From positions 1 through 41,278 of the forward strand of contig JASEGS010000014.1 in the NCBI GenBank assembly GCA_030017995.1: a stretch of DNA of 41,278 nucleotides, read 5' to 3'. Of this stretch, positions 1 through 41,278 are shown one piece after another. The notes under the pieces are model-generated. The model did no database searches. It was given only the letters and a program-made list of their open reading frames with translations, and had not been told where the DNA came from. Numbering within the stretch: position 1 is the first letter of the stretch; each line of letters begins with the position of its first letter. Source of the stretch: Thermodesulfovibrionales bacterium. GTDB lineage: Bacteria; Nitrospirota; Thermodesulfovibrionia; Thermodesulfovibrionales; Dissulfurispiraceae. A program made the translations under genes and the position numbers.

Positions 1-52
1 GGAGGCTATGGCAGCCTAACTTAACTGGAGTGTCCGTGAAAACGGGGGAATA
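1..52. other. Possible mobile-element edge
   Basis: This non-coding stub contains two small hairpins: AGGCT/AGCCT at 3-7 and 13-17, and CCGT/ACGG around a GAAA loop at 34-45. The stretch at about 26-50 (TGGAGTGTCCGTGAAAACGG and onward) looks like the terminal inverted repeat of an insertion sequence. I judge this by appearance only, with no database match. The neighbouring minus-strand gene ends abruptly where this stretch begins. Only the edge is in the window, so no transposase can be seen. Confidence 0.25.
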
Positions 53-1120
53 TCACACCTCTCCGCCTTCAGCAACTCCTGAACCCTGAAATTCAACACG
101 AGTCATAAATTGATCACGATACTTTTTACTCGGCGGTTTAACACCTTTGCACCATTTCCATGTATTTGCTGCCTTATATGGGCTGCTGGGATAATCACTT
201 TCAAGTTCAGTTGAATAACAAGTTGTGTAGAATGTTGATTCATATTTGGCTGGAAGCCATGTTATTACAGCAGGTTGTACTGTTGTTATTCCTGATGTAT
301 TGGAAGAAATTGTTGAAATACCTCCATTTGGCGATTGATCCCTTGTTTCAACTTGTGCAGTTGTTTCTCCATTGTTATTGGTAATGTCCGGCTGATATAT
401 AGTGTCGATATCGCCTCTATCTGACTGCAAATCAATAGTCCAATCGCTCACCGGCACCTCTGTGCCTGACATGGTCAGACGTGTAAGAAGAAATGTCAGG
501 TCTGAACTGGTCAGCAAGCGCCCTCCTATTAAACCACTATCTGTCGGAATAACGGGTGAACTTGAGATAATTCTAAGAATTCTTTCCGGCATATCAGCCC
601 GTACCTCAATATCGACATAGCTTATAACTCCACGATTCCTGGCCCGCACTGCCAGTAAGTTAGCTCCTCCGAAGACGAGAAGGCTGTCCTGGACAGGAAA
701 TACAAGCCGGTCGAGGACTGTGCACCATTCATTTTGCTGGAGGCCCCCAGATATGTCCATCCCATTAATAAACACCTGGATGTCGTTGTCAATAGCTACA
801 GCTACTTTCACAGTAGACGCATCCGAGGGTAAAGTAAAAGTCCTGCGAAGAAGAATATCTGAATTGAGCGGCCAGAAGGTCTTTATAGTCGGGTCGAGTG
901 GGCACCAGTCACCTTGCCCAAACGGCGCATTACCCAGATAGAATTGAGAGTCATCAAAGCCTGGCTGCTCAAATCCAGGGCTTCCTCCAAATGGGACAAC
1001 AAGAAAGCGCCATCCGATAGAATTATAGGGAAGGATCGGCTGCTCTACTGCTTGCGCGATTAGTGGTAAAAGGAAAATGGCCATCACGGCTATAAAAGTT
1101 GACAACAATAGAGTTTTCAT
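53..1120 (-). CDS. Secreted protein, probable truncated 3D-like C-terminus
   Basis: This is a 355-aa exported protein with a signal peptide (basic start, hydrophobic core, cleavage near LIAQA, residue 24). Residues about 35-175 look like a galactose-binding-like beta-sandwich (segments VAVAIDNDIQVFING and NLLAVRARN). Residues about 185-290 look like a bacterial Ig-like domain. The tail at about 290-355, with paired Cys and QGSGVAEGG near the end, resembles the start of a 3D (Asp-Asp-Asp) domain that stops early. The start is supported by AAGGAGG seven bases before the ATG. The gene lies 15 bases downstream of bioA and is probably co-transcribed with it. The abrupt end beside a possible mobile-element edge suggests truncation. 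The function is unknown; the domain calls are by eye. Confidence 0.6.
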   Translation of the reverse strand: MKTLLLSTFIAVMAIFLLPLIAQAVEQPILPYNSIGWRFLVVPFGGSPGFEQPGFDDSQFYLGNAPFGQGDWCPLDPTIKTFWPLNSDILLRRTFTLPSDASTVKVAVAIDNDIQVFINGMDISGGLQQNEWCTVLDRLVFPVQDSLLVFGGANLLAVRARNRGVISYVDIEVRADMPERILRIISSSPVIPTDSGLIGGRLLTSSDLTFLLTRLTMSGTEVPVSDWTIDLQSDRGDIDTIYQPDITNNNGETTAQVETRDQSPNGGISTISSNTSGITTVQPAVITWLPAKYESTFYTTCYSTELESDYPSSPYKAANTWKWCKGVKPPSKKYRDQFMTRVEFQGSGVAEGGEV

Positions 1121-1135
1121 AGTATTACCTCCTTG

Positions 1136-2515
1136 TCACCGTGTTGCTGAAATTATAGAACCTTTTATCACTCCCAACAATCGTTCAAGGTTTTCAAGGC
1201 TTATGCTCAATGGCGGCATTATGACAATCACATTTCCGAGCGGCCTTATTAAAACTCCTTCTTCTCTTGCTTTGTATGCCACTTTCCAGCCCATCTTTTC
1301 TTCCCAAGGATAAGGCTCTTTCGTCGATTTGTTTTTTACAAGCTCAATCCCTGCAATGAGACCTTTGTTTCTTACATCGCCGATACTGGGCAAATCCGCA
1401 ATTTCTCTTAATTTGTCTCGGAGTATTGCGATCTTGGGCTGCATATTTTTTAATATTTCCTCTTTTTCAAACAAGTCAATACTCGCAATTGCAGCAGCGC
1501 AAGCTAAGGGATTGCCTGTGTATGAATGACCGTGAAAGAATGTTTTTAGATCCTTAAATTCTCCTAAAAATGCATTGTAGATTTTATCTGTTGTTAAAGT
1601 AACAGCAAGCGGCATGTATCCATTGGTTATCCCTTTTGAAAGGCACATAATATCAGGCACAACTCCCTCATGCTCGCAGGCAAACATCTTCCCTGTTCTT
1701 CCGAAACCTGTTGCAACTTCATCGGCAATTAAAAGCACATTGTATTTATCACAGAGGTATCTAACGCCATTTAAATAGCCATCAGGCCATACAATCATGC
1801 CCCCGGCTGCTTGGACAATTGGCTCAATAATAACTGCAGCAATTTCATCTGAGTGTCTTTCTAAGATTTTCTCCATTTCATTAAGGCATGCAAATGAACA
1901 CTCTAAAGGTGTTTTGCTGAGTTCGCAGTTGTAACAATATGGCGAAGGCGCTTTATAGGTCTTGAAAAGAAGCGGCCTGAAAACTTCGTGAAATATATCT
2001 ATGCCGCCAACACTCACTGCACCAATGGTGTCACCAAGGTAGGCATTTTTTAAAGATAAAAAAGAAGTTTTATTTTTTTTGCCTTTGTGAATCCAGTATT
2101 GAAAAGCCATTTTAAGGGAAACCTCTACAGCAGTAGAGCCGTTGTCAGAGTAAAAGACCTTTGATAATCGAGGATTTAATCCCGCGAAGGATTTGTCAGT
2201 AAGACGTATGAGTTTTTTTGCAAGTTCTATGGAAGGGATGTTGCTGAGTCCGAGGAGGGAGGAGTGTGCTATTTTATCAAGCTGGTTTTTGATCGCATCA
2301 TCGATCTCTTTTTTCCTATGCCCGTGAATGCTTACCCATATTGATGAAACGCCATCAAGATACCATTTGCCATTTGCGTCTTTTAAGAAGCAATCACGTC
2401 CTTCTGTGATAATTATCGGCTCATCTTCAATCCACTCTTTCATCTGGGTGAAGGGATGCCAGATATATTTTTTGTCTGATGCTACAAGATTTTTTATATC
2501 ATCGAGATAGCTCAT
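1136..2515 (-). CDS. bioA: Adenosylmethionine-8-amino-7-oxononanoate aminotransferase
   Basis: BioA is a PLP enzyme that converts KAPA to DAPA in biotin synthesis using S-adenosylmethionine as amino donor, in the cytoplasm. The family hallmark WHPFTQM lies near the N-terminus. Class III aminotransferase features follow: the IADEVATGFGRTG segment with the PLP-contacting Asp, and the SKGITNGYMPL segment holding the Schiff-base Lys. The length of 459 aa is normal for BioA. I chose the ATG at 2515 because it overlaps the stop of the upstream gene as TGATG. An ATG at 2539 would add eight residues but has no better ribosome site. No other biotin gene is in the window, so the rest of the pathway must be elsewhere. 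Confidence 0.9.
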   Translation of the reverse strand: MSYLDDIKNLVASDKKYIWHPFTQMKEWIEDEPIIITEGRDCFLKDANGKWYLDGVSSIWVSIHGHRKKEIDDAIKNQLDKIAHSSLLGLSNIPSIELAKKLIRLTDKSFAGLNPRLSKVFYSDNGSTAVEVSLKMAFQYWIHKGKKNKTSFLSLKNAYLGDTIGAVSVGGIDIFHEVFRPLLFKTYKAPSPYCYNCELSKTPLECSFACLNEMEKILERHSDEIAAVIIEPIVQAAGGMIVWPDGYLNGVRYLCDKYNVLLIADEVATGFGRTGKMFACEHEGVVPDIMCLSKGITNGYMPLAVTLTTDKIYNAFLGEFKDLKTFFHGHSYTGNPLACAAAIASIDLFEKEEILKNMQPKIAILRDKLREIADLPSIGDVRNKGLIAGIELVKNKSTKEPYPWEEKMGWKVAYKAREEGVLIRPLGNVIVIMPPLSISLENLERLLGVIKGSIISATR

Positions 2516-3246
2516 CAAAGCTTTCTGCACACAGGACATTCAGGGTCTTTGTAAGCCTTGAATTTTTTAAACTCTACACCTTTGCCTTCCCATATAAGTA
2601 TTTTGTTTTTCAGGTTGTCGCCGACCCCGGTGAGGTATTTTATTACCTCTAATGCCTGGAGGGTGCCAATAACCCCAGGGGTTGCACCTACTACGGGAAA
2701 TGTCTCTGAAGGCGGCGCTTCCGGAAACATGCATTTAAGGCAGGGTGTTTCAGGAGGATTTATAAAACTCAGCCTGCCTTCCATTCCCCATATGCTGCCA
2801 TAGACGAGGGGGATTTTTTTTCTAATAGCGCATTCATTAAGCGCATACCTTGTTGGGAAATTGTCCATGCAATCAACTATCAGATCAGCGCTGCCAACAA
2901 GCTCGTCAACATTTTCTGATGTTATCTTATCAGTAAAGGCAGTGACATTTATGTGTGGGTTCAATTCCTCGAGAGTCTGTTTTGCTGACAATGCCTTATT
3001 TGTCCCTATTCTGTTGTGGTTGTGAAGAATCTGTCTGTTTAAATTCGTCCAGTCAGGGGAATCAAAATCGCAAATCCTTATATTACCTATGCCGGCAACC
3101 GCAAGGTAAATAGAAACAGGAGAGCCGAGCCCTCCAGCACCTGCAATGAATATGATTGCATTCTTGAGTTTCCTCTGGGTTTCTTCACCCCATCCATCCA
3201 TCATCATCTGGCGGTTGTATCTTTTTAATTCATCTGCTGAAAACAT
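2515..3246 (-). CDS. MoeB/ThiF/HesA-family sulfur-carrier adenylyltransferase
   Basis: This E1-like enzyme adenylates the C-terminus of a small ubiquitin-like sulfur carrier (MoaD or ThiS) using ATP. It has the nucleotide-binding GAGGLGSP loop at residues 36-43, the R-rich NLNRQ segment, the DCMDN motif, and two CxxC pairs (CLKC and CPVC) that bind structural zinc. I do not see the catalytic Cys that ThiF has in the crossover loop (the region reads SETFPVVGATPG). Because the window encodes two molybdopterin enzymes a MoeB role is attractive, but ThiF or HesA cannot be excluded. Two ATGs are adjacent; the second lies five bases after AGGAGG and is preferred over 3249. It shares TGATG with bioA. 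Confidence 0.8.
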   Translation of the reverse strand: MFSADELKRYNRQMMMDGWGEETQRKLKNAIIFIAGAGGLGSPVSIYLAVAGIGNIRICDFDSPDWTNLNRQILHNHNRIGTNKALSAKQTLEELNPHINVTAFTDKITSENVDELVGSADLIVDCMDNFPTRYALNECAIRKKIPLVYGSIWGMEGRLSFINPPETPCLKCMFPEAPPSETFPVVGATPGVIGTLQALEVIKYLTGVGDNLKNKILIWEGKGVEFKKFKAYKDPECPVCRKL

Positions 3247-3255
3247 CATTCCCTC

Positions 3256-4254
3256 CTATCCCAATCCCATTGCCTCTCTGACAAGCTTCATGGTTTCTTC
3301 GGCCACAATCTGCGCCTTTTCAGAGCCTTTACAGGCTATCTCAAAAAGCAGTTCAGGGTTATTTACAAGTTCTTTTCTTTTTTCCCAGATCGGCTCCATG
3401 TAATTAAAAACATTTTTTATAAGTATCTTTTTACAGTCTATGCATCCGATGCCTGCTGTTTTGCAGCCGTGGGCAATTTCATCAAGCTCCTCTTTTGAAG
3501 AGAATATCTTATGCAGGTGATAAACAGGTGAAAGTTCAGAGTCTCCTGTGTCTGTCCTTCTTTTTCTTGCAGGGTCTGTCATCATTGTCCTGATTTTCTG
3601 TTCAACTGTTTCAGGAGAATCGCTCAGATAAATCGCATTGTCATAGCTCTTTGACATCTTTCGTCCATCAAGTCCCGGAACCTTGGGGAATTCTGTAAGA
3701 AGGCCTTCAGGCTCAGGGAATACCTCTTTGTAAAGGTAATTAAATCTACGGGTAATCTCCCTTGAAATTTCGAGGTGAGGGAACTGGTCAATACCGACAG
3801 GCACATGCTTTGCGCGATAGATGATTATATCTGCTGTCTGTAAAACTGGATAACCGAGGAATCCGTAAGTCGAAAGGTCTCTGTCCTTCAACTGCTCCTG
3901 TTTTTCCTTGTATGTAGGAACCCTTTCGAGCCAGCCGAGGGGAGTGATCATCGAGAGAAGGAGATGCAGTTCTGCATGCTGAGGAACCTGAGATTGAATA
4001 AATATTGTGGATTTATCGGGATCGAGACCTGCCGCAATAAAGTTTATCAATAGATCCTGCGTGCTCTCTTTTATCCCTATAGGATTTGAATACCCTGTTG
4101 TAAGCGCATGCCAGTCAGCTACAAAATAAAAGCAATCGTATTTGTTCTGCCTATTATTTTGAAGATCAACCCAGTTTTTGAGCGCCCCAACAAGATTTCC
4201 AAGGTGGAGCTTCCCGGTCGCCTGCATGCCGCTGAGCACGCGTTCCCTGTGCAT
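3256..4254 (-). CDS. trpS: Tryptophanyl-tRNA synthetase
   Basis: TrpS is a class I aminoacyl-tRNA synthetase that charges tRNA(Trp). The HIGH-type signature appears as HLGN near residue 17 and the KMSKS loop is intact (GRKMSKSYDNAI). The length of 332 aa is typical. The ATG at 4254 is chosen because a perfect AGGAGG lies six bases upstream. An in-frame TTG at 4269 would put that Shine-Dalgarno inside the coding sequence. The gene follows the site-2-type protease by 11 bases and precedes the MoeB-like gene by 9, so the genes from M50 to bioA look like one transcription unit. Confidence 0.95.
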   Translation of the reverse strand: MHRERVLSGMQATGKLHLGNLVGALKNWVDLQNNRQNKYDCFYFVADWHALTTGYSNPIGIKESTQDLLINFIAAGLDPDKSTIFIQSQVPQHAELHLLLSMITPLGWLERVPTYKEKQEQLKDRDLSTYGFLGYPVLQTADIIIYRAKHVPVGIDQFPHLEISREITRRFNYLYKEVFPEPEGLLTEFPKVPGLDGRKMSKSYDNAIYLSDSPETVEQKIRTMMTDPARKRRTDTGDSELSPVYHLHKIFSSKEELDEIAHGCKTAGIGCIDCKKILIKNVFNYMEPIWEKRKELVNNPELLFEIACKGSEKAQIVAEETMKLVREAMGLG

Positions 4255-4265
4255 AAATCCTCCTG

Positions 4266-4934
4266 TCAAACCATGTCAATCAAGCTTAAAAATAATATTA
4301 TGAAAGGCATTATGATGTACTTTGCTAATCCTGTTGCAACAAGGATGAGAACTATTATAAAGCCAAAGGGCTCAATCTTTCCTAAAAGAGCTGCCTGTTT
4401 GTTAGGCAGCAAACCCATCAAAACCCTCCCGCCATCAAGGGGAGGGATCGGCATCATATTAAATACAGCCAGAATGGTGTTAATGCTTATGCTTGCTGTC
4501 AGCATCATAAGTACTGGCTTGACGAATTTGACCACGATATCATCAGGCACAAGTGTTGAAATGGGAATTATTGTGTATTTCAATATTAACACGCTTAGAA
4601 ACGCTAATGAAATATTGGTCAGTGGACCTCCTGCGGCTGATATTGCCATGTCGCGTTTTGGGTTTTTGAAATTGTACGGATTGATGGGAACCGGTTTTGC
4701 ATAGCCAAATACAAACTGCCCGTTGGTGAATATGAACAACAATAAGGGCATCAGAATGGTGCCAAATATATCAATGTGAGCGATTGGATTTAATGTAAGC
4801 CTACCCATCATTTTTGCAGTGGAGTCGCCCAGTTTATATGCAATAAATCCATGAGCCACTTCATGCAAGATTATTGCTATAAGGATAGGCAATGCTGAAA
4901 TTACGACTTGCCTTAAGATATACACAGCATCCAT
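4266..4934 (-). CDS. M50 (site-2 protease type) membrane metallopeptidase
   Basis: This is a short, 222-aa multi-pass membrane zinc protease of the M50 family, the minimal group that lacks PDZ or CBS domains. The zinc-binding HExxH is HEVAHG at residues 24-28 in the first membrane helix. The third ligand motif appears as NMMPIPPLDGGR, with Asp167, in the later helix. Five or six hydrophobic segments are visible. Such proteins are found widely next to trpS in bacteria and their substrates are mostly unknown. It is the first gene of the minus-strand unit M50-trpS-MoeB-bioA. Its ATG has only a distant AAGGA and a close -10-like hexamer. Confidence 0.85.
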   Translation of the reverse strand: MDAVYILRQVVISALPILIAIILHEVAHGFIAYKLGDSTAKMMGRLTLNPIAHIDIFGTILMPLLLFIFTNGQFVFGYAKPVPINPYNFKNPKRDMAISAAGGPLTNISLAFLSVLILKYTIIPISTLVPDDIVVKFVKPVLMMLTASISINTILAVFNMMPIPPLDGGRVLMGLLPNKQAALLGKIEPFGFIIVLILVATGLAKYIIMPFIILFLSLIDMV

Positions 4935-4939
4935 AAATA

Positions 4940-4945
4940 ATTGTA
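4940..4945 (-). promoter_or_regulatory. -10-like hexamer 5 nt before M50 protease ATG
   Basis: TACAAT on the minus strand lies five bases before the ATG at 4934. It would place the transcript start at or near the start codon. No good -35 is seen at 17 bases. It fits the leaderless pattern described in the findings. Confidence 0.3.
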
Positions 4946-4987
4946 TCCTTATTGGTGATTAATGATTAAATGTAGATAAAGTTATAT

Positions 4988-5017
4988 ATTATGTCAGATT
5001 GGGGAGATGAATGTAAA
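4988..5017 (-). promoter_or_regulatory. Candidate sigma70 promoter for the M50-trpS unit
   Basis: On the minus strand TTTACA (5012-5017) and CATAAT (4988-4993) are separated by 18 bases, each five of six matches to consensus. This would give a 5' leader of about 45 bases before the M50 protease gene. It competes with the closer hexamer at 4940-4945. The rest of 4935-5053 is AT-rich and holds nothing else I recognise. Confidence 0.4.
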
Positions 5018-5053
5018 TTGAAGTGTTGGCATAGTGAATCTTCAGGTTGTCAG

Positions 5054-7129
5054 CTATCTTAGGAGTCTTGAGGAGTTCATAAAGACAAGCACGTCCGGCA
5101 TAACATGCGCTACTGCAGCGGCTGCCGGAGAAAGTATGCCGGTTGACGCAAGGCTTATGCCTACTATGTTGAAGAGTATTCCGATGGCAAGGTTCTGCTT
5201 GATAATTCCGAAGGTCTTTTTCCCTATCCTGACCGCCTCCGGTATTTGACTCCAGTCATCTCGCATCAATGCGACATCCGCAGCCTCTATTGCGGCATCT
5301 GAGCCGACCGCTCCCATTGCTATGCCGACATGCGCTTGCGCGAGCGCAGGTGCATCGTTTATTCCATCTCCTATCATAAGTACGCGTTTCCCTTGAAAAG
5401 AGAGCTCTTTTATTTTGTTTACCTTATCTTCAGGCAACAGTTGCGCCTCCACATTTTTAATGCCAAGAGAAGATGCAATTGCATTAGCAGTGCGCGGATT
5501 GTCTCCTGTCAACATGACAGGTTCTCCAAAACCAAGATTTCTGAGGGTTTCTATCGCCTCAATCGTGCCTTTTCTGACTATATCGGCAACGCAGATAACA
5601 CCGCAAATGGCATTGTCATGGGCTATCACGAGGGCGGTTTTGCCCTCCCCCTCCCTTTCTCTCAAATATTGCTCAACATCGCGAGATACTTTTATATCGC
5701 CTGATGCAAGCATTTCCCTGCTTCCAAGTATGACTCTCCTGCCCTCAAGCGATGCTTCTATCCCTTTCCCGGGCATTACTCTATATTCATCCGGCTCGTA
5801 AATTGGAGTATTCATTTCATGGGCTTTTTTTATAACTGCTTTTGCAAGCGGGTGTTCCGAATATCTCTCTACGCCTGCTGCGCAGGATATTATCTCCCTT
5901 TCGTCATGCCCTGCAAAGCCTTTTATATCCGTTACCACCGGGTCTCCTATCGTTACAGTTCCCGTCTTGTCCATAACAAGGGTATCAACCCTCGCAAGGG
6001 CTTCAAGATAGCGGCCTCCTTTTATTATTATCCCTCTTCTTGCGGCTCTGCCCATTCCAGCAACCACAGCGAGCGGCGTGGCTATAGCTACTGTGCATGG
6101 ACATGCCACAACAACCACGGCTATTGCATTGGTTATCTTCCATGTGATCAGGAATGTAATTACAGCAAATGCGAGTATTGCAGGGGTAAAATATGCTGCG
6201 AATTTATCAGCGATCCTTTGGACAGGGGCCTTTGACGCCTCTGCTTCTTCGACGAGCCTTATAATGCGGCCATAGGTAGTATCCTGACCTGTATGTGTCA
6301 CCTTTATGAAAAGGATGCCGAGTTGGTTGATTGTAGCCGTATAAACCGCATCGCCTTCCTGTTTTTCTACAGGAATTGACTCGCCTGTAATAGGAGACTG
6401 GTTTACGGCGCCCCTTCCGGAAATGATTACTCCTTCTACCGGTATTTTTTCTCCGGGCTTAACGACAACTATATCGCCTTTTTTGACATCTTCAACTGGA
6501 ATCTCTATCTCTCCAGTATCTTTTTTTACCCTTGCTGTCTTAGGCGCCATTTCAATCAAATCCTTTATCGCCTTTCTTGATTTTTCCATTGTGAATGAAT
6601 CGATGAATTCAGAGATCAGCATGAAGAACGCAATGACGGCAGCAGAGCGGAACTCCCCTATCGCTGCTGCGGCAGTTATGCCCAATGCCATGAAAACCTC
6701 GGCGGTTATCGCCTTGCCCTTCAGGTCTATGAAGGCATGCTTGAAAAGAGGGTACCCTCCGATAATGACTGCGACTATAGAAAAAATATCGAGAGGAATA
6801 TTATCTGCAATGCCTGATAGACTGAGGATAATAAAGACAAAGACAAAACCTATCCTGAAGAGGTCGAAATTTCTTTTGCCGATGCCTGAAGGCTTTTCCT
6901 TCAGAGCCTTCTCGGTTATCACCTTATATCCAAGTGCAGAGATCGAATCTCCAATCTCTTTTTCTTTTACTAAAGAAGGATCAAACTGCACATCCACCTT
7001 CTCTGCGCCAAGATATACGGTTACGGCCTTTATACCTTTATGACGCGTCAATGTCTTTTCTATCTTTTCCGCGCATGCGGCGCAGTCGAGGCCTTTGACT
7101 GTAAGGCTTATGTTTTTCACTTCGGCCAT
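5054..7129 (-). CDS. Heavy-metal-translocating P-type ATPase
   Basis: This P1B-type ATPase pumps a transition or heavy metal across the inner membrane. It has one N-terminal heavy-metal-associated domain (metal-binding Cys in GLDCAAC, residues 13-19), membrane helices at about 90-180, the actuator TGES near 248-251, the membrane CPC motif at 343-345, the phosphorylated Asp in DKTGT at 387, then TGDN and GDGINDAP. Length is 691 aa. The GLDCAAC form is commoner in Zn/Cd/Pb exporters than in CopA (GMTCAAC). However, CPCTVAIATP and the final helix (MPDVLVFMNSSRLL) do not match the classic ZntA HDG motif, so the metal is uncertain. The gene is divergent from ubiX across 21 bp and has no Shine-Dalgarno. 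Confidence 0.9.
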   Translation of the reverse strand: MAEVKNISLTVKGLDCAACAEKIEKTLTRHKGIKAVTVYLGAEKVDVQFDPSLVKEKEIGDSISALGYKVITEKALKEKPSGIGKRNFDLFRIGFVFVFIILSLSGIADNIPLDIFSIVAVIIGGYPLFKHAFIDLKGKAITAEVFMALGITAAAAIGEFRSAAVIAFFMLISEFIDSFTMEKSRKAIKDLIEMAPKTARVKKDTGEIEIPVEDVKKGDIVVVKPGEKIPVEGVIISGRGAVNQSPITGESIPVEKQEGDAVYTATINQLGILFIKVTHTGQDTTYGRIIRLVEEAEASKAPVQRIADKFAAYFTPAILAFAVITFLITWKITNAIAVVVVACPCTVAIATPLAVVAGMGRAARRGIIIKGGRYLEALARVDTLVMDKTGTVTIGDPVVTDIKGFAGHDEREIISCAAGVERYSEHPLAKAVIKKAHEMNTPIYEPDEYRVMPGKGIEASLEGRRVILGSREMLASGDIKVSRDVEQYLREREGEGKTALVIAHDNAICGVICVADIVRKGTIEAIETLRNLGFGEPVMLTGDNPRTANAIASSLGIKNVEAQLLPEDKVNKIKELSFQGKRVLMIGDGINDAPALAQAHVGIAMGAVGSDAAIEAADVALMRDDWSQIPEAVRIGKKTFGIIKQNLAIGILFNIVGISLASTGILSPAAAAVAHVMPDVLVFMNSSRLLR

Positions 7130-7150
7130 GCTTTATTCTATAATAAGAAT
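7130..7150. promoter_or_regulatory. 21-bp divergent spacer with overlapping -10 hexamers
   Basis: The whole gap between two divergent ATGs is 21 bases. On the plus strand a perfect TATAAT (7139-7144) sits six bases before the ubiX ATG, with TTCACT 17 bases upstream (7116-7121) inside the ATPase gene. On the minus strand TAGAAT (7140-7135) sits five bases before the ATPase ATG. The two hexamers overlap by two bases. Neither gene has room for a ribosome site, so both transcripts would be leaderless. Confidence 0.5.
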
Positions 7151-7732
7151 ATGAAAAAATATATCCTCGCTATAACAGGCGCAAGTGGTTCGATATTCGG
7201 GATAAGAGTCCTCGAAGAACTCCTGAAAACAGCGGAAGTCCATCTCATAATATCCTCCGGCGCATTTCAGATCATAAAAGACGAAACAGGCATTGACTGG
7301 ACAACAGGCACTGAAGATAGAATTAGAAGACATTTTGACACGGAAAGGCTTTTTTTCTATGAAGATGCGCGCATGGAATCGCCTGTGGCAAGCGGCTCTT
7401 TTAAAACAGACGGCATGCTCGTTGTTCCGTGCTCCATGAAGACGCTTTCTGGCATAGCGAACGGATATGCGAATAATCTCATAGAAAGGGCTGTTGATGT
7501 TGTGATAAAAGAAGGAAGGCCTCTTTTGCTTAGTCCACGCGAGATGCCTTTCAGCGCAATACACCTCGAAAACATGCTTAAACTCGCAAGGCTCGGAGTA
7601 AAGATAGCTCCGCCGATTCCTGCGTTTTATCACAAACCGGAACGCATTGATGATATTGTCAATTTCATAGTTGGCAAGATTCTGGACAGCTTTGATATCG
7701 AGAATGGGTTATTCAAGAGATGGGGAAGTTAA
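7151..7732 (+). CDS. ubiX: UbiX-family flavin prenyltransferase
   Basis: UbiX joins a dimethylallyl group to FMN to make the prenylated flavin used by UbiD-type decarboxylases. The N-terminus has the family fold signature (ITGASGSIFGIRVLEEL). Conserved FMN/phosphate-binding segments follow: VVPCSMKTLSGIANG near residues 94-108 and the LLSPREMPFSAIHLENM segment near 127-143. Length of 193 aa is normal. The open frame runs upstream, but homology begins at the ATG at 7151, directly after TATAAT and six bases. No ubiD homologue is in the window. The partner enzyme could serve menaquinone/ubiquinone synthesis or aromatic-acid decarboxylation. Confidence 0.9.
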   Translation: MKKYILAITGASGSIFGIRVLEELLKTAEVHLIISSGAFQIIKDETGIDWTTGTEDRIRRHFDTERLFFYEDARMESPVASGSFKTDGMLVVPCSMKTLSGIANGYANNLIERAVDVVIKEGRPLLLSPREMPFSAIHLENMLKLARLGVKIAPPIPAFYHKPERIDDIVNFIVGKILDSFDIENGLFKRWGS

Positions 7733-7774
7733 ACTGTGAGCAACCGGTAAGGACAAGTTTCCTTCGTTTATGAC

Positions 7775-7788
7775 CATAATCCATAATC
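7775..7788 (+). repeat. Heptamer pair CATAATC x2
   Basis: Two perfect CATAATC units stand in tandem, followed by AAGCAAAGCAGGCAC. A related pair (CATAATC, CGTAATC), also followed by GGCAGGCAC, occurs at 11109-11122. The shared arrangement suggests a dispersed short repeat. Confidence 0.4.
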
Positions 7789-8019
7789 AAGCAAAGCAGG
7801 CACGGCTTCAAAGTCTTTATCAATGCGATAAGATTATTAAATGCCTGTTTATACTGCTGAATGCAACGGGTGATATTGAAATTGCCTTTAATGTCTGAGG
7901 GATCGGCGCTAAGGTATCGCTGATAAAGCCTTTTCACCCATGCCTGCTTTGTTTCTGTAAATGTTTGGCTACGGATTATGGTTATGACTTATCTCATACA
8001 TCCTATGCCTTTCATCTGT

Positions 8020-8025
8020 TAAAAT
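8020..8025 (+). promoter_or_regulatory. -10-like hexamer 6 nt before zinc-ribbon gene
   Basis: TAAAAT ends six bases before the ATG at 8032, and there is no Shine-Dalgarno. A -35 is not convincing. The spacing suggests a leaderless transcript. Confidence 0.35.
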
Positions 8026-8031
8026 AAAATC

Positions 8032-8280
8032 ATGAAAGAGAGTTGCCCCGGAAGCAAAGAGATAACAAATCCGTATCCCGATGATCTGAAGTGTGTATTT
8101 TGCGGGCATTTAAATGAGATATGGAGTGATGAGCCCGACACAAGCTGTAAAGTATGCGGACAAACCATTACACGCGATATGAAGCCTTCTTGTCTTCAAT
8201 GGTGTCCTGCTGCAAAGGAATGCGTAGGCGCTGAAAAATATGAGAGACTAATGAAGAAACTGCATGAACAAGGCATTTAA
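8032..8280 (+). CDS. Small zinc-ribbon protein
   Basis: This is an 82-aa protein of unknown role. It has CPGS at its start, a CxxC...CxxC zinc-ribbon pair (CVFCG about residues 22-26 and CKVCG about 40-44), and a C-terminal SCLQWCPAAKECVG segment with three more Cys. From memory, similar Cys patterns occur in short proteins and in domains joined to HD-type phosphohydrolases of anaerobic bacteria. Nothing here proves a substrate. Multiple Cys could hold a second metal site or an iron-sulfur cluster. It stands 41 bases upstream of hemH on the same strand and may be transcribed with it. No Shine-Dalgarno is visible. Confidence 0.75.
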   Translation: MKESCPGSKEITNPYPDDLKCVFCGHLNEIWSDEPDTSCKVCGQTITRDMKPSCLQWCPAAKECVGAEKYERLMKKLHEQGI

Positions 8281-8289
8281 TTGCCTTGC

Positions 8290-8310
8290 ATCCTGTATCA
8301 TGTATCCTGT
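8290..8310 (+). repeat. Heptamer tandem repeat before hemH (ATCCTGT-type x3)
   Basis: Three seven-base units in tandem read ATCCTGT, ATCATGT, ATCCTGT, followed by a fragment of a fourth (ATC). They end 11 bases before the hemH ATG and occupy the place where a leader or ribosome site would be expected. Confidence 0.6.
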
Positions 8311-8321
8311 ATCTTAATTCC

Positions 8322-9332
8322 ATGATAGGCGTTATTCTTTTAAACTTAGGCGGGCCTGATTCCCTTGAGGCAGTAAAGCCGTTTTTATACAATCTCTTTT
8401 CCGACAGAGATATTATCAAGCTCGGTCCCCTATTTATTCAAAAACCTATTGCATCCCTCATTGCCAATTTGAGGGCAAAAAAGACTCAGGATGCATATAA
8501 TCTTATTGGCGGCAAATCCCCGCTTGTTGAAGTTACCAATGCTCAGGCAAAAGCACTTGAAGACTTATTAAATTCGAAATTCGAAATTCGAAATTCGAAA
8601 TTCAAGACATATGTGGGTATGAGATATTGGCATCCCTATATTGAGGATGCTTTAAAAAAAATGTATGCTGATGGAATAAGACAAATAATAGCCTTTCCTC
8701 TCTATCCGCATTATTCTGTTACCACATCAGGATCTTCTATCAGAGAATTTAAAAGGGCATTGACGCGGGTTTATAAGTGTAATGGCGATAAAAAAGAGGA
8801 ATACTGTATTAACTGTCCGCCGGTTTCTGTTCGTATTATTAAGTCATGGTTTGACCATCCACTTTATATTGACGCCCTTGTTGAAAAGATTCAAAGAGGC
8901 ATATCTGACTTCAAAGAAAGACCTGTAGTGCTTTTCAGCGCCCACAGCCTGCCCAAGAGTTTTATTGACGAAGGAGACCCGTATGCAAATGAGATAAGGG
9001 GAACGATAGAAGCAGTAACAAAAAAAATTGATATTGACTGGCGGCTTTCATACCAGAGCAAAACCGGACCGGTAAAATGGCTTGAACCTACAACAGAGCA
9101 GATGCTGCACAAACTGGCGCAGGAGGGCATAAAAGATGTGCTTGTCGTGCCGATAAGTTTTGTGTCTGACCACATCGAAACCTTATATGAGATAGATATG
9201 CTTTATAAAGACAGGGCGCAGAAACTCGGAATAAATCTTAAAAGGATAGAATCCTTGAACGTATCTCCGAAATTCATAGAGGCTATTGCCGATATGGTGA
9301 TGACTAATGTAAAAAAAGCCGGATGGGTATAA
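8322..9332 (+). CDS. hemH: Ferrochelatase
   Basis: HemH inserts ferrous iron into a porphyrin in haem synthesis. Family blocks are intact: LLNLGGPDSLEAVKPFL at the start, YVGMRYWHPYIEDAL near 97-111, FPLYPHYS with a conserved His (130), FSAHSLP, the YQSKTGPVKWL block, and PISFVSDHIETLYEID with the catalytic Glu region. Length is 336 aa. Residues 84-94 (NSKFEIRNSKF) are an extra loop encoded by a heptamer repeat, inserted between the ALEDLL helix and the strand leading to YVGM. The ATG at 8322 is chosen because homology begins there; there is no Shine-Dalgarno. The following gene starts directly after the stop (TAAATG), so the two are coupled. Confidence 0.95.
   Translation: MIGVILLNLGGPDSLEAVKPFLYNLFSDRDIIKLGPLFIQKPIASLIANLRAKKTQDAYNLIGGKSPLVEVTNAQAKALEDLLNSKFEIRNSKFKTYVGMRYWHPYIEDALKKMYADGIRQIIAFPLYPHYSVTTSGSSIREFKRALTRVYKCNGDKKEEYCINCPPVSVRIIKSWFDHPLYIDALVEKIQRGISDFKERPVVLFSAHSLPKSFIDEGDPYANEIRGTIEAVTKKIDIDWRLSYQSKTGPVKWLEPTTEQMLHKLAQEGIKDVLVVPISFVSDHIETLYEIDMLYKDRAQKLGINLKRIESLNVSPKFIEAIADMVMTNVKKAGWV
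8572..8606 (+). repeat. In-frame heptamer repeat (ATTCGAA x4) inside hemH
   Basis: Four perfect ATTCGAA units (8572-8599) and a fifth degenerate one (ATTCAAG) encode the loop insertion of HemH. Each unit contains the palindrome TTCGAA. Gain or loss of a single unit would shift the reading frame; three units (21 bases) would keep it. Confidence 0.85.
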
Positions 9333-10532
9333 ATGCAGAAATACGATATTATTATAATAGGCGCTGGCATCAGCGGATTAAGTTTTGCGCATTATTGCGC
9401 TAAAGACGGGTTTAAGACACTATTGCTGGAAAAAAATGAGAAGGTCGGGGGAGCCTTGCATTCTCATCACTTCGGAGACGCAGGAGGATTCTGGATAGAG
9501 ATGGGTGCGCATACCTGCTATAACTCTTATGCCAATCTGATAGGAATAATCGAAGACTGCGGGATTCTCGGCCGCATAATCGCAAGAGAGAAGGTTCCAT
9601 TCAAAATGCTCGTTGGCAATAAATTAAAGTCTATATCCTCACAGCTCAACTTTCCGGAGCTTCTTCTGTCAATTCCAAATTTGTTTAAGATTAAAAAACA
9701 AGGCCAGAGTGTTGAATCGTATTATTCAAAGATATTAGGCCGAACGAACTTCGAGCGAGTCCTTGCTCCGGCGCTAAGTGCTGTAATATCGCAAAAGGCA
9801 AATGACTTTCCGGCGGATATGCTTTTTAAAAGGAGGCTGCGCAGAAAAGATATAATTAAAAAGTTTACATTCTCTGCCGGTATTCAGACAGTTGCAGCCT
9901 CCATAGCATCGCAAAGAAATATTGAGATCATTAAGGGCAAAGAAGCGCTTTTAGTAAAACATAATGGCTCTCTTTTTGAGGTTGTTACAGAGAGCGGTGC
10001 ATATGAGTCTGACAGCCTCGCCCTTGCTGTTCCTGCAGTATCAGCAGCGAGGATATTGAAAGAAGCCTTTCCTGAAACGGCAGAAAAGCTCTCTCAGATC
10101 AGAGTGGAGACAGTTGAGTCCATGGGAGTGGCAGTTAAAAGAGATTTGGTTTCCATGCCTTCTGTTGCAGGGGTCATAGCGGTTTCGGACAGCTTTTACT
10201 CTGCGGTGTCGAGAGATGTTGTTAAGGATGATGCATACAGGGGCTTCACCTTCCATTTCAAGACAGGCATAACAAGCCATGAAGCAAAGCTCACTCGAAT
10301 ATCAGAAGTGCTTGGAATAAGGCGGTCACAGATTGAACACTTTGTCTCACAAGAGAATCTTGTCCCTGCGCTGAAGACGGGACATAATATATTGGTCAGC
10401 GAGATTGACAGGTCAATCTCCAAAAGCCGTCTCATGCTTACAGGGAATTATTTTGACGGCATGGCTATAGAGGACTGTGTTACAAGATCGCTCAAAGAGT
10501 TCCTGAGATTAAAGGCCTCCCACGGAGGCTAA
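9333..10532 (+). CDS. hemG: HemG/HemY-like FAD protoporphyrinogen (or coproporphyrinogen) oxidase
   Basis: This 399-aa flavoprotein has the N-terminal dinucleotide-binding fold (IIGAGISGLSFAHYCAKDG, residues 8-27), the Glu that binds the FAD ribose in LLLEKNEKVGG, and a C-terminal GNYFDGMAIEDCVTRSL segment typical of the amine oxidase/protoporphyrinogen oxidase fold. It starts immediately after the hemH stop, so haem synthesis is the most likely job: oxidation of protoporphyrinogen IX or coproporphyrinogen III. It is shorter than classic HemY proteins and its porphyrin site cannot be verified by eye. Another FAD oxidoreductase of this superfamily is possible. A small GCCTCC/GGAGGC hairpin lies in its last codons (10515-10529). 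Confidence 0.75.
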   Translation: MQKYDIIIIGAGISGLSFAHYCAKDGFKTLLLEKNEKVGGALHSHHFGDAGGFWIEMGAHTCYNSYANLIGIIEDCGILGRIIAREKVPFKMLVGNKLKSISSQLNFPELLLSIPNLFKIKKQGQSVESYYSKILGRTNFERVLAPALSAVISQKANDFPADMLFKRRLRRKDIIKKFTFSAGIQTVAASIASQRNIEIIKGKEALLVKHNGSLFEVVTESGAYESDSLALAVPAVSAARILKEAFPETAEKLSQIRVETVESMGVAVKRDLVSMPSVAGVIAVSDSFYSAVSRDVVKDDAYRGFTFHFKTGITSHEAKLTRISEVLGIRRSQIEHFVSQENLVPALKTGHNILVSEIDRSISKSRLMLTGNYFDGMAIEDCVTRSLKEFLRLKASHGG

Positions 10533-10540
10533 CAGGTTCT

Positions 10541-11059
10541 TCAGAGGCTGCTGGCAACCACTTTTTTTGTGTCTTCAGCTACAAGATGACTGTCAATGCG
10601 AATGGAGTGGTCTTTCAGATGCCCCTCAATTTGCCTCTTTGCTATGTGGCAGAGTTTCTTTAAAATATCAAAACGTTTGCCGTAATATAACCATGGGAAC
10701 ATATCATTTATATCTGCAGCTTTAAATGGCTGCAGTTCCTGAGAAGTGATACCTGCATTTCTGAGCAAAATGAACACATCAACGCTAACTGGCTTTTCTG
10801 CCTTCCATGAACATACCCTAAGGAGATTTTCCCAGTTGAGGGATAAGTGGATTTTTTGAATGAATTCAGGTGAAGAAGTGTTAAAGGAGTTCACAGTATT
10901 GAGAATTACATTAAAGGCATTGTCTATTTCCGGTATTATTGCGTACACATTGTCGTTGAACCTGAAGAGTTCCTGATGGGCATTTTTAGCTGTTTCACTG
11001 TCACAGATTACGAGTTCATGATTGCCTTTTAGATTATCTATATGGCATATAAGAGACAT
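10541..11059 (-). CDS. Hypothetical protein, 172 aa
   Basis: I do not recognise this family. The product is soluble, with no signal peptide or membrane helix, and mixed charge. A central FPWLYYGKRFDILKKLCHIAKRQIEGHLKDH segment looks helical, with several His and Cys residues but no clear metal motif. It is convergent with the HemG-like gene eight bases away and separated from the RlmD-like gene upstream by 93 bases. A TAAAAT hexamer six bases before the ATG with no Shine-Dalgarno suggests its own leaderless transcript. Codon use looks ordinary for the window and the frame is intact, so I treat it as real. Confidence 0.6.
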   Translation of the reverse strand: MSLICHIDNLKGNHELVICDSETAKNAHQELFRFNDNVYAIIPEIDNAFNVILNTVNSFNTSSPEFIQKIHLSLNWENLLRVCSWKAEKPVSVDVFILLRNAGITSQELQPFKAADINDMFPWLYYGKRFDILKKLCHIAKRQIEGHLKDHSIRIDSHLVAEDTKKVVASSL

Positions 11060-11065
11060 TAAATA

Positions 11066-11071
11066 ATTTTA
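11066..11071 (-). promoter_or_regulatory. -10-like hexamer 6 nt before the 172-aa gene
   Basis: TAAAAT on the minus strand ends six bases before the ATG at 11059. No Shine-Dalgarno or clear -35 is present. The spacing fits a leaderless start. Confidence 0.35.
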
Positions 11072-11108
11072 ACACATCTATATAGCCGATATTAGCCCTT
11101 GTTATTCT

Positions 11109-11122
11109 CATAATCCGTAATC
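11109..11122 (+). repeat. Heptamer pair CATAATC/CGTAATC
   Basis: Two related seven-base units are followed by ATGGTGTGGCAGGCAC. This mirrors the arrangement at 7775-7788 and lies in the 93-base gap between the 172-aa gene and the RlmD-like gene. Confidence 0.35.
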
Positions 11123-11152
11123 ATGGTGTGGCAGGCACAGACGGGGATTAGC

Positions 11153-12436
11153 CTATCTTAGCCTTAAAAATGCCAGTGATTCAATGTGGTATGTCTGTGG
11201 AAAGAAGTCTATCATCCTTATTGATTCAATATTGTATCTGGCAGAAAGTTTCTTTAAGTCTCTCGCAAAAGTGGCTGGATTGCAGGATATATAAGCAATC
11301 CTTTCCGGTGTCAACGAGAGGATATTGTCTATGGCTTTGTTCGTCATGCCGAGCCTTGGCGGGTCAACTATCAGGATATCAAAGTGGCCATCTATGTTTA
11401 ATGCCTCTACTGATGAACGGATGAATTTGCAGTTTTTTATGTTATTGAGCCGAAGATTGATTTTCCCATCCTCAATGGCATGGGGATTCTCTTCCACAGC
11501 GATTACCTCATCAGCGTCAACGGCTATCGGCAAGGAGAAATTCCCTGCTCCTGAGTATAGATCCAATACCCTCTTGCCTCTGAGTGGTTGCAGAGATTCT
11601 TTGATAAACCTGACTACAGCCTGATTCAGGATCCAGTGGCTTTGGAAGAAACTCAGCGGCGAAATAATATATTTAAGGTATTGAAGGTCAAGAGTTATGT
11701 AGGGCTTGCCATATTTCCAGATGCTTTTGTCTGTTGTTATGAGCAGGCCGGAGAACCCTTCCTTTATAAACAAAGAACTTAAACTATTCGCATAGTTTTT
11801 TGCCCTGTCTTTTAAAGAAATCTTTATCAGCGCTACGGCAGCGCCGCTACAAGATATGTGTATTTCAGCAATGTTACGGAAGATAGACGGATGACTGCTA
11901 TAAATGTTTCTCACCTTTATGAGGTGTTCATTTATTTCGTTACTCATCAAAGGGCAATTGTCTATGTCAATTACTTCCCTGCTCCTTTCTTTGTAAAAGC
12001 CGATTTTTGCATGGTTATTATGGAATGAGACCTTGAACTGCCCCTTGTATCTATAATTCCATGGGTTATGGATAAGCGGGGCGGAAAGATCTGTTTCTAT
12101 TCGTGCAAGTCTTTTCAGACAGTCCCGAAGGACTTCTTCTTTCAATTTTATCTGTCTGTCATATGATATATACTGAGACTGACAGCCGCCGCACATGCCG
12201 AAGTGTCTGCATCTTGGCGCTGTCCTGTCAGGAGAGGGTTTAAATATCTCTGTAGCAGTGGCAATGTAATAATCTTTTCTTTCCCCTTCTATTTTTGCTT
12301 CTATTTGCTCGCATGGGATAGCCCCCTTTATCATTACGATCTTGCCATTGTATTTTCCTATGGAAATCCCGCCATAGGCAGCGGAAAAGGGATGAAGAAC
12401 TATGCGCAAAGGGAGCAAATCCTTTTCATCCTTCAC
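11153..12436 (-). CDS. RlmD/TrmA-family 23S rRNA or tRNA uracil-C5 methyltransferase
   Basis: This SAM-dependent enzyme methylates C5 of a uridine in RNA. It has an N-terminal TRAM-like RNA-binding region (residues about 8-60, with GGISIGKYNGKIVMIKGA), a Cys cluster (CRHFGMCGGCQ near 77-87) that binds a [4Fe-4S] cluster in this family, the SAM motif VLDLYSGAGNFSLP, the DPPRLG motif, and the catalytic Cys in ISCNPATFARDL. Length is 427 aa. RlmD, RlmC and TrmA cannot be separated by eye. The start overlaps the end of the response-regulator gene by 11 bases, making it the last gene of the galT-glgA-kinase-regulator unit. Confidence 0.85.
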   Translation of the reverse strand: MKDEKDLLPLRIVLHPFSAAYGGISIGKYNGKIVMIKGAIPCEQIEAKIEGERKDYYIATATEIFKPSPDRTAPRCRHFGMCGGCQSQYISYDRQIKLKEEVLRDCLKRLARIETDLSAPLIHNPWNYRYKGQFKVSFHNNHAKIGFYKERSREVIDIDNCPLMSNEINEHLIKVRNIYSSHPSIFRNIAEIHISCSGAAVALIKISLKDRAKNYANSLSSLFIKEGFSGLLITTDKSIWKYGKPYITLDLQYLKYIISPLSFFQSHWILNQAVVRFIKESLQPLRGKRVLDLYSGAGNFSLPIAVDADEVIAVEENPHAIEDGKINLRLNNIKNCKFIRSSVEALNIDGHFDILIVDPPRLGMTNKAIDNILSLTPERIAYISCNPATFARDLKKLSARYNIESIRMIDFFPQTYHIESLAFLRLR

Positions 12437-12788
12437 CCTTCATTTTTTCGGCTACTTGTTTTATTATTGCCTTTAAATTGCTCAGGTCTGACGATTTGAC
12501 AACATATGCATCAGAAATCCAGATAGAAAAGTCGTCTTTATAGTCATATGCTGTGAGCATTATAACAGGCATATCGGGTTTTTTGCCTTTCATCTGTCGT
12601 AATATTTGAATGCCGTCTATGTCAGGCATTAGTATATCGAGGGTTACCATATCTGGGTTTTCACGCTCAAAAACCTCCAGCGCTTCTCTGCCGGAGTTTG
12701 CAGTGACAACCGTGTATCCTTCGTCTTCAAGCTCTGCCTTATAGAGCGTTAAAATATTTTTTTCATCATCCACTACCAATATCTTCAT
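12426..12788 (-). CDS. Single-domain response regulator
   Basis: This 120-aa CheY-like receiver has no output domain. The acidic pair is at Asp7-Asp8, the phospho-accepting Asp at 51 (TLDILMPD), the conserved Thr/Ser region in MLTAYDYKDD, and the conserved Lys in YVVKSSD. It follows the histidine kinase by one base and has a strong GGAGGAGG seven to ten bases before its ATG. It must act by protein contact or pass phosphate onward, since it carries no DNA-binding or enzyme domain. The partner kinase is almost certainly the adjacent gene. The insertion-like bend at WISDAYVVKS is normal for the family. Confidence 0.9.
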   Translation of the reverse strand: MKILVVDDEKNILTLYKAELEDEGYTVVTANSGREALEVFERENPDMVTLDILMPDIDGIQILRQMKGKKPDMPVIMLTAYDYKDDFSIWISDAYVVKSSDLSNLKAIIKQVAEKMKGEG

Positions 12789-12789
12789 T

Positions 12790-15486
12790 TTATACCTCCT
12801 CCATTGGTAAATAAATTATAAATTTTGTTCCTTTGCCCCAGATGCTGTGCACATCTATTTTGCCGCCGTGTTCTTCTATAATCCTTTTTGTTATGGAAAG
12901 CCCGAGGCCTGTACCCATTGGGCGGGTTGTAAAAAATGGATCAAAGAGGCGACCGATGTCCGCATCTTTAATGCCGCATCCATTGTCTTCTATTTCTACT
13001 GCCAATTCTTTTTTCTCTGCCGTGTGACCTAACAGATCTGGTTCAGATAAAGTCATGATTTTATGCGCTCTTATGATAATACTGCCATTGTCAGTTGCCT
13101 CATTGGCATTCTTAACAATGTTCAGAAGCGCTTCTTTGAACCTGTTGTAATCCACAAGTATCTTAAATGGCTCCTCAATCTCTTTAATTAGTATATTGCC
13201 TCTGTCATACACTGCTGGCTCAAGGAGGTTTACAATATTGTCCACAATTTCATCTATGTATACAGGTCTCTTTTCCAACTTGGCGCTTCTCACAAAGCTC
13301 AAGGTGTCGTTAAGGATTTCTTCAAGGCGTTTTACTTCTTCAACTATTATTTTTGAGTGTTCTTTTAAATCACCATCAAGCCTGTTTTCGAGTCTTCTCG
13401 CAAAACCACCTATCGAAAGAAGGGGATTTCTTATCTCGTGGGCTACTTTTGCAGCCATCTCACCGAGGGCAGCCATCCTCTCAGTGGATGCTACCTTTTC
13501 TCTTAGTTTCTTCATCTCGCTGATATCCCTGACAATATGGACTGTTCCGAGGATTTCCTCTGCCTTATCAAAGATCGGGGAACTGGAAATAAGAAATGTG
13601 CCGCCAAGATGATGGTCTTCAAGCTCTTCTACATATGATTTTTTTGTCTGTAGTGTCTTGTGGTGAGGGCATTTTTTCCATGGTTCTGACATGCCGTGGA
13701 AAATCTCATAGCATTTTCTACCGACAATCTCATTATCGGGTTTACCGATCTTTTCCCTTACTGCCCTGTTCACTTTTTTTATGGTATAGTCATTACTGTT
13801 GAAATATACAAGGTCTGAAATGGATTCAAAGATATTTTCCAATTCCTGTTCAGCCTGTGCCATGTGCTCAAAGAGTTTTGCATTTTCTATAGCAGATGCT
13901 ATCTGGTCAGTAAAACCTTTTAGAAATTCTATATCGTACTCAGTGATAGGCCTTCCGGAAAAAAGGTTATCAACCCATAAGATCCCTATAGCTCTGTCCT
14001 TAGATATAAGAGGTATCACTGCATAAGCCATTGTGCCTAACTGCTGGATAAGGACAGGGTCTGAAAGGGGTTCAGCATATACATTGGACACAATGAATGA
14101 TCTTTTCTCTTTTACTGCCTTTGTTAGTATGGTGTCAGCATCGAGAGAGATTTCTATGCCGCAGCAGAGTCTGTCTATGAAAGAATCCTTTCTGAGCGGG
14201 CTGTTTTCTATCTCTTCCACTATTGAATGGAGATCCTTTTGTTCCATGGATAGCCTTGACCATATCTCCCATGCCTCTTCATGGCTTGAGGGTCCCACAC
14301 CAAGCGCTCCTCTTAGGACATTTTTTTCTTCGTCTTGAAGAAACAGCATGGCACGGTTGAATCCGAGGCCGTCCCCCATTGTGACTGCAGAGAGCACCAT
14401 TCTGAGCAGTTTCTCCAATTCGAGGGTGCTTCTCATAGCCGAGCTGATAAGCAGCAGCCTTGAGAGCATCTCATTCTTTTTGAGGAGCTCCTTTTCGGTT
14501 TTTTTCTTCCCAGTTATGTCTCTGGATATACCGCTTATGCCGATTATATTGCCTGAGGAGTCTTTAATGGGAGAGAGTGTAAGGCTGACATCGATTAACC
14601 TTCCATCCTTTGTTTTTCTGACGGTCTCAATATCTTTTAAAGTTTCACTGGTTTTAACTCTTTCCGTATAGTTTTTTTCTATGTCAAAGAGAAAATCAGG
14701 TATGAACGGCAAAGGGTTTCCAATAACCTCTTCTTTTGTGTAACCATAGATTTTTTCTGCGCCTGTATTCCACGAGGTAACCCTTCTGTCCAAATCAGTG
14801 GTTACAATTGCATCAGCACTGTTGTCTATCAAACCCTGAAGGTAGTCTTTTAGTTCTATTGCTTCCCTTTCCTGTTTCCGTATGTTTTCGTAGAGGATTG
14901 ATTTGTCTATAACAATGGCAACTATTGAAGCAATACCCTCAAGAGTTATAAAGTCTTCCTCTGAAAAGGGTATTATTGAACCGTCAAGCGATTTTTTATC
15001 ATACAATCCAAATGTTCCTATAAGCTGTTCTCCTATCTTCAGAGGTGTGCATATGGCGGTCTGTATGTTTATATTTGGCGCAATGGGGCCGAACTCATCA
15101 GGACTTTTTGCCATCATTGTCTTGCCTTTTTCAGCTGCTTTCCCCGCAATGCCTTCGCCTATGTTTACAGTTATTTTTTCTCTCATGTCCTCGGGGAAGC
15201 CGAAAGAAGCCTTAACTTTTAATTTGCCGTTTTCGATGAGTCTTATCATGCAGCCAGTGGCATGGAAGAGCTTAGTTGCCTCTTCCGAGATTTTTTTAAG
15301 CAATTCGTCAAAGTCGCTGATGGAGATTATTGCCTTTGTTAGTTCATATATAACTGTTAGCCTGTTAAGCTGTTCCCTTGTGATATGGTATAGCTCCAAA
15401 TCCCTTTCAACAGTTTCGTTCAGCTTTCTAAGCATTTCTTCGTCATAACGAAGGGGTTGTTCAGATGTCGAGTATTTTTCTGTCAT
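12790..15486 (-). CDS. Hybrid-free sensor histidine kinase, GAF-PAS-GAF-PAS-HisKA-HATPase
   Basis: This is an 898-aa sensor kinase with no clear membrane helix, so probably cytoplasmic. Domains in order: GAF (about 45-200), PAS (about 210-330, YLQGLIDNSADAIVTTDLDRR), a second larger GAF (about 345-540), PAS (about 550-650), the dimerisation/phospho-acceptor domain with AHEIRNPL, and the ATPase domain with N (NIVKNANEA), G1 (DNGCGI), F (FDPFFTTRP) and G2 (GTGLGL) boxes. The second PAS has CYEIF and KKCPHH, whose Cys/His could sense redox or metal; that is inference. It starts one base after the glgA stop and precedes the response regulator, so it is part of the galT-glgA unit. Confidence 0.9.
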   Translation of the reverse strand: MTEKYSTSEQPLRYDEEMLRKLNETVERDLELYHITREQLNRLTVIYELTKAIISISDFDELLKKISEEATKLFHATGCMIRLIENGKLKVKASFGFPEDMREKITVNIGEGIAGKAAEKGKTMMAKSPDEFGPIAPNINIQTAICTPLKIGEQLIGTFGLYDKKSLDGSIIPFSEEDFITLEGIASIVAIVIDKSILYENIRKQEREAIELKDYLQGLIDNSADAIVTTDLDRRVTSWNTGAEKIYGYTKEEVIGNPLPFIPDFLFDIEKNYTERVKTSETLKDIETVRKTKDGRLIDVSLTLSPIKDSSGNIIGISGISRDITGKKKTEKELLKKNEMLSRLLLISSAMRSTLELEKLLRMVLSAVTMGDGLGFNRAMLFLQDEEKNVLRGALGVGPSSHEEAWEIWSRLSMEQKDLHSIVEEIENSPLRKDSFIDRLCCGIEISLDADTILTKAVKEKRSFIVSNVYAEPLSDPVLIQQLGTMAYAVIPLISKDRAIGILWVDNLFSGRPITEYDIEFLKGFTDQIASAIENAKLFEHMAQAEQELENIFESISDLVYFNSNDYTIKKVNRAVREKIGKPDNEIVGRKCYEIFHGMSEPWKKCPHHKTLQTKKSYVEELEDHHLGGTFLISSSPIFDKAEEILGTVHIVRDISEMKKLREKVASTERMAALGEMAAKVAHEIRNPLLSIGGFARRLENRLDGDLKEHSKIIVEEVKRLEEILNDTLSFVRSAKLEKRPVYIDEIVDNIVNLLEPAVYDRGNILIKEIEEPFKILVDYNRFKEALLNIVKNANEATDNGSIIIRAHKIMTLSEPDLLGHTAEKKELAVEIEDNGCGIKDADIGRLFDPFFTTRPMGTGLGLSITKRIIEEHGGKIDVHSIWGKGTKFIIYLPMEEV

Positions 15487-15487
15487 A

Positions 15488-16897
15488 TCACTTTGTCGAA
15501 TAGATTTCTAAATACATCCTGGCAGAATTGCTCCATGAAAAATCTTTATTCATGGCGTTTTTTATTAATGCCTGCCAAGTTTCCATGTCTGAATAAGCAG
15601 TTAGCGCCCTTTTTATGGCGCTTAAAAGGGATTCTGCAGAATATTCATCAAAAAGAAAGCCAGTTTCTGAATCCTCTATAGTATCGGCTAATCCTCCTGT
15701 CTTGCTCGCTACAGGTATTGTGCCGTAACGCATTGATATCATTTGTCCCAGTCCACAGGGCTCGTATCTTGAAGGCATCAGGAATATATCAGAGCCTGCA
15801 TATGCGAGATGCGCAAAGTCCTCATTAAACCCTGAATAGAAAAAGAAATTGCCGTCATATAAACTCATCAGGGAATTAAGCTGCGAATTGTACTTTTCCT
15901 CCCCTTTTCCAATTATAACAACATTTGTTTTGTATTCAATCATTTTTGGTATTGCCCCTATCAGCAGGTCCAATCCCTTCTGGTATGCGAGCCTTCCGAT
16001 AAAGCAAAGCAAAGGGGTATTTGTATTGCCATTCAGTGAACATCTTGTGCTGAACTCTTTTTTGCAAGCTGTCTTTCCTGAAAGATCGGATTTATTGTAG
16101 GTTTTTGGAAGCAATCTATCCTTTGAAGGATTCCATTCATCATAGTCTATCCCATTTAGTATGCCGAAAATCGAGTTAGCCTTTTCCCTTAGAAGACCGT
16201 CCAGTCCATAACCTGCTTCTGGTGTCAGTATTTCGTTTGCGTATGTTCTGCTTACTGTTGTTATGATATCCGCGCTCATTATCCCTGCCTTCAGGAAGTT
16301 GACCTTGCCATAAAATTCCATGCTCTCAGGACTAAAATATTTCAATCCTAATCCTGTTATTTCCATTGTTTGAGATGGAAATAGTCCCTGATATCCCATG
16401 TTGTGTATTGTAAAGACAGATGTTGCATTTCTGAACAAGGGGATATCTTTATACAAAGTTTTTAAATACAAGGGAATAAGCCCTGTTTGCCAGTCATTGC
16501 AGTGAATGACATCCAGACGCAGAGAGAGGATTTTACAAATCTCCATAACGCTTTTACAAAAAAATATAAACCTCATATCATTGTCAGGGTAATCGCCGAG
16601 AGATGTGCCGTATAAATCATCTCTGTAAAAGAATTCATCATTGCTGATAAAAAAGGCATGGTCTGTTTTGAATGCCTTGCACTTTTTAACCGTTTCGCCG
16701 AGGGGAATATTTATTTCAATTCCTGTATCTTGAAGATTCTCCCCGAACTGCTCTTTTGTTCTTTTATAAAGCGGCACGAATAGATATGCATCAAGTCCCA
16801 TTTTTTTATATTCCTTGAAAAGAGTGCCGGTTGCGTCAGCAAGCCCTCCTGTCTTTGAGAATGGAACCGCCTCTGGCGTCACTATGGCAATCTTCAT
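15488..16897 (-). CDS. glgA: Glycogen synthase
   Basis: GlgA transfers glucose from ADP-glucose (or UDP-glucose) to growing alpha-1,4-glucan. It is a GT5 family glycosyltransferase with the N-terminal KTGGLADATGTL motif near residue 15 (sugar-nucleotide binding), the NDWQTGLIPLYLK block, and the C-terminal GRLAYQKGLDLL and SRYEPCGLGQMISMRYG blocks with the catalytic Glu region. The length of 469 aa is normal. The ATG at 16897 overlaps the galT stop (ATGA). An upstream in-frame start at 16969 lies inside galT and is not needed. Its neighbours suggest sugar-nucleotide and glycogen metabolism under, or near, a two-component system. Confidence 0.95.
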   Translation of the reverse strand: MKIAIVTPEAVPFSKTGGLADATGTLFKEYKKMGLDAYLFVPLYKRTKEQFGENLQDTGIEINIPLGETVKKCKAFKTDHAFFISNDEFFYRDDLYGTSLGDYPDNDMRFIFFCKSVMEICKILSLRLDVIHCNDWQTGLIPLYLKTLYKDIPLFRNATSVFTIHNMGYQGLFPSQTMEITGLGLKYFSPESMEFYGKVNFLKAGIMSADIITTVSRTYANEILTPEAGYGLDGLLREKANSIFGILNGIDYDEWNPSKDRLLPKTYNKSDLSGKTACKKEFSTRCSLNGNTNTPLLCFIGRLAYQKGLDLLIGAIPKMIEYKTNVVIIGKGEEKYNSQLNSLMSLYDGNFFFYSGFNEDFAHLAYAGSDIFLMPSRYEPCGLGQMISMRYGTIPVASKTGGLADTIEDSETGFLFDEYSAESLLSAIKRALTAYSDMETWQALIKNAMNKDFSWSNSARMYLEIYSTK

Positions 16898-17892
16898 ATT
16901 CTGGCTTCCCGCATAAACTTTGCAGCCTCTTCCGGAGGTGTAGGGTTTATAAAAAAGCCTGAGCCCCATTCAAATCCAGCACGCTTTGTAACCCTCGGCA
17001 AAATCTCTAAATGCCAGTGATAGTAGTCGTTAACCTCCTCGTTAAAAGGGGATGTATGCAATATGAAGTTATAAGGCGGGGAATCAAGGACCCTGTCGAG
17101 CTGTTTTAATGTCCTCTGAAGTATTTCTGCAAAGCTGGCAAAGCTTTTATCAAGGGGAGCAAAATTTGATTCATGTCTTTTAGGCAATATCCATGTTTCA
17201 AAGGGATCCCTTGAGGCAAACGGCGTGATGGCAACATAGCCGTCATTTTCGTTTATAACCCGTTTGCCCGTTTCTAATTCCTGATTTATTATGTCGCAGA
17301 ATAAGCATCTCTCCTTGCTGTCATAATATTTTCTGCAGGAATCCATCTCTTCTCTGACAGTCTTTGGCACTATAGGGAGCGCTATCAACTGGCTGTGGCT
17401 GTGCTCCAGTGTTGCGCCTGCAACTTCACCTTCATTCTTAAAAATCAGGGCATATTTAAATCTCATATCTTTTTTCAGGTCAGTCAGTCTGAAGAAGTAT
17501 GCCCATAACGTATCTTCCAGCGCTCTCTGGGACACATTGGAAAGAGAAAGCTGATGTTCCGGCGTTTCTATGATGACTTCGTGTGCGCCTACGCCGCTCA
17601 TCATGTCAAAGACACCCTCTCCTTTTTTGTGCAGGTCTCCATGTATTTGGAGGACGGGAAATTTGTTAGGCACTACCCGGAGTGTCCAGCCAGGGGAGTT
17701 AGGCGGGGTGCTTGCAGGTCTGAATGCGAGTATCTCAGGCGGCGCCGTGTGCTCATTTCCATGGCAGAACGGACAAAATCCGTTTGCCTTTCTTTTCTGT
17801 GACGGCGACACAAAATCCGCTGGTATCTTGCCCCTTTCAACAGATATGATTACCCATTTTCCTGAGATAGGGTCTTTTCTTAATTCAGGCAT
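16894..17892 (-). CDS. galT: Galactose-1-phosphate uridylyltransferase family
   Basis: GalT swaps UMP between UDP-glucose and galactose-1-phosphate through a covalent uridylyl-His. This 332-aa protein has zinc-site Cys40 and Cys43 (CPFC), a further CLFC pair near 198, and the active-site HSHSQ at 164-168, in place of the usual HPHGQ. The second His is the nucleophile. Bacterial proteins of this type beside glycogen genes may act on ADP-glucose instead, so the substrate is not certain. The start is supported by GGAGG four bases before the ATG. It is the first gene of the minus-strand unit and is divergent from the RNase Z-like gene across 122 bases. Confidence 0.85.
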   Translation of the reverse strand: MPELRKDPISGKWVIISVERGKIPADFVSPSQKRKANGFCPFCHGNEHTAPPEILAFRPASTPPNSPGWTLRVVPNKFPVLQIHGDLHKKGEGVFDMMSGVGAHEVIIETPEHQLSLSNVSQRALEDTLWAYFFRLTDLKKDMRFKYALIFKNEGEVAGATLEHSHSQLIALPIVPKTVREEMDSCRKYYDSKERCLFCDIINQELETGKRVINENDGYVAITPFASRDPFETWILPKRHESNFAPLDKSFASFAEILQRTLKQLDRVLDSPPYNFILHTSPFNEEVNDYYHWHLEILPRVTKRAGFEWGSGFFINPTPPEEAAKFMREARI

Positions 17893-17964
17893 ATATCCTC
17901 CATAAACGGATAGAATTAAAATAAAGATACAGGCAAAGACAAGAGAGCGCTTTTAATTGTGTTT

Positions 17965-18000
17965 TTGCCTTTACCTTTACCTATACCTTTACCTTTGCCT
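17965..18000 (+). repeat. Hexamer tandem repeat (TTACCT-type x6)
   Basis: Six consecutive six-base units read TTGCCT, TTACCT, TTACCT, ATACCT, TTACCT, TTGCCT. The array ends at the TATAAT of the next gene and covers the positions where its -35 and spacer would lie. On the other strand it lies 73 bases upstream of galT. Confidence 0.8.
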
Positions 18001-18005
18001 ATAAT
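18000..18005 (+). promoter_or_regulatory. TATAAT -10 hexamer of the RNase Z-like gene
   Basis: A perfect TATAAT ends nine bases before the ATG at 18015. There is no Shine-Dalgarno. The -35 position (17977-17982) is one unit of the hexamer repeat (TTACCT) and is a poor match. Confidence 0.45.
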
Positions 18006-18014
18006 TATATCATT

Positions 18015-18983
18015 ATGAAGCCGATTTTTCATGTAAACCCTGTAAATGGTCCATTTGAAGACCCGGGCGTTTTTGTGCGAATAATGAGGGAAAGAAGGGC
18101 ATTGCTTTTTGATATGGGACACATTGGGAGACTTGAACTTGGCAACCTTTTAAAGATCACGGATATTTTTGTAACACATACACACATGGATCATTTTGTC
18201 GGCTTTGATACAGTTTTAAGAGGTGTCCTTAGAAGGGACATGCCTTTAAGGATATTTGGGCCTGAAAATATAATACAGTGCGTGGAGGGAAAGCTTAAGG
18301 GCTATACGTGGAATCTCATAAAAGATTATCCCCTTAAAATAGAGGTGTTTGGAGTAAATGGCAGTTATATTTCTCATTGCAGTTTTTATGCAGAGAATGG
18401 GTTTGAAAGACTGGATAATCCCAAATTAGATTTTAACGGGGTTCTCACAGCAGAGCCTTTATTCAAGGTAAAAGGGTTGATGCTTTCCCATCAGATTCCT
18501 GTGATGGCGTATTCACTGGAGGAAGATTTTCATATTAATATCAATAAGGCAGTATTGGATGAAATGAGCTTGCCTGTCGGGCCGTGGCTCTCTGATTTTA
18601 AAAAAGCGATCAGAGAACAGAAATCAGAAAAGACATTTATAATTAACGGGAAAACCTTTACCATTGACGAGTTAATGAACATAGTGACAATTACCAAGGG
18701 TCAGAAAATTTCCTATGTAATGGATGTATCTCCAACTGCTGGGAATATAGAAAGGATCATACCTTTTGTTAAAGGTTCTGATGTGCTTTTTTGCGAGGCA
18801 TACTTTCTTGAAAGAGACATGGACAGGGCTATAGAGCGTCACCATCTCACAGCAGCAATTGCAGGGAGGATTGCGAGGGAAGCAGTAGTTGAGAATCTTC
18901 ACATTATGCATTTTTCTCCAAAATACAGACATTGCGCCGAGGAGTTGTATAATGAAGCGATGAGGGAGTTCAGGGGAGATTAG
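18015..18983 (+). CDS. RNase Z-like metallo-beta-lactamase-fold hydrolase
   Basis: This is a 322-aa protein of the metallo-beta-lactamase superfamily. The zinc motif HTHMDH is at residues 55-60. Later metal ligands appear near LFCEAYF and in HHLTAAIAGRIA, followed by the MHFSPKY block seen in tRNase Z. Those C-terminal blocks favour an RNase Z-like 3' tRNA endonuclease. The region around 150-240 differs from standard RNase Z (it has an insertion including IINGKTFTIDELMN), so it may have another phosphodiester substrate. It heads the unit with surE (starting directly after its stop) and pcm. No Shine-Dalgarno is present. Confidence 0.75.
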   Translation: MKPIFHVNPVNGPFEDPGVFVRIMRERRALLFDMGHIGRLELGNLLKITDIFVTHTHMDHFVGFDTVLRGVLRRDMPLRIFGPENIIQCVEGKLKGYTWNLIKDYPLKIEVFGVNGSYISHCSFYAENGFERLDNPKLDFNGVLTAEPLFKVKGLMLSHQIPVMAYSLEEDFHININKAVLDEMSLPVGPWLSDFKKAIREQKSEKTFIINGKTFTIDELMNIVTITKGQKISYVMDVSPTAGNIERIIPFVKGSDVLFCEAYFLERDMDRAIERHHLTAAIAGRIAREAVVENLHIMHFSPKYRHCAEELYNEAMREFRGD

Positions 18984-19736
18984 ATGAAACCTCTTATTCT
19001 TGTCACCAATGACGACGGTGTTCACTCGCCGGGGATAATTGCCCTTTTTAAGACAATGAAGGAGATCGGCGATGCGTATATTGTCGCTCCTGACAGAGAG
19101 AGAAGCGCTATCGGCCATGCCCTCACCCTTCACAGGCCATTGAAGGTTGAGGAACTGCGTGAGAATGTTTTTAGCGTTAACGGCACTCCTACGGATTGCG
19201 TAGCTCTTGCAATTCATAAAATACTTCCAAGAAAACCTGATCTTGTTGCTTCAGGAATAAACAGGGGTGCAAACTTAGGTGATGACATCACCTATTCCGG
19301 AACGGTATCTGCTGCTATTGAAGGGACTATCTTAAATACCCCATCCTTTGCCGTTTCCCTTGTGGGCGATAAACCATTCCATTATGACACCGCGGTAATA
19401 TTTGCAGCAGAGACCGCAAGATATATACTGACTAAATCCCTGCCTTATGACACCCTTCTCAATGTAAATGTTCCCAATGTGCAGAAAACAGAAATGATCA
19501 AAGGCATAAAAATTACCCGCCAGGGCAAAAGAGTATATGACAATGCAATACAGGATATTTACTCTCCATGGGGCGACAAGCATTATTGGATTGGCGGAGG
19601 GAAGCCTTACTGGGAGCAGGGAGAGGACATGGATATTCAGGCAGTGCTTGATAATTATGTATCTGTAACTCCAATACACCTTGATTTAACCAATTATGAT
19701 GCAGTAGATCATTTGAGAAAAACATGGGGAGTATGA
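18984..19736 (+). CDS. surE: 5'-nucleotidase SurE
   Basis: SurE is a divalent-metal nucleoside 5'-monophosphatase (also acting on 3'-phosphates and short polyphosphate) important in stationary-phase survival. The metal-binding NDDG is at residues 9-12 (TNDDGVHSPGI), followed by APDRERSAIGHALT, NGTPTDCVALA, and SGINRGANLGDDITYSGTVSAA, all family hallmarks. The length of 250 aa is standard. The ATG follows the upstream stop (TAGATG) with no gap, so translation is likely coupled. The surE-pcm pairing here is a classic arrangement. Confidence 0.97.
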   Translation: MKPLILVTNDDGVHSPGIIALFKTMKEIGDAYIVAPDRERSAIGHALTLHRPLKVEELRENVFSVNGTPTDCVALAIHKILPRKPDLVASGINRGANLGDDITYSGTVSAAIEGTILNTPSFAVSLVGDKPFHYDTAVIFAAETARYILTKSLPYDTLLNVNVPNVQKTEMIKGIKITRQGKRVYDNAIQDIYSPWGDKHYWIGGGKPYWEQGEDMDIQAVLDNYVSVTPIHLDLTNYDAVDHLRKTWGV

Positions 19737-19757
19737 GGAAAAGTTAAAACTAATTCA

Positions 19758-20408
19758 ATGTTTGTGGAAGATTATAAAAGGCTCAGAGACTTAATGGTTG
19801 AGACCCAGCTCATTCCGAGGGGGATAAAGGATGAGCGCGTCCTTATTGCCATGAGAAAGGTTCCGAGACATCTCTTTATGCCTGAGTCTATCAGATACAG
19901 CGCATATGAGGATATGGCCCTGCCGATTGGCGAGGGACAGACCATATCCCAGCCTTATATGGTTGCAGTAATGACAGAACTCCTTGAGCTGAAGGGCGAT
20001 GAAAAGGTGCTGGAGGTGGGAACAGGTTCGGGTTATCAGGCAGCCATACTGGCGGAACTTGCAAGAGAGGTTTATACGATTGAGAGGATTGCTTCTCTTG
20101 CTGAGAAAGCGGAGGCATGCTTAAAAGATATAGGATATGAGAATGTTTATGTGATTGCAAGCGATGGAACAATTGGGCTGCCGGATAAAGCGCCTTTTGA
20201 CAGAATAATTATTACGGCAGCCACTCCTGTACTCCCAGAACCTCTTATTGGTCAATTAAAAGAAGGCGGGATTATAGTAGCACCTGTTGGGGAAAGGTTT
20301 TCCCAGATATTGGTGCGCGGCAAAAAAGAAGAGGGCGTTATTGTTGAGGAATATCACACCCCTTGCGTCTTTGTCCCCCTTATTGGCGAGTATGGCTGGA
20401 AAGGATGA
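19758..20408 (+). CDS. pcm: Protein-L-isoaspartate O-methyltransferase
   Basis: Pcm uses S-adenosylmethionine to methylate abnormal L-isoaspartyl residues and start their repair. The N-terminal substrate region has VPRHLFMPESIRYSAYEDMALPIGEGQTISQPYMVAVM, followed by the SAM motif VLEVGTGSGYQAAIL near 76-90, VYTIERI, and the FDRIIITAATPVLPEPL block. The length of 216 aa is normal. It follows surE by 21 bases on the same strand. No strong Shine-Dalgarno is visible. After its stop come 90 AT-rich bases leading to the ArsR-type gene. Confidence 0.97.
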   Translation: MFVEDYKRLRDLMVETQLIPRGIKDERVLIAMRKVPRHLFMPESIRYSAYEDMALPIGEGQTISQPYMVAVMTELLELKGDEKVLEVGTGSGYQAAILAELAREVYTIERIASLAEKAEACLKDIGYENVYVIASDGTIGLPDKAPFDRIIITAATPVLPEPLIGQLKEGGIIVAPVGERFSQILVRGKKEEGVIVEEYHTPCVFVPLIGEYGWKG

Positions 20409-20461
20409 GTTGGTAAGATTTATAATTATAAAATTATTTAACCTTTTAATTAAAAAATCTC

Positions 20462-20490
20462 TTGACCTTTATATTTATAATGAATAAAAT
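20462..20490 (+). promoter_or_regulatory. Promoter of the ArsR-type regulator
   Basis: TTGACC (20462-20467) and TAAAAT (20485-20490) are separated by 17 bases and end eight bases before the ATG at 20499. A short inverted repeat (TTTAT/ATAAA at about 20474-20488) overlaps the -10 and could be an operator for self-regulation. The latter is inference. Confidence 0.5.
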
Positions 20491-20498
20491 GTTTTATT

Positions 20499-20834
20499 AT
20501 GAAAAAAGAAAAGTCTATATACGAACTTCAAGCTGAAATCTGCAAAATACTCTCCAGCCCCAAGAGGATAGAGATAATCAATGCGCTTAAGAACGGGGAG
20601 AAAACAGTCACAGAGCTTGTTGAAATACTTGGAACCCCGAAGGCGAATGTATCTCAACACCTTGCTGTTATGAGGCATAGAGGCATTCTGAAAAGCAGAA
20701 GGGATGGCGTGAGTATTTATTATACTATAGCCAATCCTAAGGTAGTTCAGGCATGCTCTATAATGAGAGAGGTGCTTAACGAACTCTTAATGGAAAGAAG
20801 CAAAATGGCAGCAAAACTCATGCAAAAGGGTTGA
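20499..20834 (+). CDS. ArsR-family winged-helix regulator
   Basis: This is a 111-aa DNA-binding repressor-type protein. The winged-helix core runs from ILSSPKRIEIINALKNG through the recognition helix (TPKANVSQHLAVMRHRGIL) to the wing (RRDGVSIYYTI). The classic metal-sensing CVCDLC motif of ArsR is absent, and only Cys9-region and C-terminal single Cys residues (ICKIL, ACSIMREVL) are seen. The signal may therefore be redox, sulfide or none. It sits immediately upstream of the rnf operon on the same strand, with 128 bases to rnfC, so it may control rnf. It has its own promoter and no Shine-Dalgarno. Confidence 0.85.
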   Translation: MKKEKSIYELQAEICKILSSPKRIEIINALKNGEKTVTELVEILGTPKANVSQHLAVMRHRGILKSRRDGVSIYYTIANPKVVQACSIMREVLNELLMERSKMAAKLMQKG

Positions 20835-20860
20835 CATATTTTTTGCCTCTGTGTTATCAC
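20831..20860 (+). promoter_or_regulatory. Candidate promoter of the rnf operon
   Basis: A perfect TTGACA (20831-20836) overlaps the stop of the ArsR-type gene; TATCAC (20855-20860), 18 bases on, is a four-of-six -10. The leader to rnfC would be about 95 bases, very AT-rich in its second half. I see no clear riboswitch or terminator in it. Confidence 0.4.
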
Positions 20861-20962
20861 TTATAGGCGTTTATCCATGCCAGTTACAATTTTTTAATAA
20901 TTATTTTATTTTTTAAAGTGTTTTAAACAATAGGTACGATTTCTAATATGGAGGATTCCTTC

Positions 20963-22282
20963 ATGGCTCTCGCTACATTTAAAGGCGGGATTCATCCGCC
21001 TGATAAGAAAGAACTTTCGAAAGACAAGCCTATTTCCATTGTAAGACCGCCTAAAAAAGTCGTTATTCCTCTTGTGCAGCATATCGGAGCGCCGTGCAAG
21101 CTGTCTGTGAGTATCGGGCAGGAGGTCAAGAAGGGTGATGTTATAGGTGCTTCTGAGGGATTTGTCTCAGCGCCTGTGCATGCATCTGTATCAGGGAAGG
21201 TTGTTGCAATCGGAGAATTTCCAAATGCAATGGGCAGGATGGTCATATCTGTTGTTATCGAAAACGACGGCAAAGAAGAATGGACAACTCTTAAAGATAA
21301 TCCTGATTACATGAACTTATCCCCTGAGAACCTGAAAGAAAAGATAAGGGATGCCGGGATTGTCGGGATGGGCGGAGCAGCGTTCCCGACCCATGTGAAG
21401 CTTTCTCCTCCGAAGGAAAAGCCTGTGGATATAGTTATTCTGAACGGCGCAGAGTGCGAGCCTTACCTTACAGCTGACTACAGGCTTATGATAGAAAGGC
21501 CGGAGGAAGTTGTAGAGGGCTTGAAAATATTGATGAAGGTTTTGGGTGTCAGCAAGGGCTTTATAGGCATCGAGAATAACAAACCTGATGCAATAGAGGC
21601 CATGAAAAAGGCTGTCTCAAAAGAGAGTAATATACAAGCCAATATCCAAATATATCCTCTTGAAGTGAAATATCCTCAGGGTGCAGAAAAGATGTTGATA
21701 AAGGCTGCTGCGGGCAGAGAGGTTCCTCCCCGCGGGCTGCCCATGGACGTAGGTGTGGTTGTGCAGAACATTGGGACTGCTATAGCTGTTTATGAGGCTG
21801 TTCGTTATGGCAAGCCTCTTATTGAAAGGATAGTCACTGTAACAGGAGAGGGCATAAAAAATCCTAAGAATCTATTAGTGAAGATAGGAACTTTTGTAAC
21901 TGATTTAATTGAAGAATGCGGCGGATTTACATCCGAGATAGCAAAAGTTATATCAGGCGGCCCGATGATGGGTTTCAGCCTTTATTCTCTTGATGTGCCT
22001 GTAACAAAAGGCACGTCAGGCATTCTTGTCCTTCCGGAGGAGGGTGTTGTCCATGCAGAGGACTTTGGCCCCTGTATAAGGTGTGGAAGATGCATAGACA
22101 TATGTCCCATGGGCCTCATGCCTTCTATGTTGAGCGTGTTGTCAGAAAAAGGATTCTATGAAGAGACGAAGGACTATAATCTCTTTGACTGCTTTGAATG
22201 CGGTTCATGCACTTATATATGCCCATCGAGGAGACCGATAGTGCAGTTGATAAGACTGGCTAAATCATTGGTGAAACCGTGA
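20963..22282 (+). CDS. rnfC: Rnf electron transport complex subunit C
   Basis: RnfC is the peripheral subunit that binds NADH/FMN and two [4Fe-4S] clusters in the ion-pumping ferredoxin:NAD+ oxidoreductase. The N-terminal FKGGIHPPDKK hallmark, a flavodoxin/nucleotide-binding region (GAAFPTHVKL, NGAECEPYLTADYR), and two C-terminal ferredoxin motifs (CIRCGRCIDICP and CFECGSCTYICP) are all present. Length is 439 aa with the ATG at 20963, which has GGAGG eight bases upstream. An ATG at 20948 would engulf that site. The gene order C-D-G-E-A-B is the one known from Acetobacterium woodii and many clostridia. Confidence 0.96.
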   Translation: MALATFKGGIHPPDKKELSKDKPISIVRPPKKVVIPLVQHIGAPCKLSVSIGQEVKKGDVIGASEGFVSAPVHASVSGKVVAIGEFPNAMGRMVISVVIENDGKEEWTTLKDNPDYMNLSPENLKEKIRDAGIVGMGGAAFPTHVKLSPPKEKPVDIVILNGAECEPYLTADYRLMIERPEEVVEGLKILMKVLGVSKGFIGIENNKPDAIEAMKKAVSKESNIQANIQIYPLEVKYPQGAEKMLIKAAAGREVPPRGLPMDVGVVVQNIGTAIAVYEAVRYGKPLIERIVTVTGEGIKNPKNLLVKIGTFVTDLIEECGGFTSEIAKVISGGPMMGFSLYSLDVPVTKGTSGILVLPEEGVVHAEDFGPCIRCGRCIDICPMGLMPSMLSVLSEKGFYEETKDYNLFDCFECGSCTYICPSRRPIVQLIRLAKSLVKP

Positions 22283-22301
22283 AGGAGATTTGGAGGTTAA
22301 G

Positions 22302-23324
22302 TTGGCAGAGATAAAGAAGGAGCATCAATTAACTGTATCTGTCAGTCCTCATGTAAAAAGTGAGGAGACAACAAGCAGGATAATGTGGAGCGTGAATCTC
22401 TCCCTGCTGCCTGCTGCTTTAATAGGTGCCTATTTCTTTGGACCGCGTGCAGTCTTTGCGCTGACGATTGCCATCATCACAGCAGTATTGTGTGAGCATC
22501 TCTATCAAAGGGGCATGAAAAGCAAGATAACCATTAATGACGGCAGCGCATTTCTCACTGGTCTGTTGGTTGGTTTGAATCTGCCGCCTTCTGTGCCTTT
22601 TTATATTCCAGTAATCGGCTCGTTTGTAGCAATAGTTATCACAAAGCAGTTGTTTGGAGGATTGGGTTTTAATGTTTTTAACCCTGCTGCTGCTGGCAGG
22701 GCATTTCTCCTGATATCTTTCCCAAAGCTTATGACCATCTGGAAGGAGCCGACCGCTGCCTTTGTTCAGATGGATGCAAAAACTACAGCTACGCCCCTTG
22801 GCATACTCAAGGAAGAAGGCATAGCAAAACTGATGGAGGTCTTTGGAGATAAGACAAACCTCTACACCGAACTCTTTATGGGACACAGGGCAGGCTCAAT
22901 TGGAGAGACATCCACTTTAGCGCTTTTGATAGGAGCTGCTTTTTTGTTTTACAGGGGTTATATCTCATGGCACATTCCAGTATCATTCATGGGGACAGCT
23001 GCTGCAATGGCATGGGTATTCGGGGGCAAGGGAGCTCTTTTTGCAGGAGATCCCATCATCCACCTTATCAGCGGCGGTATGATTCTCGGCGCATTTTTTA
23101 TGGCAACAGATTATGTGACATGCCCTTCTGTTAAAAAAGGTCAATTAATCTTTGGCGCTGGCTGTGGTTTTCTTACCATGCTTATAAGGTTAAAAGGAGG
23201 CTATCCTGAGGGCGTGATGTTTGCCATTCTCATAATGAACTGCTTTACTCCAATCATAGACAGGGGCTTCAAGACAAAGGTCTTTGGCTTTAAAAAGCCG
23301 GACAGTAAGGAGACAAAGAAATGA
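22302..23324 (+). CDS. rnfD: Rnf complex subunit D
   Basis: RnfD is a multi-pass membrane subunit with a covalently bound FMN. The flavinylation motif TTATPLG places the FMN-linked Thr at about residue 164. Several long hydrophobic helices and the conserved GGLGFNVFNPAAAGRAFLL segment are present. Length is 340 aa from a TTG at 22302, which lies five bases after GGAGG. Another in-frame TTG at 22290 has its Shine-Dalgarno too close. There is no ATG at a suitable place. The start lies 20 bases after the rnfC stop, and the stop overlaps rnfG (ATGA). Confidence 0.95.
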   Translation: MAEIKKEHQLTVSVSPHVKSEETTSRIMWSVNLSLLPAALIGAYFFGPRAVFALTIAIITAVLCEHLYQRGMKSKITINDGSAFLTGLLVGLNLPPSVPFYIPVIGSFVAIVITKQLFGGLGFNVFNPAAAGRAFLLISFPKLMTIWKEPTAAFVQMDAKTTATPLGILKEEGIAKLMEVFGDKTNLYTELFMGHRAGSIGETSTLALLIGAAFLFYRGYISWHIPVSFMGTAAAMAWVFGGKGALFAGDPIIHLISGGMILGAFFMATDYVTCPSVKKGQLIFGAGCGFLTMLIRLKGGYPEGVMFAILIMNCFTPIIDRGFKTKVFGFKKPDSKETKK

Positions 23325-23911
23325 CAGGCAAAGACATTATAAAGATAGCCCTTAACCTTGCGGTCATATACATGATCGGCGGACTAATCTTAGCAGGCGT
23401 TTATGCAAAGACATCTCCGGTTATATTTAAAAAGAATGAAATGGAAAAGCAGCAGGCCTTAAAAAAACTTATGCCTGAAGCAGAAATAGTGGAAAAACTT
23501 GGAGACTGGACAACTCACGAAAAACACGCTGAATATTATGCAGGCAAAAAAGGCGGAGAGACTATCGGCTATGTCATTCAGTCCTTTGGCAAGGGATATT
23601 CAAGTTATATTAATGTGTTGATAGCAGTGGATAAAGAGTTTAAGGTTCAGAAGATAGATATACTTTCACATGCAGAGACCCCCGGCCTCGGGGATGAAAT
23701 AGAAAATGATGTCTTTAAAAATCAATTCAAGGATAAAGATATTGATCATATAAAACTGGTCAAGACAGAGACCAGTGAATATATTCAGGCAATCACCGGC
23801 GTAACAATCTCCAGCAGAGCAGTTACAGAGGATGCTGTAAAAAACGGATTAAACTTTCTCATAAAGACAGTTAAAGGAGGCGGAGACAATGTCGCAGCAT
23901 ACAGCCACTAA
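23321..23911 (+). CDS. rnfG: Rnf complex subunit G
   Basis: RnfG is a membrane-anchored subunit facing outward with a covalently bound FMN. It has one N-terminal transmembrane helix (residues about 8-30), then an FMN-binding domain ending in ITGVTISSRAV with the flavinylated Thr at about 162. The usual form is SGATxSS and Ala is Val here. The segment HAETPGLGDEIE is a family hallmark. Length is 196 aa. It begins by ATGA overlap with rnfD and its 3' end overlaps rnfE by 23 bases, which suggests tight translational coupling. Confidence 0.95.
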   Translation: MTGKDIIKIALNLAVIYMIGGLILAGVYAKTSPVIFKKNEMEKQQALKKLMPEAEIVEKLGDWTTHEKHAEYYAGKKGGETIGYVIQSFGKGYSSYINVLIAVDKEFKVQKIDILSHAETPGLGDEIENDVFKNQFKDKDIDHIKLVKTETSEYIQAITGVTISSRAVTEDAVKNGLNFLIKTVKGGGDNVAAYSH

Positions 23912-24521
23912 GATCAATTACCTGGAGCTTTTAACAAACGGCATTATCAAAGAAAATGCTATATTCAAACTTGCCTTGAGCCTATGTCCTGCTATTGCAG
24001 TAACGAACAGCCTGCGCAACGGCGTACTGATGGGAGTGGCTGTCCTATTTGTTCAGACAATGGTAAATCTTACAATCTCTTTGATGAGGAATTTTATTCA
24101 TCCAAGGATAAGGCTTCCTATATTTATGCTCGTTATATCAGGGTGGGTAACAGTAGCTGACATGTCTATGGCTGCTTTCGCAAGAGAGGCATATAAGCAG
24201 ATGGGTTTGTATATTCAGTTGATAGTTGCCTTTGCATCTATCCTTGCGCGGGCTGAGATGTTTGCAAGCAAAAACAAGATAACTCCTTCTATGTTTGATG
24301 GAATAGGGATGGGGCTTGGCTTTTTATTTGCCCTGACTACAATAAGTTTTTTCAGGGAACTGCTTGGCAGAGGGGCGTTGTGGGGATTTCCAATAGTTAA
24401 TACAAAGCCTTTATTGATAATGATCCTGCCGGCAGGAGGTTTTCTGGCAGTAGGGGTGTTAATGGCGTTGTTTAACTGGATTGATAAAAAATATCTTAAA
24501 AGTAAAACAGTGACTCACTAA
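23889..24521 (+). CDS. rnfE: Rnf complex subunit E
   Basis: RnfE is an integral membrane subunit, related to NqrD, that with RnfA forms the ion-translocating core. The hallmark NGIIKENAIFKLALSLCPAIAVT near residues 15-40 includes a conserved Cys thought to help bind the intramembrane iron centre. Six hydrophobic helices follow. Length is 210 aa. The ATG at 23889 has AGGAGG eight bases upstream, inside the end of rnfG. RnfA follows after 14 bases. Confidence 0.95.
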   Translation: MSQHTATKINYLELLTNGIIKENAIFKLALSLCPAIAVTNSLRNGVLMGVAVLFVQTMVNLTISLMRNFIHPRIRLPIFMLVISGWVTVADMSMAAFAREAYKQMGLYIQLIVAFASILARAEMFASKNKITPSMFDGIGMGLGFLFALTTISFFRELLGRGALWGFPIVNTKPLLIMILPAGGFLAVGVLMALFNWIDKKYLKSKTVTH

Positions 24522-24535
24522 TAAGGAGGTGCAGA

Positions 24536-25129
24536 ATGGCTCTTGATTTTACAAAACTGATGGAACTTATAATTTCCGCCTCTTTAATAAACAACTTCGT
24601 TTTCACGAGGTTTTTAGGACTTTGTATATTTTTCGGAGTTTCTAAAAAGATGGAGACTGCTGTTGGAATGAGTATAACATTCACAGCCGTTATGATGATA
24701 AGCGCATCTTTAAGCTGGCTTATATTCAACTATGTGATGGTCCCTCTTGACATAACATTTCTGAAGATCATCGTATTTATTGGAGTTGTGGCTGGTTTTG
24801 TTCAGGCATCGGATACGATAATGAGAAAAGTGGCGCCCGGGCTCTATTACAAATTGGGCATATATCTTGCGCTTATTTCAACTAACTGCATTATCCTTGC
24901 AGTGCCTTTGATCAATGCAGGTGAAAAATACAGCTTTATTGAGAGCCTTGCCTTTGGACTGGGTTCCGGCCTTGGATTTGCGCTGGCACTGATCATAATG
25001 GCGAGTATCAGGGAAAAACTTGAACTGGCAGAAGTCCCTGCTCCATTTAAAGGATTGCCAATGGCCTTTATAGTTACGGGTTTGATAGCCCTGGCGTTTA
25101 CCGGATTTTCCGGACTGATAACTTTATGA
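24536..25129 (+). CDS. rnfA: Rnf complex subunit A
   Basis: RnfA is the second core membrane subunit, homologous to NqrE and paired with RnfE. It has the LINNFVFTRFLGLCIFFGVSKK hallmark near residues 17-38, with the conserved Cys, and SIREKLELAEVPAPFKGLPMAFI near the end. Six membrane helices fit its 197-aa length. GGAGG lies six bases before the ATG. After it a 61-base gap separates it from rnfB, the widest in this operon, which holds a strong GAAGGAG just before rnfB but no terminator I can see. Confidence 0.95.
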   Translation: MALDFTKLMELIISASLINNFVFTRFLGLCIFFGVSKKMETAVGMSITFTAVMMISASLSWLIFNYVMVPLDITFLKIIVFIGVVAGFVQASDTIMRKVAPGLYYKLGIYLALISTNCIILAVPLINAGEKYSFIESLAFGLGSGLGFALALIIMASIREKLELAEVPAPFKGLPMAFIVTGLIALAFTGFSGLITL

Positions 25130-25190
25130 AATAACCGTTACCATTGTAAAATAAAAGAGTAAAGATTTTCCAAAGAATGAAGGAGTAAAG

Positions 25191-26333
25191 ATGTTTAGCC
25201 GTTTAACAATAAAAATTATTGCTGTGCTGCTGCTTTATTGTGCTGCTGCTTATGCAGGGGTAGGCGGCGGGGTTGAGGCAAAAGAACATGTGGATATAGT
25301 GCCGCTCATTAAATTCACCCTCATTTTTCTTGCAGGGGTAGGGGCGGTTTTTGGACTTGGACTCGCATTTGCTGCAAAGAGATTTTCTGTAAAAATAGAC
25401 CCGCGTGTTGAGCAGGTAATGGATGTGCTTGCTCATGCCCATTGCGGCGCTTGCGGCTATGCTGGTTGCGAACAATATGCAGAGGCAGTGGTGAATAATC
25501 CTGATGTTCCGCCTAACCTTTGCACTCCTGCAGGCGCTCGAGGAGCAGAAGCGGTTGCATTGATTACAGGCAAGAAGGCTGAACTGAGGGAGCCTATTTA
25601 TTCGAGGATAATGTGTCAGGGCGGATGGAGCAAATCGACAAAGAGATTCAACTATGAAGGGGTCCATGATTGCAGGGCAGCGGTTCTTGCCGGCGGAGGG
25701 GATAAATCGTGTGTTTATGGGTGTCTCGGTTATGGCACATGTATGAGGGCGTGTCCGTTTGGCGCTATAACAATGAGTGAAGACCATCTGCCGGTTGTGG
25801 ATATTGTCAAGTGCACAGGATGCAGGAAGTGCGAGATTGCGTGTCCGAAGAAGGTCATCGAGGTGCTTCCAAACTCCAAGGCTGTACTCGTTGCATGTCA
25901 TTCAAAAGACAAGGGCGGGGATACGAGAAAGAACTGTCAGGCAGGCTGTATTGCCTGTGGCAAATGCGTGAAGGTATGTCCTTTTGATGCGCCTAAAATT
26001 GAAAATAATCTATCACGGATTAATCTTGATAAATGCCGGGTATGCGGCATCTGCGTTAGGCATTGCCCTACAAACGCTATTGTAGATTTTATCCTGCATC
26101 GTCCAAAGGCATTTGTTACAGAGAAGTGTATAGGCTGTCAGATATGCATGAAGGTGTGTCCTGTGAATGCAGCCTACGGCGAGCTTAAGAAGATGCATTC
26201 CATTGACAAAGGGAGATGTATTGGATGCGGCATATGTACTGCAAAGTGCCCTGTGCAAGCAATTGACGGAACATTCAATGCAGCCGAGGTCTTTGCAGCC
26301 GCAGCAGCAAAGAAGCAGAAGCCGGCAGCTTAA
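25191..26333 (+). CDS. rnfB: Rnf complex subunit B, extended ferredoxin form
   Basis: RnfB is the entry point for electrons from ferredoxin. This 380-aa version has an N-terminal hydrophobic segment, a second membrane helix (about 40-60), then a Cys cluster domain (HCGACGYAGCEQYA, about 84-97). Six ferredoxin-type motifs follow (CVYGCLGYGTCMRACP, CTGCRKCEIACP, CIACGKCVKVCP, CRVCGICVRHCP, CIGCQICMKVCP, CIGCGICTAKCP). Together they could hold up to seven [4Fe-4S] clusters, against fewer in the short RsxB form of gamma-proteobacteria. A.woodii-type RnfB is similarly long. An Ala/Lys tail ends the protein. The Shine-Dalgarno is GAAGGAG five bases before the ATG. Confidence 0.95.
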   Translation: MFSRLTIKIIAVLLLYCAAAYAGVGGGVEAKEHVDIVPLIKFTLIFLAGVGAVFGLGLAFAAKRFSVKIDPRVEQVMDVLAHAHCGACGYAGCEQYAEAVVNNPDVPPNLCTPAGARGAEAVALITGKKAELREPIYSRIMCQGGWSKSTKRFNYEGVHDCRAAVLAGGGDKSCVYGCLGYGTCMRACPFGAITMSEDHLPVVDIVKCTGCRKCEIACPKKVIEVLPNSKAVLVACHSKDKGGDTRKNCQAGCIACGKCVKVCPFDAPKIENNLSRINLDKCRVCGICVRHCPTNAIVDFILHRPKAFVTEKCIGCQICMKVCPVNAAYGELKKMHSIDKGRCIGCGICTAKCPVQAIDGTFNAAEVFAAAAAKKQKPAA

Positions 26334-26340
26334 AAAATCC

Positions 26341-26369
26341 TTGACATTTAAGTCAAAATGGGTTACAAA
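26341..26369 (+). promoter_or_regulatory. Candidate promoter for mltD
   Basis: A perfect TTGACA (26341-26346) is followed after 17 bases by TACAAA (26364-26369). The -35 is part of an inverted repeat, TTGAC-atttaa-GTCAA (26341-26356). Transcription would start at about 26376, which would exclude the ATG at 26358 and favour the ATG at 26379. Confidence 0.4.
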
Positions 26370-27806
26370 TATAGCTGTATGCCCAGTCATATTTCAGAAA
26401 CCAAAAGCCTGAAATCCAGGAAAATAGGCATTTCCCTTCTTTTCTCGGCGATCTTTTTATTTGTCCTGGTACCAATTGTTTATGCTGATGTAAACAAGCC
26501 TGACGATGATGCTGTAGCGCAACACTTTAGTAATCCATTGCTTGCAATGTCTGAGTCACAGGAAAAATTAACTGTAAATCCTCAGAAGGGCGCAGAGGCA
26601 GAAGTTGTGATTTCAACTCAGCAGATTAATGATGCTGCTAAGGCAGATGGTGCTATAAATCAAGATTTACAGGCATCAGGGAAAAACCAGAATAATAATG
26701 GTCAGTCCCCTCTTGGCATATCGTATGGATCCAACACAACTGCATCAAAGGCTGTAAGCAAAAGCATGACCCTATTTACAGAAAAGATGAAAGAGAGGTT
26801 TGCCCTCTGGCTCGAGAGGTCTGCAAGGTATCTGGAAATAATGAAAGAGGTTCTGAAAGAAAAAGGTATGCCCGAGGAACTGGTATTCCTTCCTTTGATA
26901 GAAAGCGGTTTTAATGTCAATGCCTATTCAAGAGCAAGGGCAGTGGGACCGTGGCAGTTTATAGCAGCAACAGGCAAAAGATATGGGTTGATAATTGACT
27001 GGTGGAGGGATGAGAGAAAGGATCCTGTAAAATCCACGATGGCAGCAGCAGAATATTTGAAAGATTTATATGGCATGTTTGGTTCGTGGAAATTGGCTCT
27101 TGCAGCATATAATGCAGGTGAGGGCAAGATAATGAAGGCAATTAAAAGGAGCGGAGCAGAGGATTACTGGGCGCTTTTGCATACAAAACAAATAAGGAAT
27201 GAAACAAAGAATTATGTCCCTCATTATGTTGCCGCTGCAATGATAGCAAATGCCCCGGAGGATTACGGCTTTTATAATCTTGTATATCAAAAACCTTTGG
27301 AGTATGATGAGGTTACTCTTAACGAACCCGTAGACATAGAAGTAATAGCTAAATGCTCAGGGAGCACAGTAGAAGAAATAAGGGGATTAAATCCTGAGTT
27401 GCGGAGATGGGTTACGCCTCTGAATACTTCCCAGTATACGATCAGAATACCCCATGGAGAAAAGGAAACCTTTCTATCAACCCTTGAGAAGATACCAGCC
27501 GAAGAACGGGTTAGTGCAGACATATATAAAGTAAAAAAAGGAGATGATTTAAAGAAAGTAGCGAAGAAGGCGGGAGTTCCTTTAATTGCGATCCTTGACC
27601 TGAATTCCATGAGCGGTATAGAAAAATTAAAGGCAGGAGATGTGATTAAAATTCCTCCGAAAGATAAATTCTATGCTGACATGGATGATAAAATGGCGCT
27701 CAAAAAAAGTTCTAAGAAGGTAGCCGTTAAAAAACAATCTATAAAAGGCGGTAAAAAGGTAGCCTTTAAAGGCGTTAAATCAACAAGCAAAGCAAAGAAG
27801 ATTTGA
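26358..27806 (+). CDS. mltD: MltD-like membrane lytic transglycosylase with LysM
   Basis: This enzyme cleaves peptidoglycan glycan strands with formation of anhydro-muramic ends. A signal segment (about 23-43, ending VYA) precedes an Ala/Gln-rich linker. The SLT catalytic domain has FLPLIESGFNVNAYS with catalytic Glu182 (numbered from 26358) and the AVGPWQFIAATGKRYGL and LALAAYNAGEGKI blocks. Two LysM-type regions follow (about 315-370 and 390-435), then a Lys-rich tail that could bind anionic polymers. Length is 482 aa. If the promoter above is used, the start is the ATG at 26379 (475 aa). It ends five bases from the convergent TPR gene. Confidence 0.9.
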   Translation: MGYKYSCMPSHISETKSLKSRKIGISLLFSAIFLFVLVPIVYADVNKPDDDAVAQHFSNPLLAMSESQEKLTVNPQKGAEAEVVISTQQINDAAKADGAINQDLQASGKNQNNNGQSPLGISYGSNTTASKAVSKSMTLFTEKMKERFALWLERSARYLEIMKEVLKEKGMPEELVFLPLIESGFNVNAYSRARAVGPWQFIAATGKRYGLIIDWWRDERKDPVKSTMAAAEYLKDLYGMFGSWKLALAAYNAGEGKIMKAIKRSGAEDYWALLHTKQIRNETKNYVPHYVAAAMIANAPEDYGFYNLVYQKPLEYDEVTLNEPVDIEVIAKCSGSTVEEIRGLNPELRRWVTPLNTSQYTIRIPHGEKETFLSTLEKIPAEERVSADIYKVKKGDDLKKVAKKAGVPLIAILDLNSMSGIEKLKAGDVIKIPPKDKFYADMDDKMALKKSSKKVAVKKQSIKGGKKVAFKGVKSTSKAKKI

Positions 27807-27811
27807 AGGCT

Positions 27812-28495
27812 CTATTTTTTCTCTAATTTTGCCTTTGCTTCATTCACTAAAACGGACTTCGGGAATTTCTCCATCAACTCTTTGTATTTGTTTTTTGCCT
27901 CTCCGGGTTTACCCTCAGATTCCAGAATTTTTCCCATTTCCATGAGAGCTATATCTTTAAGTGGGCTATCTTTTACGGCATAAAGATTATTCAGGGCCTT
28001 TACGGCATCATCTTTTTTATCTTTCTTCAGATATGCCGTTGCCATTTTGTAATAAGAGAGTGAAATGAGTTGAGGTGATGATGATTGGGAATTAAGACGT
28101 TGCAGTGTTTTAATGGCCTCATCATAATTACCGAGTTCATAATTACAGTTGGCCATATATAGAAGCAGATAGGGTTTCTTTTTGTAGGAATATGCCTTGT
28201 TAAACATCTCCAGAGACTTTTTGTATCTATCAGAAGGAGAAATTGCCTTGGCTTCGTATTCGCCGTGGTAGAGCCTGTATCCCTCCAGTTCTGATTCCAG
28301 AGCCTTGCTTTTATTGGTTGTGAAATAGACACTAAAGCCAATGACAAGAGTCACCAGAACAATGAAGATACCAGCAGCATATGTCAGGATTCTTTGTCTC
28401 TGTTTTAGTTTTTCCTTTATGTCTCCCACTGTATCTTTGAGTTCTTTTTCACCGGCAGCCTTTTTTTCAACACGTTTCTTTATGACTCTTGGCAT
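27812..28495 (-). CDS. TPR protein with N-terminal membrane anchor (YfgM-like)
   Basis: This is a 227-aa protein with a basic cytoplasmic N-terminus (about 1-38), a single membrane helix (about 39-60, TYAAGIFIVLVTLVIGFSVYF), then a periplasmic domain of at least three TPR-like helix pairs (YLLLYMANCNYELGNYDEAIK, LSYYKMATAYLKKDKKDDAVKAL, ALMEMGKILESEGKPGEAKNKY). This layout resembles YfgM, which attaches to the Sec translocon, and CpoB-type envelope proteins. The exact role is not determined. It follows the PHP gene by four bases with its Shine-Dalgarno (GAGGGGG), so it is the last gene of that minus-strand unit. Confidence 0.75.
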   Translation of the reverse strand: MPRVIKKRVEKKAAGEKELKDTVGDIKEKLKQRQRILTYAAGIFIVLVTLVIGFSVYFTTNKSKALESELEGYRLYHGEYEAKAISPSDRYKKSLEMFNKAYSYKKKPYLLLYMANCNYELGNYDEAIKTLQRLNSQSSSPQLISLSYYKMATAYLKKDKKDDAVKALNNLYAVKDSPLKDIALMEMGKILESEGKPGEAKNKYKELMEKFPKSVLVNEAKAKLEKK

Positions 28496-28499
28496 TTAT

Positions 28500-29153
28500 T
28501 TACCCCCTCAATGCTTTTTCTATAAGATTTTTTGAGTGCTGGAATATTGAATCTATTTTATATTCTTCGATCCCAGTGGAAAGGAGTATCTGTCTGGCAA
28601 AATCTTTTGTTATAAGGTCAGACGGCGAATGGGCATCTGTATTTATTACAAGCGGTATGCCTAAATTTATAGCTTGTTTTGCAACATAACCGTTAGAAAG
28701 ACTGTGCCCTTTCCTTGCTGTAATCTCAAGAGCTATTCCCCTTTCTTTTGCAAATATGAGATCCTCCTGAGTGATTAATCCAGGGTGGGCTAAGATATCC
28801 GCGCCAGCTTCGATAGCAGCCCTGTTTGTCCCTTTAGCAACAGGTTCAATAACAGACTCTCCATGAATGACAATTATCTTTGCACCGAGCCTGCGAGCCT
28901 CTTTTACAAGGTCAGGTATCAATGCAGGCGGCACATGGGTAATTTCTGCGCCGGGCATAATTTTAATGGACATGTGGTTTTTCAATGCCTCAACCGCCTT
29001 GATGATCCTTGGTATTATGAAGTCTATGTTTGACTGATCCATATGGTCAGTAATGGCAATAGCCTCATATCCCATGGCAGCAGCCCTTCTTGCAAGTTCT
29101 GCCGGGATGAGTTCTCCGTCGCTGAATATACTATGGGTGTGCAAATCAATCAT
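28500..29153 (-). CDS. PHP-domain phosphoesterase (histidinol-phosphatase-like)
   Basis: This is a 217-aa PHP-fold hydrolase with a metal site of His and Asp residues: LHTHSIFSDG (residues 4-13), AITDHMDQS near 34-42, the MPGAEITHV stretch near 66-74, IIVIHGES, and the C-terminal INTDAHSPSDL. This pattern matches small phosphoesterases such as histidinol phosphatase or nucleotide/RNA phosphatases. Its substrate cannot be read from sequence. It is downstream of the DsrH-like gene across a 74-base gap and upstream of the TPR gene. Confidence 0.85.
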   Translation of the reverse strand: MIDLHTHSIFSDGELIPAELARRAAAMGYEAIAITDHMDQSNIDFIIPRIIKAVEALKNHMSIKIMPGAEITHVPPALIPDLVKEARRLGAKIIVIHGESVIEPVAKGTNRAAIEAGADILAHPGLITQEDLIFAKERGIALEITARKGHSLSNGYVAKQAINLGIPLVINTDAHSPSDLITKDFARQILLSTGIEEYKIDSIFQHSKNLIEKALRG

Positions 29154-29227
29154 AATAGCGTAATCCGTAAACTGACTTTAAAGGATACAGGAAAAAACAG
29201 AGAAAAGTAAAGAATAAGAGGAGTGTT

Positions 29228-29518
29228 TTATTCCTCCTGAATTCTATCAACCACTTTATCTTCCTCTGCCATCAAATCCGCAAGGTCATTGTGATTCAGC
29301 CTTTTAATGCCCTTTTCCAGTTCGTCATCCTTCAAACCTCTGATCCTTAAATCTTCCTCAAGTGCATAGACCGTGCCGCAGAAACCACCGAGTTTACCCT
29401 TTCTCGCAAAATAAACGCCGTTTTCAAGAAGGACAATATCTGCTGCCATATCCTTCGCCAGTTTTACAGCCCTTTCCCCCTCATCTGTATCAGGAGCGCT
29501 CTTAATCAGAACTATCAT
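29228..29518 (-). CDS. DsrH/TusB-like sulfur-relay protein
   Basis: This is a 96-aa soluble protein that looks like the DsrE/DsrH/TusB fold. IVLIKSAPDTDEG opens the first strand, ADIVLLENGVYFARKG follows and matches the LLQDGVY-type DsrH block. A single Cys at residue 47 (GGFCGT) could carry persulfide or selenium. TusB uses a loop contact rather than this Cys, so the fit is partial. It lies ten bases after the TauE/SafE gene and downstream of selD. Handling reduced sulfur or selenium is therefore a reasonable guess, unproven. DsrE/YchN proteins are alternatives. Confidence 0.6.
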   Translation of the reverse strand: MIVLIKSAPDTDEGERAVKLAKDMAADIVLLENGVYFARKGKLGGFCGTVYALEEDLRIRGLKDDELEKGIKRLNHNDLADLMAEEDKVVDRIQEE

Positions 29519-29528
29519 CCAAGCCTCT

Positions 29529-30308
29529 TCAGAAGATATCCATCCATACCTTAACAGCCGTTGCGAATATTATTAATGCAAGGAGCCATCTGAGGAATGG
29601 TGTCCCTGTCCTTCTGGACACTGCCCCGCCCAGCCTTGCGGAAATCGCTGCTCCGATTACGAGCGGCAGGGCCATATCAAACTGCACCTGGCCTGTGGCA
29701 ATCTTTCCTGCAAGCCCTGCTGCGGACGAAAAGAGACCAATTGCGAGTGTGCTGCCGAGCGCCACCCTCATGGGTATCTTCAGGATATACAGGAGGGCCG
29801 GTATTATTATAAAGGCACCGCCCTGACCCACAAGGCCTATCAGGAAGCCGAGAAAGATACCGATTACAATTGCCGCTGTTCTGTCAAATTCAACCCTTTC
29901 CTCTGTAAGGTCGTCCTCAGAATAGCTGCGGGGTATCAGCATCATCACTGCTGCGGCCAGCGCCAGCATTCCGAAAACAAAGAGGAGATATTTGTCAGGT
30001 ACGCCCTTTGATACCAAAGCCCCTGCCAGGGACGACAAAAATAGGGAAAGACCGAGGGTGAGAACAAGGGATTTATTTACAAGCCTCTGCTGCCTGTAAA
30101 AAATAGCTGCTGAAAGGGATGCAAAAAAACCCTGCACCATTGTCAGACCAGTGATGTCTTTTACATCAATGCCATCAAAACCGAGCGCTGGCGGCAGGTA
30201 TAACAAGAGCGGGAACATGATGATTCCCCCTCCGATGCCCAGCAGTCCGGAAAGGAAACCCACTGATACGCCTATGAAAAAGAGAACAATATAAAGGGGT
30301 GACAACAT
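29529..30308 (-). CDS. TauE/SafE-family membrane transporter
   Basis: This is a 259-aa inner-membrane protein with about eight hydrophobic helices, of the TauE/SafE (formerly DUF81) family. The N-terminal GFLSGLLGIGGGIIMFPLLLYL and the mid-protein GFLIGLVGQGGAFIIIPALLYIL are the two inverted repeats of the family, with their GIGG and GQGG turns. Known members move sulfite, sulfoacetate or other anions. No substrate can be read here. The ATG lies directly against the selD stop, so it is translated from the selD transcript. Together with the DsrH-like protein it may serve sulfur or selenium traffic. Confidence 0.85.
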   Translation of the reverse strand: MLSPLYIVLFFIGVSVGFLSGLLGIGGGIIMFPLLLYLPPALGFDGIDVKDITGLTMVQGFFASLSAAIFYRQQRLVNKSLVLTLGLSLFLSSLAGALVSKGVPDKYLLFVFGMLALAAAVMMLIPRSYSEDDLTEERVEFDRTAAIVIGIFLGFLIGLVGQGGAFIIIPALLYILKIPMRVALGSTLAIGLFSSAAGLAGKIATGQVQFDMALPLVIGAAISARLGGAVSRRTGTPFLRWLLALIIFATAVKVWMDIF

Positions 30309-31352
30309 TTATCCTGTTACAAATATCCTCTTATCTCCGTCTTCCCATTTAATCACATCGCCGATATAGGCAGCCGGGATGTCCTCCTTCTGCAGCGCTG
30401 CAACAAGTCTATCCCTTTTTTCTTCCTGAACAAAGATGAGAAGCCCGCCTGATGTTTGGGCATCATTCATCAACACCCTGTGGGTTTCAGGGACGTCACT
30501 GTCCCACTCTACATTCTGGGCAAAGCTTTTCACATTAGCCCATGTGCCGCCAGGGATTATACCCATGCTTGCAAGTCTCAATGAATCTTCGAAGAAGGGC
30601 ACACGGCCTGAATAGAGCCTTGCGCTGCATCTGCTCGCAGTAAGAACCTCGTTAAGATGCCCGATGAGGCCAAAGCCGGTTATGTCAGTGGCAGTGCTTA
30701 TGCCTATCTCAAGCATTATCTCGCTTGCCCTTTTGTTAAGAGCGGCCATAGATGCCATGAACTCTTCTATCACAGCATCACTGCATTTTCCGGCCTTTAC
30801 CCCTGTGGAGATAATGCCTGTACCGATCTTTTTGGTAAGTACAAGTGAGTCTCCTATTCTGGCCTTTGTATTGTCGAGGATTTTATCTGGATGGATTAAG
30901 CCCATCACTGTATAACCGAATTTCGGTTCTTTGTCCCTTATGGTATGTCCCCCTATTATAGCTACTCCTGCCTCTGCCATTTTGTCAATGCCGCCTTGCA
31001 TGGTCTTTTTAAGATAGGGGAAGAATTCAGGCTGCGGCGGAAACATGGCAATGTTCAATGCAGCAACAGCCCTGCCGCCCATTGCCCATACATCTGAAAG
31101 TGCATTTGCTGCTGCTATAGCCCCGAACCAATAGGGGTCGTCAACAATAGGCGTAAAAAAGTCAGTAGTGAGGACAACAGCAGTCTCATCTGTAATCTTG
31201 TAGACACCGGCATCATCTGCATTGGCAGTGCCCACAAGCACATTGGGGTCAGTAATTTCTGGCAGCTGCCCCAGCACCTGGAACAGGTCCGAAGGACTGA
31301 ATTTTGAAGCTCAACCTGCGCAGCTTGAAAGCTCTGTGAGCCTTATATTCAT
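30309..31352 (-). CDS. selD: Selenophosphate synthetase with in-frame Sec codon (TGA)
   Basis: SelD makes selenophosphate from selenide and ATP, the selenium donor for Sec and selenouridine. The conventional frame begins with GTG at 31277 and omits the catalytic end. Read upstream through the TGA at 31311-31313, the N-terminus becomes MNIRLTELSSCAG-U-ASK..., lining up with E. coli IRLTQYSHGAGCGCK: U14 matches the catalytic Cys17 and Lys17 matches Lys20. The ATG at 31352 lies five bases after GGAGG; the ATG at 31355 is too close. The corrected protein has 347 residues, against about 347 for E. coli. NADDAGV, TTDFFTPIVDDPYWFG and DPQTSGG-like NDAQTSGGLL are intact. It is first in the selD-TauE-DsrH unit. 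Confidence 0.92.
31276..31288 (-). promoter_or_regulatory. Candidate bacterial SECIS hairpin in selD
   Basis: On the minus strand ACCT (31288-31285) and AGGT (31279-31276) pair around a five-base loop GTTCC. The fold can also be written as ACCTG-TTC-CAGGT, five pairs. The loop begins 26 bases after the TGA, within the usual 16-37 range, and a G is in its first position, as bacterial SECIS elements require. A neighbouring GTCC-TTC-GGAC hairpin competes with it. The stem is short, so this is only a candidate. Confidence 0.45.
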
Positions 31353-31389
31353 CATAGCCTCCCGCATAATTTTTAGTCTGAATTAGTGA

Positions 31390-31405
31390 AGTCAATAAAA
31401 TTATA
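31390..31405 (-). promoter_or_regulatory. Candidate promoter elements before selD
   Basis: On the minus strand a perfect TATAAT is at 31405-31400 but has a weak -35. A TTGACT (31395-31390) lies 18 bases before an AATTAT (31371-31366). Either could drive selD, since the terminator just upstream (31448-31488) ends the previous transcript. Confidence 0.35.
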
Positions 31406-31447
31406 ACAGAAACTTCGAAGACATTTATGAATAATGCAGACCAAGAC

Positions 31448-31488
31448 AAAAATAAAGGGATAGCCGATTGTTTCACCAGCCATCCCTT
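31448..31488 (-). terminator. Rho-independent terminator of the Mo oxidoreductase operon
   Basis: On the minus strand AAGGGATGGC (31488-31479) pairs with GCTATCCCTT (31464-31455), with one mismatch, around a 14-base loop. It is followed directly by TATTTTTG. The stem starts 20 bases after the stop of the TtrA-like gene and is well placed to end the long operon before selD. Confidence 0.8.
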
Positions 31489-31508
31489 ATGTGGATACAA
31501 CTTTTCTG

Positions 31509-34500
31509 CTATATCTTTACAACCTTCACCCTCGTGCTGCTGAAGTCTGGAATGCCTCCTACAACATCAACCATAGGCGTATTCGCAAAGTCTTCATCAA
31601 GCCGTGTAACATAATTGGCCTGTATGCCTGCTCCGTGCTTAGGGTTGGGAATAAGGCCTTTCTTGTCAGCGACCTTCTTTCCGCCGAGGAAGACTGTTTC
31701 AGCATTCTTCACAGGCACGCGGCCAGCGCCCATCTGCGTATGGCCATAATGGTTCGATACGCCTACACATCCCGGCCTTATGAGTTTTGTGACCTTTACT
31801 TTGCCGACAACACCTTTCGGATTGCTCCTTGAGACGAGCTTTACCTTGTCCATATTTTTGAGTCCGAGCCTCTTTGCATCAGCCTCATTCATCTCCACAT
31901 AGTTCGTTGGAAACACCTCCATTGACCACTTGTGAAGCACTGTCCTTGCCTGCGCATGAAGGTTCATCTTGTATGTTATTACGGTGAATGGATAGTCTTT
32001 ATCCGCATCTTCAATTATTCTTCCCTTAGGCGTCATCGGAAGCGTATGTTTCAACGTGCCTGAGAAGTACTCGCCTGTGATGGAGTTCTTTGTGGTTGCG
32101 AGTTCCTCGTTATAAAGAACAACCCTCTTGAGCCCAAATTTGTGCTTTTCACCATCAAATACATCTTCGTATCTTTTGTCAAATACGCCTCCCCTCGCAA
32201 GCGTATAACTGACCTGTTTCCATTCGCTTTCCGGAAGCATATCCTTGTGTTTTGCAACAGGGTAGTTCTTTTCGACAAAATCCATCTCCTCCTGAGATGC
32301 TTGAGAAACCTTTGCGCCTGTTGCAACATTTGCGATAGCCCTTAGGTAATAGTCTTCAGCTTTGTTGAGCGGATACATCTTCCCATCTTTACCTTTGATG
32401 GCATTGTCTCCGAAGCCGGGCAGCCCTGCCGCCTTTGCGATATCAATTAAGAATGTCTCTTCAGAGAATGGTCTGCCATCAGATGTTGTGCCTGTAAGAG
32501 GCTCAATTGTCGGGGTGCGCACTCCTGTAAACTTGAGGGCAGGCGCATGGGGTGTGAGGAATCCGTAGTGCCCCTCTGAATAAGTAACATCAGGCACTAT
32601 ATAGTCAGCAAAGATGTTTGACTCATTTATCGCGATATCAATAGAAACATGGAGCGGCACTTTATCGCTATTTTTCAATGTCTCCATGTAGCGATAGCCC
32701 CCGGGTATTGAATAAACAGGGTTAAAGAAGTAGGAGATGAATATCTTGCAGGGATACGGATATTGCTGGTCAATGCCGCTCATTGCCTCAACACAAAGAC
32801 CGCCCAGTGAAAAAGGGAACCACGGTCTCTTTGACGGATAGCCGTTCTTTTTGTATTCTGTTGTCTTTTCATAGGCAAACTTCTCTCTTGAGATGATCGG
32901 GCCCTGCAGCTTTCTCTTGCCTGCGAAATCCTTGAGGTCATACATGCCGGTGTTCCATGCGGCTGCGCCGCCTCCGCCTTTCATGTATCCTCCCTTCCGG
33001 TCAACATTTCCAACCATCGCATTGAGAACTGCCACAGGATAGGATGCATAGGTTCCGCTTATATAATTTCCTGCGCCGTGATACTGTGTAACAGCAGCCC
33101 TTGTGCCGTGAGAGGTAAATTCGCGGGCAACTTCTTCGAGCTTGGATTTTTCAACATCTGCAATCTTTGCGTACTCATCAATGGAACGCTCCATTACGCC
33201 TTCTTTCATAAGGCGGAAGGAGGTCTTTACCTTTATCTCTTTGCCTGCTGTGTCTTTTACAGCCGCCTCTGCGTCAAGAACCGCATTTTCAACCTTATCA
33301 AACGCAACAGGCATGTTGTCTTTTGAGAGAACGACAAAGGCATTTCCTGCATCACCTGTCAAAGCGGGGTCAATATCGCTCATTCTCAGGAATTTCCTGT
33401 TGTTTTTGTGCTTGTCATCCACAATCACTAAGTGGGCTGCATTGGAGTAGCAGGCGTGTCCCCTCTTGTCAGCAGCCTTTGGATTCGGCGCAGTGAGGAA
33501 TTCCTTATTGTACCGGTCGTTCTCTATGATCCATCTTATCATGCCCATTGCAAATGCGCCGTCCTGTCCGGGCTTTATGGGTATCCAGTTTTCAGCATGT
33601 GTAGAGGCATGGGTTGCTCGAGGGTCAACAATTGTAAATTTTACCTTGCCTTCAGAGTTCCTCTTTGCTACCATCGCGCCATAGGTGTTTACTCCGGGCT
33701 GTAGAGCCTCATAGATATTGGAGCCAAATACGAGGATATATTCAGCACTCATCGGGTCTGCCTTTATCTCAACATCCTTTCTCTCTGTAAATGCCATGTT
33801 TCCCTGCCTGAAGCCGATGCCGCAGATATCAGTATGCCCGATGCGGTTTGCAGAGCCGAGCGCCTCTTTCACAAACCTGTCAGAGAACTCCTTCCTCGCA
33901 TTCTGATCCCTGCCTCCTATAAAGACAAGCTGATTCCTTACAGAACCAAGCTCAGGCGCGTCGGGATTTATCAGGTCGTCTTTGTTTAAGTCCTTTATGC
34001 CTGGGACGACTCTGTCCTCGCCTAAATGTGCAAAGACCTTGCCTCCACTGGCAACCTCATTTATCAATTGCTCCCACTCAATAGGCTCAAACTTGCCTGA
34101 GCCCCTCTCGCCTGCTCTCTTCAAAGGCTTTATAATCCTGTAAGGATTATGCGCATAGTTCGGCGCATCCTGTGATTTTCCGCAGACAGGGGAGGATATG
34201 TTCAAAGTATCCTTGACAGGCGTATTGTACGGAATTGGCTCAAATCTTGTGTTATAAGGGTGGTACGGATTGCCTGAATGCTTTACGAGCTTGCCGTTAT
34301 CAACAACTGCCCTTACACCACATCTGGCATTACACCCGAGGCAGACGGAGTGAACTACCTTCACATCCTTGTCAAGCTGGGTTGCGGCTGATTTCTGAAC
34401 CTTGCGCGGGCTCAGCCAATTCCCATATTTCTTGGCTGCTGCCCGTGCCTTTTCAACTCCGAAGGCAAGCGCTCCTGCTGCTGCAGCAGCAAGTCTTATA

Positions 34501-34559
34501 AATGAGCGACGGGTTACGGAAACGCCGGATTCTATAATCTTGATAATACCTTCTTTCAT
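31509..34559 (-). CDS. TtrA-like molybdopterin oxidoreductase, catalytic subunit
   Basis: This is a 1016-aa bis-MGD molybdenum enzyme of the DMSO reductase superfamily. It has a Tat signal (TRRSFIRL, residues 16-23, hydrophobic to about 40). Its N-terminal [4Fe-4S] ligands are Cys73, 76, 80 and 126, and the likely Mo ligand is Cys246 in TDICGIG. Segments such as GSGKFEPIEWEQLINEV and NWIPIKPGQDGAFAMGMIRWIIENDRY recall tetrathionate reductase TtrA and the related arsenate/selenate group, so the substrate is most likely an inorganic oxyanion or sulfur species. It overlaps the Fe-S subunit gene by ATGA. No NrfD-type anchor is visible beside it. Confidence 0.85.
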   Translation of the reverse strand: MKEGIIKIIESGVSVTRRSFIRLAAAAAGALAFGVEKARAAAKKYGNWLSPRKVQKSAATQLDKDVKVVHSVCLGCNARCGVRAVVDNGKLVKHSGNPYHPYNTRFEPIPYNTPVKDTLNISSPVCGKSQDAPNYAHNPYRIIKPLKRAGERGSGKFEPIEWEQLINEVASGGKVFAHLGEDRVVPGIKDLNKDDLINPDAPELGSVRNQLVFIGGRDQNARKEFSDRFVKEALGSANRIGHTDICGIGFRQGNMAFTERKDVEIKADPMSAEYILVFGSNIYEALQPGVNTYGAMVAKRNSEGKVKFTIVDPRATHASTHAENWIPIKPGQDGAFAMGMIRWIIENDRYNKEFLTAPNPKAADKRGHACYSNAAHLVIVDDKHKNNRKFLRMSDIDPALTGDAGNAFVVLSKDNMPVAFDKVENAVLDAEAAVKDTAGKEIKVKTSFRLMKEGVMERSIDEYAKIADVEKSKLEEVAREFTSHGTRAAVTQYHGAGNYISGTYASYPVAVLNAMVGNVDRKGGYMKGGGGAAAWNTGMYDLKDFAGKRKLQGPIISREKFAYEKTTEYKKNGYPSKRPWFPFSLGGLCVEAMSGIDQQYPYPCKIFISYFFNPVYSIPGGYRYMETLKNSDKVPLHVSIDIAINESNIFADYIVPDVTYSEGHYGFLTPHAPALKFTGVRTPTIEPLTGTTSDGRPFSEETFLIDIAKAAGLPGFGDNAIKGKDGKMYPLNKAEDYYLRAIANVATGAKVSQASQEEMDFVEKNYPVAKHKDMLPESEWKQVSYTLARGGVFDKRYEDVFDGEKHKFGLKRVVLYNEELATTKNSITGEYFSGTLKHTLPMTPKGRIIEDADKDYPFTVITYKMNLHAQARTVLHKWSMEVFPTNYVEMNEADAKRLGLKNMDKVKLVSRSNPKGVVGKVKVTKLIRPGCVGVSNHYGHTQMGAGRVPVKNAETVFLGGKKVADKKGLIPNPKHGAGIQANYVTRLDEDFANTPMVDVVGGIPDFSSTRVKVVKI

Positions 34560-35248
34560 AGCGAACCTCCCTTTGCGCTGCGGCGATTCAGCACATATCT
34601 GATATTCGGATTCGTCTTCTTATCTGGCTTGCGTGTCTTCAAGTCAGTTCTTTTAAGATATTCTGCAAATTCACCTTCAGGCGCATTAAGGTCTCCAAAG
34701 AGCCTCGCGCTTGCCTCGCATGCCTCAACACAAGCAGGCATCAAGCCCTGCTCAAGCCTGTTTATGCAGAAGTCGCATTTATCAACCTTGCCTCCTGCCT
34801 GCCCTTTATATCTCGTATCGAGAAAACGAGCCTCATACGGACATGCAGGCACGCACGCGCCTATGCCCTGACACTTGTCCCAGTCTGTTACAACAATCCC
34901 ATTAGGCAGTTTAAATGTCGCTTTCACAGGACATGCAGGCACGCAAGGCGGATTTTCGCACTGATTGCACTGTACCGGCGTGAATACTATCCTTGATTCG
35001 GGATAGTTGCCGTCTTCCATCGTAAGCACCTTTGTGTTGAACTTGTCCTGCAATGTCTTGTTCTGTGCCTTACATGCGATAACGCATGACTGACATCCTG
35101 TGCAGCGGTTGAGGTCAATTATCATGCCGTATTTCTTTGTTTCGGCTGCTGCCTCGGCATTTGGCGTCTTTGACAATGCGGCTATACTTACTACTGTGCC
35201 GGCCATTGTCAGAAGACCGTTTTTCAAAAAAAGCCTTCGTTCATTCAT
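34556..35248 (-). CDS. Fe-S electron-transfer subunit (TtrB/PsrB-like)
   Basis: This is a 230-aa ferredoxin-like beta subunit that would pass electrons to the TtrA-like protein. The ATG at 35248 is chosen because AAGGAGG lies four bases upstream; an ATG at 35263 would swallow it. It opens with a Tat-like ERRLFLKN. Cys sets are 49-52-55-59, 94-97-102-106, 126-132-136 and 158-161-173-177. The third set has Ile129 where Cys is expected (CQGIGACVPACP), so it may carry a [3Fe-4S] cluster as in NarH/DmsB-type proteins. Both subunits would fold in the cytoplasm and be exported. Confidence 0.85.
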   Translation of the reverse strand: MNERRLFLKNGLLTMAGTVVSIAALSKTPNAEAAAETKKYGMIIDLNRCTGCQSCVIACKAQNKTLQDKFNTKVLTMEDGNYPESRIVFTPVQCNQCENPPCVPACPVKATFKLPNGIVVTDWDKCQGIGACVPACPYEARFLDTRYKGQAGGKVDKCDFCINRLEQGLMPACVEACEASARLFGDLNAPEGEFAEYLKRTDLKTRKPDKKTNPNIRYVLNRRSAKGGSL

Positions 35249-35291
35249 ACATCCTCCTTTCATTGGCTCCCCACGGGAACCCTATAACCTA

Positions 35292-35687
35292 TCAGTATTT
35301 CTTTTTCCCCTTTTCCTTCACAAAGACCGCTACCTTCTTTACCACAGGCTTACTTGATTCTCCAGAGATAATAAGCCTTACAATATAGGAACCCGGGTCC
35401 TCAAATGTGTGTGTGCAGTTCTGTCCGGCGCATGTGGAGCTGTCCCCAAAATCCCATAGAAAACTCTGTGCCTTTCCTTTTAATATCTTTGCAGTGAAAT
35501 TTACATCCAGCGGATTAATGCCAATCGGCGGATCTATCTTTACAGACACTTCAAGCTCGTTAGTGCGGATGACAGTAACTGCAGGATCGACATCAAAAAC
35601 CGGATCGTCGGTCAATGCGCAAAGAGCATGCGCATGGGTAGAAATCACCAATAGAGAAAATACGATAAAAAAATTAAATAGCCTCAC
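35292..35687 (-). CDS. Small secreted PKD-domain protein (second of two)
   Basis: This is a 131-aa exported protein: signal peptide to about residue 22 (ISTHAHA), then a single PKD/Ig-like domain with the marker SFLWDFGDSS and TFEDPGSYIVRLII. Two Cys in STCAGQNC may form a disulfide. The start is GTG with AAGGAAGG six bases upstream. It is related in layout and in its FLWD-GD core to the next PKD protein, suggesting duplication. PKD domains usually mediate binding to proteins or polysaccharides; the role here, inside a respiratory operon, is not known. The C-terminal KEKGKKKY is basic. Confidence 0.7.
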   Translation of the reverse strand: MRLFNFFIVFSLLVISTHAHALCALTDDPVFDVDPAVTVIRTNELEVSVKIDPPIGINPLDVNFTAKILKGKAQSFLWDFGDSSTCAGQNCTHTFEDPGSYIVRLIISGESSKPVVKKVAVFVKEKGKKKY

Positions 35688-35709
35688 CGAATGCCTTCCT
35701 TGCCGGTCT

Positions 35710-35727
35710 TCGCATCGCCTGATGCGA
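35710..35727. repeat. Intercistronic hairpin TCGCATC-GCCT-GATGCGA
   Basis: A perfect seven-pair stem with a four-base loop lies between the two PKD genes. There is no T-run after it on the minus strand, so it is more likely an mRNA-stability or processing element than a terminator. Confidence 0.6.
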
Positions 35728-35739
35728 TTAGGCAGTTGG

Positions 35740-36099
35740 TCAACCGCCCTTTCTTCTTAGTATGTCTATTACCATCTTTTTTGTTACTGTCTTGCCAGCG
35801 GCATCTGTTACAGTAAGCGTAATATCGTATGTCCTGCCTCCTCTTTTATAAACATGCGTGAATTCCTGCTCTTTATACTTTGTCCCGTCACCCATATCCC
35901 ATAAAAAACTCTTTGCTTCAGCGCCTTTTACAACAGCTTTAAACTCTATCTCCTGAAGCCCCTCTGGAGAAGGAGGGTCATACTCTATCTCCACCTCAAA
36001 GGCCGATGCAGTGTTGACCGCAAAAGCCAGTAGGAATAGAGAAAAGACGAGCATATACGATGTGTAATGAACAGTCCTTTTCAGAATTAAACCTAACAC
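35740..36099 (-). CDS. Small secreted PKD-domain protein (first of two)
   Basis: This is a 119-aa exported protein with a long signal sequence (hydrophobic YMLVFSLFLLAFAVNTASA, cleaved near residue 35), then one PKD-like domain (SFLWDMGDGTKYKEQEFTHVYKRGGRTYDITLTVTD). The start is GTG with GGAGG seven bases before it; an ATG at 36054 would also give a signal peptide. Core sequence FLWDMGDG matches FLWDFGDS of its neighbour. It lies between the porin gene and the other PKD gene in the Mo oxidoreductase operon. Its partner or ligand is unknown. Confidence 0.7.
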   Translation of the reverse strand: MLGLILKRTVHYTSYMLVFSLFLLAFAVNTASAFEVEIEYDPPSPEGLQEIEFKAVVKGAEAKSFLWDMGDGTKYKEQEFTHVYKRGGRTYDITLTVTDAAGKTVTKKMVIDILRRKGG

Positions 36100-36172
36100 T
36101 CTTTGTCCTCCATCCCTTTATTTTCCTCTAAAAATGACAACCTCTCAAAAACTCGGACTTTTTACAAAGCCG

Positions 36173-37729
36173 TCAAAAATGCACATCAAACGATGCATAT
36201 ATGTTATCCATTGTCCTCGGTGATGGGAAAAGCAGCATTGGGTTGCCGCTCAATTCCTTAGGTTCGCCGAGCAGCAGGCCGCTTCCGCTGTAATTGAATA
36301 CATAATGCTGATAGCCGAGCCTGAATAAGACCTTGCTGAGTTTCCAGACAGGCTTTTTCGTCAGATCATAAATCCAGTATGCTTCGCCAACATGCCCCCT
36401 TGTTGCAAGCTTGCCTCCATAGATGTCATCAGCAGAAGGCGTAAAGTTTATCCAGTATTTTGAACCATAGTTGTATTCCAATCCGAACTTGCTTCTGCCA
36501 TAAGGAATCCTCAGTCCCGCATAAAAGGCATATCCGGTATGCCCCTTTTTTTCACCGCCTTCATCATAGAGGAGACCGCCGGGGGACATTGTGAGATCTA
36601 CAACCCCATCACCATCCATATCTACAGGGGCGCTCCAGCCTGAAATATCTTTTGGGTGTGTCTTTGAAAGTCCTGCGGATATAAACCAATCAACCCCGGA
36701 GGTCCTTGTCATAAAGAGTGCTACCGCATGGTCAATGTCTCCAATGTTGGCGGTTGCCCTTTCAGGCAGGTCATTGACATTAAATGCCCTGAATATCTGA
36801 AACTGTGCAAGAGTCCCTTTCCCTGCATCCTCATATATGTCAAAGTTAAATCCCGCAAAAGTAGCATCCTTAAGGGTGTTTATATTATCGTCTCTAAGCC
36901 CTGACTCAAATCCTTTCCCATAGCAGAGACGCGCCTTAAATCCAGGCAGTGATTCTATGTCAGGATTATAAATAACAACAAGCCCATCCATCGCATAATC
37001 AACGCCAAGCCCGGCAGGTGTTGCATCACGCTCAGTGCCTTGCCTGAGATGCAGAGGAGGGCCTCCTGCAGACGGCCTCCTGCCAATGGATATTATGCCC
37101 GGGAATCCCCCGGGGTCATACCAGTTAAAATACGCCCTGTCAACTCTTAAAGCGCTGTCAGCAGGCTTATATGTGCTGTTGCCGTCAAAAAGGATTGAAT
37201 TCTGGGACATAAAACCATTGGCGTCAAGAGGTGCTGATGTCTCCTGTCCCCATATCTTATACATAGCAAGCCTTGCTGTGAAATCAACATCTTCTGTTGC
37301 CTTCACCCTCATCTTTAGCCGCAGGCGGTTTGTGAGGAGGGTATCATCATGAGCAGTGAATTTGCCATACTGTCTTGGTTGAAAAGCGCCTATATCAGGA
37401 TTCCACCTAAATCCTGTGAAATCATCAAACCGCGCATGAACAGAGTCCAGCTTGAACCTGTATTCTCCCCATATCTCGAATCTTGAGAGTCCTTCACTTT
37501 TCTTTGCCGTTTTCTCAACATCCTTTATCTTCTTTTCCTGTACAGTGTCTTTCTTTTTTAAGTCCTCGACCTGTTTTTTTAGAGATTCGAGTTCTTTCTT
37601 TACATCATCCATCTTTTTCAATTCTTTTGTCAGTTCGTCAATCCTTTTTAAAATCTCAGACTCTGACGCAAATGAGGATATCGGAAAAAGAAAAGAGAGG
37701 ATTACGAAAACTGCAACAAATCTCTTCAT
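36173..37729 (-). CDS. Outer-membrane porin-like beta-barrel with coiled coil
   Basis: This is a 518-aa protein. A signal peptide (residues 1-21, ending SSFA) is followed by a Lys/Glu-rich coiled coil (about 25-75), then a long beta-strand-rich region with alternating aromatics (FEIWGEYRFKLDSV, RLRLKMRVKATEDVDFTARLAMYKIWG), ending in IYASFDVHF, the C-terminal Phe signature of barrel assembly. The layout recalls porins with a periplasmic coiled-coil stalk. A wider open frame exists upstream but the ATG at 37729 overlaps the torD stop (ATGA) and has AAGGAGG nine bases before it. Its place in the operon suggests it admits the enzyme's substrate, but this is inference. Confidence 0.8.
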   Translation of the reverse strand: MKRFVAVFVILSFLFPISSFASESEILKRIDELTKELKKMDDVKKELESLKKQVEDLKKKDTVQEKKIKDVEKTAKKSEGLSRFEIWGEYRFKLDSVHARFDDFTGFRWNPDIGAFQPRQYGKFTAHDDTLLTNRLRLKMRVKATEDVDFTARLAMYKIWGQETSAPLDANGFMSQNSILFDGNSTYKPADSALRVDRAYFNWYDPGGFPGIISIGRRPSAGGPPLHLRQGTERDATPAGLGVDYAMDGLVVIYNPDIESLPGFKARLCYGKGFESGLRDDNINTLKDATFAGFNFDIYEDAGKGTLAQFQIFRAFNVNDLPERATANIGDIDHAVALFMTRTSGVDWFISAGLSKTHPKDISGWSAPVDMDGDGVVDLTMSPGGLLYDEGGEKKGHTGYAFYAGLRIPYGRSKFGLEYNYGSKYWINFTPSADDIYGGKLATRGHVGEAYWIYDLTKKPVWKLSKVLFRLGYQHYVFNYSGSGLLLGEPKELSGNPMLLFPSPRTMDNIYASFDVHF

Positions 37730-38427
37730 GCTATATATCCTCCTTCTGTCTTCAATGTTTCTGACAGCCAGCAGATTCTCAAATAATCCGTGCTGATCAT
37801 GCCCTTTAAAATCTTTGCTGCACCTATATAAAAATCGTTGTTTGCCTTGCTGCATACATCTTCTGCAAACAGGTCTGCCCATTTGCAGAGATGGTTTTCA
37901 AGAAATTTCTTCTGATCATTAAGTAGTTCAGCAGCGCTCTTGTAATCCTCTGATTCCAGCGCCTTTGCGGTTTTATCAGCCAGAATATACATAAACTGGA
38001 GTTCAAAGCCGATATGGTCGTCAGGTTCTTTATTCAGCCTTTCAGGCAGCAGTCTGTGCTTCGCATAATATTTGCGCACATCTAAGGTTTCGTTTACGGA
38101 AAAAAGCCGGCCGCTTCCGAGGGCAACGGATTCCCATGGAGAGACAAGGGGTTTCCCTGCGCCTATAAAAAGTGAGGAATACTCTGAAGACAGTTCATCA
38201 AGGAGGTGTTCTGTGGATACCTTTTTGTTTATATAACCCTCTATAAGTTCTATACCTGCTTTGATATTTTCATCGTCATTTATGTAAGGCAGAAAAATCA
38301 GGACGTCATTGCCTTTGATGTTTTCTATAAAGTCTTTAGATGCCTCTTCAATAAAGCTCCTGAAAAGGAAACTGTATCCGAGTGTCCTTTCGTCAAGTTC
38401 TGTTATGGTCTTAAAATCCGCTTTCAA
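37726..38427 (-). CDS. torD: TorD/DmsD-family molybdoenzyme chaperone
   Basis: TorD-like chaperones bind the Tat signal of molybdoenzyme subunits and hold them until cofactor is inserted. This protein is nearly all alpha-helical and has the family motif SPWESVAL near residue 95 and EPDDHIGFELQFMYILADKTA near 133. Length is 233 aa from a TTG at 38427, which sits five bases after AAGGAGG. The ATG at 38454 lies inside a strong hairpin upstream of that ribosome site and is rejected. It is encoded between the two Fe-S/Mo modules and could serve both alpha subunits. Confidence 0.85.
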   Translation of the reverse strand: MKADFKTITELDERTLGYSFLFRSFIEEASKDFIENIKGNDVLIFLPYINDDENIKAGIELIEGYINKKVSTEHLLDELSSEYSSLFIGAGKPLVSPWESVALGSGRLFSVNETLDVRKYYAKHRLLPERLNKEPDDHIGFELQFMYILADKTAKALESEDYKSAAELLNDQKKFLENHLCKWADLFAEDVCSKANNDFYIGAAKILKGMISTDYLRICWLSETLKTEGGYIA

Positions 38428-38443
38428 GGTGTCCTCCTTTTGG

Positions 38444-38473
38444 TGCAGGGGCATGGTTTGCCATGCCCCTGCA
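38444..38473. repeat. Perfect 13-bp intercistronic palindrome
   Basis: Arms TGCAGGGGCATGG (38444-38456) and CCATGCCCCTGCA (38461-38473) pair perfectly around TTTG. The hairpin lies just before the Shine-Dalgarno of torD and nine bases after the Fe-S subunit stop. It has no T-run on either side. Confidence 0.8.
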
Positions 38474-38482
38474 TATGCTTAC

Positions 38483-39283
38483 TCATACTATCTTTGGTCT
38501 CACTATGGTATTAGGTTTTGTAATATCAGGAGGCGCTGCTCCTACCTTTGTAAGGTCCCTGGTAAATTCATCAGCATGCTGCTCATCAGGAGGTATCCCT
38601 TGTTTAACCTCAAGAAATTTTGTTGCGCCGCCGTCTGAAGAATCAGCCTCCTTGCCCTTGTATCTGCCTTTATTGTTACGCACAAGATTGTATGGTTTTG
38701 ACGGATCATCAGTTATCTGAAGCGCCCTGCCGATACATACATCCACACATGCCGGCCTTTTTACTCCATCAGCATCAGGTCTTTTGAGTCGTGTTAACAC
38801 GCAAAGGTGGCATTTCTCCATCACCTTTGATACAGGGTTCCACTGCGGTGCATCATAGGGACATGCCTGTTTGCATGCGCCTCCGCATTTTGCTTTGTCA
38901 GGATCGCAGTTTTTTGGAGTGCCGAGTTTTCCATTCTGGATTATAACTGCTCCGACTGTCTTTTCCTTGTAAATTGCACCGCTGGAGTCAAATAGGTCTT
39001 TGCCCTTCAGAGGACATGCCTTCCAACATATAGGGTCACTGCAGTGGTTGCAGGACATTGACAGGAAATATGTCCCGGGCCCATCTCCGAGTGTGCGAAC
39101 CCTGCGGTATCTCGGTCCTTTTTTCTCAAGCTCTTTAAGGTCTTTGAAATCAACCTTTATCGGCTCTATACCGCTTCCTTTACTGTGCCCGACATGAACC
39201 TGATTTTCCATCTTGCAGGCTGACTCGCAAGCATAGCAGCGGACGCATCTATTGGAATCGTATGCATACATATACTGTGTCAT
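38483..39283 (-). CDS. Fe-S electron-transfer subunit (DmsB/PhsB-like)
   Basis: This 266-aa beta subunit carries four cluster Cys sets: 13-16-19-23, 78-81-86-90, 126-133-137-141 and 158-161-179-183. The third has unusual spacing (CX6CX3CX3CP), but all four Cys are present. It has no Tat signal, so it probably travels with the partner alpha subunit upstream. A 55-residue C-terminal extension after residue 205 is Lys/Asp-rich and unlike other members. It starts 14 bases after the alpha subunit stop, with GGAGG before the ATG. Confidence 0.85.
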   Translation of the reverse strand: MTQYMYAYDSNRCVRCYACESACKMENQVHVGHSKGSGIEPIKVDFKDLKELEKKGPRYRRVRTLGDGPGTYFLSMSCNHCSDPICWKACPLKGKDLFDSSGAIYKEKTVGAVIIQNGKLGTPKNCDPDKAKCGGACKQACPYDAPQWNPVSKVMEKCHLCVLTRLKRPDADGVKRPACVDVCIGRALQITDDPSKPYNLVRNNKGRYKGKEADSSDGGATKFLEVKQGIPPDEQHADEFTRDLTKVGAAPPDITKPNTIVRPKIV

Positions 39284-39297
39284 TGTCTGTCACCTCC

Positions 39298-41278
39298 TTA
39301 TGCCTTTTTATAAACGCGGACTCTTGTGCCGTGATAGTTGGCGCCGCCGCTTATGGGTTCGGTAAGGCTCCAGATTACCTTGCCTGTGTTTATGCCGGTA
39401 TTCTGGTGTCCGTCAGGCTTGCTCCATACATATTCGCCCTTATACTTTGCATCAGGATCGTCCGGAAGCTTTTGTTCAGGCCATTTAGCTCTTGATGAAT
39501 CCAGTCTGTTTGACCTGCCGTCAACGCTATATTTACCGAAGTATTGATGCCCGAATATGCCGCAGATGCCTACAACGCCTTGTCTGATGCCCTTTGTTAC
39601 CCTTGCAGGCCCTTCAACCTTTTCAATACGGTAGCTGGTTGTGCCTGTTGTCCTCTGCCTTGCCTCAACAATAACCCTGTCGCCGTTCTTTATGCCGCGC
39701 TTGCCTGCATCTTCAGGATTGATTACCACCTCATTCTCCCAGATAATCTCTTTGAGCGTGGGCTGGTTGGAGAGTCTTGTCTTTGTAAAGGTGGCTGCCT
39801 TAAAGGTAATGAGCGACAGGTCATCCTCAGGTCTTGCAAGAGATGTATCAAGAGGCACCCATTCAGGAAGTCCGTGATATGTGGTATTCCCTCTTTCTGC
39901 TGAAAGCCCTTCCTTGCCTTCTCCCGGACTTGGAACCCCTGCCAGTGTAATTGCAAATGCCTGAACCTTGAGGTTTGCCTTTGCCTTTGTCCTGTTGCCC
40001 GGAACCCCAGTAATATCGGACTTCTCTTTGTATGTGCCTACTGCTCCGTCAAGATTTACAGGTCCCATTGAGAATTTGTTAACTCCAGCATACTTTCCGC
40101 CAAGTGCAGAGCGATCTTGTGCGCTCCATACGGACGAGTTGCCTTTAAGTTTTGTCTTCTCTCTGAGAACACTGCCCGGCGCAGAGATAATGTTTCCAGT
40201 GAGCGTCACATCAGATGCAATTGTATGGTCCGAAGTCAGCCTGTTAGCAGAGATGCTTCCGCCGATGGCCTTCTGGTCTGCCGGATATGGAATCAGTGTG
40301 CCTGCCTTGAGCATTGTCCCTGCTGAAAGCATAGAACCAGGAAGAATATCTATCCCGCCTGAGACGGTCAGAGCAGATGCCAATGTCTGGTCTGCCGCAA
40401 GATTGTTTGTGTCTGTCTTGTAAAGGACGCCGTTTGCCATGAGGTAGTCAAGCCTCTTTTCATCAGTAGTGGCGTCAACAAAGGACATGCCGTTTGCCTC
40501 AACCATAAGCTGGCCTATGTCAGGGTCAACTGCGCCAGCGCCAGCGCCTTTAAAGCCGGACACTGCATCGGCAGGTATTGCTCCCATTGCCCTTATCCTC
40601 ATCTTATGCCAGAATAGAACTCCATAAGGGTCAGCAGTGCCGTTTCCGCCTGCATCCTTTGAGCCATACCTTATTCCGTTGCTGTCTGCAGGTCCTGCCT
40701 TGCCCATATCATCCCAGCCGGTGATATTGCCTTTGTCATCAAACTTATATGTCCTTGTTCCCCATGCGTAGCCCCAGTTTATGCCTGCCGGTTTTCCATC
40801 TTTCATCACAGGTCCGGTGTAAGTGCCGTCATGATTTATCATGTTGAGAACATCATAGTAAATCTCCCGCAGGTCCTTTGCTTCAAATAGGGCTCCGTTT
40901 GCAAACTTCCCTGCCCGTGCCTGTGAAATATCAAATAGCACAGGCTGACGCAGGTTTGTCTTTTTCACATAGCAAGTCCAGAATGCCGGCACATACTCCC
41001 ACCTCTCAAGATATGTCTCAACAGGCAGGATAATATCAGCATGTGCGCTGTAGTCGCCGAGATAGGTGTCCATGGCGATGTGATACGGGATCTTTTTGGT
41101 ATCTTTCAGCACAGGTGTTACAGTGCTGTTGTCTGGGAATGAGAGTGTATAGCCTGTAAACTGCTGCATGATAACGCCATAAGGGAATACCCTGCCCAAG
41201 TTTGCGAATATGTGGTGCGTGTTTTGTTCCTCAGCCCACGGGTATGAGTGATGGAGTAATGCATGTTTGAGATAGGGA
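39298..41278 (-). CDS. Molybdopterin oxidoreductase alpha subunit, C-terminal part
   Basis: About 659 residues of a Mo-bis-MGD oxidoreductase of the DMSO reductase superfamily are visible; the frame is open to the window edge, so the N-terminus, Tat signal and Fe-S/Mo ligands lie outside. YLGDYSAHADIILPVETYLERWEYVP is the family block for the cofactor domain, and INPEDAGKRGIKNGDRVIVEARQ is the MGD-binding C-terminal domain. Between them (about 40096-40407) is a two-copy insertion of about 50 residues each, with GSMLSAGTMLKAGTLI-like hexapeptide steps. The TTG at 41199 is not a start. Substrate is not decidable from this fragment; polysulfide, arsenate and similar enzymes are relatives. Confidence 0.85.
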   Translation of the reverse strand, partial: PYLKHALLHHSYPWAEEQNTHHIFANLGRVFPYGVIMQQFTGYTLSFPDNSTVTPVLKDTKKIPYHIAMDTYLGDYSAHADIILPVETYLERWEYVPAFWTCYVKKTNLRQPVLFDISQARAGKFANGALFEAKDLREIYYDVLNMINHDGTYTGPVMKDGKPAGINWGYAWGTRTYKFDDKGNITGWDDMGKAGPADSNGIRYGSKDAGGNGTADPYGVLFWHKMRIRAMGAIPADAVSGFKGAGAGAVDPDIGQLMVEANGMSFVDATTDEKRLDYLMANGVLYKTDTNNLAADQTLASALTVSGGIDILPGSMLSAGTMLKAGTLIPYPADQKAIGGSISANRLTSDHTIASDVTLTGNIISAPGSVLREKTKLKGNSSVWSAQDRSALGGKYAGVNKFSMGPVNLDGAVGTYKEKSDITGVPGNRTKAKANLKVQAFAITLAGVPSPGEGKEGLSAERGNTTYHGLPEWVPLDTSLARPEDDLSLITFKAATFTKTRLSNQPTLKEIIWENEVVINPEDAGKRGIKNGDRVIVEARQRTTGTTSYRIEKVEGPARVTKGIRQGVVGICGIFGHQYFGKYSVDGRSNRLDSSRAKWPEQKLPDDPDAKYKGEYVWSKPDGHQNTGINTGKVIWSLTEPISGGANYHGTRVRVYKKA

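Follow-up and report, generated by a model that had tools for sequence, protein, structure and literature searches.

Gene organization of the operon

The window (the whole stretch of 41,278 nucleotides analysed here) is an entire contig (G000:C5) of a Thermodesulfovibrionales bacterium, and the operon described below is truncated, with the contig end falling within its first visible gene, alpha2. On the minus strand, from position 41277 to 31509, we identified eight ORFs in the same direction, closed by a hairpin terminator. Counted back from the terminator, the intergenic distances are -4, 28, 52, 73, about -4, 28 and 14 nt; the 52- and 73-nt gaps flank PKDa, the TorD stop and the porin start share an ATGA, and beta1 and alpha1 overlap by 4 nt. 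Profile searches identified two MopB catalytic subunits, two four-[4Fe-4S]-type subunits, a Nitrate_red_del/TorD protein, a DUF3373 barrel and two PKD proteins. A preliminary description of this DNA had reported eight co-directional genes with short gaps or overlaps ending at a terminator; all ORFs, the gaps and a 14-bp stem were recovered, and our domain calls agree with the two alpha-beta modules, TorD chaperone, barrel and paired PKD proteins that it listed.

The MopB/TtrA-like catalytic subunit alpha2 (39298..41277) is represented by its C-terminal 659 aa, with a Molydop_binding match of 40 bits and weak matches to TtrA and PhsA profiles. It is followed by beta2 (38483..39283), a four-[4Fe-4S] subunit without a signal peptide (Fer4_11, DmsB-like), and by a TorD/DmsD-type maturation chaperone (37726..38454; Nitrate_red_del, 98.7 bits). 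The DUF3373 outer-membrane beta-barrel (36173..37729; PF11853, 352 bits) has a signal peptide and an N-terminal coiled coil; its start was corrected to the ATG at 37729, preceded by AGGAGG, instead of 37882. Two secreted proteins with a single PKD domain each come next, PKDa (35740..36099) and PKDb (35292..35687), both with a PKD_4 match of 46 bits. The operon ends with beta1 (34556..35263), a TtrB/DsrO-like four-[4Fe-4S] subunit with an RRLFLK Tat signal, and the TtrA-like catalytic subunit alpha1 (31509..34559), directly after which lies the intrinsic terminator (31455..31488; 14-bp stem and T-tract). The gene past the terminator is selD, which contains an in-frame TGA (SSCAG-U-ASK) and runs from 31355, the listed GTG start at 31277 being too late.

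The alpha1-beta1 pair and its anchorless clade

The alpha1 protein scores 591.7 bits against the TtrA equivalog (NF011567), under its cut-off of 1750, and beta1 scores 194.2 bits against the TtrB equivalog (NF011569), under its cut-off of 416. Both proteins carry Tat signals, and the His and Cys columns of the HTDIC motif in alpha1, which provides a Cys Mo ligand, are invariant in a 12-sequence alignment. The phylogeny of both alpha subunits, proposed in the preliminary description as a check, places alpha1-beta1 inside a well-supported TtrA-like clade without a neighbouring anchor, and alpha2 on an orphan branch (see below). Alpha1-beta1 is a TtrA-like molybdoenzyme of this anchorless clade; its assignment as TtrABC was rejected on the scores under the equivalog cut-offs and the lack of a TtrC/NrfD anchor.

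No NrfD-type anchor adjoining the clade members was recognised in 57 sampled loci, nor beside beta1-alpha1 in the window. The multi-TM neighbours on the same strand that were examined in these loci are unrelated permeases, and the genome has only two NrfD genes, each on other contigs. The missing anchor of beta1-alpha1 is genuine and clade-wide. In place of an anchor, a transglutaminase-like neighbour is found near many of the sampled clade members, and no description of a link between transglutaminases and TtrA was found in the open-access literature searched. This leaves a large TtrA-like clade, which includes annotated tetrathionate reductases, without the usual neighbouring membrane anchor.

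Orthologues of beta1 that are 75-84% identical adjoin alpha1 in genomes G013 and G072. In G013, which has a close orthologue (80% identical), beta1-alpha1 stands alone, with porin and PKD genes absent, and the same is seen at locus L133. The clade also takes in Thermosulfurimonas dismutans. An ArsR-rhodanese protein and an SQR-like oxidoreductase are encoded next to the L133 pair, and a YeeE/YedE-type sulfur transporter, a rhodanese and an SQR-like oxidoreductase are neighbours in G012. An ArsP-type permease near the relative L182 is the only hint of arsenic that we saw.

The porin-PKD block and the upstream module

DUF3373 is listed in TCDB family 1.B.62, whose members are putative pores of 18 strands (PMC4827864). 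The AlphaFold model of the porin is strand-rich and of low confidence (pLDDT 47), and only its strand topology was used. Barrels of this type are common in the order (64 of 150 genomes). PKDa resembles PKDb (42 bits), and phmmer matches of PKDb include the FecR-PKD proteins of loci L089 and L098 (32 and 31 bits); PKDb is the positional counterpart of the FecR-PKD proteins in other loci.

The survey of porin-PKD neighbourhoods that had been suggested as a further check covered 396 Nitrospirota genomes and found a FecR/PKD protein after a porin in 15 of them, the two frequently separated by a small PKD protein; in all 15, the preceding porin is of the Alginate_exp type. Upstream of most of these blocks lies a TtrA-like module that includes cytochrome and NrfD genes. 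A second molybdoenzyme module often follows; at one locus in Nitrospirota and two in Desulfobacterota, it is beta1-alpha1. The order porin-PKD-(FecR)PKD-molybdoenzyme module occurs in the Nitrospirota families f1, f2, f5 and f39 and in two Desulfobacterota. More specifically, porin-PKD-PKD-beta1-alpha1 was seen again in another family of the same order and in two Desulfobacterota, where it is either complete or truncated so that the porin is lost, and because of this recurrence the layout is more than chance. The porin and two PKD proteins are thus a block found repeatedly between molybdoenzyme modules. The window follows this plan, with a barrel, a small PKD protein, a second PKD protein and a molybdoenzyme module, all co-directional, and with alpha2-beta2-TorD before the porin. 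Its layout is not a one-off; it is a divergent version, in which the porin is DUF3373 instead of Alginate_exp-type and PKDb has no FecR domain. The Hdr-like FeS and dihaem genes found before the porin in counterparts are missing.

Complete counterparts carry TtrS-like PhnD-HK-RR genes, which stand ahead of the cytochrome-beta-NrfD genes. In canonical counterparts, the FecR-PKD gene is followed by a module of alpha (789-874 aa), beta and TorD. In G012, the sequence following the TGA showed no significant RNA-fold signal of a SECIS hairpin (z -1.1). No description of the combination of PKD, FecR, porin and molybdopterin proteins was found in the open-access literature searched, nor one of the same layout for a named enzyme, which would have spoken against the preliminary description.

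By homology, alpha2 begins at about residue 575 of alpha1, and the fragment scores 40.3 bits against the TtrA equivalog (NF011567). It forms a very long orphan branch beside the TtrA-like group in the tree, outside the Psr/Moly-like groups used, and groups with no module of a canonical operon. An insertion (40096..40407), missing from the 12 relatives aligned, consists of two repeats of about 50 residues (NxLxxDxTxAS..PGSxLxxxTxLK) that appear solenoid-like by eye; the repeats score 92 against each other (shuffled mean 23, sd 4.4, max 48). The AlphaFold model of the fragment (mean pLDDT 37) was unusable. No close relative of alpha2 emerged from 100 relatives, from 246 genomes of the phylum, from 40 genomes of alpha1-clade and related organisms, from plasmids, or from peptide-pattern searches of contigs; haloarchaeal and Azoarcus plasmid matches were set aside as molybdoenzymes with NrfD that are not the same system. 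Neither the Pfam Fe4S4/MopB models nor an N-terminal TtrA-like profile recovered the remaining N-terminal half elsewhere in the 97%-complete assembly, where the candidates were complete other subunits and, in one 16-bit match, a different, internal protein.

The best phmmer matches of beta2 (64.9 and 64.5 bits) are beta subunits located after alphaN in the canonical operon, and TorD is matched best, at 66.9 bits, by the TorD that G012 encodes upstream of its porin. As alpha2 joins no canonical group in the tree, its putative homology to alphaN leans on position and on these weak beta2 and TorD matches. The preliminary description had seen neither an NrfD anchor nor a cytochrome. The lack of an anchor holds for beta1-alpha1, but neither absence can be extended upstream because the window is the entire contig: counterparts encode cytochrome-beta-NrfD directly upstream of alpha, where the contig ends, so the missing anchor of the alpha2 module may be a contig-end artefact and is probably uninformative.

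Proposed function and relation to known systems

We propose, at roughly even chances, that the operon serves periplasmic, outer-membrane-linked respiration of a dissolved chalcogen oxyanion or sulfane-sulfur compound, the predicted substrate being most likely tetrathionate, thiosulfate or polysulfide. The barrel would pass the anion or its product across the outer membrane, and the PKD proteins would act in the periplasm, joining porin and enzyme or binding the substrate. Soluble carriers would bring electrons to alpha1-beta1, and alpha2-beta2, matured by TorD, would be the counterpart of the canonical NrfD-anchored, quinol-linked module, with its anchor and cytochrome presumably encoded beyond the contig end. 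In favor of this proposal we count the TtrA-like profile of alpha1 and its position in the tree, the lack of NrfD in the 57 clade loci, the recurrent porin-PKD order with FecR-PKD after porin in 15/396 genomes, the PhnD-HK-RR genes of complete counterparts, the best matches of beta2 and TorD to positional counterparts, the sulfur genes beside relatives (L133, G012), and the specific production of a tetrathionate-reductase-type enzyme during thiosulfate disproportionation in Desulfolithobacter (PMC9751629). Against it we count the scores of alpha1 and beta1 far under the TtrA and TtrB cut-offs, the ungrouped alpha2, the other porin family, the PKDb without FecR, the G013 orthologue without porin and PKD, the catalytic versatility of the TtrA/SrdA/alternative-ArrA family (PMC10100899), and the abundance of DUF3373 in the order, which makes a chance recruitment of the porin conceivable.

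The same architecture could instead act on a selenium or arsenic oxyanion, with an SrdA-like or alternative-ArrA-like enzyme. SrdA and the alternative arsenate reductase share the MopB family of TtrA (PMC10100899), and in a canonical operon the PhnD-type sensor also has a match of 101 bits to a putative selenate-binding model (cut-off 250); as the neighbours of relatives are sulfur genes, the sole arsenic hint is the permease near L182, and the alpha1 clade has T. dismutans, where tetrathionate reductase was the function given to a TtrA-type protein (PMC4911364), we consider this substrate unlikely. That the genes form two or three merely adjacent transcription units (for a molybdoenzyme, for a generic porin together with the PKD proteins, and for a TtrAB-like enzyme) without a functional link is quite improbable given the single strong terminator after alpha1, the TorD-porin and beta1-alpha1 overlaps, and the recurrence of the order in a second phylum and with porins of another family, even with beta1-alpha1 lacking porin and PKD in G013 and L133, DUF3373 being common, and the gaps around PKDa.

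We give slightly less credence still to a MOLY-type sulfur disproportionation cluster, in which alpha2-beta2-TorD would be a divergent MolyABC and the two molybdoenzymes an oxidising/reducing pair. The alpha-beta-TorD order with no visible anchor fits the MOLY definition (PMC12998232), for which alpha should also belong to MolyA orthologous group 1, the upstream side being cut by the contig end, and canonical operons have such a module after the FecR-PKD gene; alpha2, however, is outside every Psr/Moly-like group in the tree, corresponds by position to the upstream module, has its upstream side beyond the contig end, and the full cluster is described only in Desulfobacterota (PMC12998232).

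Returning to outer-membrane-linked respiration, the Tat signals of alpha1 and beta1, the TtrA-like family and the porin-PKD block travelling with such enzymes support the earlier suggestion of an uncharacterised periplasmic, perhaps outer-membrane-linked system. The plan shared with other Nitrospirota and partly with Desulfobacterota points to an undescribed system for sulfur (or selenium/arsenic) respiration of this kind. More speculatively, and with considerable doubt, the porin and paired PKD proteins (or PKD plus FecR-PKD) may serve specifically as an outer-membrane portal or scaffold through which two molybdoenzyme complexes are coupled to a substrate located at the outer membrane or beyond it. 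Such a system would be conserved in Nitrospirota and Desulfobacterota while its enzyme modules are exchanged, would differ from the multihaem porin-cytochrome conduits, and in some members would have selenocysteine as Mo ligand of the catalytic subunit. A recurrent operon with two TtrA/Psr-type molybdoenzymes, porin and PKD proteins provides named genes for testing an outer-membrane-linked version of the handling of sulfur intermediates (tetrathionate, thiosulfate, polysulfide, S0) in the envelope of anaerobes, a subject of interest together with the question of what carries out the initial step of sulfur disproportionation.

Among known systems, alpha1 and beta1 are closest to the TtrA and TtrB models of TtrABC/TtrSR, with which they share Tat export and the Cys Mo ligand, and canonical counterparts have PhnD-HK-RR sensors; the differences are the scores far under the equivalog cut-offs, the alpha1 clade without TtrC anchor, and the added porin and PKD proteins. 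MolyABC of MOLY (PMC12998232) resembles the alpha-beta-TorD set without a visible anchor, and a module of that shape follows the PKD block in counterparts, whereas alpha2 lies outside the Psr/Moly-like groups and is tied to a porin, PKD proteins and a second molybdoenzyme; filing alpha2-beta2-TorD as MOLY was dropped for the tree position and the cut upstream side, despite the fitting gene order. The TtrA-type gene of T. dismutans (PMC4911364; contig match L178, presumably TDIS_0362) is 50% identical to alpha1 and belongs to the same anchorless clade with beta adjoining, but has a transglutaminase-like neighbour and no PKD proteins; the complexes of this organism have been described as membrane-linked (PMC4911364). 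TtrBCA of Desulfolithobacter dissulfuricans (PMC9751629) has a TtrC/NrfD anchor and no reported porin-PKD block, but is likewise a TtrA-type enzyme, specifically produced in thiosulfate disproportionation.

Operon layout and the anchorless beta1-alpha1 pair

The window is a single contig of the host genome assembly (G000:C5; 41,278 bases of 1.70 Mb, 97% complete). In agreement with the preliminary description, eight co-directional genes run on the minus strand from the contig end to position 31509 and are closed by a terminator. Their order is alpha2 (a fragment), beta2, TorD, a DUF3373 porin (start to be shifted to 37729), PKDa, PKDb, beta1 and alpha1, where alpha denotes MopB catalytic subunits, beta four-[4Fe-4S] subunits and PKDa/PKDb secreted single-PKD proteins. 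The alpha2 fragment starts at approximately residue 575 of a normal subunit, and therefore some 1.7 kb of alpha2 and anything upstream lie outside the window. A search for the other half on the remaining contigs of the assembly did not find it.

Both alpha1 and beta1 carry Tat signals. The alpha1 ligand to molybdenum is a cysteine, and the alpha2 fragment does not show its ligand. Scores against the TtrA model (alpha1, 592 bits) and the TtrB model (beta1, 194 bits) are far under and under the cut-off, respectively. Orthologues of alpha1 (80–85%) are present in G013, where beta1-alpha1 stand alone, and in G072/G288; relatives from the host's own family and order are Nitrospirota/Thermodesulfovibrionales MAGs, which places the host in this group. 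Scanning genome contigs for alpha1 relatives yielded 80 loci. In a tree computed on the C-terminal region common to alpha1 and alpha2, alpha1 groups with sequences of Desulfobacterota, Thermodesulfobacteria and Desulfurobacteriaceae (support 1.0); adjacent to this clade are actinobacterial sequences, the majority with an adjoining NrfD.

No recognizable NrfD gene was found near any of 57 alpha1-clade loci, 31 of which have both 3-kb flanks present. A same-strand neighbor with at least six TM segments lies within 3 kb in four of the 57, and those checked against Pfam proved to be permeases of the ArsP and ABC types and a TauE exporter. As these are unrelated and no NrfD was recognized in any locus, beta1-alpha1 seem genuinely to lack an anchor across the whole clade. 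A transglutaminase-core protein (PF01841) replaces the anchor as neighbor in many of these loci. Such a secreted protein of approximately 340 aa often adjoins anchorless TtrAB-like genes (L139, L140, L147, L178 and many others), a link for which we found no description in the searched literature.

The porin-PKD block and the upstream module

A counterpart layout (the canonical operon) is seen in four members of the window's family (G012, G022, G021, G007). It comprises PhnD-HK-RR, a tetrahaem cytochrome, beta, NrfD, the catalytic subunit alphaN, beta, an Hdr-like FeS protein and TorD, followed by a dihaem protein, an Alginate_exp porin, PKD, FecR-PKD and a Psr/MOLY-shaped alpha-beta-TorD module; G022 carries a different set of sensor genes. 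The same layout is found in G346 (sensor genes not on the piece read), split over two contig pieces in G057 and G027, and as far as FecR-PKD, where the contig ends, in G003, G288 and G383. The preliminary description had suggested surveying neighborhoods for conservation of the porin-PKD pair. Of 396 sampled Nitrospirota genomes, 15 encode a FecR-PKD protein of canonical type, each with an Alginate_exp-type porin upstream. No small PKD was detected in G395, G367, G391, G104 and G122.

The second molybdoenzyme module is mostly alpha-beta-TorD, with a Psr-like match in G104 and beta1-alpha1 in G072 and the Desulfobacterota contigs L134 and L135. The latter share the G072 order porin-PKD-FecR/PKD-beta1-alpha1, with the porin cut off in L134. 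No second module was recognized in the stretch read of G395, G367, G391 and G122; the second module of porin-PKD loci is therefore exchangeable or absent. The searched literature held no description of this block together with molybdoenzymes. A second DUF3373 barrel gene of the host (G000:C10, approximately 14408–15658; L131 6406–7911) is broken by an in-frame TGA, and may be a pseudogene, a sequencing error or a case of readthrough.

The alpha2 fragment has a normal dinucleotide-binding domain, its remainder showing only approximately 22–28% identity to relatives, and a search for a close relative turned up none. It has an insertion with two repeats of approximately 50 residues (repeat score 92 vs. 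a shuffled mean of 23). Its branch (1.57 substitutions/site) falls beside the TtrA-like group with weak support, outside the Psr/Moly-like groups. Among all fetched sequences, beta2 and TorD best match their positional counterparts in canonical operons, at low bit scores, and the beta tree places beta2 with betas of alpha-beta-TorD modules (support 0.72). Position is the best clue: since beta and TorD come after alphaN and precede the porin in canonical operons, alpha2-beta2-TorD probably corresponds to the upstream module in diverged form. In that case, the cytochrome and NrfD would be expected directly past the contig end.

Only two NrfD genes were recognized in the host genome, on contigs C2 and C18, the latter part of a Psr/Phs-like set. 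The former lies in a set of tetrahaem cytochrome, Tat FeS subunit (beta), NrfD and TorD without its own catalytic subunit (G000:C2 4389–7850; L129), and a similar set stands 3' of the FecR-PKD gene in G057 (L246). Elsewhere (G000:C33 71100–76800; L130), a NapA-like catalytic subunit of 1111 aa (434 bits, far under the NapA cut-off) adjoins a cytochrome with seven CXXCH motifs and a protein with one.

Likely selenocysteine in alphaN, and SelD

The Mo-ligand codon of alphaN is TGA (LNH-U-SRCAG) in six genomes: G012 (L216 11525–14521), G022 (L218 12146–15178), G027 (L222), G057 (L220), G346 (L241/L242) and G395 (L243). It is TGC in G003, G007, G021, G288, G290, G367 and G383. All six TGA genomes have a strong tRNA-Sec gene (>69 bits), and matches in the Cys-alphaN genomes G003 and G367 are only at or under the cut-off. 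A hairpin directly 3' of the TGA did not reach significance in a shuffling test. The TGA alphaN is likely a selenocysteine TtrA-type enzyme. Sec is not listed for TtrA-type molybdoenzymes in the consulted passages of a 2026 prokaryotic selenoprotein table or of a 2023 MopB survey.

In the window, selD (30309–31355, minus strand) starts at 31355, the automatic start at 31277 being wrong, and contains an in-frame TGA (SSCAG-U-ASK); by its sequence, it encodes a selenocysteine-containing selenophosphate synthetase. Adjoining selD, beyond the terminator, are genes for a DsrH/TusB-like protein (29228–29518) and a TauE/SafE exporter (29529–30308), both on the minus strand.

Proposed function and comparison with known systems

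Mo-bisPGD enzymes of this family catalyze two-electron reactions with S-S or oxyanion substrates, with electrons passing via the four clusters of beta and TorD maturation preceding Tat export. The barrel and PKD proteins share an operon with the TtrA-like enzyme, and the block is conserved; the porin could let an anion or product through, and the PKD proteins may serve as linkers in the periplasm or as modules that bind the substrate. The favored, not proven, substrate element is sulfur over selenium or arsenic, on these grounds: relatives adjoin genes for ArsR-rhodanese, SQR-like and rhodanese proteins and for YeeE/YedE-type sulfur transport; host contig C18 encodes a Phs/Psr-like enzyme together with SQR-like and TsuA-like proteins; and TtrA-type enzymes have been associated with thiosulfate disproportionation (PMC9751629; PMC4911364). 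The TtrA/SrdA/alternative-ArrA family is versatile (PMC10100899).

Judged from its genes, the window system would work like the Ttr/Psr-type respiratory molybdoenzymes. By score and by anchor it is not a member of TtrABC, and its alpha2-beta2-TorD part resembles the MOLY cluster (MolyABC; PMC12998232) in gene order but not clearly in sequence.

Follow-up and report, generated by a model that had tools for sequence, protein, structure and literature searches.

A truncated molybdoenzyme gene at the contig end

The stretch of DNA that was analysed, here called the window, is a whole contig of 41278 bases. At its far end, the minus strand encodes part of an alpha subunit of the Mo/W-bisPGD (DMSO reductase) superfamily, namely its C-terminal 659 aa (39298..41277). 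The reading frame is open at its 5' end and runs off the contig; because the contig ends inside the gene, the N-terminal part of the protein is missing. In the genome of origin, an assembly of 1.70 Mb in 55 contigs with a completeness of 96.9%, none of the matches to PF00384 and PF04879, the N-terminal domains with the Mo ligand, was recognisable as an orphan piece. A Molydop_binding domain (PF01568) is found by Pfam at residues 487-592 (39502..39819, minus strand), with an E-value of 3.9e-10 and a score of 40.2 bits against a cut-off of 26.8. This assigns the protein to the DMSO reductase superfamily, and so the first-pass annotation was right to place its repeats inside a Mo oxidoreductase alpha subunit. 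The truncated 659-aa protein does not reach the curated NCBIfam cut-offs for named subfamilies (PhsA, DmsA, TtrA, ArrA and others), with all scores far below them and the best being that for PhsA, at 57 bits against a cut-off of 694.

The alpha subunit is followed on the same strand by an iron-sulfur beta subunit of 266 aa (38483..39283; Fer4_11, with DMSO_dmsB as the best NCBIfam model, under its cut-off), a TorD/NarJ-type chaperone of 242 aa (37726..38454; PF02613) and, further downstream in the same direction, a DUF3373 protein (36173..37882; Pfam).

Searches of 60 relatives, 176 genomes of the order, 395 genomes of the phylum, genome contigs and viral contigs turned up nothing closely homologous to the alpha subunit. 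The best homologues show approximately 30% identity overall, with a maximum of 47% in their best short segment. In a tree of 65 rows the protein sits on the longest end branch, at 2.53 changes per column, and its placement is unsure due to that length. For the beta subunit there was no match at E 1e-30 in 229 genomes of the class except in its own genome, and judged by these searches it is equally isolated within its class. Among solved structures, the best matches of the family profile are Thermus thermophilus PsrA/PhsA (thiosulfate/polysulfide reductase, 2vpw) and ArrA (6cz7), with E-values of 7e-35 and 2e-33, respectively; without the family profile, the window protein alone reaches 2vpw at an E-value of 8e-5 only. 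In both structures, as in the window protein, the end of domain III is followed by the molybdopterin-binding domain.

An insert ahead of the molybdopterin-binding domain

After its Rossmann-like part and before its molybdopterin-binding barrel domain, the alpha subunit carries an insert of about 108 aa, which in hexad register comprises 18 hexads at residues 293-400 (40078..40401, minus strand), on the evidence of anchor distance, self-alignment and hexad count. The corresponding site in Thermus PsrA (2vpw) lies within the 23-residue stretch 559-582, just ahead of the TASGKIELY segment, and the insert is present in neither PsrA nor ArrA (6cz7). To measure the region across homologues, we used as anchors residue 85 (the proline of ILP, ahead of TYLER) and residue 487, where the binding domain starts. 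These are 402 residues apart here, compared to 142-236 residues in 103 homologue frames, a count in which some genes appear twice under different loci (e.g. L002, L003, L011) and which excludes frames without both anchors as well as the window, L001 and L055 frames. In an alignment of 14 rows, most of the repeat columns are blank in the other 13. The same alignment shows further extra stretches in the alpha subunit between residues 120 and 285, so that the insert accounts for approximately 108 of at least 166 extra residues. A paralogue of the same superfamily within the window, a tetrathionate reductase alpha-like protein (31509-34559), also lacks the insert, and its linker between matched stretches is 196 residues long, compared to 396 in the query.

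The first-pass annotation had described the insert as unfamiliar in DMSO reductase enzymes, and the comparison with homologues bears this out, as it is missing from all 103 frames measured. Its presence, and its absence from sampled relatives, are seen directly: the insert is real and is lineage-restricted among those relatives. It could be widespread in a lineage outside the sample, and its clade of origin is not traceable from the sampled genomes. In the open-licence PubMed Central literature, no beta-helix, beta-solenoid or hexapeptide insert in molybdopterin/DMSO reductase enzymes was apparent among the matches listed. The kind of enzyme is known; on the sequences compared, what is new is a two-copy insert of about 108 residues at a site where no sampled relative has one.

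The insert is an internal tandem duplication, again observed directly. Copy 1 spans residues 287-340 (40258..40419, minus strand) and copy 2 spans residues 341-396 (40090..40257, minus strand). Their aligned cores, residues 291-340 (40258-40407) and 345-394 (40096-40245), align by BLASTP without gaps, with 20/50 identical residues (40%) and 30/50 positives, at an E-value of 1e-11 for the single comparison. The local score between copies is 92, whereas none of 20,000 shuffles exceeds 52. Among all 50-residue self-diagonals of the 659-aa protein, the one at an offset of exactly 54 scores highest (92, with the runner-up at 23). The two segments of about 50 residues reported earlier are thus located where they were claimed to be. 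Compared as DNA, the two copies match at 52% of first, 59% of second and 31% of third codon positions (77/162 in total). The greater likeness at positions 1 and 2 indicates an old duplication in which the protein sequence has been kept. As a separate observation, a perfect 12-base direct repeat occurs within the insert at 40272-40283 and 40386-40397, 114 bases apart, and codes for ADQ at both places.

A six-residue rhythm in both copies

The repeat unit of 54 residues equals nine hexads. Across the insert, L, I or V occupies one hexad phase (the first position) in 13 of 18 hexads, a count reached by 2 of 50,000 permutations. As the copies are kin, tests on each copy weigh more than this pooled figure: in the same phase, copy 1 has 7/9 hexads (148 of 100,000 permutations) and copy 2 has 6/9 (1272 of 100,000). 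Two hexads in each copy are off the rule, with a third in copy 2. The best 108-residue window of the alpha subunit outside the insert gives no more than 8/18. The six-residue steps proposed at first reading are therefore real.

PMC538250 describes the left-handed beta-helix (LbH) as having three hexapeptides per coil, with the motif [LIVMA]-x3-[ASCVTN]-x and positions i and i+4 pointing inward. In the insert, the inward aliphatic position i recurs every six residues, and i+4 is not enriched. The full motif is found in 7/18 hexads, a count that is equalled or exceeded in 1104 of 20,000 shuffles and is not significant. On a hexad matrix derived from five LpxD proteins, the insert scores 16.5, a value reached by 11 of 3000 shuffles and by 0 of 2507 windows of other, unrelated frames (maximum 15.4), and far below the 45-91 of true LpxA windows. 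Because position i fits, the full motif does not and the matrix score is lower than that of LpxA, we describe the insert as hexapeptide-like, and not as a hexapeptide protein proper. It resembles LpxD and other hexapeptide LbH proteins in its rhythm and its aliphatic position i, with LpxD a recurrent weak match, but differs from them in having no Pfam Hexapep match and no acyltransferase context.

Sequence searches with the insert

Searching with the insert alone returned neither a relative nor a family across Pfam, PHROGs, the PDB, phages and plasmids. There was no Pfam family at E 10 (Hexapep included), no PHROG family, no phage match and only plasmid matches at E 2 or worse. The sole PDB match of the single insert sequence, chain 5lqx_H, is at chance level (E 0.27). 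Viral contigs gave no match to the enzyme, a three-row alignment, the insert or the repeat alignment. Overall, neither phages, plasmids and viral contigs nor the sampled genomes yielded a relative of the insert.

Weak SIMILARITIES with the insert as query in the genomes of the 60 relatives gave 14 non-self matches (E 0.05-0.63). Eight of these frames were scanned with Pfam and five carry LpxD and Hexapep, whereas a shuffled query gave 12 matches, with neither Hexapep nor LpxD in any of the 10 scanned. The LpxD genes are orthologues and so count as one observation. Against the PDB, a profile of the repeat matched only two sequences, CcmN (E 0.023) and a gamma-carbonic anhydrase (E 0.8), both of which we take to be left-handed beta-helix proteins. 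Two column-shuffled profiles and one reversed profile, run as controls, matched 2, 14 and 8 sequences, and no LbH protein was named among them. Control matches on other folds reached E 0.019 for a shuffled profile and 2e-12 for the reversed one; as two of the three controls thus have E-values as good as or better than that of the real profile, the PDB E-values are not evidence alone. The direction of the weak matches (LpxD, CcmN, gamma-carbonic anhydrase) towards LbH proteins is suggestive, its significance not being established.

At E <= 0.01, and leaving aside its own genome, the repeat profile also matched one of 230 genomes of the class and seven of 390 of the phylum. The match in G023 is antisense to a gene, presumably of flagellar type, and those in L166 and L167 are antisense to a frame that we take to be fliQ-like; L168 and L169 show the same peptide, and all of these are regarded as chance. 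The matches in G424 and G341 are presumed to be chance as well.

Structure prediction

An AlphaFold model of the full 659-aa fragment, built with 50 relatives, has a mean pLDDT of 54.2. The binding domain is modelled well, residues 289-443 are below 50, and the insert, which no relative covers, is at about 24-40. When modelled alone, the insert has a mean pLDDT of 45, with a middle part at 55-66 in which two-residue strands recur about five to six residues apart. A fold search using this weak model (Foldseek, VIA-align) found nothing. The low pLDDT coincides with the absence of aligned relatives, and the models as predicted give no decision for or against a solenoid or disorder. Of the likeness to a left-handed beta-helix noted at first reading, the hexad rhythm stands statistically, but the full motif is not significant, the models are weak and the fold search is empty.

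Possible fold and role of the insert

The reading we tentatively prefer is that the insert is a folded beta-solenoid serving as a non-catalytic contact module on the enzyme surface. Its repeat pattern suggests that it is probably a beta-solenoid, of unproven handedness. The duplicated 54-residue unit would fold as a small solenoid, in which the nine hexads per copy would make three coils if left-handed. This would jut out where a linker on the surface joins domain III to the domain IV barrel, and might act as a rigid arm through which the enzyme docks to a partner or to a second copy of itself. We infer the fold, the surface exposure and the contact role, and a contact module is proposed since the insert has no recognised cofactor motif. 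If the insert is indeed a folded solenoid, it would show how respiratory molybdoenzymes can gain a contact surface near the domain IV junction with the active site untouched, and would single out an alpha subunit that has diverged deeply and has the longest branch in the tree. Domain IV, which comes after the insert, is discussed in PMC5123574 as a lid that may serve where the cofactor enters, and is reported there to be immobile in NarG; a role for the insert in maturation is speculation.

A serious rival, if on balance rather unlikely, is that the insert lacks both a fold and a specific role and is a flexible spacer of low complexity, lengthened by duplication in an enzyme that evolves fast. 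The pLDDT below 50 over residues 289-443, the length of the tree branch and the extra loops between residues 120 and 285 are all consistent with such a spacer, which would make the insert an ordinary lineage-specific insertion. The hexad rhythm and the codon-position pattern, which indicates that protein sequence was kept, argue against it.

We consider it unlikely that the enzyme is trimerised by the insert as a true left-handed beta-helix module of the hexapeptide type. The rhythm, the three hexapeptides per coil that make 54 residues equal to 3 x 18, the matches to LpxD, CcmN and gamma-carbonic anhydrase, and the homotrimeric active form that PMC538250 gives for all LbH members would suit this reading, but i+4 is unenriched, the matrix score is far under that of LpxA, and each copy has its rule-breaking hexads. 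More doubtful still is the specific proposal of a left-handed beta-helix arm, grown by duplication in the catalytic subunit of a respiratory molybdoenzyme, that would trimerise or dock the enzyme and thereby lend it a quaternary form not known to us in this superfamily.

The insert is rich in A, S, G, L and T and resembles the openings of secreted surface (beta-helix) proteins, in keeping with a right-handed beta-solenoid or other Ser/Thr/Gly-rich beta repeat acquired as a surface module, but we think this improbable given that there is no Pfam match at E 10, that no match of that class arose in the searches and that strict six-residue spacing fits it less well.

Other features of the locus and genome

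In the beta subunit (38483-39283, 266 aa), the spacing between cysteine motifs looks greater than in the DmsB model (161 positions). Two short PKD-domain proteins are encoded at 35292-36099, with the DUF3373 gene on one side and the tetrathionate-reductase-like genes on the other. The latter form a second Mo enzyme pair (31509-35263) that includes an Fe-S subunit, with TtrA as the best NCBIfam match (592 bits against a cut-off of 1750), and an AIR-synthase-like gene, possibly SelD, is seen at 30309-31277 of the window. Outside the window, the genome has a further Mo oxidoreductase frame (G000:C51:30963-32234) with a single in-frame TGA that possibly encodes selenocysteine.
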